A stretch of 64,000 nucleotides of DNA from assembly GCF_900890425.1 (NCBI RefSeq), contig NZ_CAAHFG010000001.1, positions 2,108,001-2,172,000 on the forward strand. Reading direction: 5' to 3'. Numbering within the stretch: position 1 is the stretch's first letter; each line of letters begins with the position of its first letter. Source of the stretch: Pontiella desulfatans. GTDB taxonomy: Bacteria; Verrucomicrobiota; Kiritimatiellia; Kiritimatiellales; Pontiellaceae. The translations under genes were made by a program, and so were the position numbers. The notes under the pieces are model-generated. The model made no database searches. It saw only the letters and a program-made list of their open reading frames with translations, and was not told the DNA's origin. This document shows, piece after piece, positions 1 to 64,000 of the stretch.

Positions 1-141
1 ACCTTCGTTTCACGCTTTCGCCAAAACAGCCCACAGGGGACGACCATCCCTTTTCTCACTTGAATATCAAAATAGTAAAAACCCACGCCCGGCGTCTATC
101 CGTCAAATAACCGAGACCGCGACCCTCAAGACGGGCAAGCA
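1..141. other. Window-edge intergenic stretch
   Basis: No coding region is supported here. The first minus-strand gene ends at 142. A short GGGA/TCCC inverted repeat near 37-53 followed by TTTT was seen but is too weak to call a terminator. Confidence 0.4.
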
Positions 142-1002
142 TCACTTTCGCACATCCTCCAACCGCGTACCGATGCGAACATCGTCCACCTCCAGCATGG
201 ATCCACCGCGCCCGGAAGCCGCGAACTGAAGGCGGTCAAAGGTAAACTCACCCTTAAACGCCACGACCGGCTCAGCGAGCTCGCGTTCCGGGTTAAGGTA
301 CACCTTGAGTGTATCGTTGCCGGTGGTGCCGAGATCGAATTCAAACAGGACCTTGACCGTTTTCCCATCATTGTCGGCCAATCGCGTTTTCGGATTCCGC
401 CGAACCGTATCGGTATGATCCAGGAAAATGCCGTCATTGCGAATTTCCAGCGACAGGGGCTGTGCCGCTTTACTGGAAACCCAACCGTTCTGACGCAGCC
501 AGTTAACCTCCCCCACGCACTCGGATTCCGAGCCTTGGAATTTCAGATCCATAGAGGCAAAGAGTTGCCCGCGCGAGTGTGGAACGAGGAAATAACGGGT
601 GCGCGACGCAGCTTCCGTTGCCCCGGAACGTAGGGTCAGCACATCGTTTTCGACCGAGACATTTCCTTGCGTATCCAACTTCGGGAGAAATGCATCCAGT
701 TCACCAACGGCCGGTTTTCCAAAATGCTCAAATGCCGGGAGTCCAAAGTGCTGGGCGGTCTGAACGCGCACCTCTTTTGTGCCCGTCTTCGTGGTGTAGT
801 CTTGATAGGTGTAGAACGCGGCATCCTGTTTGGATACATACTCCGCCAGGAAATCGCACTGCTCCGGCGTAAAATCCTCCGACATGTTCGCCATGTGGGC
901 ATAAACCGGAACCGTGTCCCAACAGAAGGGTACATTGTGTTTTTGAGCGCCAAGGCCCGCAAACGGCAAGGCAAGGGTAAGTGCAACAAACTGGTTCATC
1001 AT
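142..1002 (-). CDS. Truncated GHL15-like secreted protein with unrelated C-terminal part
   Basis: A secreted protein of about 286 residues. Translation probably begins at the ATG ending at 1002 (or the adjacent one at 999), because GGGAG lies seven bases upstream; a longer reading frame to 1071 would run into the preceding gene. After a signal peptide, the first ~50 mature residues (W-D-x-V-P-x-Y-x-H, then F-T-x-E/D and a Y/F-L-A pattern) match the start of the GHL15-like proteins at 54.9-64 kb. The rest of that barrel, including the D-G-I-F-x-D region, is absent. It is replaced by ~210 residues that look like a beta-rich, LamG/DUF1080-like binding domain. It is probably a chimera left by an internal deletion, and catalytic activity is unlikely. 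It lies 13 bases after the GH28 gene. Confidence 0.6.
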   Translation of the reverse strand: MMNQFVALTLALPFAGLGAQKHNVPFCWDTVPVYAHMANMSEDFTPEQCDFLAEYVSKQDAAFYTYQDYTTKTGTKEVRVQTAQHFGLPAFEHFGKPAVGELDAFLPKLDTQGNVSVENDVLTLRSGATEAASRTRYFLVPHSRGQLFASMDLKFQGSESECVGEVNWLRQNGWVSSKAAQPLSLEIRNDGIFLDHTDTVRRNPKTRLADNDGKTVKVLFEFDLGTTGNDTLKVYLNPERELAEPVVAFKGEFTFDRLQFAASGRGGSMLEVDDVRIGTRLEDVRK

Positions 1003-1015
1003 GCAACAGCTCCCA

Positions 1016-2476
1016 TTATTTTGTTTCCCTGAATCCTGTAACATCATCGAGAATAATTCGTTCGCGGGCATCGGGCTCCCGAACGCTCAATTCCATATTC
1101 TTCAACTGCACATTCTCAGCGTGGCGGATGTACGCCCCCCAGGCCGGAAGAATGCCGAAGAACCGTTGCTCGGGATAACGGGTTTCATCCTCAGGCACCA
1201 CCTGTTTTGCATAGGCTTCCGTTCCGCCGCCAGGATACGAAACCTTAAAATTCTCCAACACCACATTCTTTACATTATGCCCGGGAATGCCGCTGATCAT
1301 GATGGGGCCGGCTTCGGCAACATTTCGATCCGTTATTTTCCCCTTATGCGGGTTGATTTTCACATGGGCCACAATATCGCTGATGTGTATGCCGTCCACG
1401 GTACCGACTGCGGCGCCTTCGGTTGCTTCTGGATTCAGCAGGGCGGTGCCGGTGTAGGTGTTTTCCCCGTACACCCTCCCCCGGTTGCCCAGGCGGACGA
1501 AAAGCGGCGACCCGACATTATCCATCACAATGCGCGATATCTTCACATTTTCCATGTGCCCGCCATCCACGATCTGCAGCTTAATGCCGCCCATCGGGCA
1601 ATCATAAAAATAGCAGTTGGACACATCGATATTGATGAAGCCGCCGCTCGATGACGTTCCACATTTAAACGCCGCCGTATGGCTGCTCACGGTACAGTCG
1701 CGCACCACAATGTTTCGGCATGGATTTTTCGTGCTCTTCAAACAAATCGAGTCATCCCCCGCTTTGATATCGCAGTTTTCGATCAATACGTTTTCGCACC
1801 CGTCGATATCGAATCCATCATTGTTCGAGTGATTGTCCTGCATCCGTATCGTCACACCCGTGATGTGCACATCCTTACAGTCCACCAGATGAATCCCCCA
1901 AAAGGCCGGATTTTTGTAGGTCAGCCCGGCAAACGTCACATTGCTGCAGTTTTCGAAACGAATGAGCCGCGGGCGATTATCCTTGCCGCCCGGCCCGGCC
2001 TTTTTCGGAAAGAATTCCGGCTTTCCGCGCCCGTCGATTACCCCTAGCCCCTCCAGGCGGATATTGGCCGCGTCCTCCGCATAGAGAAAGCACTCGGAAT
2101 TTCCCTCGCGAGACGGCCGCAGCTTATCGATGGGATAATCGGAATGCTTCTGGCTTCCTAGAATGTACGCGCCATAGTCCAGCGACAGCGTCACATTGCT
2201 TTTCAGATGCAGCGTGCCGGAAACATATTCCCCAGCCGGCACCCGGACCGTTCCGCCGCCTGCCTGCGTGCAGGCATCTATCGCCGCCTGAAGCGCTATT
2301 GTATTCAACGTTTCGCCATCACCGACGGCGCCGAAGGTTATTACATTAAAAATCTTCGAATCTGCCCGAAGAGTTTCGGCGTTGATTAACGCCCCGGATT
2401 GCTCAGGACCGGAGGTGCACCCCCCAACGAAAACAAGCATCGTTGCCGTGAATAAAAATGGTTTAGTGTATTTCAT
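1016..2476 (-). CDS. GH28-family (polygalacturonase-like) lipoprotein
   Basis: Right-handed beta-helix glycoside hydrolase of the GH28 / pectate-lyase superfamily, 486 residues, expected to cleave galacturonic-acid-containing or related glycans outside the cytoplasm. The N-terminus is a lipoprotein signal (hydrophobic stretch, then V-G-G-C with Cys20). A pectate-lyase-3 style start (F-G-A-V-G-D-G) follows. Catalytic signatures are N-N-D-G-F-D near residue 217 and G-D-D near 240. The classical G-H-G is replaced by S-H-T-A-A-F-K, a pattern I recall from a GH28 branch in Bacteroidetes and relatives, so true polygalacturonase specificity should not be assumed. AGAGG lies six bases before the start. 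It is followed 13 bases later by the truncated GHL15-like gene. Confidence 0.85.
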   Translation of the reverse strand: MKYTKPFLFTATMLVFVGGCTSGPEQSGALINAETLRADSKIFNVITFGAVGDGETLNTIALQAAIDACTQAGGGTVRVPAGEYVSGTLHLKSNVTLSLDYGAYILGSQKHSDYPIDKLRPSREGNSECFLYAEDAANIRLEGLGVIDGRGKPEFFPKKAGPGGKDNRPRLIRFENCSNVTFAGLTYKNPAFWGIHLVDCKDVHITGVTIRMQDNHSNNDGFDIDGCENVLIENCDIKAGDDSICLKSTKNPCRNIVVRDCTVSSHTAAFKCGTSSSGGFINIDVSNCYFYDCPMGGIKLQIVDGGHMENVKISRIVMDNVGSPLFVRLGNRGRVYGENTYTGTALLNPEATEGAAVGTVDGIHISDIVAHVKINPHKGKITDRNVAEAGPIMISGIPGHNVKNVVLENFKVSYPGGGTEAYAKQVVPEDETRYPEQRFFGILPAWGAYIRHAENVQLKNMELSVREPDARERIILDDVTGFRETK

Positions 2477-2627
2477 AAATGCCTCTATTATTTTCTATAA
2501 TCTCTCTGCCGGCGGACATGGAAACGATCGGCGTTATTGCATGGTTGAACAGTACCGAAGGAAGCACACGAACCACATCCTCCATATTGATGATATTTGT
2601 GCGAAAAACGCCTCCAACCCAGCAACT

Positions 2628-4433
2628 TCATTCCATTGCTTTAAGAAGGACAACCCAATCCTGCCCTGTTGTATTTGGGGGAACTCCAAGAGATATCTTT
2701 TCAGCACCGCCGTTTACGATGGATAGAGAACCAGCAGTCAAATTTCCACCGGTGCGCGGATTAAACCACTGAACGGAGAACGACCGTCCATTTGCTCCCG
2801 ACAGATCCACAACGGCCTCACCACCGTTTTTCAGATAGAGCAGGTAGGTCTTCCCTTCATTGGCCAAGGCCCAGTTATCTTCTCCGGCCACCAAGGCATC
2901 ATTGGATTTCATGTCGGCTATTTCTTTTGCCAGGTTTTCGTTCATAAAACGGGCCGCATGCCCCATCGGAGCCCAGCAGTCCTCGTAGGTCGCATAGTCA
3001 ATGTGCTTCACATCATCACGACCGGCATAAAACTCCATATGCCCACCGGCCATCAGAGCACCCCACACCGCCTCTTTCCGAATCAACTCCGCCAGATTTA
3101 CAGGGCGCTTGCCCCACCAGGGCTCATTCAGGGCAACCACCCATTTGTGACCGCTTTGCGCACTCTCGCCGAGCCACCTCAGAACCTCATTATGGTTACT
3201 CAACATCCCTTTGCGCGGTTTTAATATGGTCTGCAGACTGGCGCCGGTGTAGTCCGCATAACCCAGCAACTGCGGGAAGATGTCATCAAAAACACCACCC
3301 GGGCCATTATGCACGGAAATGTTATCGGTGTAACACATCAGCTCCCGAATACGGGATGCGAACAACTTGCGCTGCTCATGGGTATTGGCCTCTTCAAATC
3401 CTTCGCCGGGCGCCTGGTTTTCCTCGCCGACATTCCAGGTGATGGCCATGTGATGGCCAAAGCGCGCAACCAGCTCGCGGTAGAGAATTTTCCGGGCATT
3501 GGAAAAGGTTCCCTGTCCGTCGCGCGCTTCCAGATAGTTGGTGTTTTCGGATTCCGAAAGCTGGAAGTGAACCATTAAACCCATGCGGTCGAAATGGGTA
3601 AAGAGCACCTCCCACTGGGCCAGCTTGGAGACGTCATAGACATCAATATTATCCACTCCCGTCCAGGGCCAAGCCTCTTTACCGTCGCCATAGGCATTCA
3701 TGCACAGGAAATAATGTCCATTCACCCCAAGGCCGGCGAGATAATTGATCAACCCGACAATACCCTTGCCTTTACCGCCGCCCCAGGTTGGATCACCAAC
3801 ATTCCAGTCCTTAATATGCGGCGTATATAGGTCGTTTTCATGACCGGGTGTTCCATCGAATTCCCCATATTCCAACAACACCTCGGGGCTGTTGGCACCG
3901 CATTTGATGAAATTATCGCCATCCGCAAAACGCAGATAATGCTCGCCGACATATTCCAGTTTGCCCTTGGCCCGGAAATCTTTACCGGATTTATCCTGCG
4001 GGCCGATTTTAAAAGTTCCACTTTCACCATCCGGGGCCGTCCCGCCGGTTCCGCCGGAAAGTTCAGCCGCCACATTTTCCCCGGTCACAAAGCGGGCTTT
4101 ATAGCTCCATTCACCTTCTTCACCTCCGGCAAAACGCGCTTTCCATTTGTTTCCAGAGGAGGCAGAGGTGTTGGCCGGATCGCCGTCGGCATCGAAGAAA
4201 CCGGGAACGCTGAATTCCTTTCCACTGGGTGAAGTGAACGTTACATCCAGTCGGCAGTTCCTGAAAGTAGCCGGTGATTCTTCAACCTGCAGTCCATCGA
4301 ACACCACTTCGATGCGGTGCCATTTTTTAAAACTGCCGTCCGCATTCTTTTCCCCTTCCACGATGGAAGCAGATGATGATGCCGCCCAAAGCAGGCACGC
4401 CGCACCAACCCTCTTAATTAGAACAGCAACCAT
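2628..4433 (-). CDS. DUF5060 / DUF4038-like glycoside hydrolase
   Basis: Secreted glycosidase-like protein of 601 residues. After a signal peptide there is an N-terminal DUF5060 beta-sandwich (about residues 25-125), then a (beta/alpha)8 barrel of the DUF4038/apiosidase-like group (about 150-480). The barrel carries W-N-V-G-E-E-N, the usual position of the general acid in this group, and a later N-E-P-W-W-G. A C-terminal beta domain resembles the putative collagen-binding domain often found behind such barrels. GGAG eight bases upstream supports the start at 4433. It lies 14 bases after the GH43 gene and is almost certainly co-transcribed with it. The substrate is unknown; family members act on plant or algal side chains. 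Confidence 0.75.
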   Translation of the reverse strand: MVAVLIKRVGAACLLWAASSSASIVEGEKNADGSFKKWHRIEVVFDGLQVEESPATFRNCRLDVTFTSPSGKEFSVPGFFDADGDPANTSASSGNKWKARFAGGEEGEWSYKARFVTGENVAAELSGGTGGTAPDGESGTFKIGPQDKSGKDFRAKGKLEYVGEHYLRFADGDNFIKCGANSPEVLLEYGEFDGTPGHENDLYTPHIKDWNVGDPTWGGGKGKGIVGLINYLAGLGVNGHYFLCMNAYGDGKEAWPWTGVDNIDVYDVSKLAQWEVLFTHFDRMGLMVHFQLSESENTNYLEARDGQGTFSNARKILYRELVARFGHHMAITWNVGEENQAPGEGFEEANTHEQRKLFASRIRELMCYTDNISVHNGPGGVFDDIFPQLLGYADYTGASLQTILKPRKGMLSNHNEVLRWLGESAQSGHKWVVALNEPWWGKRPVNLAELIRKEAVWGALMAGGHMEFYAGRDDVKHIDYATYEDCWAPMGHAARFMNENLAKEIADMKSNDALVAGEDNWALANEGKTYLLYLKNGGEAVVDLSGANGRSFSVQWFNPRTGGNLTAGSLSIVNGGAEKISLGVPPNTTGQDWVVLLKAME

Positions 4434-4447
4434 GAAACGTCTCCCGG

Positions 4448-5371
4448 TTATTGAATCGCACCACGCGTCTGCTCAACCATCTGAATCGTTCCGTCTTCAT
4501 TAAAGAACACCTTGTCGAAGCATAGGGAGCGATTGGTGCTCTTACCCTTGGAAAGATCACCGTTGTGGTAAAACACATACCACTGGCCCTTATATTCAAC
4601 GATAGATCCATGCATGGTTAATACGTTTGTTGCTTCCAGAAAAAGTCCTTTGGGTTCCCATGGACCTAACGGGCTGTCACTCATCGAATACTGCATCTGG
4701 TTACGGGGTTTGGAATGATCCGGATAGATCATGTAATATTTATCTTTACGCTTGAAAACAAACGGCCCTTCACGGTGTTCGTCGACCCCCTGCTGATGAA
4801 CCATCTCCCCGTCAATCTCCATCATATTGTCTTTTAGCTTTGCAGCATAACACTTGGCCTTCACCACGGCGTAAAGATAGACCTGCCCGTCGTCATCCTT
4901 GAATACACACGGGTCGCAAAACGTTCTCCCGCCTTTAATCTTTCCCAGGAGCTTAAATCCGGATGCTGGATCTTGGCTTGTCGCGACACCGAGTTCCCAG
5001 ACCATGCCGGCATCCCGGTGCGGGAAAACAAAATAATAGGTTCCGTCTTTATACACACAATCCGGCGCCCACATGTTTCCGCCCTTGGGAGTTCCCCATT
5101 CGACATCGCGTGAATGCAGAATCTCCCCATGGTCGATCCAGTTGACCATGTCATCCGTCGAAAAGACATGATACCCATCCATCGACCGATAGCCTTTGCC
5201 TTTGATATCGGTTGAGGGGTAGACATACAAGCGGCCGTCTTCCCAGGCATGGGCCGAGGGATCGGCGGTAAACATGTGGGTAATGAACGGATTAGGAGCC
5301 CGCTCCGTCGCACGCGCCCCGACGATGGTTACCGATAAAATTACCATTAACAACTGCTGTCTGTATTTCAT
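4448..5371 (-). CDS. GH43-family glycoside hydrolase
   Basis: Secreted five-bladed beta-propeller enzyme of family GH43 (about 307 residues from the chosen start). The ATG at 5371 is preferred over upstream ATGs because it is preceded by AGGCG at a suitable distance and opens directly into a signal peptide. Expected catalytic residues are visible: the base Asp in A-D-P-S-A (near residue 37), the pKa-modulating Asp in W-A-P-D (near 103), and the acid Glu in R-E-G-P-F (near 200). GH43 enzymes commonly remove arabinofuranose, xylose or galactose; subfamily and substrate are not determined here. It leads the two-gene unit with the DUF5060 protein. Confidence 0.85.
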   Translation of the reverse strand: MKYRQQLLMVILSVTIVGARATERAPNPFITHMFTADPSAHAWEDGRLYVYPSTDIKGKGYRSMDGYHVFSTDDMVNWIDHGEILHSRDVEWGTPKGGNMWAPDCVYKDGTYYFVFPHRDAGMVWELGVATSQDPASGFKLLGKIKGGRTFCDPCVFKDDDGQVYLYAVVKAKCYAAKLKDNMMEIDGEMVHQQGVDEHREGPFVFKRKDKYYMIYPDHSKPRNQMQYSMSDSPLGPWEPKGLFLEATNVLTMHGSIVEYKGQWYVFYHNGDLSKGKSTNRSLCFDKVFFNEDGTIQMVEQTRGAIQ

Positions 5372-5434
5372 AACTACGCCTAGTTTCTGAATTAATTCCC
5401 GCATCTTTATAAACACTCCACCATGATTCCTCTC

Positions 5435-5469
5435 AGATAAAAAATACGCCGCTTCGGAAGAAAACGGCG
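5435..5469 (-). terminator. Rho-independent terminator after the PEP-CTERM gene
   Basis: Read on the minus strand, a five-base-pair GC stem (5447-5451 with 5465-5469) is followed by TATTTTTTAT. It lies 24 bases after the stop of the PEP-CTERM gene and separates it from the GH43 gene. Confidence 0.6.
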
Positions 5470-5492
5470 CATCACGATATATCGCTTCGATA

Positions 5493-6185
5493 TCAAAGCA
5501 TCAGTCTACGGCGTATAAAGAGGATCCCCCCGCCAAACGCGACAACCAAACCAAGCGTCGCCGGTTCCGGAACGGCGACTACATCGAACTCTTTATAGAT
5601 AGACGCTTCATAGCCTCCCCTGTCAGTCCAATTGACAGGTTCAGTCACCCACAGGAGTTCCCTGTAAGTGCCCAAGGCCGCGCCGCCATCATCATAGATG
5701 CTGGTTACCCCCCAAGTATCACCGCTAAGCCCCGTTGCGCCTGTAGTATCCACACTGGCAATCATGACCCAGGTTGCGCCATCGGTTTCATCAAACGAAG
5801 CCGTGTCCGCCACACTTCCATAAAGCGTAAACGTCTGCATGCAACGCACACCATTATCAGAAAAAGCATAGGTGTTTACCTTGCCAATCCCCTGGGCACT
5901 GCCTAGATCTATTTTATAGCGAAAGATGCCATCACCAATTTTGTCATTAGGGGCATTGTTGTCAAAGCCACTACCAAGCAAACCATCGGTTGCAAGAGTT
6001 GCGGTAAAGTTTCCACCCGTCCAATTTCGTTCGACCGCAAGGCCGGTTGCCAGATCCATACTCGACACATTATCCAGCGTCGAAAACGTTTCGGCCGAAC
6101 TGAATTCATTGGTAACGACTAAACCAGCCTGTGACGCCCCCGCCACCATAAAACCAATGCCTAATGCAGTTATTATCTTTTTCAT
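5493..6185 (-). CDS. PEP-CTERM sorting-domain protein
   Basis: Small secreted surface protein of 230 residues with a signal peptide (first ~20 residues, ending A-S-Q-A) and a complete PEP-CTERM tail: V-P-E-P-A-T, a hydrophobic helix, then R-R-R near the C-terminus. Such tails are recognised by an exosortase (not in this window), which removes the anchor and transfers the protein to the outer surface or matrix. The middle is about 170 residues of discoidin-like beta-sandwich character with no catalytic motif. A good Shine-Dalgarno (AGGAAAG) precedes the start, and an intrinsic terminator follows the gene, so it is probably its own transcription unit. Confidence 0.85.
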   Translation of the reverse strand: MKKIITALGIGFMVAGASQAGLVVTNEFSSAETFSTLDNVSSMDLATGLAVERNWTGGNFTATLATDGLLGSGFDNNAPNDKIGDGIFRYKIDLGSAQGIGKVNTYAFSDNGVRCMQTFTLYGSVADTASFDETDGATWVMIASVDTTGATGLSGDTWGVTSIYDDGGAALGTYRELLWVTEPVNWTDRGGYEASIYKEFDVVAVPEPATLGLVVAFGGGILFIRRRLML

Positions 6186-6275
6186 TTTCTTTCCTTTAGC
6201 TTTGTTCGGGGATACATGCGCCTTCCCGAAAGATCCTCACGCTTAAAACAGTTATCGATCAGGGGCCTTAAAGCC

Positions 6276-6294
6276 CTCCCGGCCAGACCGGGAG
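6276..6294 (-). terminator. Stem-loop downstream of the LamG/cadherin-like gene
   Basis: A perfect seven-base-pair stem (CTCCCGG at 6276-6282 with CCGGGAG at 6288-6294) sits 13 bases after the stop of the gene ending at 6307. The following minus-strand sequence has only a short T run (GGCTTTAAGG), so this may be a weak terminator or a transcript-end stabiliser. Confidence 0.45.
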
Positions 6295-6306
6295 AGCCGT
6301 TGAAAC

Positions 6307-8526
6307 TTAATCCTGCAGATATGAGCGGAAGAACAGTTGCGGTTCATCATCTGGAATAGCGTTCGTAATAATCAGATCCCCGCCCGTTCCATCGAGGTTT
6401 TCTACGATATTGGTCCAGGTTCCGGATACGAGATTGTCCGTAGCCTCAATACCATATTTATACCCCGCTGCGGTTTCCCAGCTCATGACCATATTTGTTC
6501 CATACAGGATCGCTATGGAAACATCACCCGGGACTGGATCCACCAGCTCTGAGGTCATCTCCAGCGCAATGGCCGTTATGGAGACGTTACCATAGGTGTG
6601 GCCTTGCTGCGTTGTCTCAACGAGGACATCCAACACATCCCCCGTCTCAATCGTGAAATCAACCGTGTATACGGCATAGTATGCACCACCGTTAACTGCG
6701 CCCTCGGTATGCGCTGCACTGGCACTGGCAGCACCAATGGACGCTGTAAGCTGCCCGGTGGCTCTCCACCGCGAACAATAGACGTCCATCGAATAATCCC
6801 CGGCAGCCAGATTGGTTACGGCAAAGGATAATTCGCCGGAGGCCCCTTGCCCTTCCCAGCTGCCCTGCACATCATTCGTGCTCACGACTGTGGCACCATT
6901 CGTCCAGCTGCATAGATAGGGATTGGCCCCATAAGCGCCCGTTCTTTCACCGATTACAGTCACAGCGCCAATATAGTCCGAGCCAGCCATTTCATCCCGA
7001 ACCGAAATATCTCCACCCCGACCCAGCATCACCCAGTCCGTGGGTCCGTTGGTCGACAGGTTGACCGGGTTAACCTCCTCTGGTGCGGTTCCGAGTTCCT
7101 GAATGGTCACCGAAAGACTCGGGGACATTACGGTAATGGTTACCGTAGCCGGAGCACTGTCGAGATCCCCATCGTTAACGGTGTAGGTAAAACTGTCCTG
7201 TCCGGAGAAATCGGCATCAGGGTGGTAGGTCAGGTTCGGAAGCGCGCCATTCGTCGTAAGCGTTCCATTGGCGGGTTGCGTCACCACCGTATAGGTCAGG
7301 TTACTCCCCTCCGGATCCGATCCTGACAGTGTAAGATCAGCATCCGTATTCTGTGCTGTCGTCACATCAACCGGATCAGCCGTGGGCAGATAATTCGTTA
7401 TGGTAATCGTGACCGGCACCTTCACTTCGGTTACCTCGGTTGATCCCTGTTCATTCCACGCAATCACGGCGGTACAGGCAACGATCTCTCCGTTGATCAC
7501 CGTTCCGGCATCAACCGCAATGTTGATGGGGGTCATTGCAGGGAACGGGTTGGTCAGCACCAGCGGCTGCGTTTCCACCACACTGAATGCACCCGCATGG
7601 GTTACATTCGAGAAAGACACATTGACCTCAACATTGGTGCCAGACAAGTATGCAACATCGACCGAGCTTGTAACCACCAGCGTGCCCGGCGCAGTCTCAA
7701 ACGCAATTGCACCCGGGTCAACATAGAACGCGGTCTGCTGAATATACAGACCAACCGCTTCAGATTCAGACAAGGCATGGTCGTAGAACTGGATCGTGTC
7801 GCATATGAGGTCTGACTGCTTAACTTCTTCCTCCCCTTCAACGGCACCGAAAAGCATCAGGTTGCCTGGTGCCGGCCTAATGACCATATTGGTTCCCGTT
7901 GCCCTCAGTGATCCATCAATATATAGATTCAGGTTCGAGGACGTGCCGTCATAGGTATAGGTCAAGTGGTGCCAAACTCCATCCGTCAGATCCGTGTAGG
8001 GTGCAGGATCCCGCACGGAGGCACCGGTGCTACCCCATGCATCCACCCGGACACCTTCAGGGGCTGTTAAAAAATTATGTGCCCGAAGTTCGAAACCGAC
8101 TTTGAGCGCATCGTCTTGTTTCCAGGCTTCGAATCCCTTGGCAATGATCGAACCGTACCCGTTCCAGGTATTCGTGGGATTCTTCACCCATATGGAATAA
8201 CTGTAATTCGTAGCCGAATCGAATGTATTGGTGTATGCGACATCATTAGTGGAGCTGTTGGCAATCATCATATAGTTCGAGACCGATGAAAGATCCAACG
8301 CATATCCAGTGCCCGAAGGGGTATTTGTTGTGAACACAGCGGTTCCAGCCACTGGACTTGCCGACGATCCCGAAACATAAGATCCATCGTGCAGCCCGGT
8401 GCTCGCTCCGCTGTTTGCCAAGGTCTGGTCATCGAAGTTCCATTCGGCCACCAACCCTGCCTGTGAAGCGCCAACGATTGCAAAGCTGGCCAAAAAGGCC
8501 GCAACTACCCTTTTCTTCCTGTTCAT
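6307..8526 (-). CDS. LamG / cadherin-like multidomain surface protein
   Basis: Secreted protein of about 739 residues. The start at 8526 is chosen over the longer frame because TAAAGGAG lies just upstream and a signal peptide (ending A-S-Q-A near residue 23) begins there. Domains in order: a LamG/concanavalin-like domain (about 24-235), an Ig-like stretch, a cadherin-like 'tandem' domain near 390-480 (S-D-P-E-G ... T-Y-T-V-N-D-G), a xanthan-lyase/golvesin-like beta domain, and a C-terminal segment ending F-F-R-S-Y-L. The tail resembles the shared C-terminal module of the giant proteins further on and is not PEP-CTERM. No catalytic motif is visible; a carbohydrate-binding or adhesive role is inferred. 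It is divergent from the sensor kinase gene. Confidence 0.7.
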   Translation of the reverse strand: MNRKKRVVAAFLASFAIVGASQAGLVAEWNFDDQTLANSGASTGLHDGSYVSGSSASPVAGTAVFTTNTPSGTGYALDLSSVSNYMMIANSSTNDVAYTNTFDSATNYSYSIWVKNPTNTWNGYGSIIAKGFEAWKQDDALKVGFELRAHNFLTAPEGVRVDAWGSTGASVRDPAPYTDLTDGVWHHLTYTYDGTSSNLNLYIDGSLRATGTNMVIRPAPGNLMLFGAVEGEEEVKQSDLICDTIQFYDHALSESEAVGLYIQQTAFYVDPGAIAFETAPGTLVVTSSVDVAYLSGTNVEVNVSFSNVTHAGAFSVVETQPLVLTNPFPAMTPINIAVDAGTVINGEIVACTAVIAWNEQGSTEVTEVKVPVTITITNYLPTADPVDVTTAQNTDADLTLSGSDPEGSNLTYTVVTQPANGTLTTNGALPNLTYHPDADFSGQDSFTYTVNDGDLDSAPATVTITVMSPSLSVTIQELGTAPEEVNPVNLSTNGPTDWVMLGRGGDISVRDEMAGSDYIGAVTVIGERTGAYGANPYLCSWTNGATVVSTNDVQGSWEGQGASGELSFAVTNLAAGDYSMDVYCSRWRATGQLTASIGAASASAAHTEGAVNGGAYYAVYTVDFTIETGDVLDVLVETTQQGHTYGNVSITAIALEMTSELVDPVPGDVSIAILYGTNMVMSWETAAGYKYGIEATDNLVSGTWTNIVENLDGTGGDLIITNAIPDDEPQLFFRSYLQD

Positions 8527-8771
8527 CTTTATCTCCTTTATTAACAAACCTCTGCCACCAATCATGCAGCCCGTTTCTCTCATCGAACCTGCACTCGCAC
8601 ACCGGACATCCGCATATCGGAATCCCTTATGCACGAATATATAATGCCCCGAAACGACAGGCTGCATATTCTAATATTTTAGGATAACAATCACTTTTCC
8701 TCTGGTGTATACATGGCATGGGAACGTAAGGAGCCGAATGGCGCAATGGGTAGAACAAAGATAAATGATTC
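8527..8771. other. Divergent intergenic region between LamG protein and sensor kinase
   Basis: This 245-base AT-richer stretch should hold both promoters. The minus-strand Shine-Dalgarno (TAAAGGAG) is at 8531-8538. On the plus strand a TATACAT near 8724 could be a -10 element, but no convincing -35 was found. No RNA gene or repeat was recognised. Confidence 0.4.
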
Positions 8772-10748
8772 ATGAACAGTATGCGGCAACCATTCCTAAT
8801 CGGCATTGTTACCCTTCTTTGCATCAACCTATGCAAAGCCGAATCCAGCCGTTCCACTATTTCCAGCCTTGAAGAAAGGCTTTTAGACATCGATGAAGAA
8901 CTGGATCAACTGGCGGCCTTCACATTGCGGCATGGCATAGGCTCAGTAGGATACCGGTCACAGGTGCACCAGACCCCGGACAGTCCGGAGTGGATCCGTA
9001 TTGAACTGGGAGATGAAGTCTTGATCGACCAGGCCGTTCTGGTGCCGATGCTTTTTCTGGTACCTCAGGCGGGTTTTCAGGCCGAAGGCTTTCCGCACGC
9101 ATTCAGGATTCTGGCAGGAACCGCGCAAACCACCAACGTGGTTGCCGAGATCCTGGAGGAAGACCAGGTCATGCCTCGCATAGCACCGCTGGCGGTGTCG
9201 TTCCCCCCGGTCAAGGCATCCTGGGTCATGATCGAGGCAAGCATGATGAGCTCCCGTGTCCTCGACGACCGCTATACCCTTCAGCTGTCTGAAATCATGG
9301 TTTTCAGTGGAAATGACAATGTGGCTCTCCATAAGCCGATAACGGTGGCGCCTCCCCCACGAAAACCTGTTGCCGCGCATCACCAGAAGTATCTGGCAGA
9401 CGGTTTCACGCCCTATCTGATGGATGCCGCCGGCGAAGCAGAAAGCACGACAAGGCTGTTGCGCATCAATGCGGCCAACCCACCTCCCACCTTGACCATC
9501 AATCTTAATGCGACCTATCCAGTGGGCCAGATCAACCTGCACACCGCCAACCTGGAATACTCCATTCCCATGTCCCAACCCAGCAACCGGGCCGTGCCCA
9601 GCCATGTCCGTATCCTGGGAGCCAACCGATCGGACTTTTCCGACGCAACCGTGCTTTGCGAACACCGGCAGGAATCCCTCTACGACAACGGCCCCATCAT
9701 CATTTTGCATTTTCCCGAAACAGAATGCTCATATATCAGGATCGAAATCCTCGATCCCATCCCGGTCGGCTCATTGTCTTCCAGAAACAACCTCATTGCT
9801 TTTTCCGAAATCGAAGTCATATCCGGGGGGTGTAATATCGCGCTTCACGCCCCGGTTGCGGCCAATGAGAGTTTCTCGACTTCCCCTAAACTCCTGAACC
9901 TGATCACCGATGGCCTGAACTATTATGGCGAGATCCTGCCGATCCGGGAGTGGATGACCCAGCTTTCGCGCCGCCACGATCTTGAGAAGGAGCGACCCCT
10001 GGTTGTCTCCGAACGAAACCGGCTATATGCCGCCCAAAAAGTGATCCTTAAAAAAACACAGGGAACGGCCCTGTTCCTGCTGGTTGCAATAGCCTTTACC
10101 ATCCTCATTGACCACATCATCCGATTGAGGCAGGCCGCGCGGATACGTGAACGCCTTGCCGCCGACCTGCATGATGAACTGGGTGCGACCAACTATACCA
10201 TCGGGCTCTTCAGCGATGCCATCTGCCGCGAAAACTGCACCCCGGAAAAACGAAAAATGCTGCACGAACGAATCCGGGCCATCGTCGATCAAAACGGACG
10301 TGCCATTCGCAACATTTCAAATCTGTTGGATGCAGACATCTATCAGGGCCTAGTTCAGGATATTGAAAGGATTGCGGAACGCGTCAGCGGGAAGGTTGAC
10401 CACTCCCTTACTATTGAAGGCGAAGAATTTCTAGGCCAACTCCTTCCCCGAACCCGCGCCGACCTCTTTCTCTTCTTCAAGGAAAGCCTTGTCAACGTTT
10501 GCCGGCATTCAACGGCAACGGCCATCCGAACCCACATCGCGGCGACCCCAAAGCACCTAAAGCTGACCGTTTCAGATAATGGCCAGGGATTGTCCGACAA
10601 CAAAATACCGAAGTCCCTCAAGCGCCGGGCAAAACTCTTCAAGGCGAAGGTAGGCATTGGGGAATCACCCGACGGCGGAGCACAAATCACATTAACCCTA
10701 CGAATCCGGCGAAGGCTCAACTGGACCGCGATATTCAACCGGCCTTAA
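8772..10748 (+). CDS. Discoidin-sensor HisKA_3 histidine kinase (NarX/DesK-type)
   Basis: Membrane sensor kinase of 658 residues. A signal peptide or first membrane segment (residues ~7-23) is followed by ~400 extracytoplasmic residues made of two F5/8-type (discoidin-like, galactose-binding-fold) beta-sandwiches, each with a repeated S-E-I/E-I-x-V-x-S-G pattern. A transmembrane helix lies at about 432-452. The cytoplasmic part has a HisKA_3 dimerisation helix with the phospho-acceptor in H-D-E-L-G (His467), then an HATPase domain with N-box Asn575 and G1 box D-N-G-Q-G (Asp602). It should autophosphorylate and pass phosphate to the regulator 14 bases downstream. Binding of a glycan by the discoidin domains is an inference from the fold. 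The kinase itself looks intact although its partner is disrupted. Confidence 0.85.
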   Translation: MNSMRQPFLIGIVTLLCINLCKAESSRSTISSLEERLLDIDEELDQLAAFTLRHGIGSVGYRSQVHQTPDSPEWIRIELGDEVLIDQAVLVPMLFLVPQAGFQAEGFPHAFRILAGTAQTTNVVAEILEEDQVMPRIAPLAVSFPPVKASWVMIEASMMSSRVLDDRYTLQLSEIMVFSGNDNVALHKPITVAPPPRKPVAAHHQKYLADGFTPYLMDAAGEAESTTRLLRINAANPPPTLTINLNATYPVGQINLHTANLEYSIPMSQPSNRAVPSHVRILGANRSDFSDATVLCEHRQESLYDNGPIIILHFPETECSYIRIEILDPIPVGSLSSRNNLIAFSEIEVISGGCNIALHAPVAANESFSTSPKLLNLITDGLNYYGEILPIREWMTQLSRRHDLEKERPLVVSERNRLYAAQKVILKKTQGTALFLLVAIAFTILIDHIIRLRQAARIRERLAADLHDELGATNYTIGLFSDAICRENCTPEKRKMLHERIRAIVDQNGRAIRNISNLLDADIYQGLVQDIERIAERVSGKVDHSLTIEGEEFLGQLLPRTRADLFLFFKESLVNVCRHSTATAIRTHIAATPKHLKLTVSDNGQGLSDNKIPKSLKRRAKLFKAKVGIGESPDGGAQITLTLRIRRRLNWTAIFNRP

Positions 10749-10762
10749 AAACAGGAACAGCC

Positions 10763-11257
10763 ATGAAAAAACCAACCCGAGTCATGATGGTTGAAGACCA
10801 CCCCGAGTTCCGTGAAATCATCGAATTCGCCATTGGCGAAGAAGCCGACATAGAGCTGGCCGGCCTGTACGGCAATGCGGAACAGGCACTCCGTGAGCTA
10901 CAGGAAAAACAATCGGTGGATATTGTGCTGCTGGATCTGAACCTCCCCGTCATGTCGGGTCTCGAAGCCATACCATGGATAACGAAATATTCTCCCGACA
11001 CAAAGGTGATCATCCTAAGCCAGTCCAACATGGAATCCGATGTTCTGCAGGCCATTCAGCTGGGTGCGTCCGGCTACCTTTTAAAATCATCCACGATGGA
11101 TGAAATCATATACGGCATTAGAACCGTGAGGGACGGCGGAGCAATCATGGACAAAGGGCTCGCTCGTTTCATCATCCATTCCCTCCAGAAAATACCGTTT
11201 CTGGTCAGTTTTCTCTTCGTTTTCATCTCTAAACTACTTCTCTTGATTGGGGGTTGA
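10763..11257 (+). pseudogene. NarL-type response regulator, receiver half (gene split by IS)
   Basis: The receiver domain of a NarL/FixJ-type regulator is intact: acidic pair E-D near residues 11-12, phospho-acceptor Asp58 in L-L-D-L-N, and Lys108 in Y-L-L-K-S. Native sequence stops after ...L-Q-K-I-P (residue 145, ending at 11196). The last ~20 residues of the present reading frame come from the inserted element and form a hydrophobic tail. The DNA-binding half lies at 13060-13279 beyond the element. It may still act as a phosphate sink, but cannot bind DNA. Confidence 0.9.
11189..11196 (+). repeat. Left target-site duplication of the IS (AAAATACC)
   Basis: The octamer AAAATACC directly precedes the left end of the element and recurs exactly at 13052-13059 directly after the right end. 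Confidence 0.92.
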
Positions 11258-11287
11258 TGCCTTCGGCGTCTTCTCCCCTGTTTTATC

Positions 11288-11301
11288 CCGAGTTTTGATT
11301 G
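11288..11301 (+). repeat. Inner inverted repeat of the IS, left copy
   Basis: CCGAGTTTTGATTG is the exact reverse complement of 12835-12848. The two 14-mers flank the transposase gene inside the terminal repeats. They may be secondary transposase-binding sites or older ends. Confidence 0.75.
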
Positions 11302-11309
11302 GATAAGAT

Positions 11310-11360
11310 GGGGTCGTTCCAAGCCCTTTTGCCGCACGCAAAAAAAACAGGGAAGACCCC
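11310..11360 (+). promoter_or_regulatory. Inverted repeat around the transposase start
   Basis: GGGGTC (11310-11315) and GACCCC (11355-11360) are perfect inverted copies, the second touching the ATG at 11361. The pairing would place the ribosome-binding region GGGAAGA within or next to a stem and could limit transposase translation. That role is inferred. Confidence 0.4.
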
Positions 11361-12833
11361 ATGAAAAATGATCTAAGGAAACTGCTTCGCTGGGTATGTC
11401 GCAAGCTTACCTACAACGATCTGGCTTCGGTGGTGCCGGTGCTGCTCGAAGTACTCAACGGTTCAAGGCAGGATATCGAACTCAAGCCGCAGGAAGTGCG
11501 GCCTCCGCACTATCGCCAGTTCCGGGTCGATCCTCAACCGCCGCTATGCGAACCATTGCTGCCGCACGCACCGCAAAAGGACTGGGAGGAGCTTCAGGCC
11601 GACCATTTGCGCGCCACGGGAAAAACAATCGCCAAGGTAGCGCGTCGGACGGGTTCGCCCATGCCGCCTGAAAAATGCCGATGCCGGCACTGCCATGCCC
11701 CCGTGCGCTATCTCTACCTCAACAACGGAAAGCTTGGGTCGCAGGTTCAGTGCAAGATCTGCAAAAGGACTTCGCCAACCGACAAGCCCCGGCGCGAAAG
11801 CAAGGCGCGCTACTGGTGCCCGCATTGCGGCTATGCACTCTTTCGATGGAAGGAGGATGGCCTGTGCACCGCCTTCAAGTGCCCGAACGACCACTGCCCC
11901 GTCTACGTACGGAACCTCGCCCAGCTCACGCCCGAAGAGCACGCCATGCGCAAAGCCGGAAACACCAGCCAGTTCAAGCTGCGCTACCTCTTCCGCGAAT
12001 ACCACTTCGCCTCGCAAGACCTTCCGCTCAAACGCCCCGAAGACGCCCCGGTCGATCTCAACCGCATCCACCACAGCCTGCATACCCTCGGACTCTGCCT
12101 CACCTTCTCCATCAGCCTCGGACTCAGCGCAAGGCTCACCGCCCAGGCGCTCGAACGCGTCTTCGGGATCCGCATCTCGCACCAGACCGTCGTCAACTAC
12201 ATCAAGGCCGCAGCCTGCCAGCTCGCCGACTTCACCGATGAAAACAGTCCCGTTCCCGAAGGAACCTGCGCGGCGGACGAAACCTACATCAAGATCGGCG
12301 GGAAAACCCGCTACACCTGGCTCGTCATCACCGAAACACGGCGGGCCATCTGCGGCTACAACCTCTCCGAAACCCGTGGGGCCGAACCGGCGCTCGGACT
12401 CATCCAAAGCATGTGCGGCCCGCCGGACGCGCCCCGGGCCGAAGCCTTCGAACTCGTCACCGACGGCCTGCCGTCCTACGACAGCGCCACCGTCGCCTAC
12501 AACACCGCCGCCGTGGTGGCCGGAGGCGAAGCAGTCCTGAATAAACGTACCGTCATCGGACTCAAGAACCTCGATCCCGAAAGCGAGACCTACCGCGTCT
12601 ACAAGCAGCTCATCGAGCGGCTCAACCGCACCTATAAATACCACACGCGACCCCGCGCCGGCTTCAAGAGCTTCGACGGAGCCACGGCACTCACCACGCT
12701 CTTCGTCGCCTACTACAACTTCATGCGCCCGCACGGCAGCCTCGGCGGGCATCCGCCCGTCGCGATCGCCTGCCTCAAAGGCAAGAGGCTCTACCCCGAC
12801 ATGTGGGTCGAGCTCCTCCGGCAAGCCGCATGA
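11361..12833 (+). CDS. DDE transposase, IS6/IS240-like with zinc-ribbon N-terminus
   Basis: Transposase of 490 residues, about twice the usual IS6 length. The N-terminal part (about residues 100-175) carries two cysteine-rich zinc-ribbon-like segments (C-x-C-x-x-C-H ... C-x-x-C, then C-P-x-C-G ... C-P-x-x-x-C). The catalytic DDE/RNase H-like core follows: Asp306 in A-D-E-T-Y, Asp368 in V-T-D-G-L, Glu419 in L-I-E-R-L-N, then G-F-K-S-F-D, close to the G-F-K-S-F-E of IS6 enzymes. No frameshift is present, so it is probably active. GC-rich third positions create long antisense reading frames that are not genes. Family placement rests on motifs, ends and duplication length. Confidence 0.85.
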   Translation: MKNDLRKLLRWVCRKLTYNDLASVVPVLLEVLNGSRQDIELKPQEVRPPHYRQFRVDPQPPLCEPLLPHAPQKDWEELQADHLRATGKTIAKVARRTGSPMPPEKCRCRHCHAPVRYLYLNNGKLGSQVQCKICKRTSPTDKPRRESKARYWCPHCGYALFRWKEDGLCTAFKCPNDHCPVYVRNLAQLTPEEHAMRKAGNTSQFKLRYLFREYHFASQDLPLKRPEDAPVDLNRIHHSLHTLGLCLTFSISLGLSARLTAQALERVFGIRISHQTVVNYIKAAACQLADFTDENSPVPEGTCAADETYIKIGGKTRYTWLVITETRRAICGYNLSETRGAEPALGLIQSMCGPPDAPRAEAFELVTDGLPSYDSATVAYNTAAVVAGGEAVLNKRTVIGLKNLDPESETYRVYKQLIERLNRTYKYHTRPRAGFKSFDGATALTTLFVAYYNFMRPHGSLGGHPPVAIACLKGKRLYPDMWVELLRQAA

Positions 12834-12834
12834 A

Positions 12835-12848
12835 CAATCAAAACTCGG
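12835..12848 (-). repeat. Inner inverted repeat of the IS, right copy
   Basis: CAATCAAAACTCGG, the exact inverted partner of 11288-11301, starts one base after the transposase stop codon. Confidence 0.75.
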
Positions 12849-12861
12849 ATGTCAAAGAACA

Positions 12862-12920
12862 CGAGGCTTTCGCCTCAGCTACCCACAGCCCCGCTGTGCG
12901 TCGCCGCCCTCATCAGGGCT
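12862..12920 (+). other. Three consecutive short hairpins in the IS right end
   Basis: Three separate stems follow each other within 60 bases: GAGGC/GCCTC (12863-12876), CACAGC/GCTGTG (12884-12898) and GCCCT/AGGGC (12906-12919). No T tract follows, so they are not ordinary terminators. They could form a structured transcript end or a transposase recognition region. Confidence 0.5.
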
Positions 12921-13051
12921 AAAAAACAACAATCAAATCATCGCCGACACAGAAACCATCCCCATCAAAAGCCTTCTTTCGGCCCAGTAAGGGGACCCAT
13001 CTCACCTTGCTTCTCTGCCATCGGCTCTTTCATCGAAAATTTTACAGAACC

Positions 13052-13059
13052 AAAATACC
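13052..13059 (+). repeat. Right target-site duplication of the IS (AAAATACC)
   Basis: Exact copy of 11189-11196, immediately after the right terminal repeat of the element. Confidence 0.92.
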
Positions 13060-13279
13060 TCAAGAAAAAAAGGATAAACCCTGCATCACCAAAAGGGAAA
13101 AAGAAGTCCTCACCTTGGTCGCAGAAGGCCTGTCGCAAAAAGAGATTTCCCAGAAAATGAAAATCCAACCCTGCACCGTCACCGCCCACGTGCAAAGCGT
13201 TTACAAAAAACTCGATGCCCCCAACGCACCCGCCGCCATATCCAAAGCCTTCAAGGCAGGCATCCTCCCAACCGACTAA
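13060..13279 (+). pseudogene. NarL-type response regulator, LuxR/GerE HTH half
   Basis: This is the missing C-terminal half of the regulator starting at 10763. The frame contains a LuxR-type helix-turn-helix: T-K-R-E-K-E-V-L, A-E-G-L-S-Q-K-E-I-S, then T-V-T-A-H-V-Q-S-V-Y-K-K-L and a final A-I-S-K-A-F-K. If the element and one AAAATACC copy are removed, the codon series continues K-I-P | Q-E-K-K-D without a shift, giving a 217-residue protein, normal for the family. An ATG inside the element at 13007 is in frame, so a free DNA-binding fragment could still be made. Confidence 0.9.
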
Positions 13280-13328
13280 AATGCTCCAAGCAACCGTACA
13301 TCCGCAGGATGGCGCTCACTTTTTTCAC

Positions 13329-13347
13329 AGAATGATCCATTCTTTTA
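13329..13347 (+). terminator. Possible terminator after the response regulator
   Basis: AGAATG-ATC-CATTCT is a perfect six-base-pair stem with a three-base loop, followed by TTTA. It is AT-rich and weak, but well placed 50 bases after the regulator stop and before the convergent sulfatase gene. Confidence 0.35.
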
Positions 13348-13417
13348 CCCACAGATTCAGCGGAAGACCCATTATTTTTAGGCATTTTGTCCGCGGATTA
13401 GTGTTCGCGGGGACTAC

Positions 13418-16294
13418 TCACGGAACACTTACTCGAAGGCGGAGATACGCCTTCAGCTCGTCCATACCGTCCCGGTGGCGAATCGTGATGGCTTGCGTGC
13501 CGTCCAGGTTATTCGTCGTCGATAGGATGTAGGTATTGGTCGGCGTGTCGCTGTTCCAAAGTGGTTCCCATTCGGACAGATCCTTGCTGCCGTCGACCTC
13601 GTAGCGAAGGTCGGGCGCATCCAGGCGGCGACGGAAGCTGATCGACAGGTGGTTCGTCGTTTCCTCCTGCTTAAAATCAAGACCCGGCAGATAATCGCGG
13701 ATGTCTCCGCCGTCGGGCACCTTAATGGCGTATTCGAGAATGTTGGGAACGCCGTTGGTATTGGGATCCGCACCGGGTTCCGCATCATCCCCCATATATC
13801 CGGCCGTCTCGACCCAATCGGAAAAATTATACCCGTTGAGCGGTGGCTGAAGACCAAGTGTTTCATACTCATCCACCTCATTCAGGTAGGCGTTGACGCG
13901 GTTATTTGGCTTGTCGGAATCGGATACGTTATACAGATCGATGCCGGATTCGATCTGCGGCGCTTCGTTGGTCGGCAGATAAACGGCCAGCTGCGTTTTC
14001 ATTGCACTGAATTCCGGATCGTCGGCCAAGTTCGTCCATTCGTTGGGATCGACGGCGTTGTGATAAAGCTCTTCGCTGCCATCGTGATATCGGATATAGC
14101 GCCAGTCGGAGGAACGCAACGTGTAGTTGCCCCGCCCCCAGGTCGTCAGCGCCGGGGTCGCCTTCGGCAGGGATGGATCGTCGAGCCACGGAACGAGACT
14201 GATTCCATCCACATAGGCGGGCGGTGTCAGCCCAGTTAGATCCGCCAATGTTCTGTAGATATTAATCAAACTGACCGGCTCGTCGATGGTCTGGCCGTTG
14301 GCCGCGTTGCCGCGTGGGTCATAAATGATAAACGGCGTCCGCGTGGCCTCCTCCCAAAGGGAAAACTTGCTGAAGCTTTGTTTTTCCCCAAGGTGAAAGC
14401 CGTGATCACTCCAGAGCACGACGATCGTGTTGTCGGCATACGGGCTGGCGGCCAGCGCGTCGAGCACCACCCCCACATTATCGTCGGTGAAGGAGATGGA
14501 CGCCAGATATCCGCGCCGCGACTTTTCCCATGCCTCATCCTGCTTGAACGGAATGTCGACATAAAGCTGCGCATTGGCGCGACCGACGAGCGGAACATCC
14601 GAAAGGTCGCCGGCGAGGATCGGCGGGGCTTCGATCGGGAAGTCGAAGCGGTCGAAGTTTTCGACCGGCGTAACAAACGGCGTGTGCGGGAGAATAAAGC
14701 CGACGGAGAGGAAGAAGGGCTTGTCATGAGTCTGCTGAAGAATCCCGACAGCCGCGTTTGCGCTTTTGCGGTCTTTAAAATCGGTCGGCGGATTCGTGGC
14801 CGGCGTCGCACGCAGGCGGCTCACATCCGGAGAATAATAGTACCTGGGATCGTTGACCAGATTGAGGGAATTGTCACCGTAGGAGGTATAGACATCCCAT
14901 TGCTCCGCTGGCTTATAGTCCTTATCCGGATTGTGCCAGATTTTGGTGTAGCCGGCTGTATAGTAGCCATTATCGCGAAAGAACTGGGGCATGGGTAAAA
15001 AAGCATCCAGCGTCGCAAGATCCGCAGGGTCTAGATTGACCAATGTATAAAACGGATAGAGCCCCGTTGTCGTCGGCTCGGCCCCGAACATGATGGCGCT
15101 GCGACTGGGCGAGCAACCGGGAGCGGGACAATGGGCGTTGGAAAAAATGACTCCCTTTTCAGCAAGCGCATCCATGTTCGGGGTTTTCGTTTGCGGGTGC
15201 CCGCCGAGGAAGCCGACCCAGTCGTTCATGTCGTCGATGCAAAGCATGAGAATGTTGGGGGGCGTGGCATCGATAAATGTAATGCTCAGATCGCCACGGG
15301 TCGAACCGGCTACTGTACCGGCATCTCCACCGACAAATGCACCGTCGGCGAAAGTGACCATTAGGTTGCTGATGCTCTCCGTACTGGCATGATCCGTGGC
15401 ATTACCAGTGAAGCTCAACGTGATCTGGGTGTCGCTGTCACGGCTTAACACGGGCGTCAGCCCCGCCGGGATGTTGCCAACGGCCACATGACCGGCACTC
15501 ACCACATCCGCTGTGAAAAGGTCGTCCGACAGGGTGATCGCGATGGTCGAGGAAATGGTGCCGTCATTGGCGATGGCTTCGCTTACACCGCCAGCAGTAT
15601 AGAGCAGAGTTGGATTCACAGAAACGCCGCCCACCGTAATCTCCGTGTTCAGCTCGAAGTCATCAACCTGAAATTCCATCCCAACGACGCCGTCGAACAT
15701 CTTAAATCCAAAACAGTCGATGCCTCCATAGTTTGCAGTCCGAAGCTGATCGTCGGTATCCAGTTGCCCATTCACCCATATATCAAGAGCGTCTACGGGC
15801 ACGCTGTATTGATCGCTATCTCCGTAGGTGATCGCGGTCGTGCCGGCGTTAAAAACGATAGCCACCTCTCCCCATGTATCCAAGTCCAAGCCGGCCGTAC
15901 CCAAACCAACTCCCCCTTTGAAATCATTCAGGCCGGCACCTGCCCCGGGTACCACACGGAAATTGGCGTTTTTGGAGGTGTCCGTGGCTTGCGAGGTGAA
16001 ACGCAAATCAAACGTCAACTGCCCGAACACAGCCTCCCCCGCAATGTCCAACGCAAAGGAGTCCGCTCCCGTATTCACCACCTCCATAACCTTGTTACCG
16101 GCGACATCGACGATGGCAGCCGTTGCCGCCCCGCCAGAGGTCACCCAGGCAGCGCTTCCCTCATTCACCTGATCCGGGCTGCGACCAACAACCGTTGTTC
16201 CGCCCGTCTCAAAGCCATCAAAAAATATGACGGCGGCCTGAGAGGAGGTGATGGCTGCCAGCGCGAACATCGCGTAAACCATATTTCTTTTCAT
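13418..16294 (-). CDS. LamG-sulfatase fusion protein
   Basis: Secreted 958-residue protein. Order: signal peptide (1-20), concanavalin/LamG-like beta-sandwich (about 21-225), Ig-like domain (about 225-343), type I sulfatase (about 345-840), and a C-terminal segment of the 'EYA' type shared with other giant proteins here. The formylglycine motif is C-S-P-S-R with Cys394, and metal-site residues appear in C-I-D-D-M-N-D. It closely resembles the plain sulfatase at 23211-24737 (the L-C-I-D-D-M-N-D-W ... G-C-S-P-S-R block is nearly identical), so it looks like a domain-accreted paralogue. It should hydrolyse sulfate esters on a glycan, with the LamG part perhaps binding substrate. Activation requires an FGE/anSME enzyme not in this window. 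Confidence 0.85.
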   Translation of the reverse strand: MKRNMVYAMFALAAITSSQAAVIFFDGFETGGTTVVGRSPDQVNEGSAAWVTSGGAATAAIVDVAGNKVMEVVNTGADSFALDIAGEAVFGQLTFDLRFTSQATDTSKNANFRVVPGAGAGLNDFKGGVGLGTAGLDLDTWGEVAIVFNAGTTAITYGDSDQYSVPVDALDIWVNGQLDTDDQLRTANYGGIDCFGFKMFDGVVGMEFQVDDFELNTEITVGGVSVNPTLLYTAGGVSEAIANDGTISSTIAITLSDDLFTADVVSAGHVAVGNIPAGLTPVLSRDSDTQITLSFTGNATDHASTESISNLMVTFADGAFVGGDAGTVAGSTRGDLSITFIDATPPNILMLCIDDMNDWVGFLGGHPQTKTPNMDALAEKGVIFSNAHCPAPGCSPSRSAIMFGAEPTTTGLYPFYTLVNLDPADLATLDAFLPMPQFFRDNGYYTAGYTKIWHNPDKDYKPAEQWDVYTSYGDNSLNLVNDPRYYYSPDVSRLRATPATNPPTDFKDRKSANAAVGILQQTHDKPFFLSVGFILPHTPFVTPVENFDRFDFPIEAPPILAGDLSDVPLVGRANAQLYVDIPFKQDEAWEKSRRGYLASISFTDDNVGVVLDALAASPYADNTIVVLWSDHGFHLGEKQSFSKFSLWEEATRTPFIIYDPRGNAANGQTIDEPVSLINIYRTLADLTGLTPPAYVDGISLVPWLDDPSLPKATPALTTWGRGNYTLRSSDWRYIRYHDGSEELYHNAVDPNEWTNLADDPEFSAMKTQLAVYLPTNEAPQIESGIDLYNVSDSDKPNNRVNAYLNEVDEYETLGLQPPLNGYNFSDWVETAGYMGDDAEPGADPNTNGVPNILEYAIKVPDGGDIRDYLPGLDFKQEETTNHLSISFRRRLDAPDLRYEVDGSKDLSEWEPLWNSDTPTNTYILSTTNNLDGTQAITIRHRDGMDELKAYLRLRVSVP

Positions 16295-16346
16295 TGGAAT
16301 ATTCTTCTCAAACAGCTGCTCATTAACTAATCGCTTTACCCATCAA

Positions 16347-17699
16347 CTAGGCTTCGAGCCAGACAGGAGCCGACACCGTTGAACCTTCCATTTTTTCGGG
16401 TCTCCCGCCCATTTCCGCATCACAGTTGTGAATCACACGCACAAGATAGAATTTTGCGTCCGCGTCTTTGATCTCAGGACTCCAGGTTACTTCATCCTGA
16501 TCCCCAAACGTGGCTTCAGCGACCACCTCGCAGTCATCCTTCCCAAGGGAATGATCTCTTAGAATCTGAATTTTGCCGACCCGCTCTTCCGGATGGGCAG
16601 CGCGCGTATTGATTTTAATTTCAAAGGCATAGCTGTCGGACTTTTTGATTGTCGATCCCATGATGCTTCCATTTACGGCGTATCGCAATTCCACCTCCCT
16701 GATCCATGAAACAAAGGTGCGGCGCTCCCTTAAGGCCCGTGTAATTGATTCCAGGGAGAGATCGGGCGCCAGAACCTGCGTCGGGGGAAAGCCTTCAGGA
16801 TCAGTAATGGCATCAATATTATGATTATCGTAAACCCCTACCGGCGCGACCTTCCACCCTTTATTGAGTGCCCGGATATACGCTTCCCACCGAGTCCATC
16901 TATACCCTGTATGAAGTTCAAATGTACTGATCGATTTAACGATTTCAGGATCGATGTGATCCCAATCATTGTACTGATTGGGCTGTGGATGATTGAACCC
17001 GACTACGACACATCCTTTGTTCCGGCGCGGTTTCGCGGTTTTTGCCCAGTTATAGAATTGGGGGATACTCCAGCGGGCATCAGGCCAGGCGGGGACAGGC
17101 CCGCGTTGCCCATGGTCCGCGTTCACGTATTCGGATGTGTTCAATACGGTGAGGTGCCCCTTTCCACCATTCGTTTTCACGTTTCTGCTGTACTCAAAAC
17201 CGGGAATCGCGACAAAATCCTTTGTCGTATACTCATCGGCCGTACGTTGGGTAATCTCCCAACAAGCGTTGTTTTTTGAAACAGGCTGCAATGATGGTTC
17301 CTGGCTGTGATCCGTCGTTGCATAAAAATCGTACCCGTTTTCTTTCGCCAGTCTGTAGTGGTTTGCAGGGAGCCCCTACAGGTTGGTATATGCATCCGGA
17401 TTCAGGTTGATGGTGTTCCAGTCTTTGTAATCTGTTCCGTCGGGGACCTTCCAATGCGGCTTAAACTCGGTGGGTTCATCCAGTTTGGGCATAGGCTTGG
17501 AACGATGGGCTCCGTGCGTCCAGGTGAATATCGTATGCGAATGCGTGTTTCCCCGATAAACATTAAAAAACGACAACGGCTTCTTCTCATCGACCGCCGG
17601 AGATTCAGCGAACCTATCCATGATCTGTGCATTGGCGGCAGCCCCCGTACCTGCTAGCAGTCCTAAAACAGATCGTCTATCTATTCTATTTTTTGTCAT
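16347..17699 (-). pseudogene. PHP-domain CehA/McbA-type metallohydrolase broken by an in-frame TAG
   Basis: One continuous frame of about 450 codons with a single TAG at 17376-17378. The N-terminal part has a Tat-type signal (D-R-R-S-V-L-G) and the first metal motif N-T-H-S-H-T. After the stop the same frame continues with H-Y-R-L-A-K-E-N-G-Y-D-F-Y-A-T-T-D-H-S, the second PHP motif, and runs to 16347 with further histidine motifs (G-F-N-H-P, E-L-H-T-G, Y-D-N-H-N) and a C-terminal beta domain. Splitting H-x-H from T-D-H-S would destroy the metal site. Only one lesion is seen, so the loss is recent, or the codon is read through, or it is a sequencing error. An intact relative is at 31511-33760. 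Confidence 0.85.
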
Positions 17700-17734
17700 G
17701 ATGAGTTTCCTTACTTTGTTTCAGCCATGCTCCA

Positions 17735-18445
17735 TCAAGGCGTCGCGTATTTCGGTGGTGTTGGCTCTTTCTCCAGCCCTTCCGGTCCGCCGGGAACCCG
17801 CCCCGTGGACACATATTCAAACGCTCGCACAACGCTGAATTTTTCGGCAGGAATGCGCACATCCCTTCCCTTTCTCGTCAAATATGCGCTACAGGCATAT
17901 ACCGGATCATTCAGCAAATCGCATAACTCGGTAATATGGACAGGCTGTTCCCCCCACCCGGACTGATCGGCTATCAGCCCACCAACCGAACCTTCCCCTT
18001 CAATAATCGCGGCGATAAACTGTGAATTATAAACTTCCGGAGCCCACCGAGCCGGATGTTCCGGATCATGCGGAAGCCCTTCATTAAAGGTCATATGGAT
18101 ATTGGTATTCCATGAAACCGGTGCGTACGGTATTTCCCAAGGCAGATCTTTCAACACAATGCGTTTACCGGAGACTGATACGATCTTCAGCAAACCTTTC
18201 TCCTCCATTTGCCGTGCACACCAAAGCGCCCGTGCATTTTGGGAGCCGCTGACCCCAATGGCAAACTCATCACCACGACCCAACGGATTTGCACAGCTGC
18301 CCTCGGCATACAAATACCCTAACAATCTGGCCCGAGTGCGGATATCGACCGGAGGCTTGCTGGCTGCATCCTTGGTATTCGTGGCCGCAGCATGCAGAGC
18401 ACCTCCCAGTATGGCTACGACAGCGAATCCGAACAATATCCTCAT
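17735..18445 (-). CDS. Secreted LAGLIDADG-like protein of unknown role
   Basis: A 236-residue protein with a clear signal peptide (first ~21 residues, ending A-L-H-A-A). The mature part has two segments like the paired helices of LAGLIDADG homing endonucleases: L-L-G-Y-L-Y-A-E-G-S-C near residue 42 and F-I-A-A-I-I-E-G-E-G-S-V near residue 145. Each has the small-residue helix ending in an acidic residue, and the first is followed by the E-F-A-I-G-V-S-G-S strand typical of the fold. Homing endonucleases are intracellular, so a signal peptide is unexpected. It may be a domesticated fold with a secreted role, or a chance likeness. AGGGAA precedes the start. It lies between a zinc-ribbon gene and the broken PHP gene. 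Confidence 0.55.
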   Translation of the reverse strand: MRILFGFAVVAILGGALHAAATNTKDAASKPPVDIRTRARLLGYLYAEGSCANPLGRGDEFAIGVSGSQNARALWCARQMEEKGLLKIVSVSGKRIVLKDLPWEIPYAPVSWNTNIHMTFNEGLPHDPEHPARWAPEVYNSQFIAAIIEGEGSVGGLIADQSGWGEQPVHITELCDLLNDPVYACSAYLTRKGRDVRIPAEKFSVVRAFEYVSTGRVPGGPEGLEKEPTPPKYATP

Positions 18446-18456
18446 ATGTTAATTCC

Positions 18457-18669
18457 CTATATTTCCCGCTGATCCTCAAGCGTGTAGCGTTGGATCATGC
18501 CATGATATTTTTTCTGGATATCCCGGTACATGCCGCGGATTTCAGCCTCGGTTCCAACAAACGAACATTTTACACAGGCCCACTGCCCATCGCGCGGGAT
18601 CAGCAGGACGTCGATGTCGCGTGAAAAACAGACCGGACAACGTTTGGTTATGCGGTGATGGTCAGACAT
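18457..18669 (-). CDS. Small zinc-ribbon protein
   Basis: A 70-residue cytoplasmic protein with one zinc ribbon, C-P-V-C ... C-V-K-C, followed by a basic, helical tail. Its start overlaps the end of the preceding gene by 22 bases, and GGAG stands eight bases before the ATG, so it is translationally coupled and likely real despite its size. Zinc ribbons of this type occur in small RNA- or protein-binding factors; nothing here shows a specific partner. Confidence 0.6.
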   Translation of the reverse strand: MSDHHRITKRCPVCFSRDIDVLLIPRDGQWACVKCSFVGTEAEIRGMYRDIQKKYHGMIQRYTLEDQREI

Positions 18670-20393
18670 GTGGAAAACTCCGTTGAAGTGTTCGTATCGT
18701 AGGTTAGCTCAAGCACAAAATAGGGTTCGAAAAGGTTGCCTTCACGGGCAAGCCCGGACGAAGGAGTCGATCCGTTTTCCGGAGCCATCATCACCCGTGA
18801 ATTTACCTGCGGAACAACGGCACCGACGCACTTTGGCTCAACGACCTCCAATCGACGGCGACGATATAAATAGTCCATCTCCTGCGTGGTTTCCGAGTCG
18901 ACCACCTGCAAGACAATGCCATGCAGATCGGTTGGATATTCCGTACACCCGGGCGCGCCCTTCAGGTATTCGGTGGCCAGTACTCCCTCTGTTTCGCCCG
19001 AAAGCGAACGCTTCAGGGTGATGATTCCCCCCGGCTCGATTACATAGGTTGTTTCAACCGCCACCGAGCTGCCATCGGGAAACACCACACTGGCAGGCGT
19101 CAAAACAATCCGGCTTCCGGCACTGCTGCGCTCGACCGATGCCACCTTGGTCGGCACAGTACAGAGGTCAACCTCCTGCCCGTTCTTGACCAGCTTAAGC
19201 GTCGTCCGTGATCCATCAAAACTATGGTTCGGATATCCCGTGCGGTACTGCGATTGGATGAGATAAGGATATGCCCCGTTTTCGCGATTCGGGGTGTCGG
19301 GCCCGGTGGCCTTTTCAACCCGCCCGATGTAGGCACGCAAGTCACCGATCGAACCGCCCTGATTCGCATCGATCAACACACGAAGATCGGGATCGATGTG
19401 CCAGAAATAGTGCTTGTGCGACTGATACAACATTTCCTTCGCCAGATACACTTCCGGTTCCGCAAACGCCCGGGATTCTTTATGCCAACGGGCATATTCG
19501 GTGAGGGTTAAATCATCGAGCTCCCCCTGATCCTTCAGCTGCTTGAAATAAGTCAACTGCTTGGTATAGAGATCCCACGCGACTTCCGGCGGATATTCAC
19601 TATTGTGGTTCCAGGTCAGCCATTGCGTTCCGACAAAGGTATTGTAGTAGGTGTGCCCGTTGAAGTCGGCCTGCATCCGGTATTGGTCAATCAGATTCAA
19701 ATCATACGGACAGAACGAGGCATCGTTCCCCATTCCGCGAATGACGTTCGGCGGATGGCTCGCCCAAAAATCGTTGCGACCCTCATAGGAAAGGCTCATA
19801 TCGCGCGCCAAATGCGGGACTGCCACCACCCCAGCCCAATCCGTTTCGTCGGCGGCCGGGCGCAAGGTGTGCCCTTTCGCCGGGAACCACGGCCCCCATG
19901 GCATGCCTTCATTGAAGAGATACCAGGAGTGGTTGCAGCCGTGAAAAACACGGACCCCCTCCTCGAAACAACCACCCACCAGGCCTTCCACTTCCGGCGC
20001 AATCTCTTTCAGGATGCGCAACGCCGAGCTATCGAAGTGATACGATGTCACCGCCGTCGGCATCCGCTCGAACACTTCCTCAAACTTGCCCAAGGCCATC
20101 TCCATCAATTGCCGTTTCTGCTCTTCGTCAAACAGCCAGATGTGCTCTAGGCCGCGCGAAATATCATCCATACCCGGCCCCTCCAGACGATTCAGGGCCA
20201 GTCCGATTTCGTCGCCGAACTCTTCATTATACGCTAATGCATCGGCCACGATATGATCCTGAAACAGGTCGAAATAGTGCAGGAAAATACTGGTTTTCAT
20301 CCCAAGCGAATGAACCAGATCCTGCTGCTGCTTGAAAATTTCGTAGCGACCGGGATCGGTTCGGTGGAAGATATTAAGTTTCATCATACCCAT
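18648..20393 (-). CDS. Polysaccharide-deacetylase-like barrel protein, function unknown
   Basis: About 581 residues without a signal peptide, so probably cytoplasmic. The start at 20393 is chosen because it falls just after the upstream gene's stop region and has GAG at a short distance; the longer frame to 20483 begins with atypical sequence. The N-terminal ~330 residues resemble the distorted barrel of polysaccharide deacetylase / GH57-38-like proteins (S-I-F-L-H-Y-F-D near the start, then S-Y-H-F-D and P-H-L-A-R-D). The C-terminal ~230 residues are beta-rich like the sandwich behind glycoside hydrolase barrels. I do not recognise a named family. Position beside the GH130-type gene suggests work on imported sugar. 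Confidence 0.6.
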   Translation of the reverse strand: MGMMKLNIFHRTDPGRYEIFKQQQDLVHSLGMKTSIFLHYFDLFQDHIVADALAYNEEFGDEIGLALNRLEGPGMDDISRGLEHIWLFDEEQKRQLMEMALGKFEEVFERMPTAVTSYHFDSSALRILKEIAPEVEGLVGGCFEEGVRVFHGCNHSWYLFNEGMPWGPWFPAKGHTLRPAADETDWAGVVAVPHLARDMSLSYEGRNDFWASHPPNVIRGMGNDASFCPYDLNLIDQYRMQADFNGHTYYNTFVGTQWLTWNHNSEYPPEVAWDLYTKQLTYFKQLKDQGELDDLTLTEYARWHKESRAFAEPEVYLAKEMLYQSHKHYFWHIDPDLRVLIDANQGGSIGDLRAYIGRVEKATGPDTPNRENGAYPYLIQSQYRTGYPNHSFDGSRTTLKLVKNGQEVDLCTVPTKVASVERSSAGSRIVLTPASVVFPDGSSVAVETTYVIEPGGIITLKRSLSGETEGVLATEYLKGAPGCTEYPTDLHGIVLQVVDSETTQEMDYLYRRRRLEVVEPKCVGAVVPQVNSRVMMAPENGSTPSSGLAREGNLFEPYFVLELTYDTNTSTEFSTCLTITA

Positions 20394-20482
20394 ACGTCTC
20401 GTTGTTTTATCGTCATACTTTCTTACGGCATATTCTTCGGCCGGGCTGGCTCGAAAGCACACGCCCGGAGCGGCCAACCGCA

Positions 20483-21436
20483 TTACAGTCCTTTAAGACA
20501 GGCATCGACGGTTTCGCTGAGGGAACCGGTGGCGAGGCAGATGGCAAAGTCGCAGGCGCCGTAGTAAAGGCGGATCCGGTCCTGGTCGTAGTCGGCAATT
20601 GCTCCGCAGGGGAAGATGACGTTGTCGCAGTTGCCGTGCTGCTCCCATGGCTCTTCCGGCATCATGAGATAGGAGTTGGTTTTTCCGATCACCTTCCACG
20701 GCTCATCGAGGTCGAGCAGCATGGCACCGATGTAGTAGTAGGTACCCCCGGCGGGCGTGAAAACTCCATGGATGATGTCGAGCCAGCCTTTATCGGTCTT
20801 GATCGGCGGCGTGGGGCCAATCTTATCTACATTCCAGAAACGGTATCCCGCCGCCAGCACCGGCTTGAACTCGCCCCAGTGCACGAGGTCGGGCGAGGCG
20901 CTGATCCAGATATCGCCGTCGCCGCCATCACCGCCGCCGGGACGGTCGAGCTTGTAGTATTTTCCGTTGATCTTTTCCGGGAAGAGCGACGCGCCGCGGT
21001 TTTTCGGTTGCGTGATGGTGTCGATGCGCTCATAGGTTTTAAAATCCTTCGTGCGACCGAGCATGCCGATCGGCGAATCAAAGCCATTTACCATGACGGG
21101 GGTGACGATGTAGTACCAGTCGTCGATCTTGGTGACGCGGTTGTCGATAAAGTGGTGATAGCGATCCCACGGCTCACCGACTTCCTGCGGATCGATAAAG
21201 TTTTCTTCCGATAGCGTAAAGTTGATTCCGTCTTTGGAGCGGGCAACGCGGGTCTGGCCGACATCGCGCCCGAAGCCGCGTGTGGCGGCGTGTTCAACAA
21301 CCGAAACCAGCAGGATGGTTTCGTCGCCGCACTGAACCGGTGCGGGGTTGTAGATCTGGGCTTTCCCTGGGAAATCCTTGATGTGCAGCAGCGGGCCGCC
21401 CTCGTGGCGCTTAAAGATTTGAGTTGCGTCTTTCAT
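20483..21436 (-). CDS. GH130-type glycoside phosphorylase/hydrolase-like protein
   Basis: Five-bladed beta-propeller protein of 317 residues without a signal peptide. The start at 21436 is fixed by GGAG eight bases upstream; an ATG six codons earlier overlaps the previous gene and lacks a site. Patterns of the GH130 / GH43-like superfamily are present: Y-N-P-A-P early, a central F-I-D-N-R-V-T-K-I-D-D-W-Y-Y at the place of the usual E-D-P-R, and I-F-P-C-G-A near the end. GH130 members phosphorolyse or hydrolyse beta-mannosides in the cytoplasm. The altered D-N-R motif leaves the exact reaction open. The stop of the upstream GH5-like gene lies within 16 bases. Confidence 0.7.
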   Translation of the reverse strand: MKDATQIFKRHEGGPLLHIKDFPGKAQIYNPAPVQCGDETILLVSVVEHAATRGFGRDVGQTRVARSKDGINFTLSEENFIDPQEVGEPWDRYHHFIDNRVTKIDDWYYIVTPVMVNGFDSPIGMLGRTKDFKTYERIDTITQPKNRGASLFPEKINGKYYKLDRPGGGDGGDGDIWISASPDLVHWGEFKPVLAAGYRFWNVDKIGPTPPIKTDKGWLDIIHGVFTPAGGTYYYIGAMLLDLDEPWKVIGKTNSYLMMPEEPWEQHGNCDNVIFPCGAIADYDQDRIRLYYGACDFAICLATGSLSETVDACLKGL

Positions 21437-21450
21437 ATTAACGTCTCCTG

Positions 21451-23208
21451 TCATTTCTTGATTAAATATTCCCCGGGTAGCGCTTCAAAGCGCGCACCGA
21501 TTGATGTGATCCTTTTCCATTGGCCGTCCACCTTGCGGTAGACTTTGCAGTCGTTTCCAAAGCCTGGAAGATTCAGCTCGAATGAATGGGATTTTTCCAC
21601 CGTTAGTTCGACCGTTTTCTCACCGCGCCCATTCGGCAGATAGCGCGGCAAAACAAACTCCGCATCGGGCAGGATTTTGATTGTTACGCCCTTCCCGCTT
21701 TGCGACTCGATGAAATAGAGGCCGCTGCCACCATACTTTACATAGGGCGAATCTCCTCGGCCGACCATGCGGTCGAACTCTTCCGATAGCGGCGGAAGAT
21801 GGTCGATGAATTCCTGCGGCAACGATTCGCTATGGATCAGCTGGCGACCGGTGCCGAAAGCGGAACAGCCGAGTTCGTATGAAAGCGCCGTATTGCTGAA
21901 ATAGTCCTCGGTTTCCGAAGTGGTTGAAAAAAGTTCGTAGCGCGGCTGGCTTTTCATGACCTCACCGGCGGCGATGAAAGCCGCGGTTTTGTTGGGCGTG
22001 GTTTTCAGATTCAGGTTGTGGGCGGCGGCGGTATATTCCGCCTGTCCAGGAAGGATATACGTCCACATCGCTGCTGCCTGAATACCCTGCGCACGGAAAT
22101 ACTTTGCCATCAGCGGATAGAGGTATGACGTCTGGTTGTAGTAGGTTTCGAACTCGTAGACGATCCGGGCTTTCTTCCTGAAACGTTCATCCCGCATCCA
22201 GCCATGCCAAGGCTGTTCATCGTAGGACTGCTGGATATATCCAAAATAATTCTGCTCGCCGATCGCCTTGAGGTCCTCGCCGCGCTTTTGATACGCAGCC
22301 GCCTGGCCGGGATAAAAACAGACCGAAACGATTTCGGCATCGGATTCAGCGGCGGCTTCAAACACATCCTCACCCGTCCACTCCATCATGCGCGGCCATT
22401 CCATCGACCACGACATCGGCGCGGCTACGCCCTCGTCCCTGAAGAATTGAACCATGCGATTGATGTATCGCTTTGAGTTATCGGCCCGCCAAGTGGTGAA
22501 ACCTTCAACGGAATCCGCCTTCCCGTTGGCTTTCAACCAGTCCAGGTAGACGGCCAGACAGTTTGGATACGCCTCTATTTCTTCGCGGGTGAAATAACCG
22601 GGCTCATTGATCGGTTCGACGATAGCCAGCGCCGGGCTGCTCTTATATTTTGCACCACCTGAAAACCTGTTTTGGCGGTTAAGCAGCTGGCGGATAAAAC
22701 GGTCTGCTTTTGCCATGAACACCGGATCGATCATCCAGATCGGTTTTGTGTCATCCTTTGTGCTGATAAAGGTGTCTTTCCCCCGCGCTGCACCGAGCGT
22801 ATTGAGAAATGCCAGATAGGTATACATGCCCCGCTTCTCGGCTTCGGCCAAAACATAGTCGGTCAGTTCCAGCCATTGGTTTTCAACCAGGTTTCCTTCC
22901 GTATCAGTGAAGTCGCCCGGCGATAAATGAATGCGGATCAGATTGCATCCCATCAGTTCTAGCTCGTCATACGCCTCGTCGATCATGGCCTTGTAGGCGT
23001 CCATCTCGAACGGTTCATGGAGGCCATGGTTTGCCATGCGGCGATATTCCCACGAAAGCGACGGCTGCAGGTTCACGCCCCATAGCACCGCCTCTGAACC
23101 ATCTTGATAAACCAATGCACCATCCCGCACGTCCAAGGGTTGGAAATCTGCAAGAGCTGGAACGGCAAATGAAACCAGGCTGATAATAACTGGAAAGAGA
23201 TATCGCAT
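21451..23208 (-). CDS. Secreted GH5-like (clan GH-A) glycosidase, paralogue 1
   Basis: 585 residues: signal peptide (1-20), a (beta/alpha)8 barrel to about residue 400 and a beta-rich C-terminal region ending G-E-Y-L-I. The acid/base Glu is in P-I-N-E-P (Glu202) and the likely nucleophile is in V-Y-E-F-E-T (Glu352). The shared barrel start L-W-G-V-N-x-Q-P and the late N-Q-x-x-Y-L-Y-P-x-M-A-K block tie it to the three paralogues at 24775, 27884 and 29698. Its start follows the sulfatase stop by two bases, so the two are co-translated. Substrate unknown; clan GH-A enzymes cleave beta-linkages with retention. Confidence 0.8.
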   Translation of the reverse strand: MRYLFPVIISLVSFAVPALADFQPLDVRDGALVYQDGSEAVLWGVNLQPSLSWEYRRMANHGLHEPFEMDAYKAMIDEAYDELELMGCNLIRIHLSPGDFTDTEGNLVENQWLELTDYVLAEAEKRGMYTYLAFLNTLGAARGKDTFISTKDDTKPIWMIDPVFMAKADRFIRQLLNRQNRFSGGAKYKSSPALAIVEPINEPGYFTREEIEAYPNCLAVYLDWLKANGKADSVEGFTTWRADNSKRYINRMVQFFRDEGVAAPMSWSMEWPRMMEWTGEDVFEAAAESDAEIVSVCFYPGQAAAYQKRGEDLKAIGEQNYFGYIQQSYDEQPWHGWMRDERFRKKARIVYEFETYYNQTSYLYPLMAKYFRAQGIQAAAMWTYILPGQAEYTAAAHNLNLKTTPNKTAAFIAAGEVMKSQPRYELFSTTSETEDYFSNTALSYELGCSAFGTGRQLIHSESLPQEFIDHLPPLSEEFDRMVGRGDSPYVKYGGSGLYFIESQSGKGVTIKILPDAEFVLPRYLPNGRGEKTVELTVEKSHSFELNLPGFGNDCKVYRKVDGQWKRITSIGARFEALPGEYLIKK

Positions 23209-23210
23209 AC

Positions 23211-24737
23211 CTAGTCAAGCGGCGGTTGCAACCCCTCCTCTTTGTATTGTTCGACGTAACGCTTGTAGGCCTGAATGTTTTTCGTGGGACTGTCGGCGTC
23301 GGCGACATTGTAGAGCTCACGACCGGAAGCGACCTGCGGCGCTTCTTTGGTCGGCAGCCATTTGGCGAATTTTTTCTTCAGCGCGGTATATTCAGGATTC
23401 TCGGCGAGGTTCGTCCACTCGTTCGGATCGTCCGATTCATTATATAGCTCTTCGGTGCCGTCAAAATAGCGGGTATAGCGCCATCCCTTGGTACGCAGGG
23501 TATAGTTGCCGCGCCCCCAGGTGGTCATGGCCGGTTGATCCATCGGTTTTGACGGATCTTTCAGCCATGGCGCGAGACTTTGGCCGTCTACATAGCCAGG
23601 AACCTCCAGGCCGGTCAGATCGGCAAGCGTCCGATAAACATTGATGAGACCGACGGGTTCCGCACAAGCCTTGCCGTTGCCGGTTTTGTTGCGTGGATCG
23701 AGAATAATAAACGGCGTTCGGGTAGCTTCGTTCCACAAAGAGAACTTGCTGAAGCTGCGTTTCTCGCCGAGATGAAACCCGTGATCCGACCAGAGCACGA
23801 TGATGGTATTGTCGGCATATGGACTCTTTTCCAAGGCCTGGAGGACGCGACCGACATTGTCGTCGGTAAAGTTGATGGAAGCCAGATAGCCGCGCCGGAT
23901 ATCTTCCCAAGCATTGTCCTGGCGGACGGGAATCTCGACATAGATCTGGGCGTTGGCCTGTCCGGCCATCGGTACGTCGGTCAAGTCGTCGGCTTTAAAC
24001 GGCGGCTCTACGATCGGCTCGGAGAATCGATCCCAGTTTTCTTCCGGCATAATGAACGAGGTATGCGGCAGAATGAAACCAACCGCGAGGAAGAACGGTT
24101 TGTCTTGCTTCTTTTCCAAAAAGCGAACCGCGTGCATGGCCGCCTTGTAATCCCCGAAATCTTCCAGCGGATTGGCAGCCGGGCAGGAAATGGTGCGCTT
24201 GTTGAACGGCTCCGGATGGTAGCCTTTCTCCGTAATAAGGGTTTTCTTTTTTCCGATGCCGTACATGAAATATTCATCCCACTGCTCGGCCTGGCGGTAG
24301 GTGTTGTCCGGATTGTGATACACCTTGGAAAGGCCGCAGGTTGTATACCCGTTTTCGCGGAAGAGCAACGGCAGCGGCATGTACTTTTCCAAAACCCCGG
24401 ATTCTATCTTGTTGATGTTATAAAATGGATAGAGGCCGGAGTTGTGTGGCTCGACACCGAACAAAAGTGCATTGCGACTTGGTGAACAGCCGGGCGATGT
24501 GCAGTGAGCATTGATAAAATTGACGCCCTGTTCCGCCAGCTTGTCCATATTCGGTGTTTTCGCCTGCGGATGCCCGCCAAGAAATCCGCACCAATCGTTC
24601 ATATCGTCAATACAGATCATGAGTACATTCGGTTGCGCTGCAAACGAAGATGAAACCACGAAAGACACAAAACACACGAAAACAGTGCGGAGAATTTTCT
24701 GACCGCAAAGGCGCGAAGACGCAAAGTAACCATTCAT
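23211..24737 (-). CDS. Type I sulfatase (CSPSR motif)
   Basis: Secreted arylsulfatase-superfamily enzyme of 508 residues. The ATG at 24737 is chosen because GGAGG lies nine bases upstream; the longer frame would overlap the previous gene and place the signal peptide internally. Catalytic formylglycine site C-S-P-S-R with Cys84, metal ligands in C-I-D-D-M-N-D-W, and a later W-S-D-H-G-F-H-L-G-E-K, the iduronate-2-sulfatase-like hallmark. It is embedded between two GH5-like genes, indicating that desulfation and glycosidic cleavage act on one substrate. Closest relative in the window is the sulfatase half of 13418-16294. Confidence 0.9.
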   Translation of the reverse strand: MNGYFASSRLCGQKILRTVFVCFVSFVVSSSFAAQPNVLMICIDDMNDWCGFLGGHPQAKTPNMDKLAEQGVNFINAHCTSPGCSPSRNALLFGVEPHNSGLYPFYNINKIESGVLEKYMPLPLLFRENGYTTCGLSKVYHNPDNTYRQAEQWDEYFMYGIGKKKTLITEKGYHPEPFNKRTISCPAANPLEDFGDYKAAMHAVRFLEKKQDKPFFLAVGFILPHTSFIMPEENWDRFSEPIVEPPFKADDLTDVPMAGQANAQIYVEIPVRQDNAWEDIRRGYLASINFTDDNVGRVLQALEKSPYADNTIIVLWSDHGFHLGEKRSFSKFSLWNEATRTPFIILDPRNKTGNGKACAEPVGLINVYRTLADLTGLEVPGYVDGQSLAPWLKDPSKPMDQPAMTTWGRGNYTLRTKGWRYTRYFDGTEELYNESDDPNEWTNLAENPEYTALKKKFAKWLPTKEAPQVASGRELYNVADADSPTKNIQAYKRYVEQYKEEGLQPPLD

Positions 24738-24774
24738 TAATCCATTCCTCCAAAAACCCAACATTCCAATCCCC

Positions 24775-26484
24775 CTAGTTACCCCACCCCTCTTCGAGCA
24801 GTTTACGGTCGATGATGAGCTTTTGTTTTTCAATCAGGTATTCACCCGGGCCGGCTTTAAAACGAATGGTGCCGTCTGTTTCAGCAACCAACTTCCAGCG
24901 ATAGCCTTCTTTGCGGTATACCCACCGTTTTCCAAGGTCTGGAAGTTTGAGTTCAAACTCATGCGACGCACTCAAATCCAACTCGACCACCGGATCGCCG
25001 GTATGCAGCTCTTTCCAGTGCGGACGGATGAATTCGGTATCAGGCATAATTTCCAGATGCAGCGCCCCGTTTTCGACAGGTTTGATGAAGTAAAGGCCTG
25101 TTCCGGCGTATGTAACGAACGGTGAATTTCCGACGCCGATGATCTGCTCAATCGGGGACAGGAATGTCCCCGCTCCGTTCTTTCCTGAATAGATCAGCTT
25201 TCCATCGTTAAAAACCGAACTGGAACGGGACTCAAACGAGTAGCTCGTTTGAATATCTTTGAACTGCTGTTTGGCAACCATGAACGAGGCGGCCTTTTTC
25301 GGGGTAGTCTTGAGATTGAACACGTGCGAGCCGCCGAGATATTCGGCATAGGCTGTCAGCCCATACGTCCATTGCGCCGCAATCTGCGCGCCCACGGAGC
25401 GGTAGAACTTTGCCATGGCCGGATATAGGTACCCGCTCTGGTTGCAGAAGGTCTCAAATTCGTAAACCAGCTTTGCCTTGCCTTTGAACGCATCGGAGCG
25501 GAGCCACCCCAACCAATCCTCATTCTCAGAACATTGCTGAATGTATGGCAGATAGTTGCGGTTGCTCAGCTCTTCGGGGTTTTCCCAAAACGGCGTCTTC
25601 AGATCGCTCTGCCCCGGATAGAGGCAGAAGGATACGGCATCCACATTGGAGTCTGCAATGCCACGAAAGGCGGCGCGGTTTTTCTGGATGAGCCGCGCCC
25701 AGCCGCAGTTCCAGACCACCGGCTGTGCCATGCCTTCATCACGAAACAGCTCAACCATGTCGTTGAGGTAGCTTTTTGTATTCCCGTAGCTCCACTGCTC
25801 AAACTGTTCGCGGGTGCCGCCTTCATTTTTCTCCAGCCACTTTTCGAACCAGTAATACGCCGGTTCGTTGACGGGTTCCAGAACCGCCAGCGCGTCGTGG
25901 TTTTTATAGAGCAGGCCATTGTAGGGATTGCGACGATTGAGCAGCTGCCGGATATTATTCTTTGTGGCCGCGATCACCGCAGAATCCACCATCCATTCTT
26001 CGCGGGGATTTGCTGCCGCGAATGAGTTTCGATCATACGGAAACTGTGTGCCGTCGTGATCCAGATGATTCAGGAAGGTCAGATAAATGTAGAGCCCGCG
26101 GTTCTGGGCTTGCGCCATGGTGTAGTCGAATATGTCCAGCCAGATGGTCTCGCTCAGGTTTCCGGCTTCATCGGAAAAGTCACCCGGCATCAGGTGGATG
26201 CGGATCAGCTCCGCGCAAAGCCGCTGGATTTCATCAAAGCTTTCATCCGTCGTTGCCTTGAGATCCTGCACCTTCAGCGGCATCAGCACCCCTTGGTTGT
26301 GCATTCGCGAAGCATGCTCGAAACTCAGCATGGGCTGAAAGTTCACCCCCCACAGATTAACCTCGGTGCCATCTTGAAAATAGAGCGTCCCGTCTTTCGC
26401 TATGATTTTTTGGAACAGCCCATCCGCAGACACAGACGAAAGGGATAGACACATGAGCAACAAGCAGCAAATGGTTTTCATCAA
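24775..26484 (-). CDS. Secreted GH5-like (clan GH-A) glycosidase, paralogue 2
   Basis: 569 residues with a signal peptide (ending S-V-S-A at ~20). Barrel hallmarks: L-W-G-V-N-F-Q-P near the N-terminus, acid/base in E-P-V-N-E-P-A-Y, nucleophile in V-Y-E-F-E-T, and the N-Q-S-G-Y-L-Y-P-A-M-A-K block. A C-terminal beta region ends G-E-Y-L-I-E-K, like paralogue 1. The start codon overlaps the symporter stop (ATGA), so it is translationally coupled to uptake. Confidence 0.8.
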   Translation of the reverse strand: MMKTICCLLLMCLSLSSVSADGLFQKIIAKDGTLYFQDGTEVNLWGVNFQPMLSFEHASRMHNQGVLMPLKVQDLKATTDESFDEIQRLCAELIRIHLMPGDFSDEAGNLSETIWLDIFDYTMAQAQNRGLYIYLTFLNHLDHDGTQFPYDRNSFAAANPREEWMVDSAVIAATKNNIRQLLNRRNPYNGLLYKNHDALAVLEPVNEPAYYWFEKWLEKNEGGTREQFEQWSYGNTKSYLNDMVELFRDEGMAQPVVWNCGWARLIQKNRAAFRGIADSNVDAVSFCLYPGQSDLKTPFWENPEELSNRNYLPYIQQCSENEDWLGWLRSDAFKGKAKLVYEFETFCNQSGYLYPAMAKFYRSVGAQIAAQWTYGLTAYAEYLGGSHVFNLKTTPKKAASFMVAKQQFKDIQTSYSFESRSSSVFNDGKLIYSGKNGAGTFLSPIEQIIGVGNSPFVTYAGTGLYFIKPVENGALHLEIMPDTEFIRPHWKELHTGDPVVELDLSASHEFELKLPDLGKRWVYRKEGYRWKLVAETDGTIRFKAGPGEYLIEKQKLIIDRKLLEEGWGN

Positions 26485-27887
26485 ACTTCACCCCGTCTTG
26501 CCTCGAGTTTGGCCCGGATTTCGTAAGCATCCTTTTCATTCAGCGTGTAGAGCTTCAGACAAAACATGGCCAGAACGGGTGCCAGAATGGAGGCCCCGAC
26601 AAAAAACAGACGCAGAATGGTCATGGTGCCGGCGGGCTGATCCGCTCCAAGTTTTTCGTTGAATCCACTGAAATGAATGGCAATACCGGAAACAAGAAAG
26701 GTAAAGGAACCGCCGAACTTGGTGATCCATGTGAATACGGAACTGATAATCCCTTCGCGGCGCTCACCGAACTTATATTCGTCCCAATCGCACAGGTCGG
26801 CGATCATGGAGGGAACAATGACACCGAGCGAAACCCAGATCGGCCCGTTCAGAACGGAGTCGAGCAGCAAGAGGTACGGCATATCCGGTGTAAAGATAAA
26901 CCACTTGGACACCCCGCCCAGCGCCGTCATCGCCAGAACAATCAGCATGGTGCGTCGTTTCCCGAAGTGGAGCGCCAACCAGCGCAGCATGTAAATGCCC
27001 ACAAACCCGACGACGGCAAAGCCGGTTCCGTTCCACGCATTCAAGATGATCCCCTGCTCCACATCGCCGCCTTTCACGTGGTAGATCACAATATACATTG
27101 CGATGCTTCCGGCAACGGCCCCGCAGAAGTTCAACGCAAAAACAATGCCGACGAGCCCCATCATCGGCTTCGACGATGCCGCCTGTCCGATGGCCTTGAA
27201 GAATCCGATTTTATTTTCCGATTTTTCCGCGACGGCATAAAAGCGCTCTTTGCCGAAGATCGCTGGCAATACGCCCAGTCCGATGAAAACCACAATTCCA
27301 AGTACCAGCGAAACCCATCGCGCACCCACCAGCGTATCCGAAAAACAGTTCAGGTTGGTGGCTGGCAGATACCAGTTCACACACAGATTACCGATGTTAT
27401 AAAACAGCGCCATAAACACCATCAAACGGGTTCGTTCGTGATAATCGGGCGTCTGCTCATACGTTAACGCGTTATACGGGACGGAATAGATCGTGAAAGC
27501 GGTAAAAAACAAAATACTGCCAACCGTCAGCCACAGGAAGATGCCTGTTTCCCCCATCCCTCGCGGCACCAGCCAGATGGATGAAAATGAAAATGCCAGG
27601 GCAATCGCACCGCCAAACACAAACGGACGACGACGCCCCCATCGCGATTTAAAGCGATCGGAAATACGCCCCATAACCGGATCGGTAAAGGCGTCCCAAA
27701 TGCGTGGAATGGTCATCGCCATACCGAACATAATGGGATTCAGCCCGAGGAATATCTGGAAGATGGCCTGTGCCATAAACGGAATGACCAAGCCTCCGTT
27801 CTGAACAGGAAATCCTCCCGCGCCGACCGCTAACTTTTGCCCGAACGGGACACGATCTTCGGGTTTTGTTTTGTGTGCTGTTTTCAT
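26481..27887 (-). CDS. GPH-family sugar:cation symporter (MFS)
   Basis: Integral membrane transporter of 468 residues with about 12 hydrophobic segments. It has the glycoside-pentoside-hexuronide family pattern: W-D-A-F-T-D-P-V-M-G-R-I-S-D-R near residue 65-80, G-R-R-R-P-F just after, Y-N-A-L-T-Y-E around 145, and a D-L-C-D-W-D-E-Y-K-F-G-E-R-R-E-G block near 375. Such proteins import oligosaccharides or glycosides with Na+ or H+. It overlaps both neighbours by the sequence ATGA: its start overlaps the stop of the cytoplasmic GH5-like gene, and its stop overlaps the start of paralogue 2. It is the only transporter in the window, so it is the best candidate entry route for products of this locus. 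Confidence 0.88.
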   Translation of the reverse strand: MKTAHKTKPEDRVPFGQKLAVGAGGFPVQNGGLVIPFMAQAIFQIFLGLNPIMFGMAMTIPRIWDAFTDPVMGRISDRFKSRWGRRRPFVFGGAIALAFSFSSIWLVPRGMGETGIFLWLTVGSILFFTAFTIYSVPYNALTYEQTPDYHERTRLMVFMALFYNIGNLCVNWYLPATNLNCFSDTLVGARWVSLVLGIVVFIGLGVLPAIFGKERFYAVAEKSENKIGFFKAIGQAASSKPMMGLVGIVFALNFCGAVAGSIAMYIVIYHVKGGDVEQGIILNAWNGTGFAVVGFVGIYMLRWLALHFGKRRTMLIVLAMTALGGVSKWFIFTPDMPYLLLLDSVLNGPIWVSLGVIVPSMIADLCDWDEYKFGERREGIISSVFTWITKFGGSFTFLVSGIAIHFSGFNEKLGADQPAGTMTILRLFFVGASILAPVLAMFCLKLYTLNEKDAYEIRAKLEARRGEV

Positions 27888-29560
27888 GATGATACGTGAT
27901 CCTTAACCCATGTTGCCTGATGATCGACGACGAGCGGAAAGGTGTAGGAACCTGGCGGTTTTTCAAACATAATGGGTTTGAAACCGGGGATCCGGAATTC
28001 AAATGGAACTGCGGTTTCTTCGTCGAGCTCTGTCACCAACCCGCCATCGGCATGCCACTGCCATGCATCGCGAATAAACCGTGCGTGCGGGTAGAGTTCA
28101 ATGCGAACCGTACGGGGTTCGATGTCGATCATATAGAGGCCTCGGCCTTGGTATGAAACCAACGGGGAAGATCCATATCCGATGATTCGTGCCGGCACGG
28201 ATGGAACCTCTACCGGACACCACGAAACACCGCCGGAATGGATGAACAGATCCGGCGTTCCTATGATACTGACATCGTGTTCATAGGAGAGCGCAGCCGT
28301 ATCAAACACATCATGAACATCGCTGAGTGTCTTAAACTCGAAACCACGCGACAGCTGACGAAAAACCTGCCCTGCAACGATGTAGGATGCCGCCTTTTTC
28401 GGCGTAGTCTTGAGATTCAGATTATGGGCGCAACCCATGTGGGAAGAATAGATATTGAAACAGTGCGTCCACATGGTGGCCATCTGCACACCGAGCGCGC
28501 GGAACAACTTGGCCATGGCCGGGTGCAGATAGGAACTCTTTTCGTTGTACATGGTCTCGAATTCATAGACGACCTTCGCCTTGCCGGCAAACTCGGCCGA
28601 CCGCAACCAGCCCAGATGGTCATAGTCGTCAAAACAGTGTTGAAGAAACGGCAGATAATTATTACCGCTCATGTCGGCGGCATTCTCCATGAACGGATCG
28701 CCGACATCGTCCTGCCCCGGATAGAGACAAAATGCGACGGCTTCGGCCTGCGATTCCGCAATGGCAGAGAAGACATCGCTCCGTCCCTGGATCATCCGCG
28801 GCCAGTTGCAGTTCCAGACGACGGGCTTCGAGGAACCTTCATCGCGCAACAGGTCGTGCATCGAATCGATGTATCCCTTCACCACCTCGCTGCGGTAGCG
28901 GGAGAAAGCCTGCCGGCCAGGCTCACCATCATGCAGCGTTGTCCATTTTTCAAACAAGCCTTGTTGCAGCGGGCTGGATTCCATTTGATCGAAGGTCAGG
29001 TATTCCGGCTCGTTGATCAATCCCCAGACACAGATGGCATCATCGTCTTTCAACTTCAGCCCGTTATACGGATTCGTCCAGTTGACCAGCTGCCGGATCA
29101 TGTTCTGCGTTTTTTCCACGCAGTGTGGATCGAAGATCCATTCCTCGCGGGTAAATTTCGGGACAAATGAATCCTCGACGAATACATACTCCATCTGGTT
29201 GAGGAACGTGATGTAGACATAGACCCCATTTTCGCGCGCCTTCGCAACCAAATAGCCGAGCATATCCAACCACATGGTATCGACCAGATTTCCGTCGGCG
29301 TCGGTAAAGTCGGCAGGCGTCAGGTGGCAACGGATCAGATCGCACCCCATAGTTGCAAGATCGCGGAATCCATCGTCGCACATATCCTTCATGACCTCAG
29401 AGGTCATGGGAATGCCCATGTGCTCCATGCGGAATTTATATTCCCAGTAGAGGTTGGGTTGGAAATTATTCCCCCACAGCACCACCTCGGAGCCATCTTC
29501 ATAAAACAGCACACCTTCGCGCACCTTCATCTTCATCGGAAAATCAGTTATTCTTGTCAT
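27884..29560 (-). CDS. Cytoplasmic GH5-like (clan GH-A) glycosidase, paralogue 3
   Basis: 558 residues starting at 29560, where GGAAG precedes the ATG; nine additional upstream codons are unlikely. Unlike its three paralogues it has no signal peptide (M-T-R-I-T-D-F), so it should work inside the cell. Catalytic patterns are intact: L-I-N-E-P-E-Y for the acid/base, V-Y-E-F-E-T for the nucleophile, and the Y-L-H-P-A-M-A-K block. Its last four bases overlap the symporter start, suggesting that it cleaves what the symporter brings in. It has its own upstream intergenic region with an operator-like motif. Confidence 0.8.
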   Translation of the reverse strand: MTRITDFPMKMKVREGVLFYEDGSEVVLWGNNFQPNLYWEYKFRMEHMGIPMTSEVMKDMCDDGFRDLATMGCDLIRCHLTPADFTDADGNLVDTMWLDMLGYLVAKARENGVYVYITFLNQMEYVFVEDSFVPKFTREEWIFDPHCVEKTQNMIRQLVNWTNPYNGLKLKDDDAICVWGLINEPEYLTFDQMESSPLQQGLFEKWTTLHDGEPGRQAFSRYRSEVVKGYIDSMHDLLRDEGSSKPVVWNCNWPRMIQGRSDVFSAIAESQAEAVAFCLYPGQDDVGDPFMENAADMSGNNYLPFLQHCFDDYDHLGWLRSAEFAGKAKVVYEFETMYNEKSSYLHPAMAKLFRALGVQMATMWTHCFNIYSSHMGCAHNLNLKTTPKKAASYIVAGQVFRQLSRGFEFKTLSDVHDVFDTAALSYEHDVSIIGTPDLFIHSGGVSWCPVEVPSVPARIIGYGSSPLVSYQGRGLYMIDIEPRTVRIELYPHARFIRDAWQWHADGGLVTELDEETAVPFEFRIPGFKPIMFEKPPGSYTFPLVVDHQATWVKDHVSS

Positions 29561-29697
29561 TGTTTCGCTTCCAAGTTTCCCCTGCATCAGCCAATAGAAT
29601 TAACCCTATGCGGCCATATAATCAAACATTTATTTTGTATTTGTATATCATTTGACGGTTTCTATTCAGCATTTCCCGTTTCCCCCCACCTAAATGG
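29561..29697. promoter_or_regulatory. AT-rich promoter region upstream of the GH5-like/symporter operon
   Basis: This is the only real gap (137 bases) in a 30-kb run of packed minus-strand genes. It contains TTTTGTATTTGTATATCATTTG (29633-29654), similar to a stretch upstream of the 52.7-kb operon, and TTCAGCATTT (29665-29674), which also recurs there. It probably holds the promoter and a regulator site for the genes from 29560 downwards. Confidence 0.5.
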
Positions 29698-31503
29698 CTA
29701 TTTCCTGATCTCGTACTCCCCTGGTTTCGCGCTGAAGGTGATCGATGGCGGCTTGGTCTGCACCCGTGTGTGTTTTCCATTTTCGATGCGGAAGACGGCC
29801 CATTGCCGACGATCCATCCCGGGAATATCAAGGCTCAGAGGAAAAGCCTTATTATGGTTCACGACGGCGCGTCCTTCATCAGCGAAAACCGCATGCGGCA
29901 TGATCTTCAGCATCCAGCGGTTGGAAAACTTTTCACCTTCGAATACGGCCTTCAGAAAATACATGCCCTTCCCTTCGTACTGAACAAAGGGCGAACTGCT
30001 GTAACCGGCAATACGTTTCGGAATACGGGGAAGCTCGATAAAGTCGTTTTTCAGGTCTCCGGTATGTATGAGTTGCTCTTCATCCGCATAGGCACTCAGG
30101 TCCAATGAAAAGGAGAGTGCAGCATTCCCGAAACGGTCAGCTTCATCTTCCGTTGTTTCATAGGGCACATAGCGCGGTGTATTTTTGAACACCTGTCCGG
30201 CAATCAGAAAGCTGGCCGCTTTTCGCGGAGTGGTTACCATGTTCAGGTTGTGGGAATGATTCCTGGAAAGCCCACCTTCACGATTGTCATATAGGTAGTA
30301 CGTCCACATGGTCGCCACTTGCGCACCCTGTGCCCGGAAATATTTCGCCATGGCCGGATACAAATAGGTCGATTGGTTATGCCATGTCTCATATTCATAA
30401 ACGATGGAAGCCTTTTTCCCCTTGAACCGCTTTTCCTGCAGCCAACCCTGCCACTCCCTATCGCGATAGGACTGCTCCAGGTAGGGCAGATAGTTGCGGT
30501 CACTCAAATCACGCCGCCCGCTCTTCTGGGCATCATTCTGCCCTGGGTAAGTTGAAAACGAAACGACAGGCACGGCCGAATCCACAGCCGCGTCAAAGGA
30601 TTCCCAGCCCTGATGCAAAGGCCCCTGCGACCAGAAAAGATTCCAGCATGCGACCGCCGGAACACGTTCTTCATACAGCAACCGATCTATGCGGTTGATG
30701 TAGGTTCTAATGGATTCCGTCTTAAAAAGGTTCCATGCATTGGAACTGTCCTGCTGCCCATTGGCAGAAAGCCATTCTTCGTATACGCGCACCCCATCGG
30801 GAAATTCACGTTCCGAGGGAACGCTTTTCGGCCAGGTCGGCTCGTTCATAATCTCGGCAATAATCCATCCCGGATACTCTTTATAGATCCGCCCACCATC
30901 GTAGGGATTCGGGCGGTTTACCAACTGGCGGATATAGTTGTCGGTTGCCTCCAGTTTTCCGGGCACCACCATGGCCTCCCACTTATGCTCCTTAAGAGCA
31001 TAATTCAGAATGGCATCCCGGCCCTTCTCCGCGCCCAAATGGTTCAACAGGGCAAAGTTTACATAGATGCCGCGCCGGTGGCACTCCGCCATCGTATAGT
31101 CCAGCATATCGAGCCATACCGTTTCGATCAGATTACCTTGCGCATCTGCAAGATCACCCGGACACAAATGGATGCGGATAATATCGCACCCCATCTGTTG
31201 GATTTCATCAAACCCCCGATTAACGATCGATTTCCACTGCACCACATCAACCTTTTGGCTTCGGCCTTTGCCGCTTTGCGTGCGATGCCATTCCCACGAC
31301 ATGGCCGACTGGAAATTCACCCCCCACAGCGCAACCTCGTCTCCATCGTCATGATACAACGTCGCATCCTGCACATAGATGCGCTGGAACTGTTCATCGC
31401 CGGGACAGGAAACAATCGTTCCATACCAACCCTTGCCACGCTGATCGGCCACAGCCGCCGCAACAAATAATAGAATACAGGGAATCAAGGTACGTAAAGT
31501 CAT
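29698..31503 (-). CDS. Secreted GH5-like (clan GH-A) glycosidase, paralogue 4
   Basis: About 601 residues from the start at 31503, preceded by AGGTG and seven bases after the PHP gene stop; the longer frame would overlap that gene. Signal peptide ~1-20. The catalytic Glu pair is in E-I-M-N-E-P-T-W and V-Y-E-Y-E-T-W-H-N-Q, with the Y-L-Y-P-A-M-A-K-Y-F-R-A-Q-G block. It differs from paralogue 1 by a longer N-terminal part (~30 residues before the barrel) and by Tyr for Phe in the nucleophile motif. It is the last gene of the long sulfatase run before the 137-base gap. Confidence 0.8.
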   Translation of the reverse strand: MTLRTLIPCILLFVAAAVADQRGKGWYGTIVSCPGDEQFQRIYVQDATLYHDDGDEVALWGVNFQSAMSWEWHRTQSGKGRSQKVDVVQWKSIVNRGFDEIQQMGCDIIRIHLCPGDLADAQGNLIETVWLDMLDYTMAECHRRGIYVNFALLNHLGAEKGRDAILNYALKEHKWEAMVVPGKLEATDNYIRQLVNRPNPYDGGRIYKEYPGWIIAEIMNEPTWPKSVPSEREFPDGVRVYEEWLSANGQQDSSNAWNLFKTESIRTYINRIDRLLYEERVPAVACWNLFWSQGPLHQGWESFDAAVDSAVPVVSFSTYPGQNDAQKSGRRDLSDRNYLPYLEQSYRDREWQGWLQEKRFKGKKASIVYEYETWHNQSTYLYPAMAKYFRAQGAQVATMWTYYLYDNREGGLSRNHSHNLNMVTTPRKAASFLIAGQVFKNTPRYVPYETTEDEADRFGNAALSFSLDLSAYADEEQLIHTGDLKNDFIELPRIPKRIAGYSSSPFVQYEGKGMYFLKAVFEGEKFSNRWMLKIMPHAVFADEGRAVVNHNKAFPLSLDIPGMDRRQWAVFRIENGKHTRVQTKPPSITFSAKPGEYEIRK

Positions 31504-31510
31504 ACTCCAC

Positions 31511-33760
31511 CTAATACGCGGCTTGAAGGGTCTGCGCGTCGTTGAACTTGATGTATATCGGATTGCCAACAGCGGTGCGCCCGGCGATGTCGGTCAATTC
31601 CACCCGGTAGTAGGCGTTGAACTCACCATTGATTCCGTCGATGGCCACAGGCACATCTGAAACCGATTCAGAGAAGCTGCTCGCGCCTCCGGGATACGTG
31701 GCCAGCACCGCGCCGTTGCGGTAAAGCACGACGGCATCGATGGAGGTCTCCGAAGAACCCGAAATTTCCAGTGCAATGGAATCTCCGGCATCAACCTGCA
31801 ACACCGAACCCATCATTTTTCCGTTGCCTTCAAAGTTGAGCTCCGGCCCATCGGTTGCGTAGGCGTGTCCGTTGGCCAGCGCCTCTTTGAGTTGGCGGTA
31901 GCAAAGGCGGTCCATATAGCAAACGGTCCACGGTTTCTGTCCGAGCTGGGAGGCCTTGTGAAAATCGCGTCCGGCACGGGCGGTCAGTTTGTAGCCGCGC
32001 TGCAGGTAGGCGTCCCACTCGTCCGTGCGGCGGCGTTCGGTCTCGTCAAAACGCCCCCCGTTCCAGATTTCGTAACCCTGGAAAATCACTTTATGATCCG
32101 GCAGGCCGGCCCACTGCCCGTTCGAGTGATTCGGCATCGTCAGCGCGCCCTGCGTCAGACAATCCCGCATCCGGGCGAACACATCGCCATTCTCCGGCAC
32201 ATAGGTTTCAAGGAAGAAGGCGTTGAAGTGCCCAAATTCCATCGTTATTTCTTCGCCGCAGAGGAAAAGAAAATCGTCGTCGTTGAGCGCCTCCATTTCC
32301 AGCCGACCGCGAATACTATTGTGCTCGGTGGTCATCACAAAGCTCAGCCCCTTGGAAACCGCATTGGATTTCATATCCGGAATTTTGGAAGCCGCCCGGT
32401 CGGCATCGGCACTGTGTTCAGAATGACAGTGCAGCTCCCCGGCATACCAGCCCGGGGCGGAGGCGGCCGCGACCGGCGTGCCGGAACCCGCACTGGACGG
32501 CGCGCTCTCGTTGCCGATCGAAACACAGCTCACCTTGTAGTAATAGGTCTGCTCCGGCTCCACCTTCCAGTCGAAGTATTCGTGCACTTCGCACGATGCA
32601 ATGTTAATCCGGTTAGACGCTGCCGGCACAAAGTCGGCAGTGGTGCCACGATAGAGCCGGAATGAAGAGATATTTTCATTGTTCGGATTGCTCCATCGCA
32701 CACGTACCACTTCCGGCGAGGCAGTCTGCGTCCAGACCTTGGCCGGCGGAACGAGGTTGAAATAGGCTTTGGTTGAAAAATCGCGGTTGCGCCGGATTTC
32801 CACCTCCGGCAACGGACGGCTGTAGAGTTTCAGTTCATCCAGATAGCCGGTAAAATGGCGGTTGCCCGCGCCGTCGCAACCAACCTTCAGCGGGTTGGTG
32901 TGGAAATCCTTAATATAACTGCGCCAGCACTGGGTGCGGTTTTTACGGGAACCATCCACATAGGCGCGCAGGTAGCCGCCGTTGAAGCCGCCGTTATAGT
33001 TTTCGTCTTCAAGATACCCTTCCCACACGCCTGACACATGCACCCATGTCCCGGTGGTGTCAACACCGGGGCCCTTGCACCCACGCGCCCAGTTATCCTG
33101 GTTGTAGGTGAAGTCCATTTTTCCGTCGATCAGCTTGAGCTCGTAGTCGAGGTATTCGCCGGTGGCGCCGCGCGGCTTCTGCAGAATCACCGTATCGCTC
33201 TGCGCGACGGTCATATACACCCATCCGTCGATCGAAAGCACATTGGTGGTAGCGATGCTTCCGGCATACGGAACCTCAAACGAGTCGTCACCGTCCAGAC
33301 AAACCGCCCGACCCGATTTTCCGGCCACATACGAGGGATCGCCGGCTGCGACTCCGTCGTTTCCGTTGCCCGTGGCATCCGCTGCGCCCTGCTCAAAATC
33401 CCAGTGTGCCGCCAACCCGGTGCCAACCATGCCTTTCGTGATCGATACGCCGTTGCACAGCGCACTCAGCGTCGCTTCACCGGAGGTGGAGGACGATATG
33501 AAAAAGGTGGCTGCCCCGCGGCTATCGGTGAGCTGCGCGGACGAAACCGTATCGACTGCGCCGCGATTCGATGAAAGCGTCACGCTCTGACCGGTCAACC
33601 GGCCACCACCGATATCGAACACCACCACGGTTGCTTCGCACTGCTGGGAGCCGTCCGCACGGGCGCAGTACGGGCGCAGCGAAATATAGCTCCGCACACC
33701 GTCAACCGCAGAAAAGGCGGCGAACGGAAACAGCAGAATGGTGATTAAAATGGATTTCAT
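31511..33760 (-). CDS. Ig-LamG-FN3-PHP CehA/McbA-type metallohydrolase
   Basis: Secreted 749-residue protein with a signal peptide (~1-18), a Big_1-like Ig domain (~25-110), a LamG domain (~115-335), a fibronectin III-like domain (~345-435), a PHP metal-dependent phosphoesterase domain (~440-660) and a C-terminal beta domain. PHP metal-binding motifs are complete: G-E-L-H-C-H-S-E-H, T-T-E-H-N-S, P-N-H-S-N-G and A-G-R-D-F-H. CehA/McbA proteins occur with sugar or carbamate hydrolysis; the reaction here is unknown, but phosphate or ester removal from a glycan is plausible. The preceding sulfatase stop TAA and its ATG share one base (TAATG). It is the intact counterpart of the broken gene at 16347-17699. 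Confidence 0.8.
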   Translation of the reverse strand: MKSILITILLFPFAAFSAVDGVRSYISLRPYCARADGSQQCEATVVVFDIGGGRLTGQSVTLSSNRGAVDTVSSAQLTDSRGAATFFISSSTSGEATLSALCNGVSITKGMVGTGLAAHWDFEQGAADATGNGNDGVAAGDPSYVAGKSGRAVCLDGDDSFEVPYAGSIATTNVLSIDGWVYMTVAQSDTVILQKPRGATGEYLDYELKLIDGKMDFTYNQDNWARGCKGPGVDTTGTWVHVSGVWEGYLEDENYNGGFNGGYLRAYVDGSRKNRTQCWRSYIKDFHTNPLKVGCDGAGNRHFTGYLDELKLYSRPLPEVEIRRNRDFSTKAYFNLVPPAKVWTQTASPEVVRVRWSNPNNENISSFRLYRGTTADFVPAASNRINIASCEVHEYFDWKVEPEQTYYYKVSCVSIGNESAPSSAGSGTPVAAASAPGWYAGELHCHSEHSADADRAASKIPDMKSNAVSKGLSFVMTTEHNSIRGRLEMEALNDDDFLFLCGEEITMEFGHFNAFFLETYVPENGDVFARMRDCLTQGALTMPNHSNGQWAGLPDHKVIFQGYEIWNGGRFDETERRRTDEWDAYLQRGYKLTARAGRDFHKASQLGQKPWTVCYMDRLCYRQLKEALANGHAYATDGPELNFEGNGKMMGSVLQVDAGDSIALEISGSSETSIDAVVLYRNGAVLATYPGGASSFSESVSDVPVAIDGINGEFNAYYRVELTDIAGRTAVGNPIYIKFNDAQTLQAAY

Positions 33761-35328
33761 TACTTCTTACCGAACTGTTTGCTCTGGGTGAACTCAAGAT
33801 GCCCGCGGTTGAGGGCCGCCAGCTCTTTTTCGATATCCGCGTACGCCTTTTCACCAGACCGGTTTTTGCGCTCGAGCGGATCTTTTTCATAGTCATAGAG
33901 TTCAGTGAATTCCGGCTCTTTCACATACTGATTGCCGTGTTTACCCTTTCGCTCCCAGCCTTTGTACCAGGCAACATAACGGTAGCGTTCGGTGCGAATC
34001 GCAATGCCCCAGTATTTGTTGTGCGGATAGATGCTTGCGGCATATTCCTGAACAGATTCTTTGCTGTCTTTTAAAATCGGAACGAGGCTTTTACCATCGA
34101 GCCCGTCCGGTGTGTCCTGTCCGGTCAGTTCACAGAGCGTCGGAAAAATGTCGATAAAGTTGGCCGGAGAGGTCGAGTTGCCGACCGGGGTTCCTGCGTT
34201 GGCAATGATTAGCGGAACGCGGGTGGACTGCTCATAGGTCGTATGTTTTCCCCAGATCTTTTTATCCCCCAGATGAAAGCCGTGATCGCCCCAAAGCACG
34301 ACGACGGTGTTTTTATCCAACCCGGTCTCCTTGAGCTTCGCCAGCACCTTCCCGATCTGGGCATCCACATAGGAAACACAGGCCAGGTAACCGTGGATCA
34401 GTTCGCGCTGGGCGTCTTCAGGAACCAGCCCCTCTTTCGGTACGCCGCTGTAATCGCGGGCTTCAATGTAGTCTGTTTCTGCGCAGGCCGGAGCCCCTTC
34501 GGGATAATCCTGAAACGCAGCAAGTTCCAGCTTATCGCGTTCATACAGATCCCAATATGTTTTAGGAGCAACAAACGGCAAATGCGGTTTCAGAAAACCG
34601 ACCGCGAGGAAAAACGGCTTGTCCGAATCTTTCAACATCTCCAGCTGCTCAACACCGCGGTTGGCAATGGCACCGTCTTTATACGCATCGTCGGGCACAT
34701 CATAGCACTCCACAGCCGGGCCGCCGCCATGATCGCGCACATAGGAACGAAGCGGCTTGCCGCTGAGTCCCTTGGACTGCCCCTCCTTCTTCAGCTTAGC
34801 AACCAGATCCTTCAATGCCGGATCGTGATAGTGGCCGTCAACGATCGGCCCGCCGGTTTCGGGGTTGTGAGGGTTTAGGCCATGAAATGTTGTCCAGGAG
34901 ATTTTGTCCTGCGGGCCCTGCCAATCGTCTTCCACATTCCGGGGATCAAATATTTTTCCCGTTCCAATGGTGGTGTAGCCATTGTTTTTGAAATGCTGCG
35001 GAAGCGTCAGAATATCGGGATGCATCTCGCGCATTTTATACCGGCCGCCCCCCATGCCGTAGATGCCGATGCTGTCCGGATAATACCCGGTCAGCAGACT
35101 CACGCGCGACGGCCCGCAAACCGCCTGCTGGCAATGCGCGTTCAGGAACACCGTTCCGGCGTCGGCCAATTTATCAATGTGCGGGGTAATCGCTTCATCA
35201 TAGCCATAGCAACCCAGCAGCGGCTTCAGATCATCCACCGCAATAAACAACACGTTTTTCGGCTTAGCAAATGTAGTCAGCATTGAGCACGTAACTGCCA
35301 ATAAAATTATTCCCGGTTTCATTTTCAT
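33760..35328 (-). CDS. Type I sulfatase (CGPSR), iduronate-2-sulfatase-like
   Basis: 522 residues from the ATG at 35328. AGTAGG ends six bases upstream, and the frame reading further upstream runs into the neighbouring gene. Signal peptide ~1-21, metal site in A-V-D-D-L-K-P-L-L-G, formylglycine motif C-G-P-S-R (Cys71), and a late W-G-D-H-G-F-H-L-G-D-K. This combination is typical of iduronate-2-sulfatase-like subfamily S1_7. It is the last of four consecutive sulfatases. Confidence 0.9.
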   Translation of the reverse strand: MKMKPGIILLAVTCSMLTTFAKPKNVLFIAVDDLKPLLGCYGYDEAITPHIDKLADAGTVFLNAHCQQAVCGPSRVSLLTGYYPDSIGIYGMGGGRYKMREMHPDILTLPQHFKNNGYTTIGTGKIFDPRNVEDDWQGPQDKISWTTFHGLNPHNPETGGPIVDGHYHDPALKDLVAKLKKEGQSKGLSGKPLRSYVRDHGGGPAVECYDVPDDAYKDGAIANRGVEQLEMLKDSDKPFFLAVGFLKPHLPFVAPKTYWDLYERDKLELAAFQDYPEGAPACAETDYIEARDYSGVPKEGLVPEDAQRELIHGYLACVSYVDAQIGKVLAKLKETGLDKNTVVVLWGDHGFHLGDKKIWGKHTTYEQSTRVPLIIANAGTPVGNSTSPANFIDIFPTLCELTGQDTPDGLDGKSLVPILKDSKESVQEYAASIYPHNKYWGIAIRTERYRYVAWYKGWERKGKHGNQYVKEPEFTELYDYEKDPLERKNRSGEKAYADIEKELAALNRGHLEFTQSKQFGKK

Positions 35329-35335
35329 AATCATC

Positions 35336-36898
35336 CTACTTCTTCGCTCCGTATTCGCCGAACGTATGGGGAAGGCTGGACATGAACCCCTCCAGCTCCA
35401 TCTGCTTTCGCTTGAGGATTGCGGCATACTCCGGATTGGCGGCCAGGTTCTTCTGTTCGTAAAGGTCTTCATTCAGATCAAACAACTGGTCAGCATCCCA
35501 GAACGACGGATACATCTGTTCATTCTGATAGTTATGATGATCAACACCCGTCCAGAAAACCTCACGGGGACGTTCCTTCATCTTTTTCTCCACTTCGGGC
35601 GTAACGCGGTTGGCGAGATATTTCCAATCCCTGGAAACGATTCCCCTGGCATTCCCTGCTTCAATCAGCATGGCCTTCCGCCAGTCTTCGGGCTCGCCTT
35701 TACCGGCCAGCTGCTGTGTAAAACTGCGGCTATCGGTCGCCATGTCCTCCGGCAAAGCCCCACCCGCCAGCTCTACCAGCGTGGCCGCAAAATCAATATT
35801 ACCGATCAGGCTGTCACAACGTGCCCCGGCCTTTACTTTGCCCGGCCACTCAATCAACAGCGGCACCTTGGCCCCGCCTTCATAAACGCTGTTCTTACCG
35901 CGGCTGCCATGGTCACTGGTATAAATGACGATCGTGTTTTCGCGCAAGCCGAGTTCATCCAGCTTGCTCAGCACCGCACCGACATAGTCATCCATGCGCG
36001 TCGCCATGGCATTCTCCTTGGGAACGCCAGCCTCTTTGCACCGCTTCAGCACATCGTCGTTGGACGGCAACAGCTTCATCGGCTCAGGCAACAGACCATT
36101 GGAGGTCACACGGCGGTCATACGACTCAATCTGGTTATAATCAAAAATATACTGTCCGTGCGGTACCGGCAGTGAGCAGTATAGAAAGAAGGGCTGGCCC
36201 TTGCTTTCTTCGATAAACTTCAATGCCCCCTCGCACTGCCAATCGAGGTTTACGATGGAATTGCCCCACTCCATGCGATCCACCACATCCCAACCGAATC
36301 CATCACTCAGGTAATTCACCCCGGCCTTATACGCCTTTTTCAGCTTGGCCTCGAAGGTTGCCACGTCGTCATATTGCGCATTTGGCTCGCGCTCATTCTT
36401 TTTCATCTTCGGCATACCGACCGTTTTATCATCAGGAAGATTGTGCCATTTCCCGATGATCCCGGTGCGGTACCCGGCAGCCTGCAGCGTTTTGGGCAGG
36501 TTGGTTTCCTCGCGCAGAATCGCAGGACGCCAATCCAGCTGGGCATGCGTACCGGCGGGATAATCCTTCTGAAGTTCAATGCCGCGCGTCGCATAGCGTC
36601 CGGTCATCAGGCAGTAGCGGCTCGAGGTGCATACCGTTCCATTCACATAAAACCGAGTAAACAGCATACCGCCATCCGCCAGCGAATCGATATTGGGGGT
36701 CAGCACCTTTGAATCGATCTTCTTATTCCAGAACCCACGCTCCTTCGCGCCGGTGTGCGTGGCCCAGATATCCGTCATATCCCGTGTACAATTGATCTCA
36801 TCTCCATCCAGGTCATCGGCATAGATAAATACAATATTCGGTTTCGCATAGCCCATCGTTACGGCAAACAATGCCGTCATTAGCACCCACTTTTCCAT
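35336..36898 (-). CDS. Type I sulfatase with variant CTSSR active-site motif
   Basis: 520 residues, secreted (signal ~1-18). Metal ligands in Y-A-D-D-L-D-G-D and a late T-S-D-H-G-S-R-G-K. The modification site reads V-C-T-S-S-R-Y (Cys90): the Pro normally at the third position of C-x-P-x-R is Ser, while the Cys and Arg are kept. FGE-type maturases tolerate some change here, so the enzyme may still be activated, but less certainly than its neighbours. The start overlaps the previous sulfatase stop (TAATG). Confidence 0.85.
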   Translation of the reverse strand: MEKWVLMTALFAVTMGYAKPNIVFIYADDLDGDEINCTRDMTDIWATHTGAKERGFWNKKIDSKVLTPNIDSLADGGMLFTRFYVNGTVCTSSRYCLMTGRYATRGIELQKDYPAGTHAQLDWRPAILREETNLPKTLQAAGYRTGIIGKWHNLPDDKTVGMPKMKKNEREPNAQYDDVATFEAKLKKAYKAGVNYLSDGFGWDVVDRMEWGNSIVNLDWQCEGALKFIEESKGQPFFLYCSLPVPHGQYIFDYNQIESYDRRVTSNGLLPEPMKLLPSNDDVLKRCKEAGVPKENAMATRMDDYVGAVLSKLDELGLRENTIVIYTSDHGSRGKNSVYEGGAKVPLLIEWPGKVKAGARCDSLIGNIDFAATLVELAGGALPEDMATDSRSFTQQLAGKGEPEDWRKAMLIEAGNARGIVSRDWKYLANRVTPEVEKKMKERPREVFWTGVDHHNYQNEQMYPSFWDADQLFDLNEDLYEQKNLAANPEYAAILKRKQMELEGFMSSLPHTFGEYGAKK

Positions 36899-38703
36899 TA
36901 TTTTATTTTCTCCATGTGCATACTGAACAGCTCCATTTTGGAAACGGATTTTTCATCGCCCGTTTCCAACAACTCAACCCTCAGAACCTGATCCCCAGCG
37001 TCTAAATGGATCGTTCCGAAATCATGATATTTTTGGCCGGCGCCAAGCATCACTTCGCATGTTTTTCCGCCAGCGGTTAAGCGAATCTTCGTGTTCGAGG
37101 GAACACCGAGTGCCCGCAAATTGACCGTATAGGTGCCCGCCTCCAAGACGCGTACCTTCATCTCCTGAACGGCACCGATCTCTCTGAAAAATGTGTTTGC
37201 CCAGGTCACTGAGTTTTCGCCTTTGAAGCGATAGGCGCACTCCATTTCCAGATAGGCGTTCGGGCCCACTTCCTGCACCGGATCGCTCCAGGCGTGTGGG
37301 TCGGCTTTGATCTCAGTGAACGCATCAAAATAAGCAGACTGCATAGCCGAAAATTTTTCCGGCATGGCTTTCTTGAGATCCTTCTTTTGCTCCGGATCTT
37401 TGGAAAGATCAAACAAGCCCCAATGGCCCTTCTCATTTACAACCACCCAGTCGCCCTGAACGAAGCAGGTTTCGCGGCCGTTCAGCGGCATCGAGTGTTC
37501 CGTAAACCGATAGTTCCAACCATCGGAAGCTTTATGCTGCTGCGGCTTGCCTGTTTCGCCGACAAAGAAACCCCGCCCCGGCCACTTGGTATTTCCGTTA
37601 ACCAGAGGCAAGAGGCTTTGGCCGTTAAGTTTCGGCGTGCCAGCCGGGCGCTTTCCATCAGCCAGTTCTACGAGCGTCGGATAGATATCCATCACCAGCG
37701 TCATCCCCTCCACCACCTTCGGCTCAAATTTAGCAGGGCAATATATGGAGAGCCGGTTGCGCACGGCGCATTCCCAGCCGGTCGCCTTTTTGCCGCGGAA
37801 GCCCGATGGGTTTCGTGCCGCCCATTCTTCATCGTTCAGATTATAGTAGTCTTTCGTCAGCGCAAAATATCCGTCCTCATTCTGTTTCAGAATGCGCGTC
37901 GTTGGCGTCGGGCCGTTGTCGCCGAAAAAGAGCACGATGGTATTTTCGGCCAATCCTGAATCTTCCAATGATTGGAGAACCCGCCCGACCTGGGTATCGA
38001 GCTGCTCCATCATGCCGAGAAACATGGCATAGTGCTCGCCGACCCCTTTTGCCATATATTTTTGCTGGAGTTCCGGTGGGCAGAGCCACGGCTCGTGCGG
38101 CGCGGCATACGGGATGTAGAGGAAGAACGGATTCTCCTTCTGCGCTTCAATAAAACGGATCGCCTTATCCGTAACGCGCTCCACCTGCCAGCCGTCTTCG
38201 CGCCCGTCATACGTTCCGTTGTGAAAAAACGGTGGATTAAAATGCTCGTAGCGCCCATAGCTTCGGACATCCTCGCGCACCACCGGCCAGGCTTCGTCAA
38301 AACCACGGCGCGAAGGAAGTTCTGCATCGCTCAGGCCGAGGTTCCACTTACCCATCATCCCGGTCACATAGCCCGCATCCTGCATCGCTTCAGACAAAAA
38401 ATATTCATCCAGATGCGGTGCCTCCGCTCCGAAACCGACGGCCGAGGTTCCTGTCCGCATAAAGTTCCGGCCGGTCATCAGCGCCGAACGCGTCGGTGCA
38501 CAGGCTGCCGCCGTGTAGAAGCGAGTAAACTGCACGCCGTCCTTCATCAGCCGATCCATCACCGGTGTCTCCAGCGGCGGCTGCCGGAATCCATAGTCAT
38601 CGAATCCCTGATCATCCGTCAGGATCAGCACAATGTTGGGTTTCGAAACCGCGAATCCATTGCAGCAAAGAGCCAGCAATCCAAACACAAGGAACCGCAA
38701 CAT
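36898..38703 (-). CDS. Type I sulfatase (CAPTR) with C-terminal beta domain
   Basis: 601 residues, secreted (signal ~1-19). Arylsulfatase fold with L-T-D-D-Q-G-F-D-D-Y, formylglycine motif C-A-P-T-R (Cys68), and F-F-G-D-N-G-P at the second metal site. The last ~125 residues beyond the sulfatase domain form a beta-sandwich that resembles a carbohydrate-binding module (T-Y-T-V-N-L-R-A-L-G ... V-L-R-V-E-L). The start follows the upstream stop by two bases within GGAGAGTAATTATG, so the Shine-Dalgarno overlaps the previous gene. Confidence 0.88.
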   Translation of the reverse strand: MLRFLVFGLLALCCNGFAVSKPNIVLILTDDQGFDDYGFRQPPLETPVMDRLMKDGVQFTRFYTAAACAPTRSALMTGRNFMRTGTSAVGFGAEAPHLDEYFLSEAMQDAGYVTGMMGKWNLGLSDAELPSRRGFDEAWPVVREDVRSYGRYEHFNPPFFHNGTYDGREDGWQVERVTDKAIRFIEAQKENPFFLYIPYAAPHEPWLCPPELQQKYMAKGVGEHYAMFLGMMEQLDTQVGRVLQSLEDSGLAENTIVLFFGDNGPTPTTRILKQNEDGYFALTKDYYNLNDEEWAARNPSGFRGKKATGWECAVRNRLSIYCPAKFEPKVVEGMTLVMDIYPTLVELADGKRPAGTPKLNGQSLLPLVNGNTKWPGRGFFVGETGKPQQHKASDGWNYRFTEHSMPLNGRETCFVQGDWVVVNEKGHWGLFDLSKDPEQKKDLKKAMPEKFSAMQSAYFDAFTEIKADPHAWSDPVQEVGPNAYLEMECAYRFKGENSVTWANTFFREIGAVQEMKVRVLEAGTYTVNLRALGVPSNTKIRLTAGGKTCEVMLGAGQKYHDFGTIHLDAGDQVLRVELLETGDEKSVSKMELFSMHMEKIK

Positions 38704-38705
38704 AA

Positions 38706-40202
38706 TTACTCTCCAAATTCCCCGAACGGACGGCCGATGTCCTGAACGTAGCCGGTCAGGTGCACCTGCATCTCTTTCATGACCTTCTGGTATTCAGGAT
38801 TTGCTGCAAGATTGCTCTTTTCGTTCGGATCCTTCCGCAGATCAAACAACTGATCGGGATCCGCAAAACCAAACCGTTTATACATCTGCCCATACGGCGT
38901 CTTGACCCACAGGCGGTCAAAGTTGCCCGCATCAATGTTTTCTGCCAGCGTGCCGCTTAGATTTGGACTCATGCCGCGCTTGAGCATCTGATCGTTGTAG
39001 CGAATGGCGATGTATTTGTGATCTTTGGTCACCACGGATTTCGCATAGCCCATCTCGGTGTAGATGGCCTCTTTGAGCACATCGGTTTTTCCGCTCCAGA
39101 CCGGCAAAATGCTCATCCCGTCGAGATGCAGCCCCTCAACCGGCTTCGCCTGAGCCACGTCCATGAAGGTGGCCGCCATATCCGTCACATCAATCAGCGT
39201 ATCATTCACCTGTCCCGCCTGAAGGCCGCCGTCCGGCCAGCGCACGATGAAGGGAATATTGTTGCCGCATTCATACGGCGTGGCTTTTCCGGTAGCCTGC
39301 TGATCCGCAAGGTAAATAACCAGCGTATTGTCAGCAACGCCCATTTCATCGAGTTTGTCGAGAATCACGCCGACTCCTTCATCCGTCCACATCATCATCT
39401 CCGCCACGACCCCTTTGTTTTTAGGTATGTCTGAGCGGGGGCCCATCACTCCGACGGCTTTATCGGTAATCCCTTCGGGAGTCACCGTAACATCGGCACT
39501 TTCGATCGGTTCGTGCGGGCCATGGGTCGGCGTGAAAGCCGTCCACAGGAAAAAGGGTTTATCGTCCGGTGCCTGATCGAGAAAGTCGAGCGCGCCTTTC
39601 ACCGTGTATTCCACATTGTGATGTTCCAAAGCCTTGGGATACTGATCCACCACATTTCCGGCCGTAATGCATTCCGCATAATCAAAGCCGTAGCCATGAA
39701 TCAGGTCGCGTTGAATCTCAACAGACTCCTGAAGCATCGCCTTGATCGCCGGGTCGTTCGGATCGGCATCATTCGGAATGTCATGCAGCGGGAGCAGTTC
39801 ATGAAAATCACTGTGCCACTTACCGGACGCACCGGTATAATACCCCGCCTTCTGTAGCGCCTGCACAATCGTGCGGTCGGTCTCGCAGAAGAAAGCGCCG
39901 TTTCGGATCGGCGGCTGATAATCATATTCCTTGAACAGCCGGTTTCGGCAGCGACTCGGGTAGGATCCGGTTAAACAGCTGTATCGCGTCGGAACGCAGA
40001 GCGCCGAGGTGGTATAAGCACGCGTGTGAAGCACCCCCTCTTTGGCCAGGCGATCAATATGAGGCGTCGCATACTTCGCTCCATATGCACCAATGCTGTT
40101 CATATTTTGATCATCACCAATCAGCACCAGAATATTCGGGCGCTCCGCCGCATGGGCCATCACAACAGTGCTCAAAACAATCAAAGTCAAAATTCTTTTC
40201 AT
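38706..40202 (-). CDS. Type I sulfatase (CVPTR), heparan-sulfatase-like
   Basis: 498 residues from the ATG at 40202, which has AGGGAG seven bases upstream and lies one base after the preceding stop. The 85 extra residues of the longest frame overlap that gene and are rejected. Signal peptide ~1-18, I-G-D-D-Q-N metal site, formylglycine motif C-V-P-T-R (Cys69) followed by Y-S-C-L-T-G-S-Y-P-S-R. It is the first of the four-sulfatase run and directly coupled to the Asp-box genes upstream. Confidence 0.9.
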   Translation of the reverse strand: MKRILTLIVLSTVVMAHAAERPNILVLIGDDQNMNSIGAYGAKYATPHIDRLAKEGVLHTRAYTTSALCVPTRYSCLTGSYPSRCRNRLFKEYDYQPPIRNGAFFCETDRTIVQALQKAGYYTGASGKWHSDFHELLPLHDIPNDADPNDPAIKAMLQESVEIQRDLIHGYGFDYAECITAGNVVDQYPKALEHHNVEYTVKGALDFLDQAPDDKPFFLWTAFTPTHGPHEPIESADVTVTPEGITDKAVGVMGPRSDIPKNKGVVAEMMMWTDEGVGVILDKLDEMGVADNTLVIYLADQQATGKATPYECGNNIPFIVRWPDGGLQAGQVNDTLIDVTDMAATFMDVAQAKPVEGLHLDGMSILPVWSGKTDVLKEAIYTEMGYAKSVVTKDHKYIAIRYNDQMLKRGMSPNLSGTLAENIDAGNFDRLWVKTPYGQMYKRFGFADPDQLFDLRKDPNEKSNLAANPEYQKVMKEMQVHLTGYVQDIGRPFGEFGE

Positions 40203-40203
40203 C

Positions 40204-40581
40204 TCATTCTCCCTGTATCTGTAATCGTATAAATTCATGCATGCTTTCGTCAGTATCGACCCGGTTGGTAACCGACTCGAACGCGTCATCAACCGCACCC
40301 GCACCCACCTCAACAACGCCATTGGTTTTCCAACCATTGGAAACCAGGTTGGTAGTCGTTTCGACCCAATACACCAGCGTGTCGTCATCCGTGCGGCGGC
40401 GGTAGACATATTTCCAGCCATCGACATTTCCAAGGCTTGGAAGAATCCCATCATCATTCGCGTTGGTCGGATTCCCGCCGAGCGCGTATTCCGCCAGGTT
40501 ATCGATTAAATCATCATCCGGATTCGCATCCATCGCAGCATCCACGCCAGTCAGTCCATATCCGGCAATCCATGTGCCGAA
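40204..40581 (-). other. Shared C-terminal module (Asp-box protein 1)
   Basis: About 125 residues: Y-G-L-T-G, D-D-D-L-I-D-N-L-A-E-Y-A-L-G-G-N-P-T-N, Y-V-Y-R-R-R, Y-W-V-E-T, N-L-V-S and a final F-I-R-L. Equivalent tails end the proteins at 44346, 50155, 54873, 58737 and, more divergently, 13418 and 6307. Confidence 0.7.
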
Positions 40582-43500
40582 CAAGGACTGGCCGGCCTGA
40601 AGGCAAACGGATTCCACAAGCAGATCCACGGCGTTTGCATCCGAAACAGTCGTTGAATTGATGCCGGGGCGAAGCGCATTGCTGAAAAAGGCGGAAGACG
40701 ACACAAACGCATGTGAATAGGTATCCACCGGGGCGGTCTTCAGCGGATCATCTGCCCGGTTATAGATAGTGGCTGTGGCCGTCCAGTTGGATGCAGTTGC
40801 GCCTTTAGCCATAGCCAGCTCCATCGTAATCCAGTCCGAAACCGAGCCCGGCCCGTTGGTGGTACCAATGTCTGAAGCGGCAAACGTGTTTCCGCTCTTG
40901 AACGAACTCCCGCCGGAATCCTCAAACAGCCCGAGCCGGTAGGTGCCATCCGCCCGACGTTTGAAGCTGAGCGATATGACCGAGCCGTCCGATGCGGCGA
41001 ACTCAACGCGGAACAGGTTCTTTTCGGCCACCGACGCAGCCGTCTCAGTAAACCGGAAGGTCGCACCCACCTTGAGGTCATCACCCGAAACAGGTGTGTA
41101 GTATGCCTTCTGCCAACTATTGGCATCCACAGCGACCGACCCTGTTCCATTTGTATTCACGGTAAAGGTGCCGGCATCGCCCGTCCAACCGCCCTGCCCG
41201 ACCAGCTCGCCGGAGGCATACCCTTCATCCGCCGTAAACTCAATGACTGTGCGCTCGATTTCATCGTGGGTGTAGATATACATGCCGTCGGCGCAGGCCG
41301 TGAAGAAACGGCCTTCGGTGTCCACCAGCATCGAATTGATCATCGTGACGGCCTCCGGCGCGTCCGGCTGCGTTGGGCCGTGCAGTTTGGCCCAGGTGAT
41401 GCCGCCGTCCACCGAACGGTAGAACGGCTCCATCAGCAGCCCGCCGGGAACCGGATGGTTGAGGTTCTCGCCTTCAGCCCATCGGTCGAGCTGATGGTGG
41501 TTGTGGCTCTTAGACGCATAAACAACATGTTCATATCCGGGGCGCGGATCGAACTCCACAAACCCCATCCACGGCACCGGCTCAAGCGCGCTGAAATAGA
41601 GGTTCGGTTCCAGGCCGGTGTCGTTGAGTTCCCAATCATTGAAAACTTCGGAGTATTCATAGATGCCGCTGCGGCCGGCCATCAGGATGCGCAGGTTGCC
41701 CGCGCTGGTCGCCGGATCGATGGCCAGCAGTTTTTGCGGGGGTAGGCTGTACGTTCTTCTCATGCCGGACACATGCCAGAATTTTCCCGAAAGCCCCGGC
41801 ACGGCCTCTTTCGGCGGCTCGGGAAGAGGCGTCCAGTTTGCTCCGCCGTCGACCGACACATACATGCCTAGGCTGGCCGCATCCACGCCCACCTCAATGT
41901 CGTCAACGCCGATGATCAGGTCGGGATTTGAGGATGACATCGTGACGATGTATTTGTTCATGTCCGTCCAGCTGCTTCCGCCGCTGTCGCTCCGCAGCCG
42001 CCCGGCATAAACACGGTTGGTGTTCACCGACGACCAGAAAACCAGACAGTTGATATACAGCGTATCGGGTTGCTTGATACCGGTATCAATCCAGTTAACC
42101 CCTGCATCGTACGATTCAAGGATGTTGCCGACTTCCGAGTAGGAGCCGATCATGTGGTCGGTGTTGTTGGGATCGTAAGCCATGCCGCTCATGTTGCGCG
42201 AGTCGCCCCACGAGACTCCGGGCAGCGGATTGGCAGCATCGCCCAGGTCATCAAAAAGCTGGTTGTTATGATGCGAGATGCCCTTCCACATCAAACCGCC
42301 GTTTGTAGAAACCACCACACCGTATTCCTTGGCACCAATGCTCCAGTGATCCGGATTGCCTGGCGAAACGGCAATCTGCGTCATCGCCTTGCAGGGCCCC
42401 CCGTTGGCATAGGTGGCAAAATTCGCACCGAAGTCCGAACTCTTCATCAGGCCGCCGAGGACCCACTTGGTGCACACAATCACCTCATTGGATTTTCCCG
42501 GCACCCACGCAAAGTTTTTCGAGGCCCATGATCGAAGATCATCCTCGCGGAGGCCGAGCCCGTAGGTATCATGATCCGAGGGCGTCCACCCCATCAGCGA
42601 TGGACAATAGCCATCGACCGAGCGGTCGGTACCCAGCCACGTCGCGCCGCCATCCAGCGAATAGCGCACCGCATCCAGCATCCTTCCTCCGCAGAGCAGC
42701 ACCACATGATCTGCATCCGCCGGATTGACATGCACGCTGGCAAAGGTATCGCTATTTTCCGTACCCAGCACGGCCGTAGATAAGGTCAGGGTTTCGCCCC
42801 AATCGGAAAACTCCTGCAACTCGCGTCCGCCCTGCGGCCAGCGTGCCGGAAAGGCCCGGCGGATCACCCAGCCCTTCGATGGATCAGACGGATCGATTTC
42901 CACATCCACAAAGTCGGAATACCCCGCATGCAACCGGGTGGTTGAGCTGACCGCGCCATTTGCTTCAATCTCTATCCGCCACAGCTCCCCCTGCGAAATC
43001 GCAAAATTGGCTCTACTGTCCGCAAAATATAGACCGCGCGACTGGTGCACCGTCATGCCCAGCGCGTCGTAGATTCGGATATCATCCAACGAGCCCGTAA
43101 AATTTCTGATCCCCGATGCCACTCCGGCCACATAAACCTGACCTGCACCGGCATGCCCGAAATCATCCACACCGGCATCAACCGTGGCCTCTTCCTCGCC
43201 ATCGACAATAAGGTGCATCATTCCGGCATTCCAGGAACCGACCACATGGTGCCACTCGCCGTCCCCGACCGCCGTTAAGGATGAAAGCTCGTGAAGTACA
43301 CCATCGCCTGCACGAACCGTCCATTTAACCTGCCCGCCAACCATGGAGAATTCAAAATAGTCATTCGAACCGGCAGACACCATGACCTGATCAGCACTGT
43401 TGGTGGTTTTGACCCAACAGGAAACCGTCAATTTTTCCTGAACGTTGGTGTAGACCATTCCGGAGGCCGTCAAACGATTGGCAACGGTTCCGTTAAACTC

Positions 43501-44349
43501 CGCCGCGTGGGATCCATCGGCACACGATTCATTCCAGCCGGAAACGGTACCGACTAAATCATAGGCTTTATTGCCGCCGACCAGCTTCTCATCCAGTCTC
43601 CAGTTTTCGGAATAATTGGTGTATTCAAAATTATAGGCGGGCACATTCTGGCCGGCAATGTGGCGCGGCATACGGCGCGGATTCAGCAAAGCATAGATGA
43701 CCGTGTTCGTACCGCCCACCGTCGCAGCCGAGAAATGCTTAATCGACCGATCCGCCAGCTCAGGCGCCAACAGCGACCACGTTGCCCCTCCGTCGGTCGA
43801 CCGCTGTAGTCCATCCGTGGTGGTTCCCAGAAAAATGTGGTTGGAACGAGTGGGCGTTGGATCTTCCAGAATGCGGTTTTTTCCGGTCTTGTTTTCGATC
43901 AACTCGTAGGAGCCGGACGGCAGCTGATAAATGTGTTCCCAGGTCTCGCCCAGATCCGGCGAACGCCACAGCCCGGCAGGCGTGTAGCCGGCGGGCAGAC
44001 TTTTCCATGGACGCGCCGCAATCAGCACATAGATGGTCTCCGGGTCAACCCGCGAAAACTTAACCGCCCGTGCCTTGGCCTCATACGTGCCGAGATAGGG
44101 ATGGTGTAGCGGCAGGAAGTCGCGACCGTTCGAGGTCATCACCATCGCCCACTCGTTATCGAGAAAAATCTGGCGGTCGGTATCAAATGGAGACACGGCA
44201 ATATCAAGCCCCTGCTGGACATGATCCCAGCCCGCTCCCGCCGGATGGCCGTTTTCAAAATGCCCCGGCCCCGGGAACGTGTTGCGCTGCCACTGGCCTG
44301 CCAGCACCGCTCCGGATACAAGCAACAGAATGGCTATGATTCGTTTCAT
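40204..44349 (-). CDS. Giant secreted Asp-box/LamG protein with EGY module
   Basis: 1381 residues. Signal peptide ~1-18, then a large beta-propeller of the BNR/sortilin/GH74 type shown by repeated Asp boxes (S-P-D-L-G-E-T-W ~130, S-T-D-G-G-A-T-W ~184, later S-L-D-G-G-A-T-W, S-V-D-G-G-A-N-W, S-V-D-G-G-I-T-W). A LamG domain (~245-430) is inserted in the propeller. An EGY module spans ~1034-1250 and a shared C-terminal 'EYALGG ... FIRL' module ~1257-1381. No sialidase Arg triad is evident, so a binding or GH74-like role is possible rather than a proven enzyme. It overlaps the stop of its paralogue upstream by ATGA. Confidence 0.75.
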   Translation of the reverse strand: MKRIIAILLLVSGAVLAGQWQRNTFPGPGHFENGHPAGAGWDHVQQGLDIAVSPFDTDRQIFLDNEWAMVMTSNGRDFLPLHHPYLGTYEAKARAVKFSRVDPETIYVLIAARPWKSLPAGYTPAGLWRSPDLGETWEHIYQLPSGSYELIENKTGKNRILEDPTPTRSNHIFLGTTTDGLQRSTDGGATWSLLAPELADRSIKHFSAATVGGTNTVIYALLNPRRMPRHIAGQNVPAYNFEYTNYSENWRLDEKLVGGNKAYDLVGTVSGWNESCADGSHAAEFNGTVANRLTASGMVYTNVQEKLTVSCWVKTTNSADQVMVSAGSNDYFEFSMVGGQVKWTVRAGDGVLHELSSLTAVGDGEWHHVVGSWNAGMMHLIVDGEEEATVDAGVDDFGHAGAGQVYVAGVASGIRNFTGSLDDIRIYDALGMTVHQSRGLYFADSRANFAISQGELWRIEIEANGAVSSTTRLHAGYSDFVDVEIDPSDPSKGWVIRRAFPARWPQGGRELQEFSDWGETLTLSTAVLGTENSDTFASVHVNPADADHVVLLCGGRMLDAVRYSLDGGATWLGTDRSVDGYCPSLMGWTPSDHDTYGLGLREDDLRSWASKNFAWVPGKSNEVIVCTKWVLGGLMKSSDFGANFATYANGGPCKAMTQIAVSPGNPDHWSIGAKEYGVVVSTNGGLMWKGISHHNNQLFDDLGDAANPLPGVSWGDSRNMSGMAYDPNNTDHMIGSYSEVGNILESYDAGVNWIDTGIKQPDTLYINCLVFWSSVNTNRVYAGRLRSDSGGSSWTDMNKYIVTMSSSNPDLIIGVDDIEVGVDAASLGMYVSVDGGANWTPLPEPPKEAVPGLSGKFWHVSGMRRTYSLPPQKLLAIDPATSAGNLRILMAGRSGIYEYSEVFNDWELNDTGLEPNLYFSALEPVPWMGFVEFDPRPGYEHVVYASKSHNHHQLDRWAEGENLNHPVPGGLLMEPFYRSVDGGITWAKLHGPTQPDAPEAVTMINSMLVDTEGRFFTACADGMYIYTHDEIERTVIEFTADEGYASGELVGQGGWTGDAGTFTVNTNGTGSVAVDANSWQKAYYTPVSGDDLKVGATFRFTETAASVAEKNLFRVEFAASDGSVISLSFKRRADGTYRLGLFEDSGGSSFKSGNTFAASDIGTTNGPGSVSDWITMELAMAKGATASNWTATATIYNRADDPLKTAPVDTYSHAFVSSSAFFSNALRPGINSTTVSDANAVDLLVESVCLQAGQSLFGTWIAGYGLTGVDAAMDANPDDDLIDNLAEYALGGNPTNANDDGILPSLGNVDGWKYVYRRRTDDDTLVYWVETTTNLVSNGWKTNGVVEVGAGAVDDAFESVTNRVDTDESMHEFIRLQIQGE
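40600..41250 (-). repeat. EGY module in Asp-box protein 1
   Basis: One of seven ~220-residue modules in this cluster. Marks: E-F-T-A-D-E-G-Y, W-T-G-D-A-G, F-R-F-T-E-T, L-S-F-K-R-R and D-S-G-G-S-S-F. Confidence 0.75.
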
Positions 44350-47300
44350 TCGCCAAAGATCCTCAATCGAATAAATTTCTGATCACTGTCCGCGGCGCCC
44401 ACCTCGTTGGTGACCGCTTCAAACTCGGCATCAATCCATCCTGTATCGATCTCGACGATTCCATTGGTGGTCCAGATCCCGGAAACCAGATTGGATGAGG
44501 TTTCAACCCAATATTCCAACCCGGCGACTTCGGGATCGAGGCGGCGTCGGTAGACATAGGTTTCTCCAAGGATTGGAAGAATACCTTCATCCCCGGCATT
44601 GGTGGGAATACCACCTAGCGCATACTCGGTCAGGTTGTCGAGCAGGTCAAAGTCCGGGTCGGCCGTATACCCGGCATCCGCACCCGACAATCCATACCCG
44701 GCAATCCAGCTCATAAACGCAGTAGCGCCGGACTCGAAATAAACCGACTCCACCACCACGTCTGAAATATTAGCCGCAAGCGCTGCCGCAGAATTGAGCG
44801 TTGGCCTGAGCAGGCTTTCGTAGAAGTCCGTCGATGAAACAAAATCGACCGTGAAGGATTCCAACGGAGCGCTCAATCTGCCGGGATCATCCGTCAGGTT
44901 GTATAACACGGCCTTCGCCATCCAGTTGTTCTCCGTTGCGCCCTTGGTGAGCGACAGCTCCAGATACAGCGGATCGGATGCAGCGCCTGCCCCGTTCGTT
45001 GTGCCGATATCTTCGGGAAGCAGATCGGTTCCGTTGAAGAAGGAACTGCTGCCTGAATTCTCAAAGAAGCCCAGCTCATATTTCCCGGAATTGAGGCGCT
45101 TGAAACTGAGCGATGCCGCTTCGTTGCCGAAGCCGCCGAATTCCAGGCGGAACATATTCTGGCTGCCGGAAGACGCGGCTGTTTCCGAAAAACGGAACTC
45201 GGTGCCCAACGTATACGAAGACCCGGAAGCCCCGGCCAGCGCAGGACTGTGGTTCACTTTCTTCCAGGCGCTGGAACCGACCGATACCGAACCGGGCAGG
45301 TTGGTATCCACCATAAATGAGCCGGCATCCCCCGCCCAACTCAGCTGCCCGACGAGATCGCCGTTCACATAGCCTTCGTCAGCAACAAATTCGATGGTGT
45401 CTCCGCCGAGCCCCGCATCTTCGTCGGAAAAGATATAGATGCCCTCGGTCGTAGCGGCGAACATGCGCCCGCGCATGTCAACGGTCATGGATTCAATCAT
45501 CGCCGCACTCGGTGCATCCGGACAACTGTGCAGTTTTTCCCAGGTGATTCCGCCGTCGAGCGAACGGTAGAACGGTTCAAAGTTTTCACCGCCGGGATAG
45601 GCGTGGTTCAGATTTTCCTCGCCCGCCCAGTCGCCGAGCGTTCGGTCATCGTTCTGCTTGGCGGCGTATACAATGTGCCCAGAGCCGGGGCGCGGATCGA
45701 AGACGACAAAACCCATCCAAGGCACCGGTTCGATGAGATTATAGTGCGTGCTGCTTTCCAAGCCGATATTCCGGAGCGTCCAATCATTGGAAGCTTGGTT
45801 GTATTCATAGATGCCGCTGCGACCGGCGAGCAGAATGCGCAGGTTTTCCGAAGCGGGATCGATGGCAACCAGCGCATCGGCCATGCAGTTCCACTTGCGC
45901 CCGCTGGCGGTTACCAGCCACTGCTTGCTCGTGCCGGGAACGGTTTCTCGCGGCGGGTCGGGCAGGCTCGTCCAGCTGTCACCACCGTCGGTCGATACAT
46001 GCATATTGAGGCTGGCGGCCGTCACATCCGTCTGCCAACTGTTGACGCCGACAAGTAGATCGGAGTCGGAATCGCAAACCGAAATGACCACTTTACCGAT
46101 ATCGCTCCAGGTCACGCCGGCATCATCACTTTTCATGCGACCGGCATAAACACGGTTTGGATCAGTACGGCTCCAGAAAACATCCACCCATAGATCCATC
46201 GGATTGCGGAAGCCGGTATCCGTCCAGGAAAGCCCCGCATCGGTAGAGCGCAGCAGATAACCTTTCTGCGACCACGCCGCGACCATGATGTCGGCATCAA
46301 CCGGATGGAACGCCACACCGCATCCGACGCGTGCCGCCGTCCACCAGGATCCGTTGGCCTGCGCCTGATTGGCCAGGCTTGCGAGCAGGTCGTCATTATG
46401 ATGGGTTTGGGCCGTCCAGCTCAGTCCGTTATTGGTGGTGACAGAAAAACCATGTTCATAAAGTCCGATGGACCAGCGGTCCGGATCGCCGTGCGCTACA
46501 TTGAACTGGCCGAGATCCTTGATCGGCCCGCCGGTCGCTGCGGTCTCCCAGGTGGCACCGTAGTCGGAACTTTCGAACACCCCGCCGTGCGTGGCGCAAA
46601 TCCACAGCAACTTGTTTGGCGATCCGGGAACAAAGGCAAACGGCGAACCGGAAAAGACGGCGTTGATATCACTTTCAAGTCCCGCGCCGTAGGTTTGATA
46701 GTCCATGGGCGTCCAGCTGTCGATGGACGGAAGATGATCGCCGACCTTGCGATCGGTATCCAGCCATGTGGTGCCGCCATCGATGGAGCAGCGCAGGCCA
46801 TAGCGCATCGGGCCGCCGCAGGCAAGGAACACCTGGTTGGTGTCGCCGGGGTTCACCAGAATTTCATCGAAGGTCTGATATTTTTCGTTGCGCACGGCGG
46901 TGGAGAGCGTGAGCGTTTCGCCGAAGTTGGAAAAGCGATGAAGTTCGCGTCCGCCATAGGGATAGCCGAATGGATTGCTCTTGCGGATGACCCAGCCGGA
47001 TGAGGGATCGAGCGGATTGACTTCCACACTATGGAAATCGGCCAGCGGGGCGTGAAGGCGAACGGCTTCAGCAATGTCTCCGGCAGCATCCACGCGGATG
47101 CGCCAGAGCTGTCCCTGCGGCATCGGGTTTTTGTGATCTTCTTCCAGGTAGATTCCACGGGCGTATGTGAGGGTCAGCGCGCGCGAATTGTAGATGCGCA
47201 GGTCGTCGAGCGTGCCAACGAAATTTTCTCCAATGACGCCGTTAACAGCGTTCCCGCTACCGAGCAGCGAGCCTCCGGCATCCCCGGCGGCGACTTTTTC

Positions 47301-49166
47301 GCCATCCACATACAGCTCCACATCTCCTCCGTCAAACACACCGGCCACGTGGTGCCAGTCGCCGTCGTCGATGCGCGGGCCGACCACCTCGGTCACAGTT
47401 CCACCGGAATCGCGAACGGCCCAGACCACCCCGCCCGGCGCATCGCCGGCGGATGTTTCAAACCGCGATATGATCCGGTTATAGAGATGTGTATTGGACT
47501 GCTGATCGGCCTGATTGATTACTCCGTACAATGGATTGTTGAAATAGGCGGCTGATGTATCAAATGTGGAAGGAGAATGACGCTTCACCTCAACCCCGTC
47601 GGTCAGGTTACTGAGAATGCAAACGGCCGACCATGAAGCCGCGTCTTCCCCGCGGGTCAGAGTCAGCTGAAGCCAGAGATCATCCGACTCTGTGTCCGCT
47701 GCACTGTCAAACCCAAGCGCATCTTCATCAAACTCGCCGGAGTCTCCGCCGGTGCTTGAGCTGCCGGTGTTCTCCCAGAAGTTCAGTTTGTATTTCTCAT
47801 TATCCCAGGCGCGCCGCTTGAACTGCACGGCCAACCGGCCTGCACCCGTTACCGGCGCTTCAAAAATTTCCAATGCCAGGAAATTTTTATCGCCGCTCAA
47901 TGCCGTTGTATCGCGGCTGAATGAAAACTGAACTCCAATCGAATAAATATCGTTGGAACCCATCCCGGTTCCATGGATGACTTTTTTCCAGGAGGTGGAG
48001 TCATCCAGCGTCACCATCCCCGGGCTGTTGGTATCGACCAGGAAGCCTGCGTCGCCGCTCCAGCTGCTATGGTTTCTAAGCTCCCCGGGAACATAACCGG
48101 TCGTGAATTCCTCTAACGCAACGTTGGTCACGGATCCGCCCTGACGGGTTCCCAGTTCGAAGTATTCGTTTGGATCGTATGACACAATGACCTGATCGGC
48201 ATTGTTGGTGGTCTGCACCCAGGCCGACACCGACAGATCCGAATATGTTCCGGCATACGTAAGATTGATAGAGTCCAAAAAGGTTGTGCCATCGAACAGT
48301 GCGGCATGACGACCTTCTATGACAGAATCGGTCCAACCGGACACCGATCCGGCGAGGTCGTATCCATTATCGGATGCATCTTCGAGGTTTTCGTTAAACT
48401 GCCATTGCGCGGCAACATCGCCGGGAGCCCAGGCATCGAGCGGAATGGTTTCGCCGGCCGTGTGGCGCGGCATGTTTTTTTCAGCAATGGCATACAAAAT
48501 GGTTTCGTTGGCGTCATTGGTTACAGCGGTAACCATGCGCATGCGGCGGCGGAACAATCCGTCCGCAACCGACGACCAGCTCGCACCGTTATCGGTGGAG
48601 CGCAGAAGCCCCTCGGAGGTGGATGCAAACCAGAGATGATTGGAGCGCGCGGGGCACGGGTCTTCCAGAATCATTGTCCGCCCGTTGTTGTCCGCACTGT
48701 CGTGTTCGTAGCCACCGGCGGGCGGCTGGTAAAGATGCTGCCAGGTTTCGCCGCGGTCGGTGCTGCGCCACAAGCCGGCGGGCGAGTTGACGGGATCGAT
48801 GCTGTCCCAATATTCGTGAGCAATGCGCAGGTAGAAGGTGTCGGCATCATAGCGCGAAAATTCGACGCTCTGAGCGGAACACTCGGGCGCACCGATGTGC
48901 TGCATGCGCAGCGGCTTATAGTTGATGCCGTCTTCGGTGTAGACCGCGCCCCACTCGTTTTCAAGCACGGCGCGAAAATTCGGGTCCAGCGGAGACACCG
49001 AGATATCCATGGTGCTTTCCATGTGGCTCCAGCCCGCGCCGGGCGCAAATCCATGGTCCACATGCCCCTGCCCCGGAAACGTGTTGCGCTGCCAGTCGCT
49101 GGCCGATGCTCCACCCGAAGTGAGCACCAGCGCCAACCCCAGCTGCTGTATCCATCCTGTTTTCAT
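44346..49166 (-). CDS. Giant secreted Asp-box/LamG protein with two EGY modules
   Basis: 1606 residues, paralogue of the next gene and fused to it by an ATGA overlap. Signal peptide ~1-22, Asp boxes (S-T-D-R-G-E-T-W ~135, S-T-D-N-G-A-S-W ~190 and later copies), a LamG domain starting near 245, a propeller continuation, a terminal EGY module (~1257-1477) and the shared C-terminal module. A further EGY module (~343-577) is inserted in the middle of the LamG domain: the LamG strand ends at Y-F-E-L-G-T-R-Q and resumes at G-G-V-V-W-A-V-R-D. The ~225-residue length difference from the paralogue is accounted for by this insert. AAGGTG precedes the start, and a strong terminator hairpin lies just upstream. 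Confidence 0.78.
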   Translation of the reverse strand: MKTGWIQQLGLALVLTSGGASASDWQRNTFPGQGHVDHGFAPGAGWSHMESTMDISVSPLDPNFRAVLENEWGAVYTEDGINYKPLRMQHIGAPECSAQSVEFSRYDADTFYLRIAHEYWDSIDPVNSPAGLWRSTDRGETWQHLYQPPAGGYEHDSADNNGRTMILEDPCPARSNHLWFASTSEGLLRSTDNGASWSSVADGLFRRRMRMVTAVTNDANETILYAIAEKNMPRHTAGETIPLDAWAPGDVAAQWQFNENLEDASDNGYDLAGSVSGWTDSVIEGRHAALFDGTTFLDSINLTYAGTYSDLSVSAWVQTTNNADQVIVSYDPNEYFELGTRQGGSVTNVALEEFTTGYVPGELRNHSSWSGDAGFLVDTNSPGMVTLDDSTSWKKVIHGTGMGSNDIYSIGVQFSFSRDTTALSGDKNFLALEIFEAPVTGAGRLAVQFKRRAWDNEKYKLNFWENTGSSSTGGDSGEFDEDALGFDSAADTESDDLWLQLTLTRGEDAASWSAVCILSNLTDGVEVKRHSPSTFDTSAAYFNNPLYGVINQADQQSNTHLYNRIISRFETSAGDAPGGVVWAVRDSGGTVTEVVGPRIDDGDWHHVAGVFDGGDVELYVDGEKVAAGDAGGSLLGSGNAVNGVIGENFVGTLDDLRIYNSRALTLTYARGIYLEEDHKNPMPQGQLWRIRVDAAGDIAEAVRLHAPLADFHSVEVNPLDPSSGWVIRKSNPFGYPYGGRELHRFSNFGETLTLSTAVRNEKYQTFDEILVNPGDTNQVFLACGGPMRYGLRCSIDGGTTWLDTDRKVGDHLPSIDSWTPMDYQTYGAGLESDINAVFSGSPFAFVPGSPNKLLWICATHGGVFESSDYGATWETAATGGPIKDLGQFNVAHGDPDRWSIGLYEHGFSVTTNNGLSWTAQTHHNDDLLASLANQAQANGSWWTAARVGCGVAFHPVDADIMVAAWSQKGYLLRSTDAGLSWTDTGFRNPMDLWVDVFWSRTDPNRVYAGRMKSDDAGVTWSDIGKVVISVCDSDSDLLVGVNSWQTDVTAASLNMHVSTDGGDSWTSLPDPPRETVPGTSKQWLVTASGRKWNCMADALVAIDPASENLRILLAGRSGIYEYNQASNDWTLRNIGLESSTHYNLIEPVPWMGFVVFDPRPGSGHIVYAAKQNDDRTLGDWAGEENLNHAYPGGENFEPFYRSLDGGITWEKLHSCPDAPSAAMIESMTVDMRGRMFAATTEGIYIFSDEDAGLGGDTIEFVADEGYVNGDLVGQLSWAGDAGSFMVDTNLPGSVSVGSSAWKKVNHSPALAGASGSSYTLGTEFRFSETAASSGSQNMFRLEFGGFGNEAASLSFKRLNSGKYELGFFENSGSSSFFNGTDLLPEDIGTTNGAGAASDPLYLELSLTKGATENNWMAKAVLYNLTDDPGRLSAPLESFTVDFVSSTDFYESLLRPTLNSAAALAANISDVVVESVYFESGATAFMSWIAGYGLSGADAGYTADPDFDLLDNLTEYALGGIPTNAGDEGILPILGETYVYRRRLDPEVAGLEYWVETSSNLVSGIWTTNGIVEIDTGWIDAEFEAVTNEVGAADSDQKFIRLRIFGE
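44736..45398 (-). repeat. EGY module in Asp-box protein 2, C-terminal copy
   Basis: Marks: I-E-F-V-A-D-E-G-Y, W-A-G-D-A-G-S-F, E-F-R-F-S-E-T, L-S-F-K-R and E-N-S-G-S-S-S-F. It corresponds in position to the copy in the downstream paralogue. Confidence 0.75.
47436..48140 (-). repeat. EGY module nested inside a LamG domain
   Basis: Marks: E-E-F-T-T-G-Y, W-S-G-D-A-G-F, F-S-F-S-R-D, A-V-Q-F-K-R-R, S-D-D-L-W-L-Q-L-T-L-T-R-G and S-N-L-T-D-G. The downstream paralogue has no module at this place. Boundaries are good to about 10 residues. Confidence 0.75.
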
Positions 49167-49180
49167 GCTTTCACCTTACC

Positions 49181-49208
49181 AAAAACCCCGCGGGGAAACG
49201 GGGTTTTT
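49181..49208 (-). terminator. Strong intrinsic terminator between PEP-CTERM and Asp-box genes
   Basis: AAAAACCCCG (49181-49190) pairs perfectly with CGGGGTTTTT (49199-49208) around an eight-base loop. It can act in both directions, but it lies 23 bases after the stop of the PEP-CTERM gene and 15 bases before the Asp-box gene start. It would separate or attenuate transcription between them. Confidence 0.8.
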
Positions 49209-49230
49209 CGTAAATTTATCCGTTTCAGGA

Positions 49231-50100
49231 TTACATCATGAATCTGCGGCGGATAAACAAAACAGCACCGCCAAAACCTGCAATCAGTCCCAGCGTTGCG
49301 GGTTCGGGAATGGCCGTAACGGAAAACTGATCAACCACGCGGTTGGAAAAGTTCCCTTCCGAATCTTTGTTAGAAGAATTCATCAGTGCATACAGATCAT
49401 CTGTAAAATAGGCCGACGACGTATCAAATTCTCCCACAACTCCGGTTCCCATCTCAACAGAGGCCCCGGTGAGCATGTTGCTGAGCACACCGGATACCAT
49501 CCAGGACGAGGCGTCTGCACCGCGGTAGAGCGTCATGCCCAGCCAAAGATCGTCCGACGTTGTGTCAGCGGCATCGGCGAAGCCCCAAACCGTTTCGTCC
49601 GACCACCCGGCGTTGCCCGAGGTATTTACGGATCCCGTGTTTTCCCAGAATGAAAGCCGGTATTTCCCGCTGTTCGCGTTGGGCTGGCGCTCCAGCTGCA
49701 TCGCCAGCCGGTTTCCGCCGGACGCCACTTCGGTCAGCTCGACGGCAATCACGTTTGCCTTGGTGGTAAGCTGGGCGGAGTCCCGGTTGAAGGAAAACTT
49801 CATCCCGACGGTATATTCCGTCATAGAGGAGGAAAGAGCCTCCTGGTAGATGGCCTTGTTATAGCCTGCGTCACCATCCAGATGAACTGCTCCGGCGGAA
49901 CTGTCCACGCGAAAGCGGCCGGTGCCACTACCTGCGGTTTCATCCCAGCTTGAGCCGGTCGTTGGCGTTTGGGCATCCAGCCGGCTTGCCCAGCTGGAAC
50001 CGTCACCGGAATAGCCTTCCGCCGCCGTGAAGTTTACGACGGATGCATGCGCCCCGCCGGCCAATAAAACCAAACAAGCAATACCGATCATCTTTTTCAT
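49231..50100 (-). CDS. PEP-CTERM protein made of one EGY module
   Basis: 289 residues: signal peptide (~1-19), one complete EGY module (~20-262), then a PEP-CTERM tail (I-P-E-P-A-T, hydrophobic helix, R-R-R). It is the minimal form of the architecture and shows that the module is a stand-alone folding unit presented at the surface through exosortase processing. A consensus Shine-Dalgarno (AAAAGGAGAT) and flanking hairpins on both sides suggest high, independent expression. No catalytic residues are visible. Confidence 0.85.
   Translation of the reverse strand: MKKMIGIACLVLLAGGAHASVVNFTAAEGYSGDGSSWASRLDAQTPTTGSSWDETAGSGTGRFRVDSSAGAVHLDGDAGYNKAIYQEALSSSMTEYTVGMKFSFNRDSAQLTTKANVIAVELTEVASGGNRLAMQLERQPNANSGKYRLSFWENTGSVNTSGNAGWSDETVWGFADAADTTSDDLWLGMTLYRGADASSWMVSGVLSNMLTGASVEMGTGVVGEFDTSSAYFTDDLYALMNSSNKDSEGNFSNRVVDQFSVTAIPEPATLGLIAGFGGAVLFIRRRFMM
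49315..50043 (-). repeat. EGY module in the PEP-CTERM protein
   Basis: Marks: N-F-T-A-A-E-G-Y, K-F-S-F-N-R-D, A-M-Q-L-E-R-Q, E-N-T-G-S, S-D-D-L-W-L-G-M-T-L-Y-R-G, L-S-N-M-L-T-G, F-D-T-S-S-A-Y-F and N-R-V-V-D-Q-F. Confidence 0.78.
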
Positions 50101-50119
50101 GAGTATCTCCTTTTAAGAA

Positions 50120-50142
50120 CGGAAGACCCGTCGGGTCTTCCG
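50120..50142 (-). terminator. Stem-loop between the three-module gene and the PEP-CTERM gene
   Basis: CGGAAGACCCG-T-CGGGTCTTCCG is a perfect 11-base inverted repeat located 12 bases after the stop of the gene ending at 50155. Only a short T run follows on the minus strand, so it may be a leaky terminator or an mRNA stabiliser. Confidence 0.6.
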
Positions 50143-50154
50143 GTTTCCATATCG

Positions 50155-52740
50155 TTAAAGTTCGTTGATCCGCAGGCGGATGAACTCTTGGCTTCCACTC
50201 ATTGGAATGGAATTGGTAACCATGTCGAATTCACTGTCGAGCGCACCGCTCGTTACCGTGATGCCGGTATTGGTCCAGCCTCCGAGAACCAGATTTCCCA
50301 TATCGTTGACTTCCACGATGTATTCAATACCGCTTTCCGGATCCGCCAGCATCGCGTGTATGAACTCGAAGTCTCCACCGTTGATGGCTGTAAACTTGAT
50401 GCCCGTGTCGTCCGGATCTTTCGGGTCACCGCCCAGGCCATACTCACCAAGGTTGTTCAGGCCGTCTTCATCGAAATCTTCATCCATGCCGCCGACGCCG
50501 TTGGCAGCGGCCCATTCCGCATAGGCCGACTCGAAGTTACGGATGGCTAAATAGAAGCTTTCCACCTGCCGGTTACTGGTGAGCGTTTGCGATTCCAACC
50601 AGCCACTATTGATGTTGCCATACAGAGCCGGCGCGGAATTCCATGACTCACTCACAATGATTTCTCCTGCAGGAACCGAAAGGCGATCCACTTCCACGCC
50701 GGTGGTCAGATTGCTCAGCACCACGAGCGCCGACCAGTTGTTGGTTTCTGTTCCGGGATAGACGATCAATGACATCTTGAGTTCGTCCGAAAGATCATCC
50801 CCCGGCCCGAATCCGAGATCAGCGCCCGTAAGGTTTGCACTGTTCGTGAACGAGAAACCGCCCGAGTTTTCATTAAACCCGAGCTGGAATATGGGCGCAT
50901 TGGTTGTTGCGCGGTTCAAGACAACGCGCATGTTGTCATCACCGGTGGATATTCCGTCCTTCAGCGCAAAGATCATCATGCTGTTCTGGTTCGGCGTTGC
51001 ATTGGTTGCGCAGTTAAAGCGGAAGGTTCCCCCCACTTCGAGCTGGCTGTTGGTTGTGGACAGCGGATAGGTGTAGGTGGCCTGCCGGAAGTTGTCGGAG
51101 GCACTGGACGACAAAACCAGATAGTTGGTCGTTCCATCCACCAGGTTTTCTCCGGCATGCCCGCCCCAGTAACCCAACTGGCCGACCACATCGCCCGGCA
51201 CATAGCCCTGCTCTGCCGAGAATTCGACCAACATCGGTTGCTCCGCCACTGCCGGAGAAGTACCGGCAGTGGCGACAAAACGATCCACTACGCGGTTGGA
51301 GGTAAAAGACACGCTTTCATAGTTCAGGCATCCAAACATGGCGTAGAGGCTGCCATCGTTAAACAGGTCGGAAGACGTGGTAAATGAAACCGGGTGCGTT
51401 ACGACCTCCGTCCCTTCGGTGAGGTTGCTGATGACGCCCACCCCTGTCCAGAGGAGCTCGCTTGAGCCTCGCGTCATTGTAAAGCCGAGCCACAGATCGT
51501 CCGAAACGCTTACCGTTTCATTAGTATCGAAGCCGAGATCGCCTTCCTGAAAGATGCCGGACTTCGGAAATGAGCTGCCGCCACCACTCTGGTCGACCAT
51601 GGCCAACCGGTACGAATCATTATTAAAGCGTTGCAGCTGCATAGACGTGCGACCGGAATCATTAGCCGTCGTGGTGGTTTCCTTGAATTCGACACTGATG
51701 ACATCTTGCTGGCTAATCGTATTGGTGGCCATCCGGGTGAAAGCGAATTCAATACCAACGCTATAGACCTCGTTGGAAGTCAGCGGGATCTGATTGATCG
51801 CCTTCTTGAACTGTTCACTACTGGACAGCAAAACGATGCCTGTATTGGTGGGGTTCACCTGGAAATCGGCACCGTGACCGCCCCAATCGGCATTGGCACC
51901 CAGATTGCCCGCAACATACCCCTCGGCCAAAGTAAAGTGGGTATCAATGGAAACCGGCGGGGGCGGAGGCACAGCACCGATATCAAACATAAACTGCTCA
52001 ACCACCCGATTGGATGTTTGTGAATCGGATTCAAAATTCACGTTGCCAAGCACGGCATAGAGGTCATCGGTAAAAAAGGCCGAAGAGGTGTCGAACTCTC
52101 CCGTTTCATAGGACATCAGCTGAACCGTGTCGGTCAGGTTGCTCAGGATATAGGTCGCATTCCAATTCGTCTCGGTGGCACCGCGGACCAGCAGCATTTC
52201 CATCCAGAGATCATCCGATACGTTGTCGGAAGCATCATCGAATCCAAGAACGCTCTCATCAAACGTTCCCGAGTTTGGAAAATAATTAGCCGCACCGGAA
52301 TTAATCACTCCCCCCAAACGAAATTTTTTACTGTCAGGATTGGTCGATGCATTATACTTCATGCGTTGCAGTTGCAAAGCGATCCGCTTGCCCCCCGTTC
52401 CCGCAATCTCTGTAAACTCGGCGGACGCAACACTGGGATTATTGAACGTGACGCTGTTCGTGCTGCGGTTGAATGAAAACTTCATCCCAACACGGTAAGA
52501 CTCGTTCGATGCCAGACCGGTTTTGTAGAATGCCTTCTTAAAGTTTTGCGAGCCATCCAGTGCAACCGTACCTGACCCGGTCGGATCCACGGTGAAGGCG
52601 GTGTGCCCTCCCCAGTCTGAATTCGCTGTCAACTGTCCGGCAGAATAGCCTTCCACCTCTGTGAAATTAATCGTGGTGGCCATCGTCGTAACCGCGGCCA
52701 GCATCATGCCGGCTGATAACAATGCTACTCGTTCCTTCAT
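50155..52740 (-). CDS. Secreted protein with three tandem EGY modules
   Basis: 861 residues from the ATG at 52740, preceded by GGAGG; the 23 residues of the longer frame are not used. Signal peptide ~1-22. EGY modules at ~23-252, ~268-491 and ~504-732 are joined by short proline/alanine linkers (one is P-P-P-P-P). They are followed by the shared C-terminal module (D-G-L-N-N-L-G-E-Y-G-L-G-G ... F-I-R-L). No catalytic motif, no LamG and no Asp boxes. Likely a multivalent binding protein. It is the first gene of the 52.7-kb operon, divergent from the GntR-type regulator. Confidence 0.8.
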   Translation of the reverse strand: MKERVALLSAGMMLAAVTTMATTINFTEVEGYSAGQLTANSDWGGHTAFTVDPTGSGTVALDGSQNFKKAFYKTGLASNESYRVGMKFSFNRSTNSVTFNNPSVASAEFTEIAGTGGKRIALQLQRMKYNASTNPDSKKFRLGGVINSGAANYFPNSGTFDESVLGFDDASDNVSDDLWMEMLLVRGATETNWNATYILSNLTDTVQLMSYETGEFDTSSAFFTDDLYAVLGNVNFESDSQTSNRVVEQFMFDIGAVPPPPPVSIDTHFTLAEGYVAGNLGANADWGGHGADFQVNPTNTGIVLLSSSEQFKKAINQIPLTSNEVYSVGIEFAFTRMATNTISQQDVISVEFKETTTTANDSGRTSMQLQRFNNDSYRLAMVDQSGGGSSFPKSGIFQEGDLGFDTNETVSVSDDLWLGFTMTRGSSELLWTGVGVISNLTEGTEVVTHPVSFTTSSDLFNDGSLYAMFGCLNYESVSFTSNRVVDRFVATAGTSPAVAEQPMLVEFSAEQGYVPGDVVGQLGYWGGHAGENLVDGTTNYLVLSSSASDNFRQATYTYPLSTTNSQLEVGGTFRFNCATNATPNQNSMMIFALKDGISTGDDNMRVVLNRATTNAPIFQLGFNENSGGFSFTNSANLTGADLGFGPGDDLSDELKMSLIVYPGTETNNWSALVVLSNLTTGVEVDRLSVPAGEIIVSESWNSAPALYGNINSGWLESQTLTSNRQVESFYLAIRNFESAYAEWAAANGVGGMDEDFDEDGLNNLGEYGLGGDPKDPDDTGIKFTAINGGDFEFIHAMLADPESGIEYIVEVNDMGNLVLGGWTNTGITVTSGALDSEFDMVTNSIPMSGSQEFIRLRINEL
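50545..51231 (-). repeat. EGY module 3 of the three-module protein
   Basis: Marks: V-E-F-S-A-E-Q-G-Y, Y-W-G-G-H-A-G, F-R-F-N, N-E-N-S-G-G-F-S-F, L-S-N-L-T-T-G and S-N-R-Q-V-E-S-F. It is the most divergent of the three. Confidence 0.72.
51268..51939 (-). repeat. EGY module 2 of the three-module protein
   Basis: Marks: T-L-A-E-G-Y, D-W-G-G-H-G-A-D-F, E-F-A-F-T-R, S-M-Q-L-Q-R, S-D-D-L-W-L-G-F-T-M-T-R-G, S-N-L-T-E-G and S-N-R-V-V-D-R-F. Confidence 0.75.
51985..52674 (-). repeat. EGY module 1 of the three-module protein
   Basis: Marks: N-F-T-E-V-E-G-Y, D-W-G-G-H-T-A-F, K-F-S-F-N-R, A-L-Q-L-Q-R, S-D-D-L-W-M-E-M, L-S-N-L-T-D-T, F-D-T-S-S-A-F-F and S-N-R-V-V-E-Q-F. Confidence 0.75.
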
Positions 52741-53006
52741 TCCTCTACCTCCTGTTGGGATTGCTGTTGCTTCAAGATATGGTCGCATATAAACCATGAA
52801 AAAAACCAACCGTCAACCTTATTGTAATGTTTTTTAGTGTTATATGTTTATCATTTGCAACGCACTAGATCGCAGTCCTATGCTTAATATGCCTTTCTAA
52901 TGCACATGCCAAAATCCAAGGAAAACAACAGTTAGACGATCTAAATAAAGTTTATAATTGTAAATCACACACCGGAATGCTTTAAATGTTCAGCATTTGA
53001 GGAAAC
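52741..53006. promoter_or_regulatory. Divergent regulatory region upstream of regulator and operon
   Basis: A 266-base AT-rich region with several candidate operator elements. 52836-52858 resembles 29633-29654 upstream of the GH5-like/symporter operon. TTTATAATTGTAAA (52951-52964) is nearly palindromic. AATGCT ... AGCATT (52976-52981 with 52992-52997) is an inverted repeat just before the regulator, and TTCAGCATTT (52989-52998) recurs at 29665-29674. GntR-type regulators usually bind such repeats beside their own gene. The regulator start has AGGA upstream. Confidence 0.5.
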
Positions 53007-54098
53007 ATGGCCAAACCTAACACAAAAGAAGACATTGCCTACCAGTATGTTCGGGAACTGATTAATGGCGACGAGCTGCAACCCGGCGACCTGCTACCCA
53101 CCGAAACCCAGATCAGCGAAACATTGGGCATTAACCGCATGACCATCGCCAAAGCCTTGGCTTCGCTCAAAAACGAAGGCTACGTGGAGCGTCGCGCCGG
53201 GCGTGGAACCACCCTCATCCGCAAACCGGCCTCCAGTTCATCCAAAATAGTTCTCGTCATTTCCCCGTGGCCTTCGTGGGACATCAAGGATGAGTGGTAT
53301 TTCTCCCGAATGCTCTATGCCATGCAAACCACCGCCATCCGAAACGGCATGGCCACCATCAACCTCGCTGTACACGCCGAACAGATTGAAGACGACGACT
53401 TCGCTAAAATCCGCGACATCTATCACGCCGTAGAGTGCCAGGGAGCCATCGTGGTCGATCCCTACCTCGCCACCCACGGCAAACTGCAGGAATTCCTGGC
53501 GGGTCTGCATTGCCCGACCGTATGGGCCGGATCCTCGCAGAAAGATGCGCCTAACGCATACTGCGTCGATATTGACGATCATCAGGCTGCCTTTGATCTA
53601 ACTGAAAAACTGATCAATTCCGGCGCTCAACAAATCGCCTACATCAGCTTTCAGTTCAATACCGAAGCCCGCCGCCGCCGGCTCGACGGCTATAAAGCCG
53701 CTCTGAAAAAAAACGATATCCCGTTCGATGAACGGCTGGTGATCTGCAACAGCATGCCGGTCTGCCTCAAAGATGCTGGCCGCGAATGCGCCGGCATCTA
53801 CACCGCCCGCAACCTCGCCGCCGATGCGGTGGTACTCAGCGATTTGCTCATGCTCGACGGCATCATCAGCTTCTGCGACCAACTCCAGACCCCACCGCTA
53901 CTCAAACTAAAGCAACTCCCCTGCGCCACGTTCGATTACGAGAAGGATCAAGGACACGCCAACATACAATTCTCTGCCACCCAACCCATCGAAGATATTG
54001 GTGCCAGCACGGTTCAGATGCTTATCGATATCTGCGAGGGGAAACCGAACATTCCAAAAATCCAAATCCTCAACCACGAAATCCACACCCTCAACTGA
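53007..54098 (+). CDS. GntR-HTH / LacI-effector transcription regulator (AraR-like)
   Basis: 363 residues. Residues ~1-75 form a GntR-type winged helix-turn-helix (Y-V-R-E-L-I ... G-D-L-L-P-T-E-T-Q-I-S-E-T-L-G-I-N-R-M-T-I, then Y-V-E-R-R-A-G-R-G-T). Residues ~80-363 form a periplasmic-binding-protein-like effector domain as in LacI/GalR and AraR regulators (N-S-G-A-Q-Q-I-A-Y-I-S, A-D-A-V-V-L-S-D). It should bind DNA and release it on binding a sugar. It is divergent from the operon starting at 52740, its most likely target; its own gene is probably autoregulated. Confidence 0.88.
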   Translation: MAKPNTKEDIAYQYVRELINGDELQPGDLLPTETQISETLGINRMTIAKALASLKNEGYVERRAGRGTTLIRKPASSSSKIVLVISPWPSWDIKDEWYFSRMLYAMQTTAIRNGMATINLAVHAEQIEDDDFAKIRDIYHAVECQGAIVVDPYLATHGKLQEFLAGLHCPTVWAGSSQKDAPNAYCVDIDDHQAAFDLTEKLINSGAQQIAYISFQFNTEARRRRLDGYKAALKKNDIPFDERLVICNSMPVCLKDAGRECAGIYTARNLAADAVVLSDLLMLDGIISFCDQLQTPPLLKLKQLPCATFDYEKDQGHANIQFSATQPIEDIGASTVQMLIDICEGKPNIPKIQILNHEIHTLN

Positions 54099-54288
54099 TT
54101 ACTGCGCCTAAACTATCACTAAATCTCAGCCGCCAAATCAGAAGAAGACAAGAAATACGAAATCCTAAACAACAAATATAGAGCCATTTAGAACAGCAGA
54201 ATTCCAGCGTCTGAAAAAATGGAATTCGCACCCATCCCCCGCCACCACCCTTCACCTAAACCCTGGGCTCAAAAGGCTATTGTGTGTC

Positions 54289-54453
54289 ATGGCTTCAGGG
54301 TTTCCTAGATTTGGTACAAATCGTGGTACAAAAAAATTCGTTATGAAGGTGCCGCATGCCATCCGAGCAAAGGATGTCTATCACTTCAGATATACGATCC
54401 CAGCAGACGGTTCTTCTCGGAAGAGCGTCTCAAAGGTTCCTTCTTGTCGATAG
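54289..54453 (+). pseudogene. Possible tyrosine-recombinase N-terminal fragment
   Basis: A 54-codon frame includes V-P-H-A-I-R-A-K-D-V-Y-H-F-R-Y-T-I-P-A-D, which resembles the first strand region of phage-type integrases (x-Y-x-F-R-R-x-I-P-A-D). It stops soon after, and no catalytic part (Arg/His/Tyr) follows. Confidence 0.4.
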
Positions 54454-54587
54454 GTTCGGCAGATCGTAGATTTTCAGGTGGAGGTACCGTTCATCCCGGT
54501 AGCCGCAGGCCTGTCGCGTCAAGCAACCAAAGCTTGGTCGCTAATCACTTCCAACCCTGTTGTTGAACCCTTCCTGCCTGGCGCTGG

Positions 54588-54850
54588 TCAGGCAACCGGA
54601 TTCTCGGTGGCCATTGTCGCCGTTTCCGTGCGTTCATCGACCCAGTTCTTGCGGTTGGGTACTCGGCGGTTGGAATCGAACAAGGCGTCCACGCCTCCGG
54701 TCTCCTTCGCTTCTTTGTAACGGCAGAAAGAATCCAGGCTGAATCCCATGATCCGGCATGCCTAAGATACATTGACGAGTTCTTCAGCCAGATTTAGCAA
54801 TCCGAGTTTGGTGCTGATGATCTTATCGTTTAATGATTTATTTGTATTCC
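54588..54850 (-). pseudogene. IS481-family transposase N-terminal remnant
   Basis: Read on the minus strand, the frame gives K-L-G-L-L-N-L-A-E-E-L-V-N-V-S, then a TAG stop, then A-C-R-I-M-G-F-S-L-D-S-F-C-R-Y-K-E and G-G-V-D-A-L-F, N-R-R-V-P-N-R-K-N. This matches the helix-turn-helix start of IS481 transposases as I know it, where the stop position is normally Lys (one base change from TAG). A second stop follows at 54588-54590 and no DDE core remains. Confidence 0.7.
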
Positions 54851-54872
54851 GAGGCTCATCCAGTGGTTGAAA

Positions 54873-57800
54873 TTACTCCTGCCGGATTTCGAGCTGGATG
54901 AACATTGCGGAATCATCGGTTAAATAGCGGTTGGTGACGGGCTCGTAGCCATCGATGGCGGGGCCAACCTGGACTTGGTCTTGCGCATTGGTGGTGGAGG
55001 CGGAATCCACCAGACTCGTTGAATCGATCAGTAGATAGTCCAATCCCTGCGCGACATGATCCGTGCGCCGTGCGTGGACGTATTCAAGGTAGTTTGTTCC
55101 TTCGTCGACCGCGATTCCAATCGACTCCCTGGAACCGGCATCCGCGTTGGTCGGGTTCATGCCGAGGGCATATTCCGCCAGGTTGTCGTAGCCGTCGTTC
55201 TCTACATCTGCACCCGGCAATGCATTGGTGCCAGTCAAACCGTAGCGGGTAGTCCATGTGGAATAAGCATTGTTCACGCTGATTGACACCGTGGCCTTCA
55301 GGCTCTCGGCCAGGTCGTTGGCGGTTTTGAAGGTGAAGCCATCCTCGCCGGAAGCGCCGGGATTGGGGGTATAGACCAGGTTCGGCGCGGTGCCGGTGAG
55401 CACCCCGTTGGTAGGCTGGGAAGCGACCACAAAGGTAAAATTACTGCCTCGAGGCTCCGAACCCGTCAGGGTGATGGCGACCGAACTCCCTTCATCCACT
55501 TCAACCGCCTGCGCATCGGCGATCGGCATCCAGTCCCAGGTCATCCTGCACTCTTCCGTTTCTACGTTCAGCCAAACCTCCACATGCTCGTACGAGCGGG
55601 TGAAAACATAGCCGTCTTGAACGGGCGGCCCCAGGGGCTCGCCGAGGGGGTGGCGGAACTCTTCGATATAGGGTTTGGTGTTCCAGAGAAATTCCTCGGC
55701 CCCGAATTCCCCGGAATTCACAACCTGGAAACTAAAGTAGGAATAAGGCGCCAACGTAATCAAATGATAGGCCAGCGGAAGCTGGATCTCTTCCCGGATG
55801 ACATCCACCACCTCATCCGCACGGCCTTCCGCAATCATTGCCTTGGCATCGTCCCCACTTAAGACAAAATGATTCAGGTTGGCATAATTGGGGTTCACAA
55901 TCAGGCCCTTCACCCGTGCTTCGCGGAACAGCTGCAGGCTGGCACAAATTCCGTCGGCACGGTTCATCGCAACCAGGCTGTCGCCATTGCCGCTCTCCCA
56001 GCCTTCGGAATAGGCGCCGTTGAATAGGTGCAACAGTTCGCGATTACCGCCAAAGCGGCTGGTTCGCAAAATGTTCCCCGTCAGCATATCGCCCGCCGGC
56101 AGGCGTTCCCAAATACTGACATACGATTTAACCCGGTTTGATCCGGCTTCGATTTCACCGTCGTCATTCAGCAAGGCTTGCTCGCCGCCCGTCGCCTTAT
56201 CGATGAAAATCGCGTCGATGTTGGGATCTTCGAGCCGGGCCACGCACCAGTCCGACCACCACTCCCGACACTGCGGATGGTTGTGGTTATAGCGATACCA
56301 CCCCCGGATGGTATCGTAGACCCGGTTGCCGTCTTCATCGAGATGGTAGAGCGTCCACTCCTCTTCGTCGAAATAGGCGTTCGCCGCCGTCCGATCGTGA
56401 TGCAGCCCGGCATTTTTATAGGTGGTCGTAAACACATCGGGATTATACTTTTTCAGCGTGGCGGACACGGCACTCATCCCGGCTTCAACATCGGCTTCGC
56501 CATAAAAATTTCGACCGCCCAAGGAGATCACCGGATAGGTGTTTGCCATCAGCTCGGCCACCTCTTCGGGAATCGTGTCGTTTCGGTGAACGCCTGCCGA
56601 CATCGGCAGGGTATCCCACGACCAGTCCGGATAATGAATGTTCGTCACCGCCGCATACTCGCTTCGATGCTGCGGCCCCGTCGGCAGATGCGAATAATCG
56701 CCCGTTTCGGTATCCCAAATATCCGGTAGTTCCGAAACCATCAGCTTAAAGGCGACGCGATTCACTTGGACTTTCGAGTCGGCGCCGGATGTGACGAGCA
56801 GAGGATCTTCCGGAGAAAAGCCGATGCTGGTTGAATAGTTCGACGTCCAAGCATCCAGGTCGTCCCCTGCTCCAACCATCAGGACATGGTTGTTCCCTCC
56901 TCCGGGTTCAACCAGTTGCATTCCAACAAAGCCTTCCATGACGCCCCCCGGAGTGGATAGCGTCAGGTTTTCCACGCTGAACCGCAACGTCTGTCCGGCA
57001 TCCAGATCACCGTCGGCGCCCACGCCCCAACCGCTGCCGTCGCCTGCGACCGCGTCGGCGCTTCCCAGCGCCGTCATCGAAGCGGTTCCGGTGGTGCTGT
57101 CGTAGGTATGGGTCGAACCGGAAAAGCCCTCCACCCGCAGATCAAACGAAACCGTGTCGTTGACGCCATCCCCGTCAAAATCGGATCCCGACCAACTGGC
57201 GGAGTAGACCTTCTCGTCCCCATCAACCGTCAAGGCATAACTCATGTCGGGTGATGAAATGTTTCGTATGCGCCGCCCCGTATTCACCTGGAGATCCAGC
57301 GGATCTGCCCCGCTTCCTCCCGTTGCCACAAACCAGAGGGCGCAGGAGCGCGCGGCAACATCATCGATCACCGTCAGGTTCAGGCTGTCTCCGTCCATGC
57401 TCACAACGCCTCCGCCCAGGCCGGTAATGGCAATATCCGCCGGATCAAAGGAACCGTTCACCGAACCGAACGTCACCAGTTCCAGCTCGTTCCCGCCGGT
57501 GTTGTAGCCCCGCAGGTCAATCTCCAGCTTTGCACCCTCCGCAATGGTCAACCGGTCCGCAACCTGAATGGTGCTGGCCGGTTTGAGATCAAAATCAAAC
57601 CGAAGCGTCGCATTCGATGCCAGGGTAAAATCGTTCAGGGCAATTGCGTGTGCATCCCCCTCAACCTCGAACAACCCGTTGCCGACATAAACTTCGCCAT
57701 CCACCGCCAGGCTCCCCGAGCGCAACCCAACGGAAGACCCAGGGGAATCCCCAACCCGCAAATCGCCGGACACCTCCACATCGGCGCCCCCCACCAACTG

Positions 57801-58727
57801 CAACTGTCCGCCATCCAGCACGATGCCCTCGCAGCGCAGCTTGCCATCGGCAACCTCCAGCGAGGCGCCATCGTCGATCCGGATGGCACAGGAGTTGGTG
57901 GTTTCCACCACGGTGGCGACCACCGGCGCGTCGTTGCTTCCGCTCAAGATCACCCAATCACCAGGATCGGTTCCCGGCACAGCGCCCGTCAACCAGTTCC
58001 CCGGCATGTTCCAGTTGCCGTCCACCGTGCCGTCCCACTCCACGACCCTACGCTCGGCCTCAACCCTGACCGTCAGGCCGAAATCAACATGGCCGACCCC
58101 CCACTGGGCTTTGGTGGCGTTCGCCGTTGCCGAGCTTACGAAGAGCGGGCTCTCCGCCGGACTGACCGCCATCGTCAGGTTGTCGTTGAAGGTATACCCG
58201 TCCAGCCCCGTCCCCTCACCGATGACCGCCTCATGGCCATAGCTGGCCCCTTCATGGGCGGCAACCGAACCAAAGCCCTCAAACGCAACCGATCCGACAC
58301 TGGAGGTGGGATTCAAAACCGTGAAGCGGAGTGTTTCCCCAGCGTTCATCCGGTCGTCGACCACATGCCATTTTTGGCCGGCGACAAACACACCCGCATC
58401 CGCCGAGCCGATCGCTGCCGAAGAAGCACCGAGCCCCGCATTGGTCGCAACGGTGCCGGAAAAGCCTTCGACCAACAGATCGAAAACCAGTGTGTCGTTG
58501 GTGCCGTCCGCGTCAAAATCCGCACCGGCATAGGCCACCGAATAGATATAGTCGTTACCCGAGCCCCCCCCCGTAACCAGCAGATTGCTGGTAGATCCAT
58601 TGACCATCAGGGTGTTGTTCGACAGCGCCGCGTTGAGATCCGCAAAATCCAGCGTTGTATGGATATCCGCCCAGGTAGCCCCCGCCACCAGCAAGCAAAA
58701 CCTTAACGCATATAGGCTCCTTTTCAT
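54873..58727 (-). CDS. Giant secreted GHL15-like putative glycoside hydrolase A
   Basis: 1284 residues. Signal peptide ~1-20, then two repeats of an exported beta domain (each with D-F-D-A/G-D-G-x-N-D-T ... V-E-G-F-S-G), separated by an autotransporter-like beta stretch (~230-440). A GHL15-like (beta/alpha) barrel follows (~700-1055) with W-S-W-D-T-L-P, N-I-D-A-I-F-I-D-K and A-Y-S-E-G-W-E. After it come a cadherin-like domain (~1065-1150) and the shared C-terminal module (E-Y-A-L-G-M-N-P-T-N). The conserved Asp/Glu in the D-K and E-G-W-E motifs are candidate catalytic residues. It is nine bases downstream of the next giant gene, hence co-transcribed. Confidence 0.75.
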   Translation of the reverse strand: MKRSLYALRFCLLVAGATWADIHTTLDFADLNAALSNNTLMVNGSTSNLLVTGGGSGNDYIYSVAYAGADFDADGTNDTLVFDLLVEGFSGTVATNAGLGASSAAIGSADAGVFVAGQKWHVVDDRMNAGETLRFTVLNPTSSVGSVAFEGFGSVAAHEGASYGHEAVIGEGTGLDGYTFNDNLTMAVSPAESPLFVSSATANATKAQWGVGHVDFGLTVRVEAERRVVEWDGTVDGNWNMPGNWLTGAVPGTDPGDWVILSGSNDAPVVATVVETTNSCAIRIDDGASLEVADGKLRCEGIVLDGGQLQLVGGADVEVSGDLRVGDSPGSSVGLRSGSLAVDGEVYVGNGLFEVEGDAHAIALNDFTLASNATLRFDFDLKPASTIQVADRLTIAEGAKLEIDLRGYNTGGNELELVTFGSVNGSFDPADIAITGLGGGVVSMDGDSLNLTVIDDVAARSCALWFVATGGSGADPLDLQVNTGRRIRNISSPDMSYALTVDGDEKVYSASWSGSDFDGDGVNDTVSFDLRVEGFSGSTHTYDSTTGTASMTALGSADAVAGDGSGWGVGADGDLDAGQTLRFSVENLTLSTPGGVMEGFVGMQLVEPGGGNNHVLMVGAGDDLDAWTSNYSTSIGFSPEDPLLVTSGADSKVQVNRVAFKLMVSELPDIWDTETGDYSHLPTGPQHRSEYAAVTNIHYPDWSWDTLPMSAGVHRNDTIPEEVAELMANTYPVISLGGRNFYGEADVEAGMSAVSATLKKYNPDVFTTTYKNAGLHHDRTAANAYFDEEEWTLYHLDEDGNRVYDTIRGWYRYNHNHPQCREWWSDWCVARLEDPNIDAIFIDKATGGEQALLNDDGEIEAGSNRVKSYVSIWERLPAGDMLTGNILRTSRFGGNRELLHLFNGAYSEGWESGNGDSLVAMNRADGICASLQLFREARVKGLIVNPNYANLNHFVLSGDDAKAMIAEGRADEVVDVIREEIQLPLAYHLITLAPYSYFSFQVVNSGEFGAEEFLWNTKPYIEEFRHPLGEPLGPPVQDGYVFTRSYEHVEVWLNVETEECRMTWDWMPIADAQAVEVDEGSSVAITLTGSEPRGSNFTFVVASQPTNGVLTGTAPNLVYTPNPGASGEDGFTFKTANDLAESLKATVSISVNNAYSTWTTRYGLTGTNALPGADVENDGYDNLAEYALGMNPTNADAGSRESIGIAVDEGTNYLEYVHARRTDHVAQGLDYLLIDSTSLVDSASTTNAQDQVQVGPAIDGYEPVTNRYLTDDSAMFIQLEIRQE

Positions 58728-58736
58728 CTTTTCGCT

Positions 58737-61700
58737 CTACTCCTGCCGAACCTGGAACTCAATGAATTTTTCGGGCTCCTCGATCAAGTACCGATTGGTG
58801 ACGGGCTCGTAGCCATCGATACCAAGGCCGACGAGGATTTGATCCTGCGTGTTGGTGGATGTGGCCGAAGCCACCAGATTCGTTGAGTCGATCAGCAGGT
58901 AGCTGAGCCCCTGCTCGACATAGTCGGAGCGGCGGCCGTGGACATACTCGAACCAGTTTGTTCCGCCCTCCGACACAATATCTGTCCAATCCCTGGAACC
59001 GGCATCGGTATCGGTCGGGTTCATGCCGAGGGCATATTCCGCCAGGTTGTCGTAGCCGTCGCCGGCACCGCCGCGCTCCACATCGGCGGACTGCTCCGCA
59101 TCAGCGCCGGTCAGGCCAAAGCGCGAAACCCATTCCATATAGCCGCCCGGCGAATATTCAACGCGTGAAAATGCACTGAAGACCGCTTCGGCCAAAACAG
59201 CGTTGTCCCCGGAGGAGACCGCCATGCCCATCTCCACCTTTTCATCCATTGAAAGAACAACCTCCGCAATGTTTGTCCAACTTTCCCCGTCCGGGGAACA
59301 CTGTCCGATGAAAGTGTCGCCGCTGCGCGCCAGCCTGGCGTACGGCCCATAGGCCTGTTCCACGGTTCCCGCCGTCTGCAGGGGGCCGTTTGTTGCCGAC
59401 CGATAGACCATCTGCATCTGCCCTGCCGGATCGCGGACCACCGCGACCGTACGGGCGCCGGAAACGAGGATGGTGCCATTGCTGTAGGCGGCGATGTATC
59501 CGTCTTGCGTTGCCGGCTCGTTCCGCTCCCGGAACATGATGCCCGCCTTGGCCTCCGCATGGGTATGGTCCAGAGAATCGATACAGGCCACGATTTCCCC
59601 GCTTCCATAGTGGAGGTCGGAGAGATAGAAGAAGCTGTCCGAGGTGCCGGACATGTTTCCGCCGCCTTGCAGCACATAGGTATCATCCGTGTTGGAAGAT
59701 CCGCCGCCGGCCAACGCCGAACTGCCGACATCGTTCTTCCACAGAATCCGGGTCAGGTTCGATGCCCCCGAATCCGGGTCCAGATCGAGGAAGACATCGC
59801 AGTGTTCAAAGCTCCGGGCATAAACCCAACCATCCTTGATGGCTTCGCCAAAGGGCTCGCCCAAGGGGCGTTGGAACTGGTCGTAGTAATCCGTCAGCCA
59901 TTGATAGACCGGATCCGTGGCATCCACGCTCTGCTGGTGGTAGAAATAGGCATACTTTTCGGCATAGGTCAGATAGACGCCGAGCACAAAGTCGACCGAG
60001 TCTTCCATCTCGCGCTCGCTGGCCTTTCCGCTTGTCGGGTTCCGGAGCATCGTCAGCTTTTGGTTGCGTCCACTTTCCTGGGCAAGGGCAATGGCGTAGG
60101 CGATGGCATCATCGCTCCCGCCCTCCGTCCAACCTTCCCGGTAGGTCCCATCCAGATGCGTAATGCGCGACCGGTTATCGCCATTGTTGTTCATGATGAA
60201 CTTGTCGCCGGGGCTGTTCGTATAAAGCGCCTCCAGCATCCAGGAAGGGACACCCGATTTATCGACGAAGGTGCCGTCGATGTTGGAAGGCTGGAAGGGC
60301 GTCCCATTCGCGGCCGTCCCCGCTTCCACCCCCATCATTTTCAGGCAAACCCCAACCCACCAGTCGAGGCATTCGGGGTTTTCCCGAACATAGGTCGGCA
60401 ACCCGTCCCGAATCGTGAAGTACGGATCGATGTATTCGTCGTAATGGTCGTTAATCGAATCATCGACCGAGTAGTGTCCGTAATAGATCCGGGAGTTCCA
60501 GTAGAAGACGGTTTTGATGTCCGGGTTCACGGCCTTCAGCGAGGCCGCCTTATCCCGGTATCCATCGATGCCGCCATTGGCCTTTTCAAACACAACAAAG
60601 TCGTAGCGGTTGGCAATCCGCTCGCTCTCCTCGACCGTGAAGGAATTGCTCGCCTTGCGGATCAGCATGGTCCGGGGAATGACCTTCCAGGAAAACGCAG
60701 GGAAGGCATTGGCGAGTTTGTTGGTCGAGGTTGGCTCGTAAGGCGTCGCTCCGTAGGAGTGCCCGTTTTCCAGGTCGGAAAACGGATGCCCGGGATCCTC
60801 CACCGTTAGCGCCGGGTTTTTTATGACGAAGCTGAACTTGACCTGTTGGATGGCCCACTGCCGGGCTCCGGCATTGCTGCCCGCCCCGGTAACGGAAAAG
60901 GAGTCCCCGTTCACCGCATAGGTTGCCGTCGGTTGCTGGAAGCTCGCGGAAGGCAGGTTCGTTCCCGTCCCGAAAATGATTTTATGGTCATAGCCGCCAT
61001 TGGTTTCCTCCACCAGGATGGACTCGAATGAACGTTCCAGCTCGAGTCCGTTCACGGCAAGGCCCGCCCCTGCCACCATGAAATCCTGCTGCGTCATACG
61101 GATCGACTCGCCGGCATCGATGTCATAGTCCGTACCGACGCCCCACCGGTTGAGGATATCCGTGGGCGAGGAAGCCGTTCCGAGCGAAGCGACACTGGAT
61201 GCGTTTGCAGTCGCACGGTAGACATAGTCGGCACCGTTGAACGCATCGGCCACCACATTGAACCGCAACGTCTCGGCCCCGGCGCCGCCGAGCAGACTGT
61301 TCCCCGTCCAGGTAATTTGATACACCCAGTTCGAACCAGTTTCCACCCGGGTGCAGGAGAGATCGGGCGACCCGAGGTCCACGCTGCGGTATCCATTGGC
61401 GAGCACCAGATCCGTATCGCTCGCCCATGCCGTTCCGGCCAGCGGCCGCAAGGTCATCCAAAAATGGCTGTTCCGTCCGGAGGCATTCACGGGAGTGCCG
61501 TGCAGCGTCAGCTTGTCGATCGCGGCCAGCGTACCGGCGGTTCCGCTGGTTTCCGCCCCCCAGGCATAAATGCGGAATTCCGTGGGGCCGCTAATCTCTT
61601 CAAAGACCGTGCCCGACAAGTCAATGCCCACCACATCGTAGGCCCCCGCCAGCCCGACCACGTTCGTGATGACGACCGCACTTCCAATCAAGTTGCCCGA

Positions 61701-62750
61701 AGCATCCGCCAGGGCATATTCGTCCACGGAAGCACCTGCCTGCTTGGTCGCCTTGAACCGGAGCTGGCTCAGGTGGAACGCCGCCCCGGCATCAGGCGTA
61801 ACGGTAAACGTGGCATAGTCATCCCCGGCAACGGCATCGATGAAGGAAGACGTGGGTGCGTCATCGACGCCGATCCCCACAGCCCCGAGCCGGGTAGGGT
61901 TGCCGAAAACGGCGCCGGTGGCATCCAGCCCCGTATCATCGCCCGCCGTGGCCTCAAACGAGATGCCCATGGGCGACGTCAGCGGACTCGCCGCCAACTT
62001 GGAGGCAACGACCGTTGCGGCGCCGGGGTCTGCCGCATCGGCATCGAAGTCGTAGCCAACGGCCACCGTGCTCTCGGTCGCCAGGCCATGCACCACCACC
62101 TTATCGAACGCAGTGGCGGAATTCGTCGTCTCGCCGCCACCGTAGAGGTAGAAGCGGAAGGTGACCCCGCCCAAACCCTGGAATTTGCCTGCGGACAAAT
62201 CGACCACCACCTTATTGGATCCGCCGTTCCACGTTCCCGCATCGCTCGTCTGCCCCTCCGCGATTTGGGTGCCTCCCAAAAAACCGTCCACGGAAGTGAA
62301 CAGCGCCCAGCGCTCGGCCGAACCGGTCAACTCCTCCGCGAACGCCCGGAACGTTAAACGCGTTAAATGCAGTTTATGGTTCGCATCCGGCGTAACGCTG
62401 AATTCGAAATAGTCGTTTGCGACGATCGCGGCGATCAGATGGTTGGAGTTGCCCATGTCTGCAAACCCCAGATCGGCTTTCGAGCCCCCGAACGCAAACC
62501 GGTTGGTTGTGCCAAAGGCATTGCCTTCCGCATCCAGGCCGTCATCGGGCGCAAAGAAGGTTTCGATCTGATTCGCCAAACCGGGCCCCGTATTAAAAGC
62601 CGAAGCGGATACATGGGTTCCCTCGGCCGTTGCAGCCAAGGTGCCCACTCCGGCGCCCGTATCAAAATCATATCCCGCCAGCATCTCCGCCTGCGCAACG
62701 CAACCCAGCCCCAGCAAACAAGCACTTAAAACGATGGACTTCCTGTTCAC
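58737..62750 (-). CDS. Giant secreted GHL15-like putative glycoside hydrolase B
   Basis: 1337 residues from a GTG at 62750, supported by GAGGTG five bases upstream and an immediate signal peptide (V-N-R-K-S ... V-A-Q-A). The longer ATG frame places 31 odd residues ahead of it. N-terminal beta repeats begin with G-Y-D-F-D (two copies), then a further beta domain, the GHL15-like barrel (~687-993; F-S-W-K-V-I-P, I-D-G-T-F-V-D-K-S-G, Y-R-E-G-W-T-E-G), a concanavalin-like domain (~1010-1215; A-R-L-A-R-S-G-D-T-F) and the shared C-terminal module. It likely acts with protein A on the same glycan at the cell surface. Confidence 0.75.
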   Translation of the reverse strand: MNRKSIVLSACLLGLGCVAQAEMLAGYDFDTGAGVGTLAATAEGTHVSASAFNTGPGLANQIETFFAPDDGLDAEGNAFGTTNRFAFGGSKADLGFADMGNSNHLIAAIVANDYFEFSVTPDANHKLHLTRLTFRAFAEELTGSAERWALFTSVDGFLGGTQIAEGQTSDAGTWNGGSNKVVVDLSAGKFQGLGGVTFRFYLYGGGETTNSATAFDKVVVHGLATESTVAVGYDFDADAADPGAATVVASKLAASPLTSPMGISFEATAGDDTGLDATGAVFGNPTRLGAVGIGVDDAPTSSFIDAVAGDDYATFTVTPDAGAAFHLSQLRFKATKQAGASVDEYALADASGNLIGSAVVITNVVGLAGAYDVVGIDLSGTVFEEISGPTEFRIYAWGAETSGTAGTLAAIDKLTLHGTPVNASGRNSHFWMTLRPLAGTAWASDTDLVLANGYRSVDLGSPDLSCTRVETGSNWVYQITWTGNSLLGGAGAETLRFNVVADAFNGADYVYRATANASSVASLGTASSPTDILNRWGVGTDYDIDAGESIRMTQQDFMVAGAGLAVNGLELERSFESILVEETNGGYDHKIIFGTGTNLPSASFQQPTATYAVNGDSFSVTGAGSNAGARQWAIQQVKFSFVIKNPALTVEDPGHPFSDLENGHSYGATPYEPTSTNKLANAFPAFSWKVIPRTMLIRKASNSFTVEESERIANRYDFVVFEKANGGIDGYRDKAASLKAVNPDIKTVFYWNSRIYYGHYSVDDSINDHYDEYIDPYFTIRDGLPTYVRENPECLDWWVGVCLKMMGVEAGTAANGTPFQPSNIDGTFVDKSGVPSWMLEALYTNSPGDKFIMNNNGDNRSRITHLDGTYREGWTEGGSDDAIAYAIALAQESGRNQKLTMLRNPTSGKASEREMEDSVDFVLGVYLTYAEKYAYFYHQQSVDATDPVYQWLTDYYDQFQRPLGEPFGEAIKDGWVYARSFEHCDVFLDLDPDSGASNLTRILWKNDVGSSALAGGGSSNTDDTYVLQGGGNMSGTSDSFFYLSDLHYGSGEIVACIDSLDHTHAEAKAGIMFRERNEPATQDGYIAAYSNGTILVSGARTVAVVRDPAGQMQMVYRSATNGPLQTAGTVEQAYGPYARLARSGDTFIGQCSPDGESWTNIAEVVLSMDEKVEMGMAVSSGDNAVLAEAVFSAFSRVEYSPGGYMEWVSRFGLTGADAEQSADVERGGAGDGYDNLAEYALGMNPTDTDAGSRDWTDIVSEGGTNWFEYVHGRRSDYVEQGLSYLLIDSTNLVASATSTNTQDQILVGLGIDGYEPVTNRYLIEEPEKFIEFQVRQE

Positions 62751-62774
62751 CGGCACACCTCTTTCAATATTAAA

Positions 62775-62790
62775 AAAAAACCAGGTTTTT
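62775..62790 (-). terminator. Possible weak terminator after the compact GHL15-like gene
   Basis: AAAAACC-A-GGTTTTT is an inverted repeat followed on the minus strand by a run of nine T. The loop is too short for a clean hairpin, so this is only a candidate in the 101-base gap between the two genes. Confidence 0.3.
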
Positions 62791-62851
62791 ATACCATTGG
62801 CCGCCCAACACCCACTATCGCCGGAAAAGGGTATTTTGCCCAACCCCCTCT

Positions 62852-63994
62852 TTATTTCCAGAGCACCTCGCCCGTTTCATTTTCAATATCGAGCTTAACC
62901 GAAGCATGGGCGAACTGGCGGGTGTACGTGTAGCCTTTCCGAACCGCCGGCCCTTTGGGCGGGCCCAATGGACGGTCGTAGTCGGCCGGATGCGTCATCC
63001 AGGTCTTGCTGCTTTTCGCATCATAGCTGTCTTTCAAATCAAAATAGCTATACTTCTCGGCGCAGATCAGGAACATCGCCAACTGGTAGTTGAAACGGTT
63101 CCTGGCGTCGCCGCTCCCCTTGCCGGGTTTGCTCTTCTTTCCGGGAGCCCCCGGGGTTTCATCCGCATCCTGCCGGTTGTCGCCCAGGCCACACGTGAAG
63201 GCAACAATGGCCCCCTGCCGGGCGGCGGTCTGGAAGGCCTCCATGCCCTTGGCAACATAGTCCTTCTTCGACATCCCCCCCACGGCGCCCTCGAAGCCCT
63301 CGATATAGGAACCATCCAGCGCCTTCATGTAAGCGAGCCCCGAATCCGGAAAACGCGCCCTCAGGATATTGGCCAGCATGAGCTTCTTCGGCCCGAGCAT
63401 TTTGCGCGTATCCTCCATCATCGCCACATACCCGCCCAACACGTCGGCCTTCTTCTCCGCGCCGATCGGGCCTTTCAGGAAGCCCGGCTCCAGCACCTTG
63501 ACGACACCGTCCAGGAAGATTCCATCAACCGACGGATCGGAACAAACATCCTTTGCGGCATCGACCCACCAGCTGCGCAGCGCCTTATCCGAGAGATCGT
63601 AGGCCTGCACACGGTTGCGGATGAGTTTCGTATTGCCATCGCGCCCCTTCAGGAAGGCGCCCGGAATATCCTTCAACCCGTCATCGGCGGCATAGCCTCC
63701 GTAATGCACAATCACGTTGCGGTAATAGAGGATCTTCGTGTCCGGATTAATCTTCTTAACGGCCCGCGCGGCCTTCAGCGTTCCCGCCTCCACGGAGCCG
63801 GAATCCTTGTGCCCCGTGGCCTTCTCAAACGTAATGAGCGGAAAGGTTGCGAGATACTTGATCTCATCGTTGGTGAACGCGGTATCCTTCCGGATATGCA
63901 CATACAACGGCACGCGGTCCCAACTAAAATCGGGCATCCTATCCGCGCCCGCCACGCAAGCCACCATCAACATCGAATAAAAAACAATCTTCAT
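62852..63994 (-). CDS. Compact secreted GHL15-like putative glycoside hydrolase
   Basis: 380 residues with a signal peptide (~1-17) and a single GHL15-like barrel, the minimal form of the family: F-S-W-D-R-V-P-L-Y-V-H, F-P-L-I-T-F-E-K, S-V-D-G-I-F-L-D-G-V and G-S-Y-I-E-G-F-E. A basic Lys/Gly/Pro-rich loop interrupts the barrel near residue 275-290. The barrel ends with G-Y-T-Y-T-R-Q-F, equivalent to V-F-T-R-S-Y and V-Y-A-R-S-F in the giant proteins. The first ~50 mature residues align with the truncated gene at 142-1002. The start is only six bases from the window edge, so its promoter is not visible. Confidence 0.8.
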   Translation of the reverse strand: MKIVFYSMLMVACVAGADRMPDFSWDRVPLYVHIRKDTAFTNDEIKYLATFPLITFEKATGHKDSGSVEAGTLKAARAVKKINPDTKILYYRNVIVHYGGYAADDGLKDIPGAFLKGRDGNTKLIRNRVQAYDLSDKALRSWWVDAAKDVCSDPSVDGIFLDGVVKVLEPGFLKGPIGAEKKADVLGGYVAMMEDTRKMLGPKKLMLANILRARFPDSGLAYMKALDGSYIEGFEGAVGGMSKKDYVAKGMEAFQTAARQGAIVAFTCGLGDNRQDADETPGAPGKKSKPGKGSGDARNRFNYQLAMFLICAEKYSYFDLKDSYDAKSSKTWMTHPADYDRPLGPPKGPAVRKGYTYTRQFAHASVKLDIENETGEVLWK

Positions 63995-64000
63995 ATTTCT

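Follow-up and report, generated by a model that had tools for sequence, protein, structure and literature searches.

Pontiella-type bacteria hold the largest sulfatase sets reported, with 521 sulfatases described for Pontiella desulfatans (PMC7356697), and strain F1 of this species has a genome of 8.66 Mbp (PMC10880615, PMC7356697). In the assembly analysed here, which comprises 8.66 Mb in 6 contigs, at least 124 sulfatases were scored from 555 first-look candidates. Extracellular capture of sulfated polysaccharides by bacteria of this type is poorly described. The window considered here, a 64,000-nucleotide stretch of the genome of P. desulfatans, a marine bacterium that breaks down seaweed polysaccharides, contains four adjacent genes that share seven copies of a module, designated EGY, which a sequence-only reading could place in no named family and took to be a possible concanavalin (ConA)-like glycan-binding domain of a sulfatase locus. 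What kind of domain is this, how did it come to be distributed over these genes, and what does it contribute to them?

The four EGY genes D, C, B and A and the sulfatase genes downstream of them lie on one strand, separated by gaps of less than 70 nt or overlapping (Table 1). Gene D is followed by gene C after 54 nt and gene C by gene B after 64 nt, and the start of gene A overlaps the stop of gene B by 4 nt. Because these genes are so tightly packed, we infer an operon in which D is the first gene and the EGY genes stand at the head. Further sulfatases, a LamG/Big_1 protein and an MFS sugar transporter are encoded beyond the two sulfatases adjoining gene A, and a regulator resembling the one that diverges from gene D adjoins the gene D counterpart in genome G217 (7.4 Mb). 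The open reading frame of gene D was called from a TTG start (50155-52809), but an ATG at 52740 is the more likely start, since AGGAGG lies upstream of it and it yields a signal-peptide-like N-terminus as in its relative. The tail of the gene C product, IPEPATLGLIAGFGGAVLFIRRRFMM, displays by inspection a PEP motif, a hydrophobic stretch and a basic cluster. It scores just below the cut-offs of both Pfam PEP-CTERM (19.1 bits against 20.7) and TIGR02595 (15.1 against 16), and the closely similar tail of a relative (L064) exceeds the TIGR02595 cut-off. An exosortase gene is present elsewhere in the genome (PF09721, E 2.1e-50, above cut-off). The EGY proteins are putatively exported, and some of them may be located at the surface.

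Table 1. Genes, EGY modules and LamG domains of the locus, in window positions
Feature	Positions	Strand	Description and evidence
Regulator	53007-54098	+	GntR-type with LacI-type sugar-binding domain; divergent from gene D
Gene D	50155-52740	-	N-terminus resembling a signal peptide, three EGY modules, EYxLGGDP-type tail at the C-terminus
EGY module D1	51976-52677	-	First of three in gene D; alignment, profile match, tree
EGY module D2	51262-51945	-	Alignment, tree; counterpart in MAG and G217 orthologues
EGY module D3	50539-51234	-	Alignment, tree; forms a separate clade with its counterparts in the MAG and G217
Gene C	49231-50100	-	N-terminus resembling a signal peptide, single EGY module, PEP-CTERM tail scoring just below cut-offs
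EGY module C	49309-50043	-	Stand-alone copy; alignment, predicted structure
Gene B	44346-49166	-	Asp-box propeller split by LamG, LamG split by EGY module B1; then B2 and tail
LamG (Laminin_G_3) of gene B	47145-48431	-	Split by EGY module B1
EGY module B1	47445-48125	-	Inserted in gene B LamG; alignment, Pfam, tree
EGY module B2	44727-45401	-	Close to gene B C-terminus; alignment, tree
Gene A	40204-44349	-	Asp-box propeller with intact LamG inside, one EGY module, tail
LamG of gene A	43030-43623	-	Uninterrupted
EGY module A	40591-41250	-	Close to gene A C-terminus; alignment, tree
Two sulfatase genes	38706-40202 and 36898-38703	-	Directly downstream of gene A

The seven modules are homologous. 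All 21 pairwise alignments between them score 14-74 standard deviations over shuffled sequence, 20 columns are invariant among the copies, and when a profile was run against the whole genome the seven were the best matches by a wide margin, with at least three weaker copies located elsewhere. These results bear out the initial proposal of seven homologous copies in four adjacent genes and the positions given for them. Two details of that proposal are amended: the module measures 220-245 amino acids rather than about 220, and the ordered marks by which it was recognised do recur but are degenerate, SDDLW being exact in four copies only and ENSGSS in one.

The absence of a named family for EGY was supported by searches of Pfam, NCBIfam and PDB sequences. 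A Pfam scan of 43 divergent EGY members gave no credible match, the best (E 0.0061) being that of a single member to an unrelated DUF, and none of the 43 matches the Pfam lectin families, including Lectin_legB. NCBIfam searches with EGY proteins returned matches to sorting tails and none to the module, and EGY profiles found no match among PDB sequences even at E 10. The Pfam and NCBIfam matches in these proteins fall only on neighbouring domains (LamG, BNR) and on the PEP-CTERM tail. Laminin_G_3 (PF13385, threshold 27.6 bits) belongs to the same ConA-like superfamily as EGY and occurs in the same proteins, the host LamG domains of genes A and B matching it, whereas module B1, which is inserted in such a domain, matches no family on its own and the other copies yield no useful score. 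Literature searches produced no description of the module, and plasmid records contained no match to it. The best reading is that EGY is an undescribed ConA-like family and a candidate carbohydrate-binding module (CBM).

The fold on which this reading draws was predicted for module C. An AlphaFold2 model built from eleven alignment rows reached a pLDDT of 85.4 and a pTM of 0.87; among the five models, two lie at pLDDT 84-85 and the remainder at 68-72. Foldseek placed GH43 enzymes at the top of its matches and legume lectins and further ConA-like proteins below them, with E values down to 4.5e-7. With VIA-align the model superposed from first to last residue (Z 15-16.4, rmsd 2.7-3.6 Å, approximately 180-195 residues) on a lectin-like alpha-amylase inhibitor, GS-I-B4, soybean agglutinin and the CBM2 module of a phage Dit protein, and a viral structure library returned generic ConA-like matches only. 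A two-sheet jelly-roll sandwich with legume-lectin topology over the whole length is thus a well-supported prediction, and the earlier description of EGY as concanavalin-like holds for the modelled fold. The proviso that structures might differ between copies was partly addressed by this one confident model and by a second, low-confidence model in which the strands of the module follow the same order.

A ConA-like fold does not by itself imply sugar binding, since the fold also has non-lectin roles. The legume lectins 1gnz, 2sba and 6xt6 resemble EGY in the predicted full-length sandwich (VIA Z 15-16, about 190 residues) but share only 10-16% identity with it and give no sequence-profile match, and, as judged from the conservation table only, the EGY strand before the short loop formed by residues 105-111 has no obvious conserved acid pair like the metal-site acids of these lectins. 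Chain B of 1dhk, the alpha-amylase inhibitor with the highest VIA score (Z 16.4, rmsd 2.7, 179 residues), is a plant defence protein, to which the bacterial context of EGY suggests no functional link. The CBM2 module of the Lactobacillus phage J-1 Dit (5ly8; Z 15.9) is a carbohydrate-binding accessory module in a non-enzyme, and no sequence relation to EGY was detected when profiles were compared with PDB sequences.

GH16 enzymes and PL7-type alginate lyases are also among the Foldseek matches, and EGY occurs alone in single-domain proteins, as might be expected if it were itself an unnamed GH16- or PL7-like family of ConA-like glycoside hydrolases or polysaccharide lyases. Conservation across 52 modules does not favour catalysis, however. 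The most conserved residues (module C numbering) are N189 (100%), W33 (98%), G154 (98%), W181 (96%), F5 (94%), S163 (90%), R119 (87%) and D164 (85%); there is no near-invariant acid pair, D164 being the sole acidic residue conserved above 80%. The presence of three copies in one protein and the attachment of the module to complete enzymes also suit an accessory role, and we consider a catalytic EGY highly improbable, the least probable of the readings weighed here. The strongly conserved residues could be purely structural.

The arrangement of the modules points to movement within the locus. The copies had been described as joined to PEP-CTERM, to Asp-box propellers or to one another, but the one at 47.4 kb (B1) is more than an appendage of a propeller, lying inside the LamG domain of its protein. 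Genes A and B are paralogues (49% identity over 1352 aligned residues, B1 left out), and their propeller accommodates LamG between its second and third Asp-box repeats. In gene A this LamG domain is continuous and scores 75.4 bits in Pfam. In gene B only the second part of the domain matches while the insert is present, at 56.9 bits, and removal of residues 345-576 (the EGY copy and linkers) raises the score to 74.6 bits, with profile positions 16-146 covered. LamG is unbroken in the G217 orthologue as well; the stretch examined in that genome holds one propeller gene and a two-module gene D. Gene B therefore appears to encode a propeller that holds a LamG domain that in turn holds an EGY module, and this nested insertion is the unusual part of the finding. 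The case for nesting is built on sequence alignment and Pfam scores because the model of the region is poor (pLDDT 50), its LamG part having been modelled without an alignment since MAFFT failed to align the LamG domains of A and B with the modules present. If the nesting is correct, it would provide a clean natural case of a ConA-like domain accepted in the loop of another.

In a tree of the 52 modules, B1 groups with C, D1 and D2 (98/91), and A groups with B2 (99/100). Because B1 falls with modules of neighbouring genes and not with B2, the tree indicates that EGY modules have moved between genes of this locus. In the simplest history an A-like gene was duplicated and a C/D-type module then entered the LamG domain of one copy, an event that was not recent, since the branch leading to B1 is long (0.64). 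The triple-module protein encoded on a MAG contig (L036) is the orthologue of gene D and its first module is C-like in the tree, which suggests that the modules of the operon have been reshuffled between genes. An imperfect 20-nt direct repeat (75%), in frame, flanks the LamG insertion (47386-47405 and 48121-48140); similar repeats are frequent by chance in that stretch, and no target-site duplication is claimed.

Such mobility might also be read as neutral, the copies having arisen incidentally as a repetitive operon recombined and EGY being a degenerate lectin-like filler that has kept its fold and lost its binding. Divergence of the modules to 20-30% identity, the scarcity of conserved polar residues and the lectin-like inhibitor as top VIA match would suit this account. 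Against it, the modules of many genomes are intact, have kept their reading frame and in most cases span the full length, and orthologues of D2 and D3 are recognisable from one genome to another, and we judge it very unlikely.

Modules related to EGY are also present elsewhere in the Verrucomicrobiota. Profile searches detected them in 9 of 195 genomes of the phylum and in 9 of 29 genomes of the family, and a broader profile at E 1e-6 detected them in 14 of 388 sampled phylum genomes, patchily and in five families; a search with a four-copy subset matched one MAG locus. The initial assignment of EGY to "this sulfatase locus" was hence too narrow. Proximity to sulfatases was dropped as evidence of function, because in a genome with about 500 sulfatases nearness to one is uninformative. 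The family has no sharp boundary, since further genomes give partial matches that span the first 40-50 EGY positions only, which suggests that the start of the module (F-x-x-x-E-G-Y-x-x-G-x-L-x-x-Q-x-x-W) occurs more widely than the full module.

Many of the relatives are single-module proteins of 250-300 amino acids, and Pfam assigns recognisable partners to others. EGY shares a polypeptide with lambda-carrageenase domains (PF25290/25291/25292) in L063 of genome G035, with GH16 and CBM96 in L081, with GH26 in the MAG protein L047, with a GH42-like domain in L050 and L062, and with a collagenase-type C-terminal domain in L055 and L069. It is fused to a sulfatase in four proteins from four genomes (L050, L066, L070 and L077), and two genomes encode a sensor histidine kinase that carries it (L071:2152-5049 and L079:10139-13252), the latter suggesting that the module may serve in glycan sensing. 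CBM96 (PF24517) lies beside EGY in L069 and L081; it and other CAZy CBMs resemble EGY in architectural role but belong to different sequence families, and the ligand of EGY is putative. In these relatives EGY occurs as a discrete module within carbohydrate-active enzymes, as the CAZy criterion for a CBM specifies, and its partners within the window are propellers of putative activity. On the MAG contig CAJYAJ010000002.1 (L047/L036, uncultured Verrucomicrobia), the GH26-EGY fusion follows the gene D orthologue where P. desulfatans has its propeller genes, and operons of this type thus differ between genomes in their enzyme partner.

Several of these proteins could be explained differently, with EGY a structural or adhesion domain (cell-cell or EPS) of PEP-CTERM surface proteins that enzymes carry for retention or multimerisation. 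Several genomes, including some from other families of the phylum, encode stand-alone EGY proteins that end in PEP-CTERM, the P. desulfatans genome has an exosortase, and modules are arranged in tandem in gene D and twice in one 1659-aa frame of G240. Yet EGY is also carried by secreted-type enzymes of differing substrate classes, beside CBM96 and Ig domains, and by sensor kinases, and because of this variety ligand recognition fits better than anchoring. We consider an adhesive role unlikely, though it deserves more weight than catalysis or loss of function.

The explanation we favour, with a probability of about 0.6, is that EGY constitutes an undescribed ConA-like beta-sandwich family of non-catalytic, exported CBMs and that the operon captures glycan for its sulfatases. 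Glycan binding is likely by analogy, mainly because the range of EGY partners is that of carbohydrate-binding modules. In the proposed scheme, the single-module, PEP-CTERM protein of gene C and the triple-module protein of gene D would provide surface-bound or secreted glycan capture, the modules of genes A and B would be appendages of Asp-box propeller proteins, and glycan held in this way, possibly a sulfated galactan or similar, would be presented to the sulfatases encoded downstream. EGY copies would have been duplicated and moved among the neighbouring genes, and one would have entered a loop of the ConA-like LamG domain of gene B. Several points weigh against this explanation: adhesion or oligomerisation would also fit the stand-alone PEP-CTERM proteins, non-lectin roles are known for the ConA-like fold, the strongly conserved residues may well be structural, and the highest VIA Z belongs to the lectin-like alpha-amylase inhibitor, in a comparison that has a confident model for one copy only. 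A more far-reaching version, in which EGY is a new CBM family with specificity for sulfated galactans of algae or bacteria, moved from gene to gene in Pontiella-type bacteria as a mobile cassette that can enter even a lectin-like domain and leave it intact, and serving both to target enzymes and, in histidine-kinase fusions, to sense that same glycan, is a tentative possibility that we rate as doubtful. If the favoured explanation is correct, EGY would mark glycan-degradation loci in Verrucomicrobiota and be a candidate new CBM family, for which the single-module protein of gene C is a tractable test subject.

Other features of the window were noted on its minus strand. Four large open reading frames in the sulfatase run (21451-23208, 24775-26484, 27884-29587 and 29698-31569) have no Pfam match at E 1e-5. 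A shared C-terminal tail of about 125 residues (40204-40590, 44346-44726, 50155-50538 and 54873-55270) ends genes A, B and D, the GHL15 gene and many of the EGY proteins of relatives. Its motif is W-x-x-x-Y-G-L-x-G ... D-x-L-x-N-L-x-E-Y-A-L-G-G-x-P-T-N ... V-E-x-x-x-x-L-V-x-x-x-W ... V-T-N ... F-I-R-L-x-I; Pfam gives no match in this region, which may represent a sorting or adaptor tail. Two adjacent large proteins, encoded at 54873-58727 and 58737-62843, both match PF14885 (Hypothetical glycosyl hydrolase family 15), and one of them bears this common tail.
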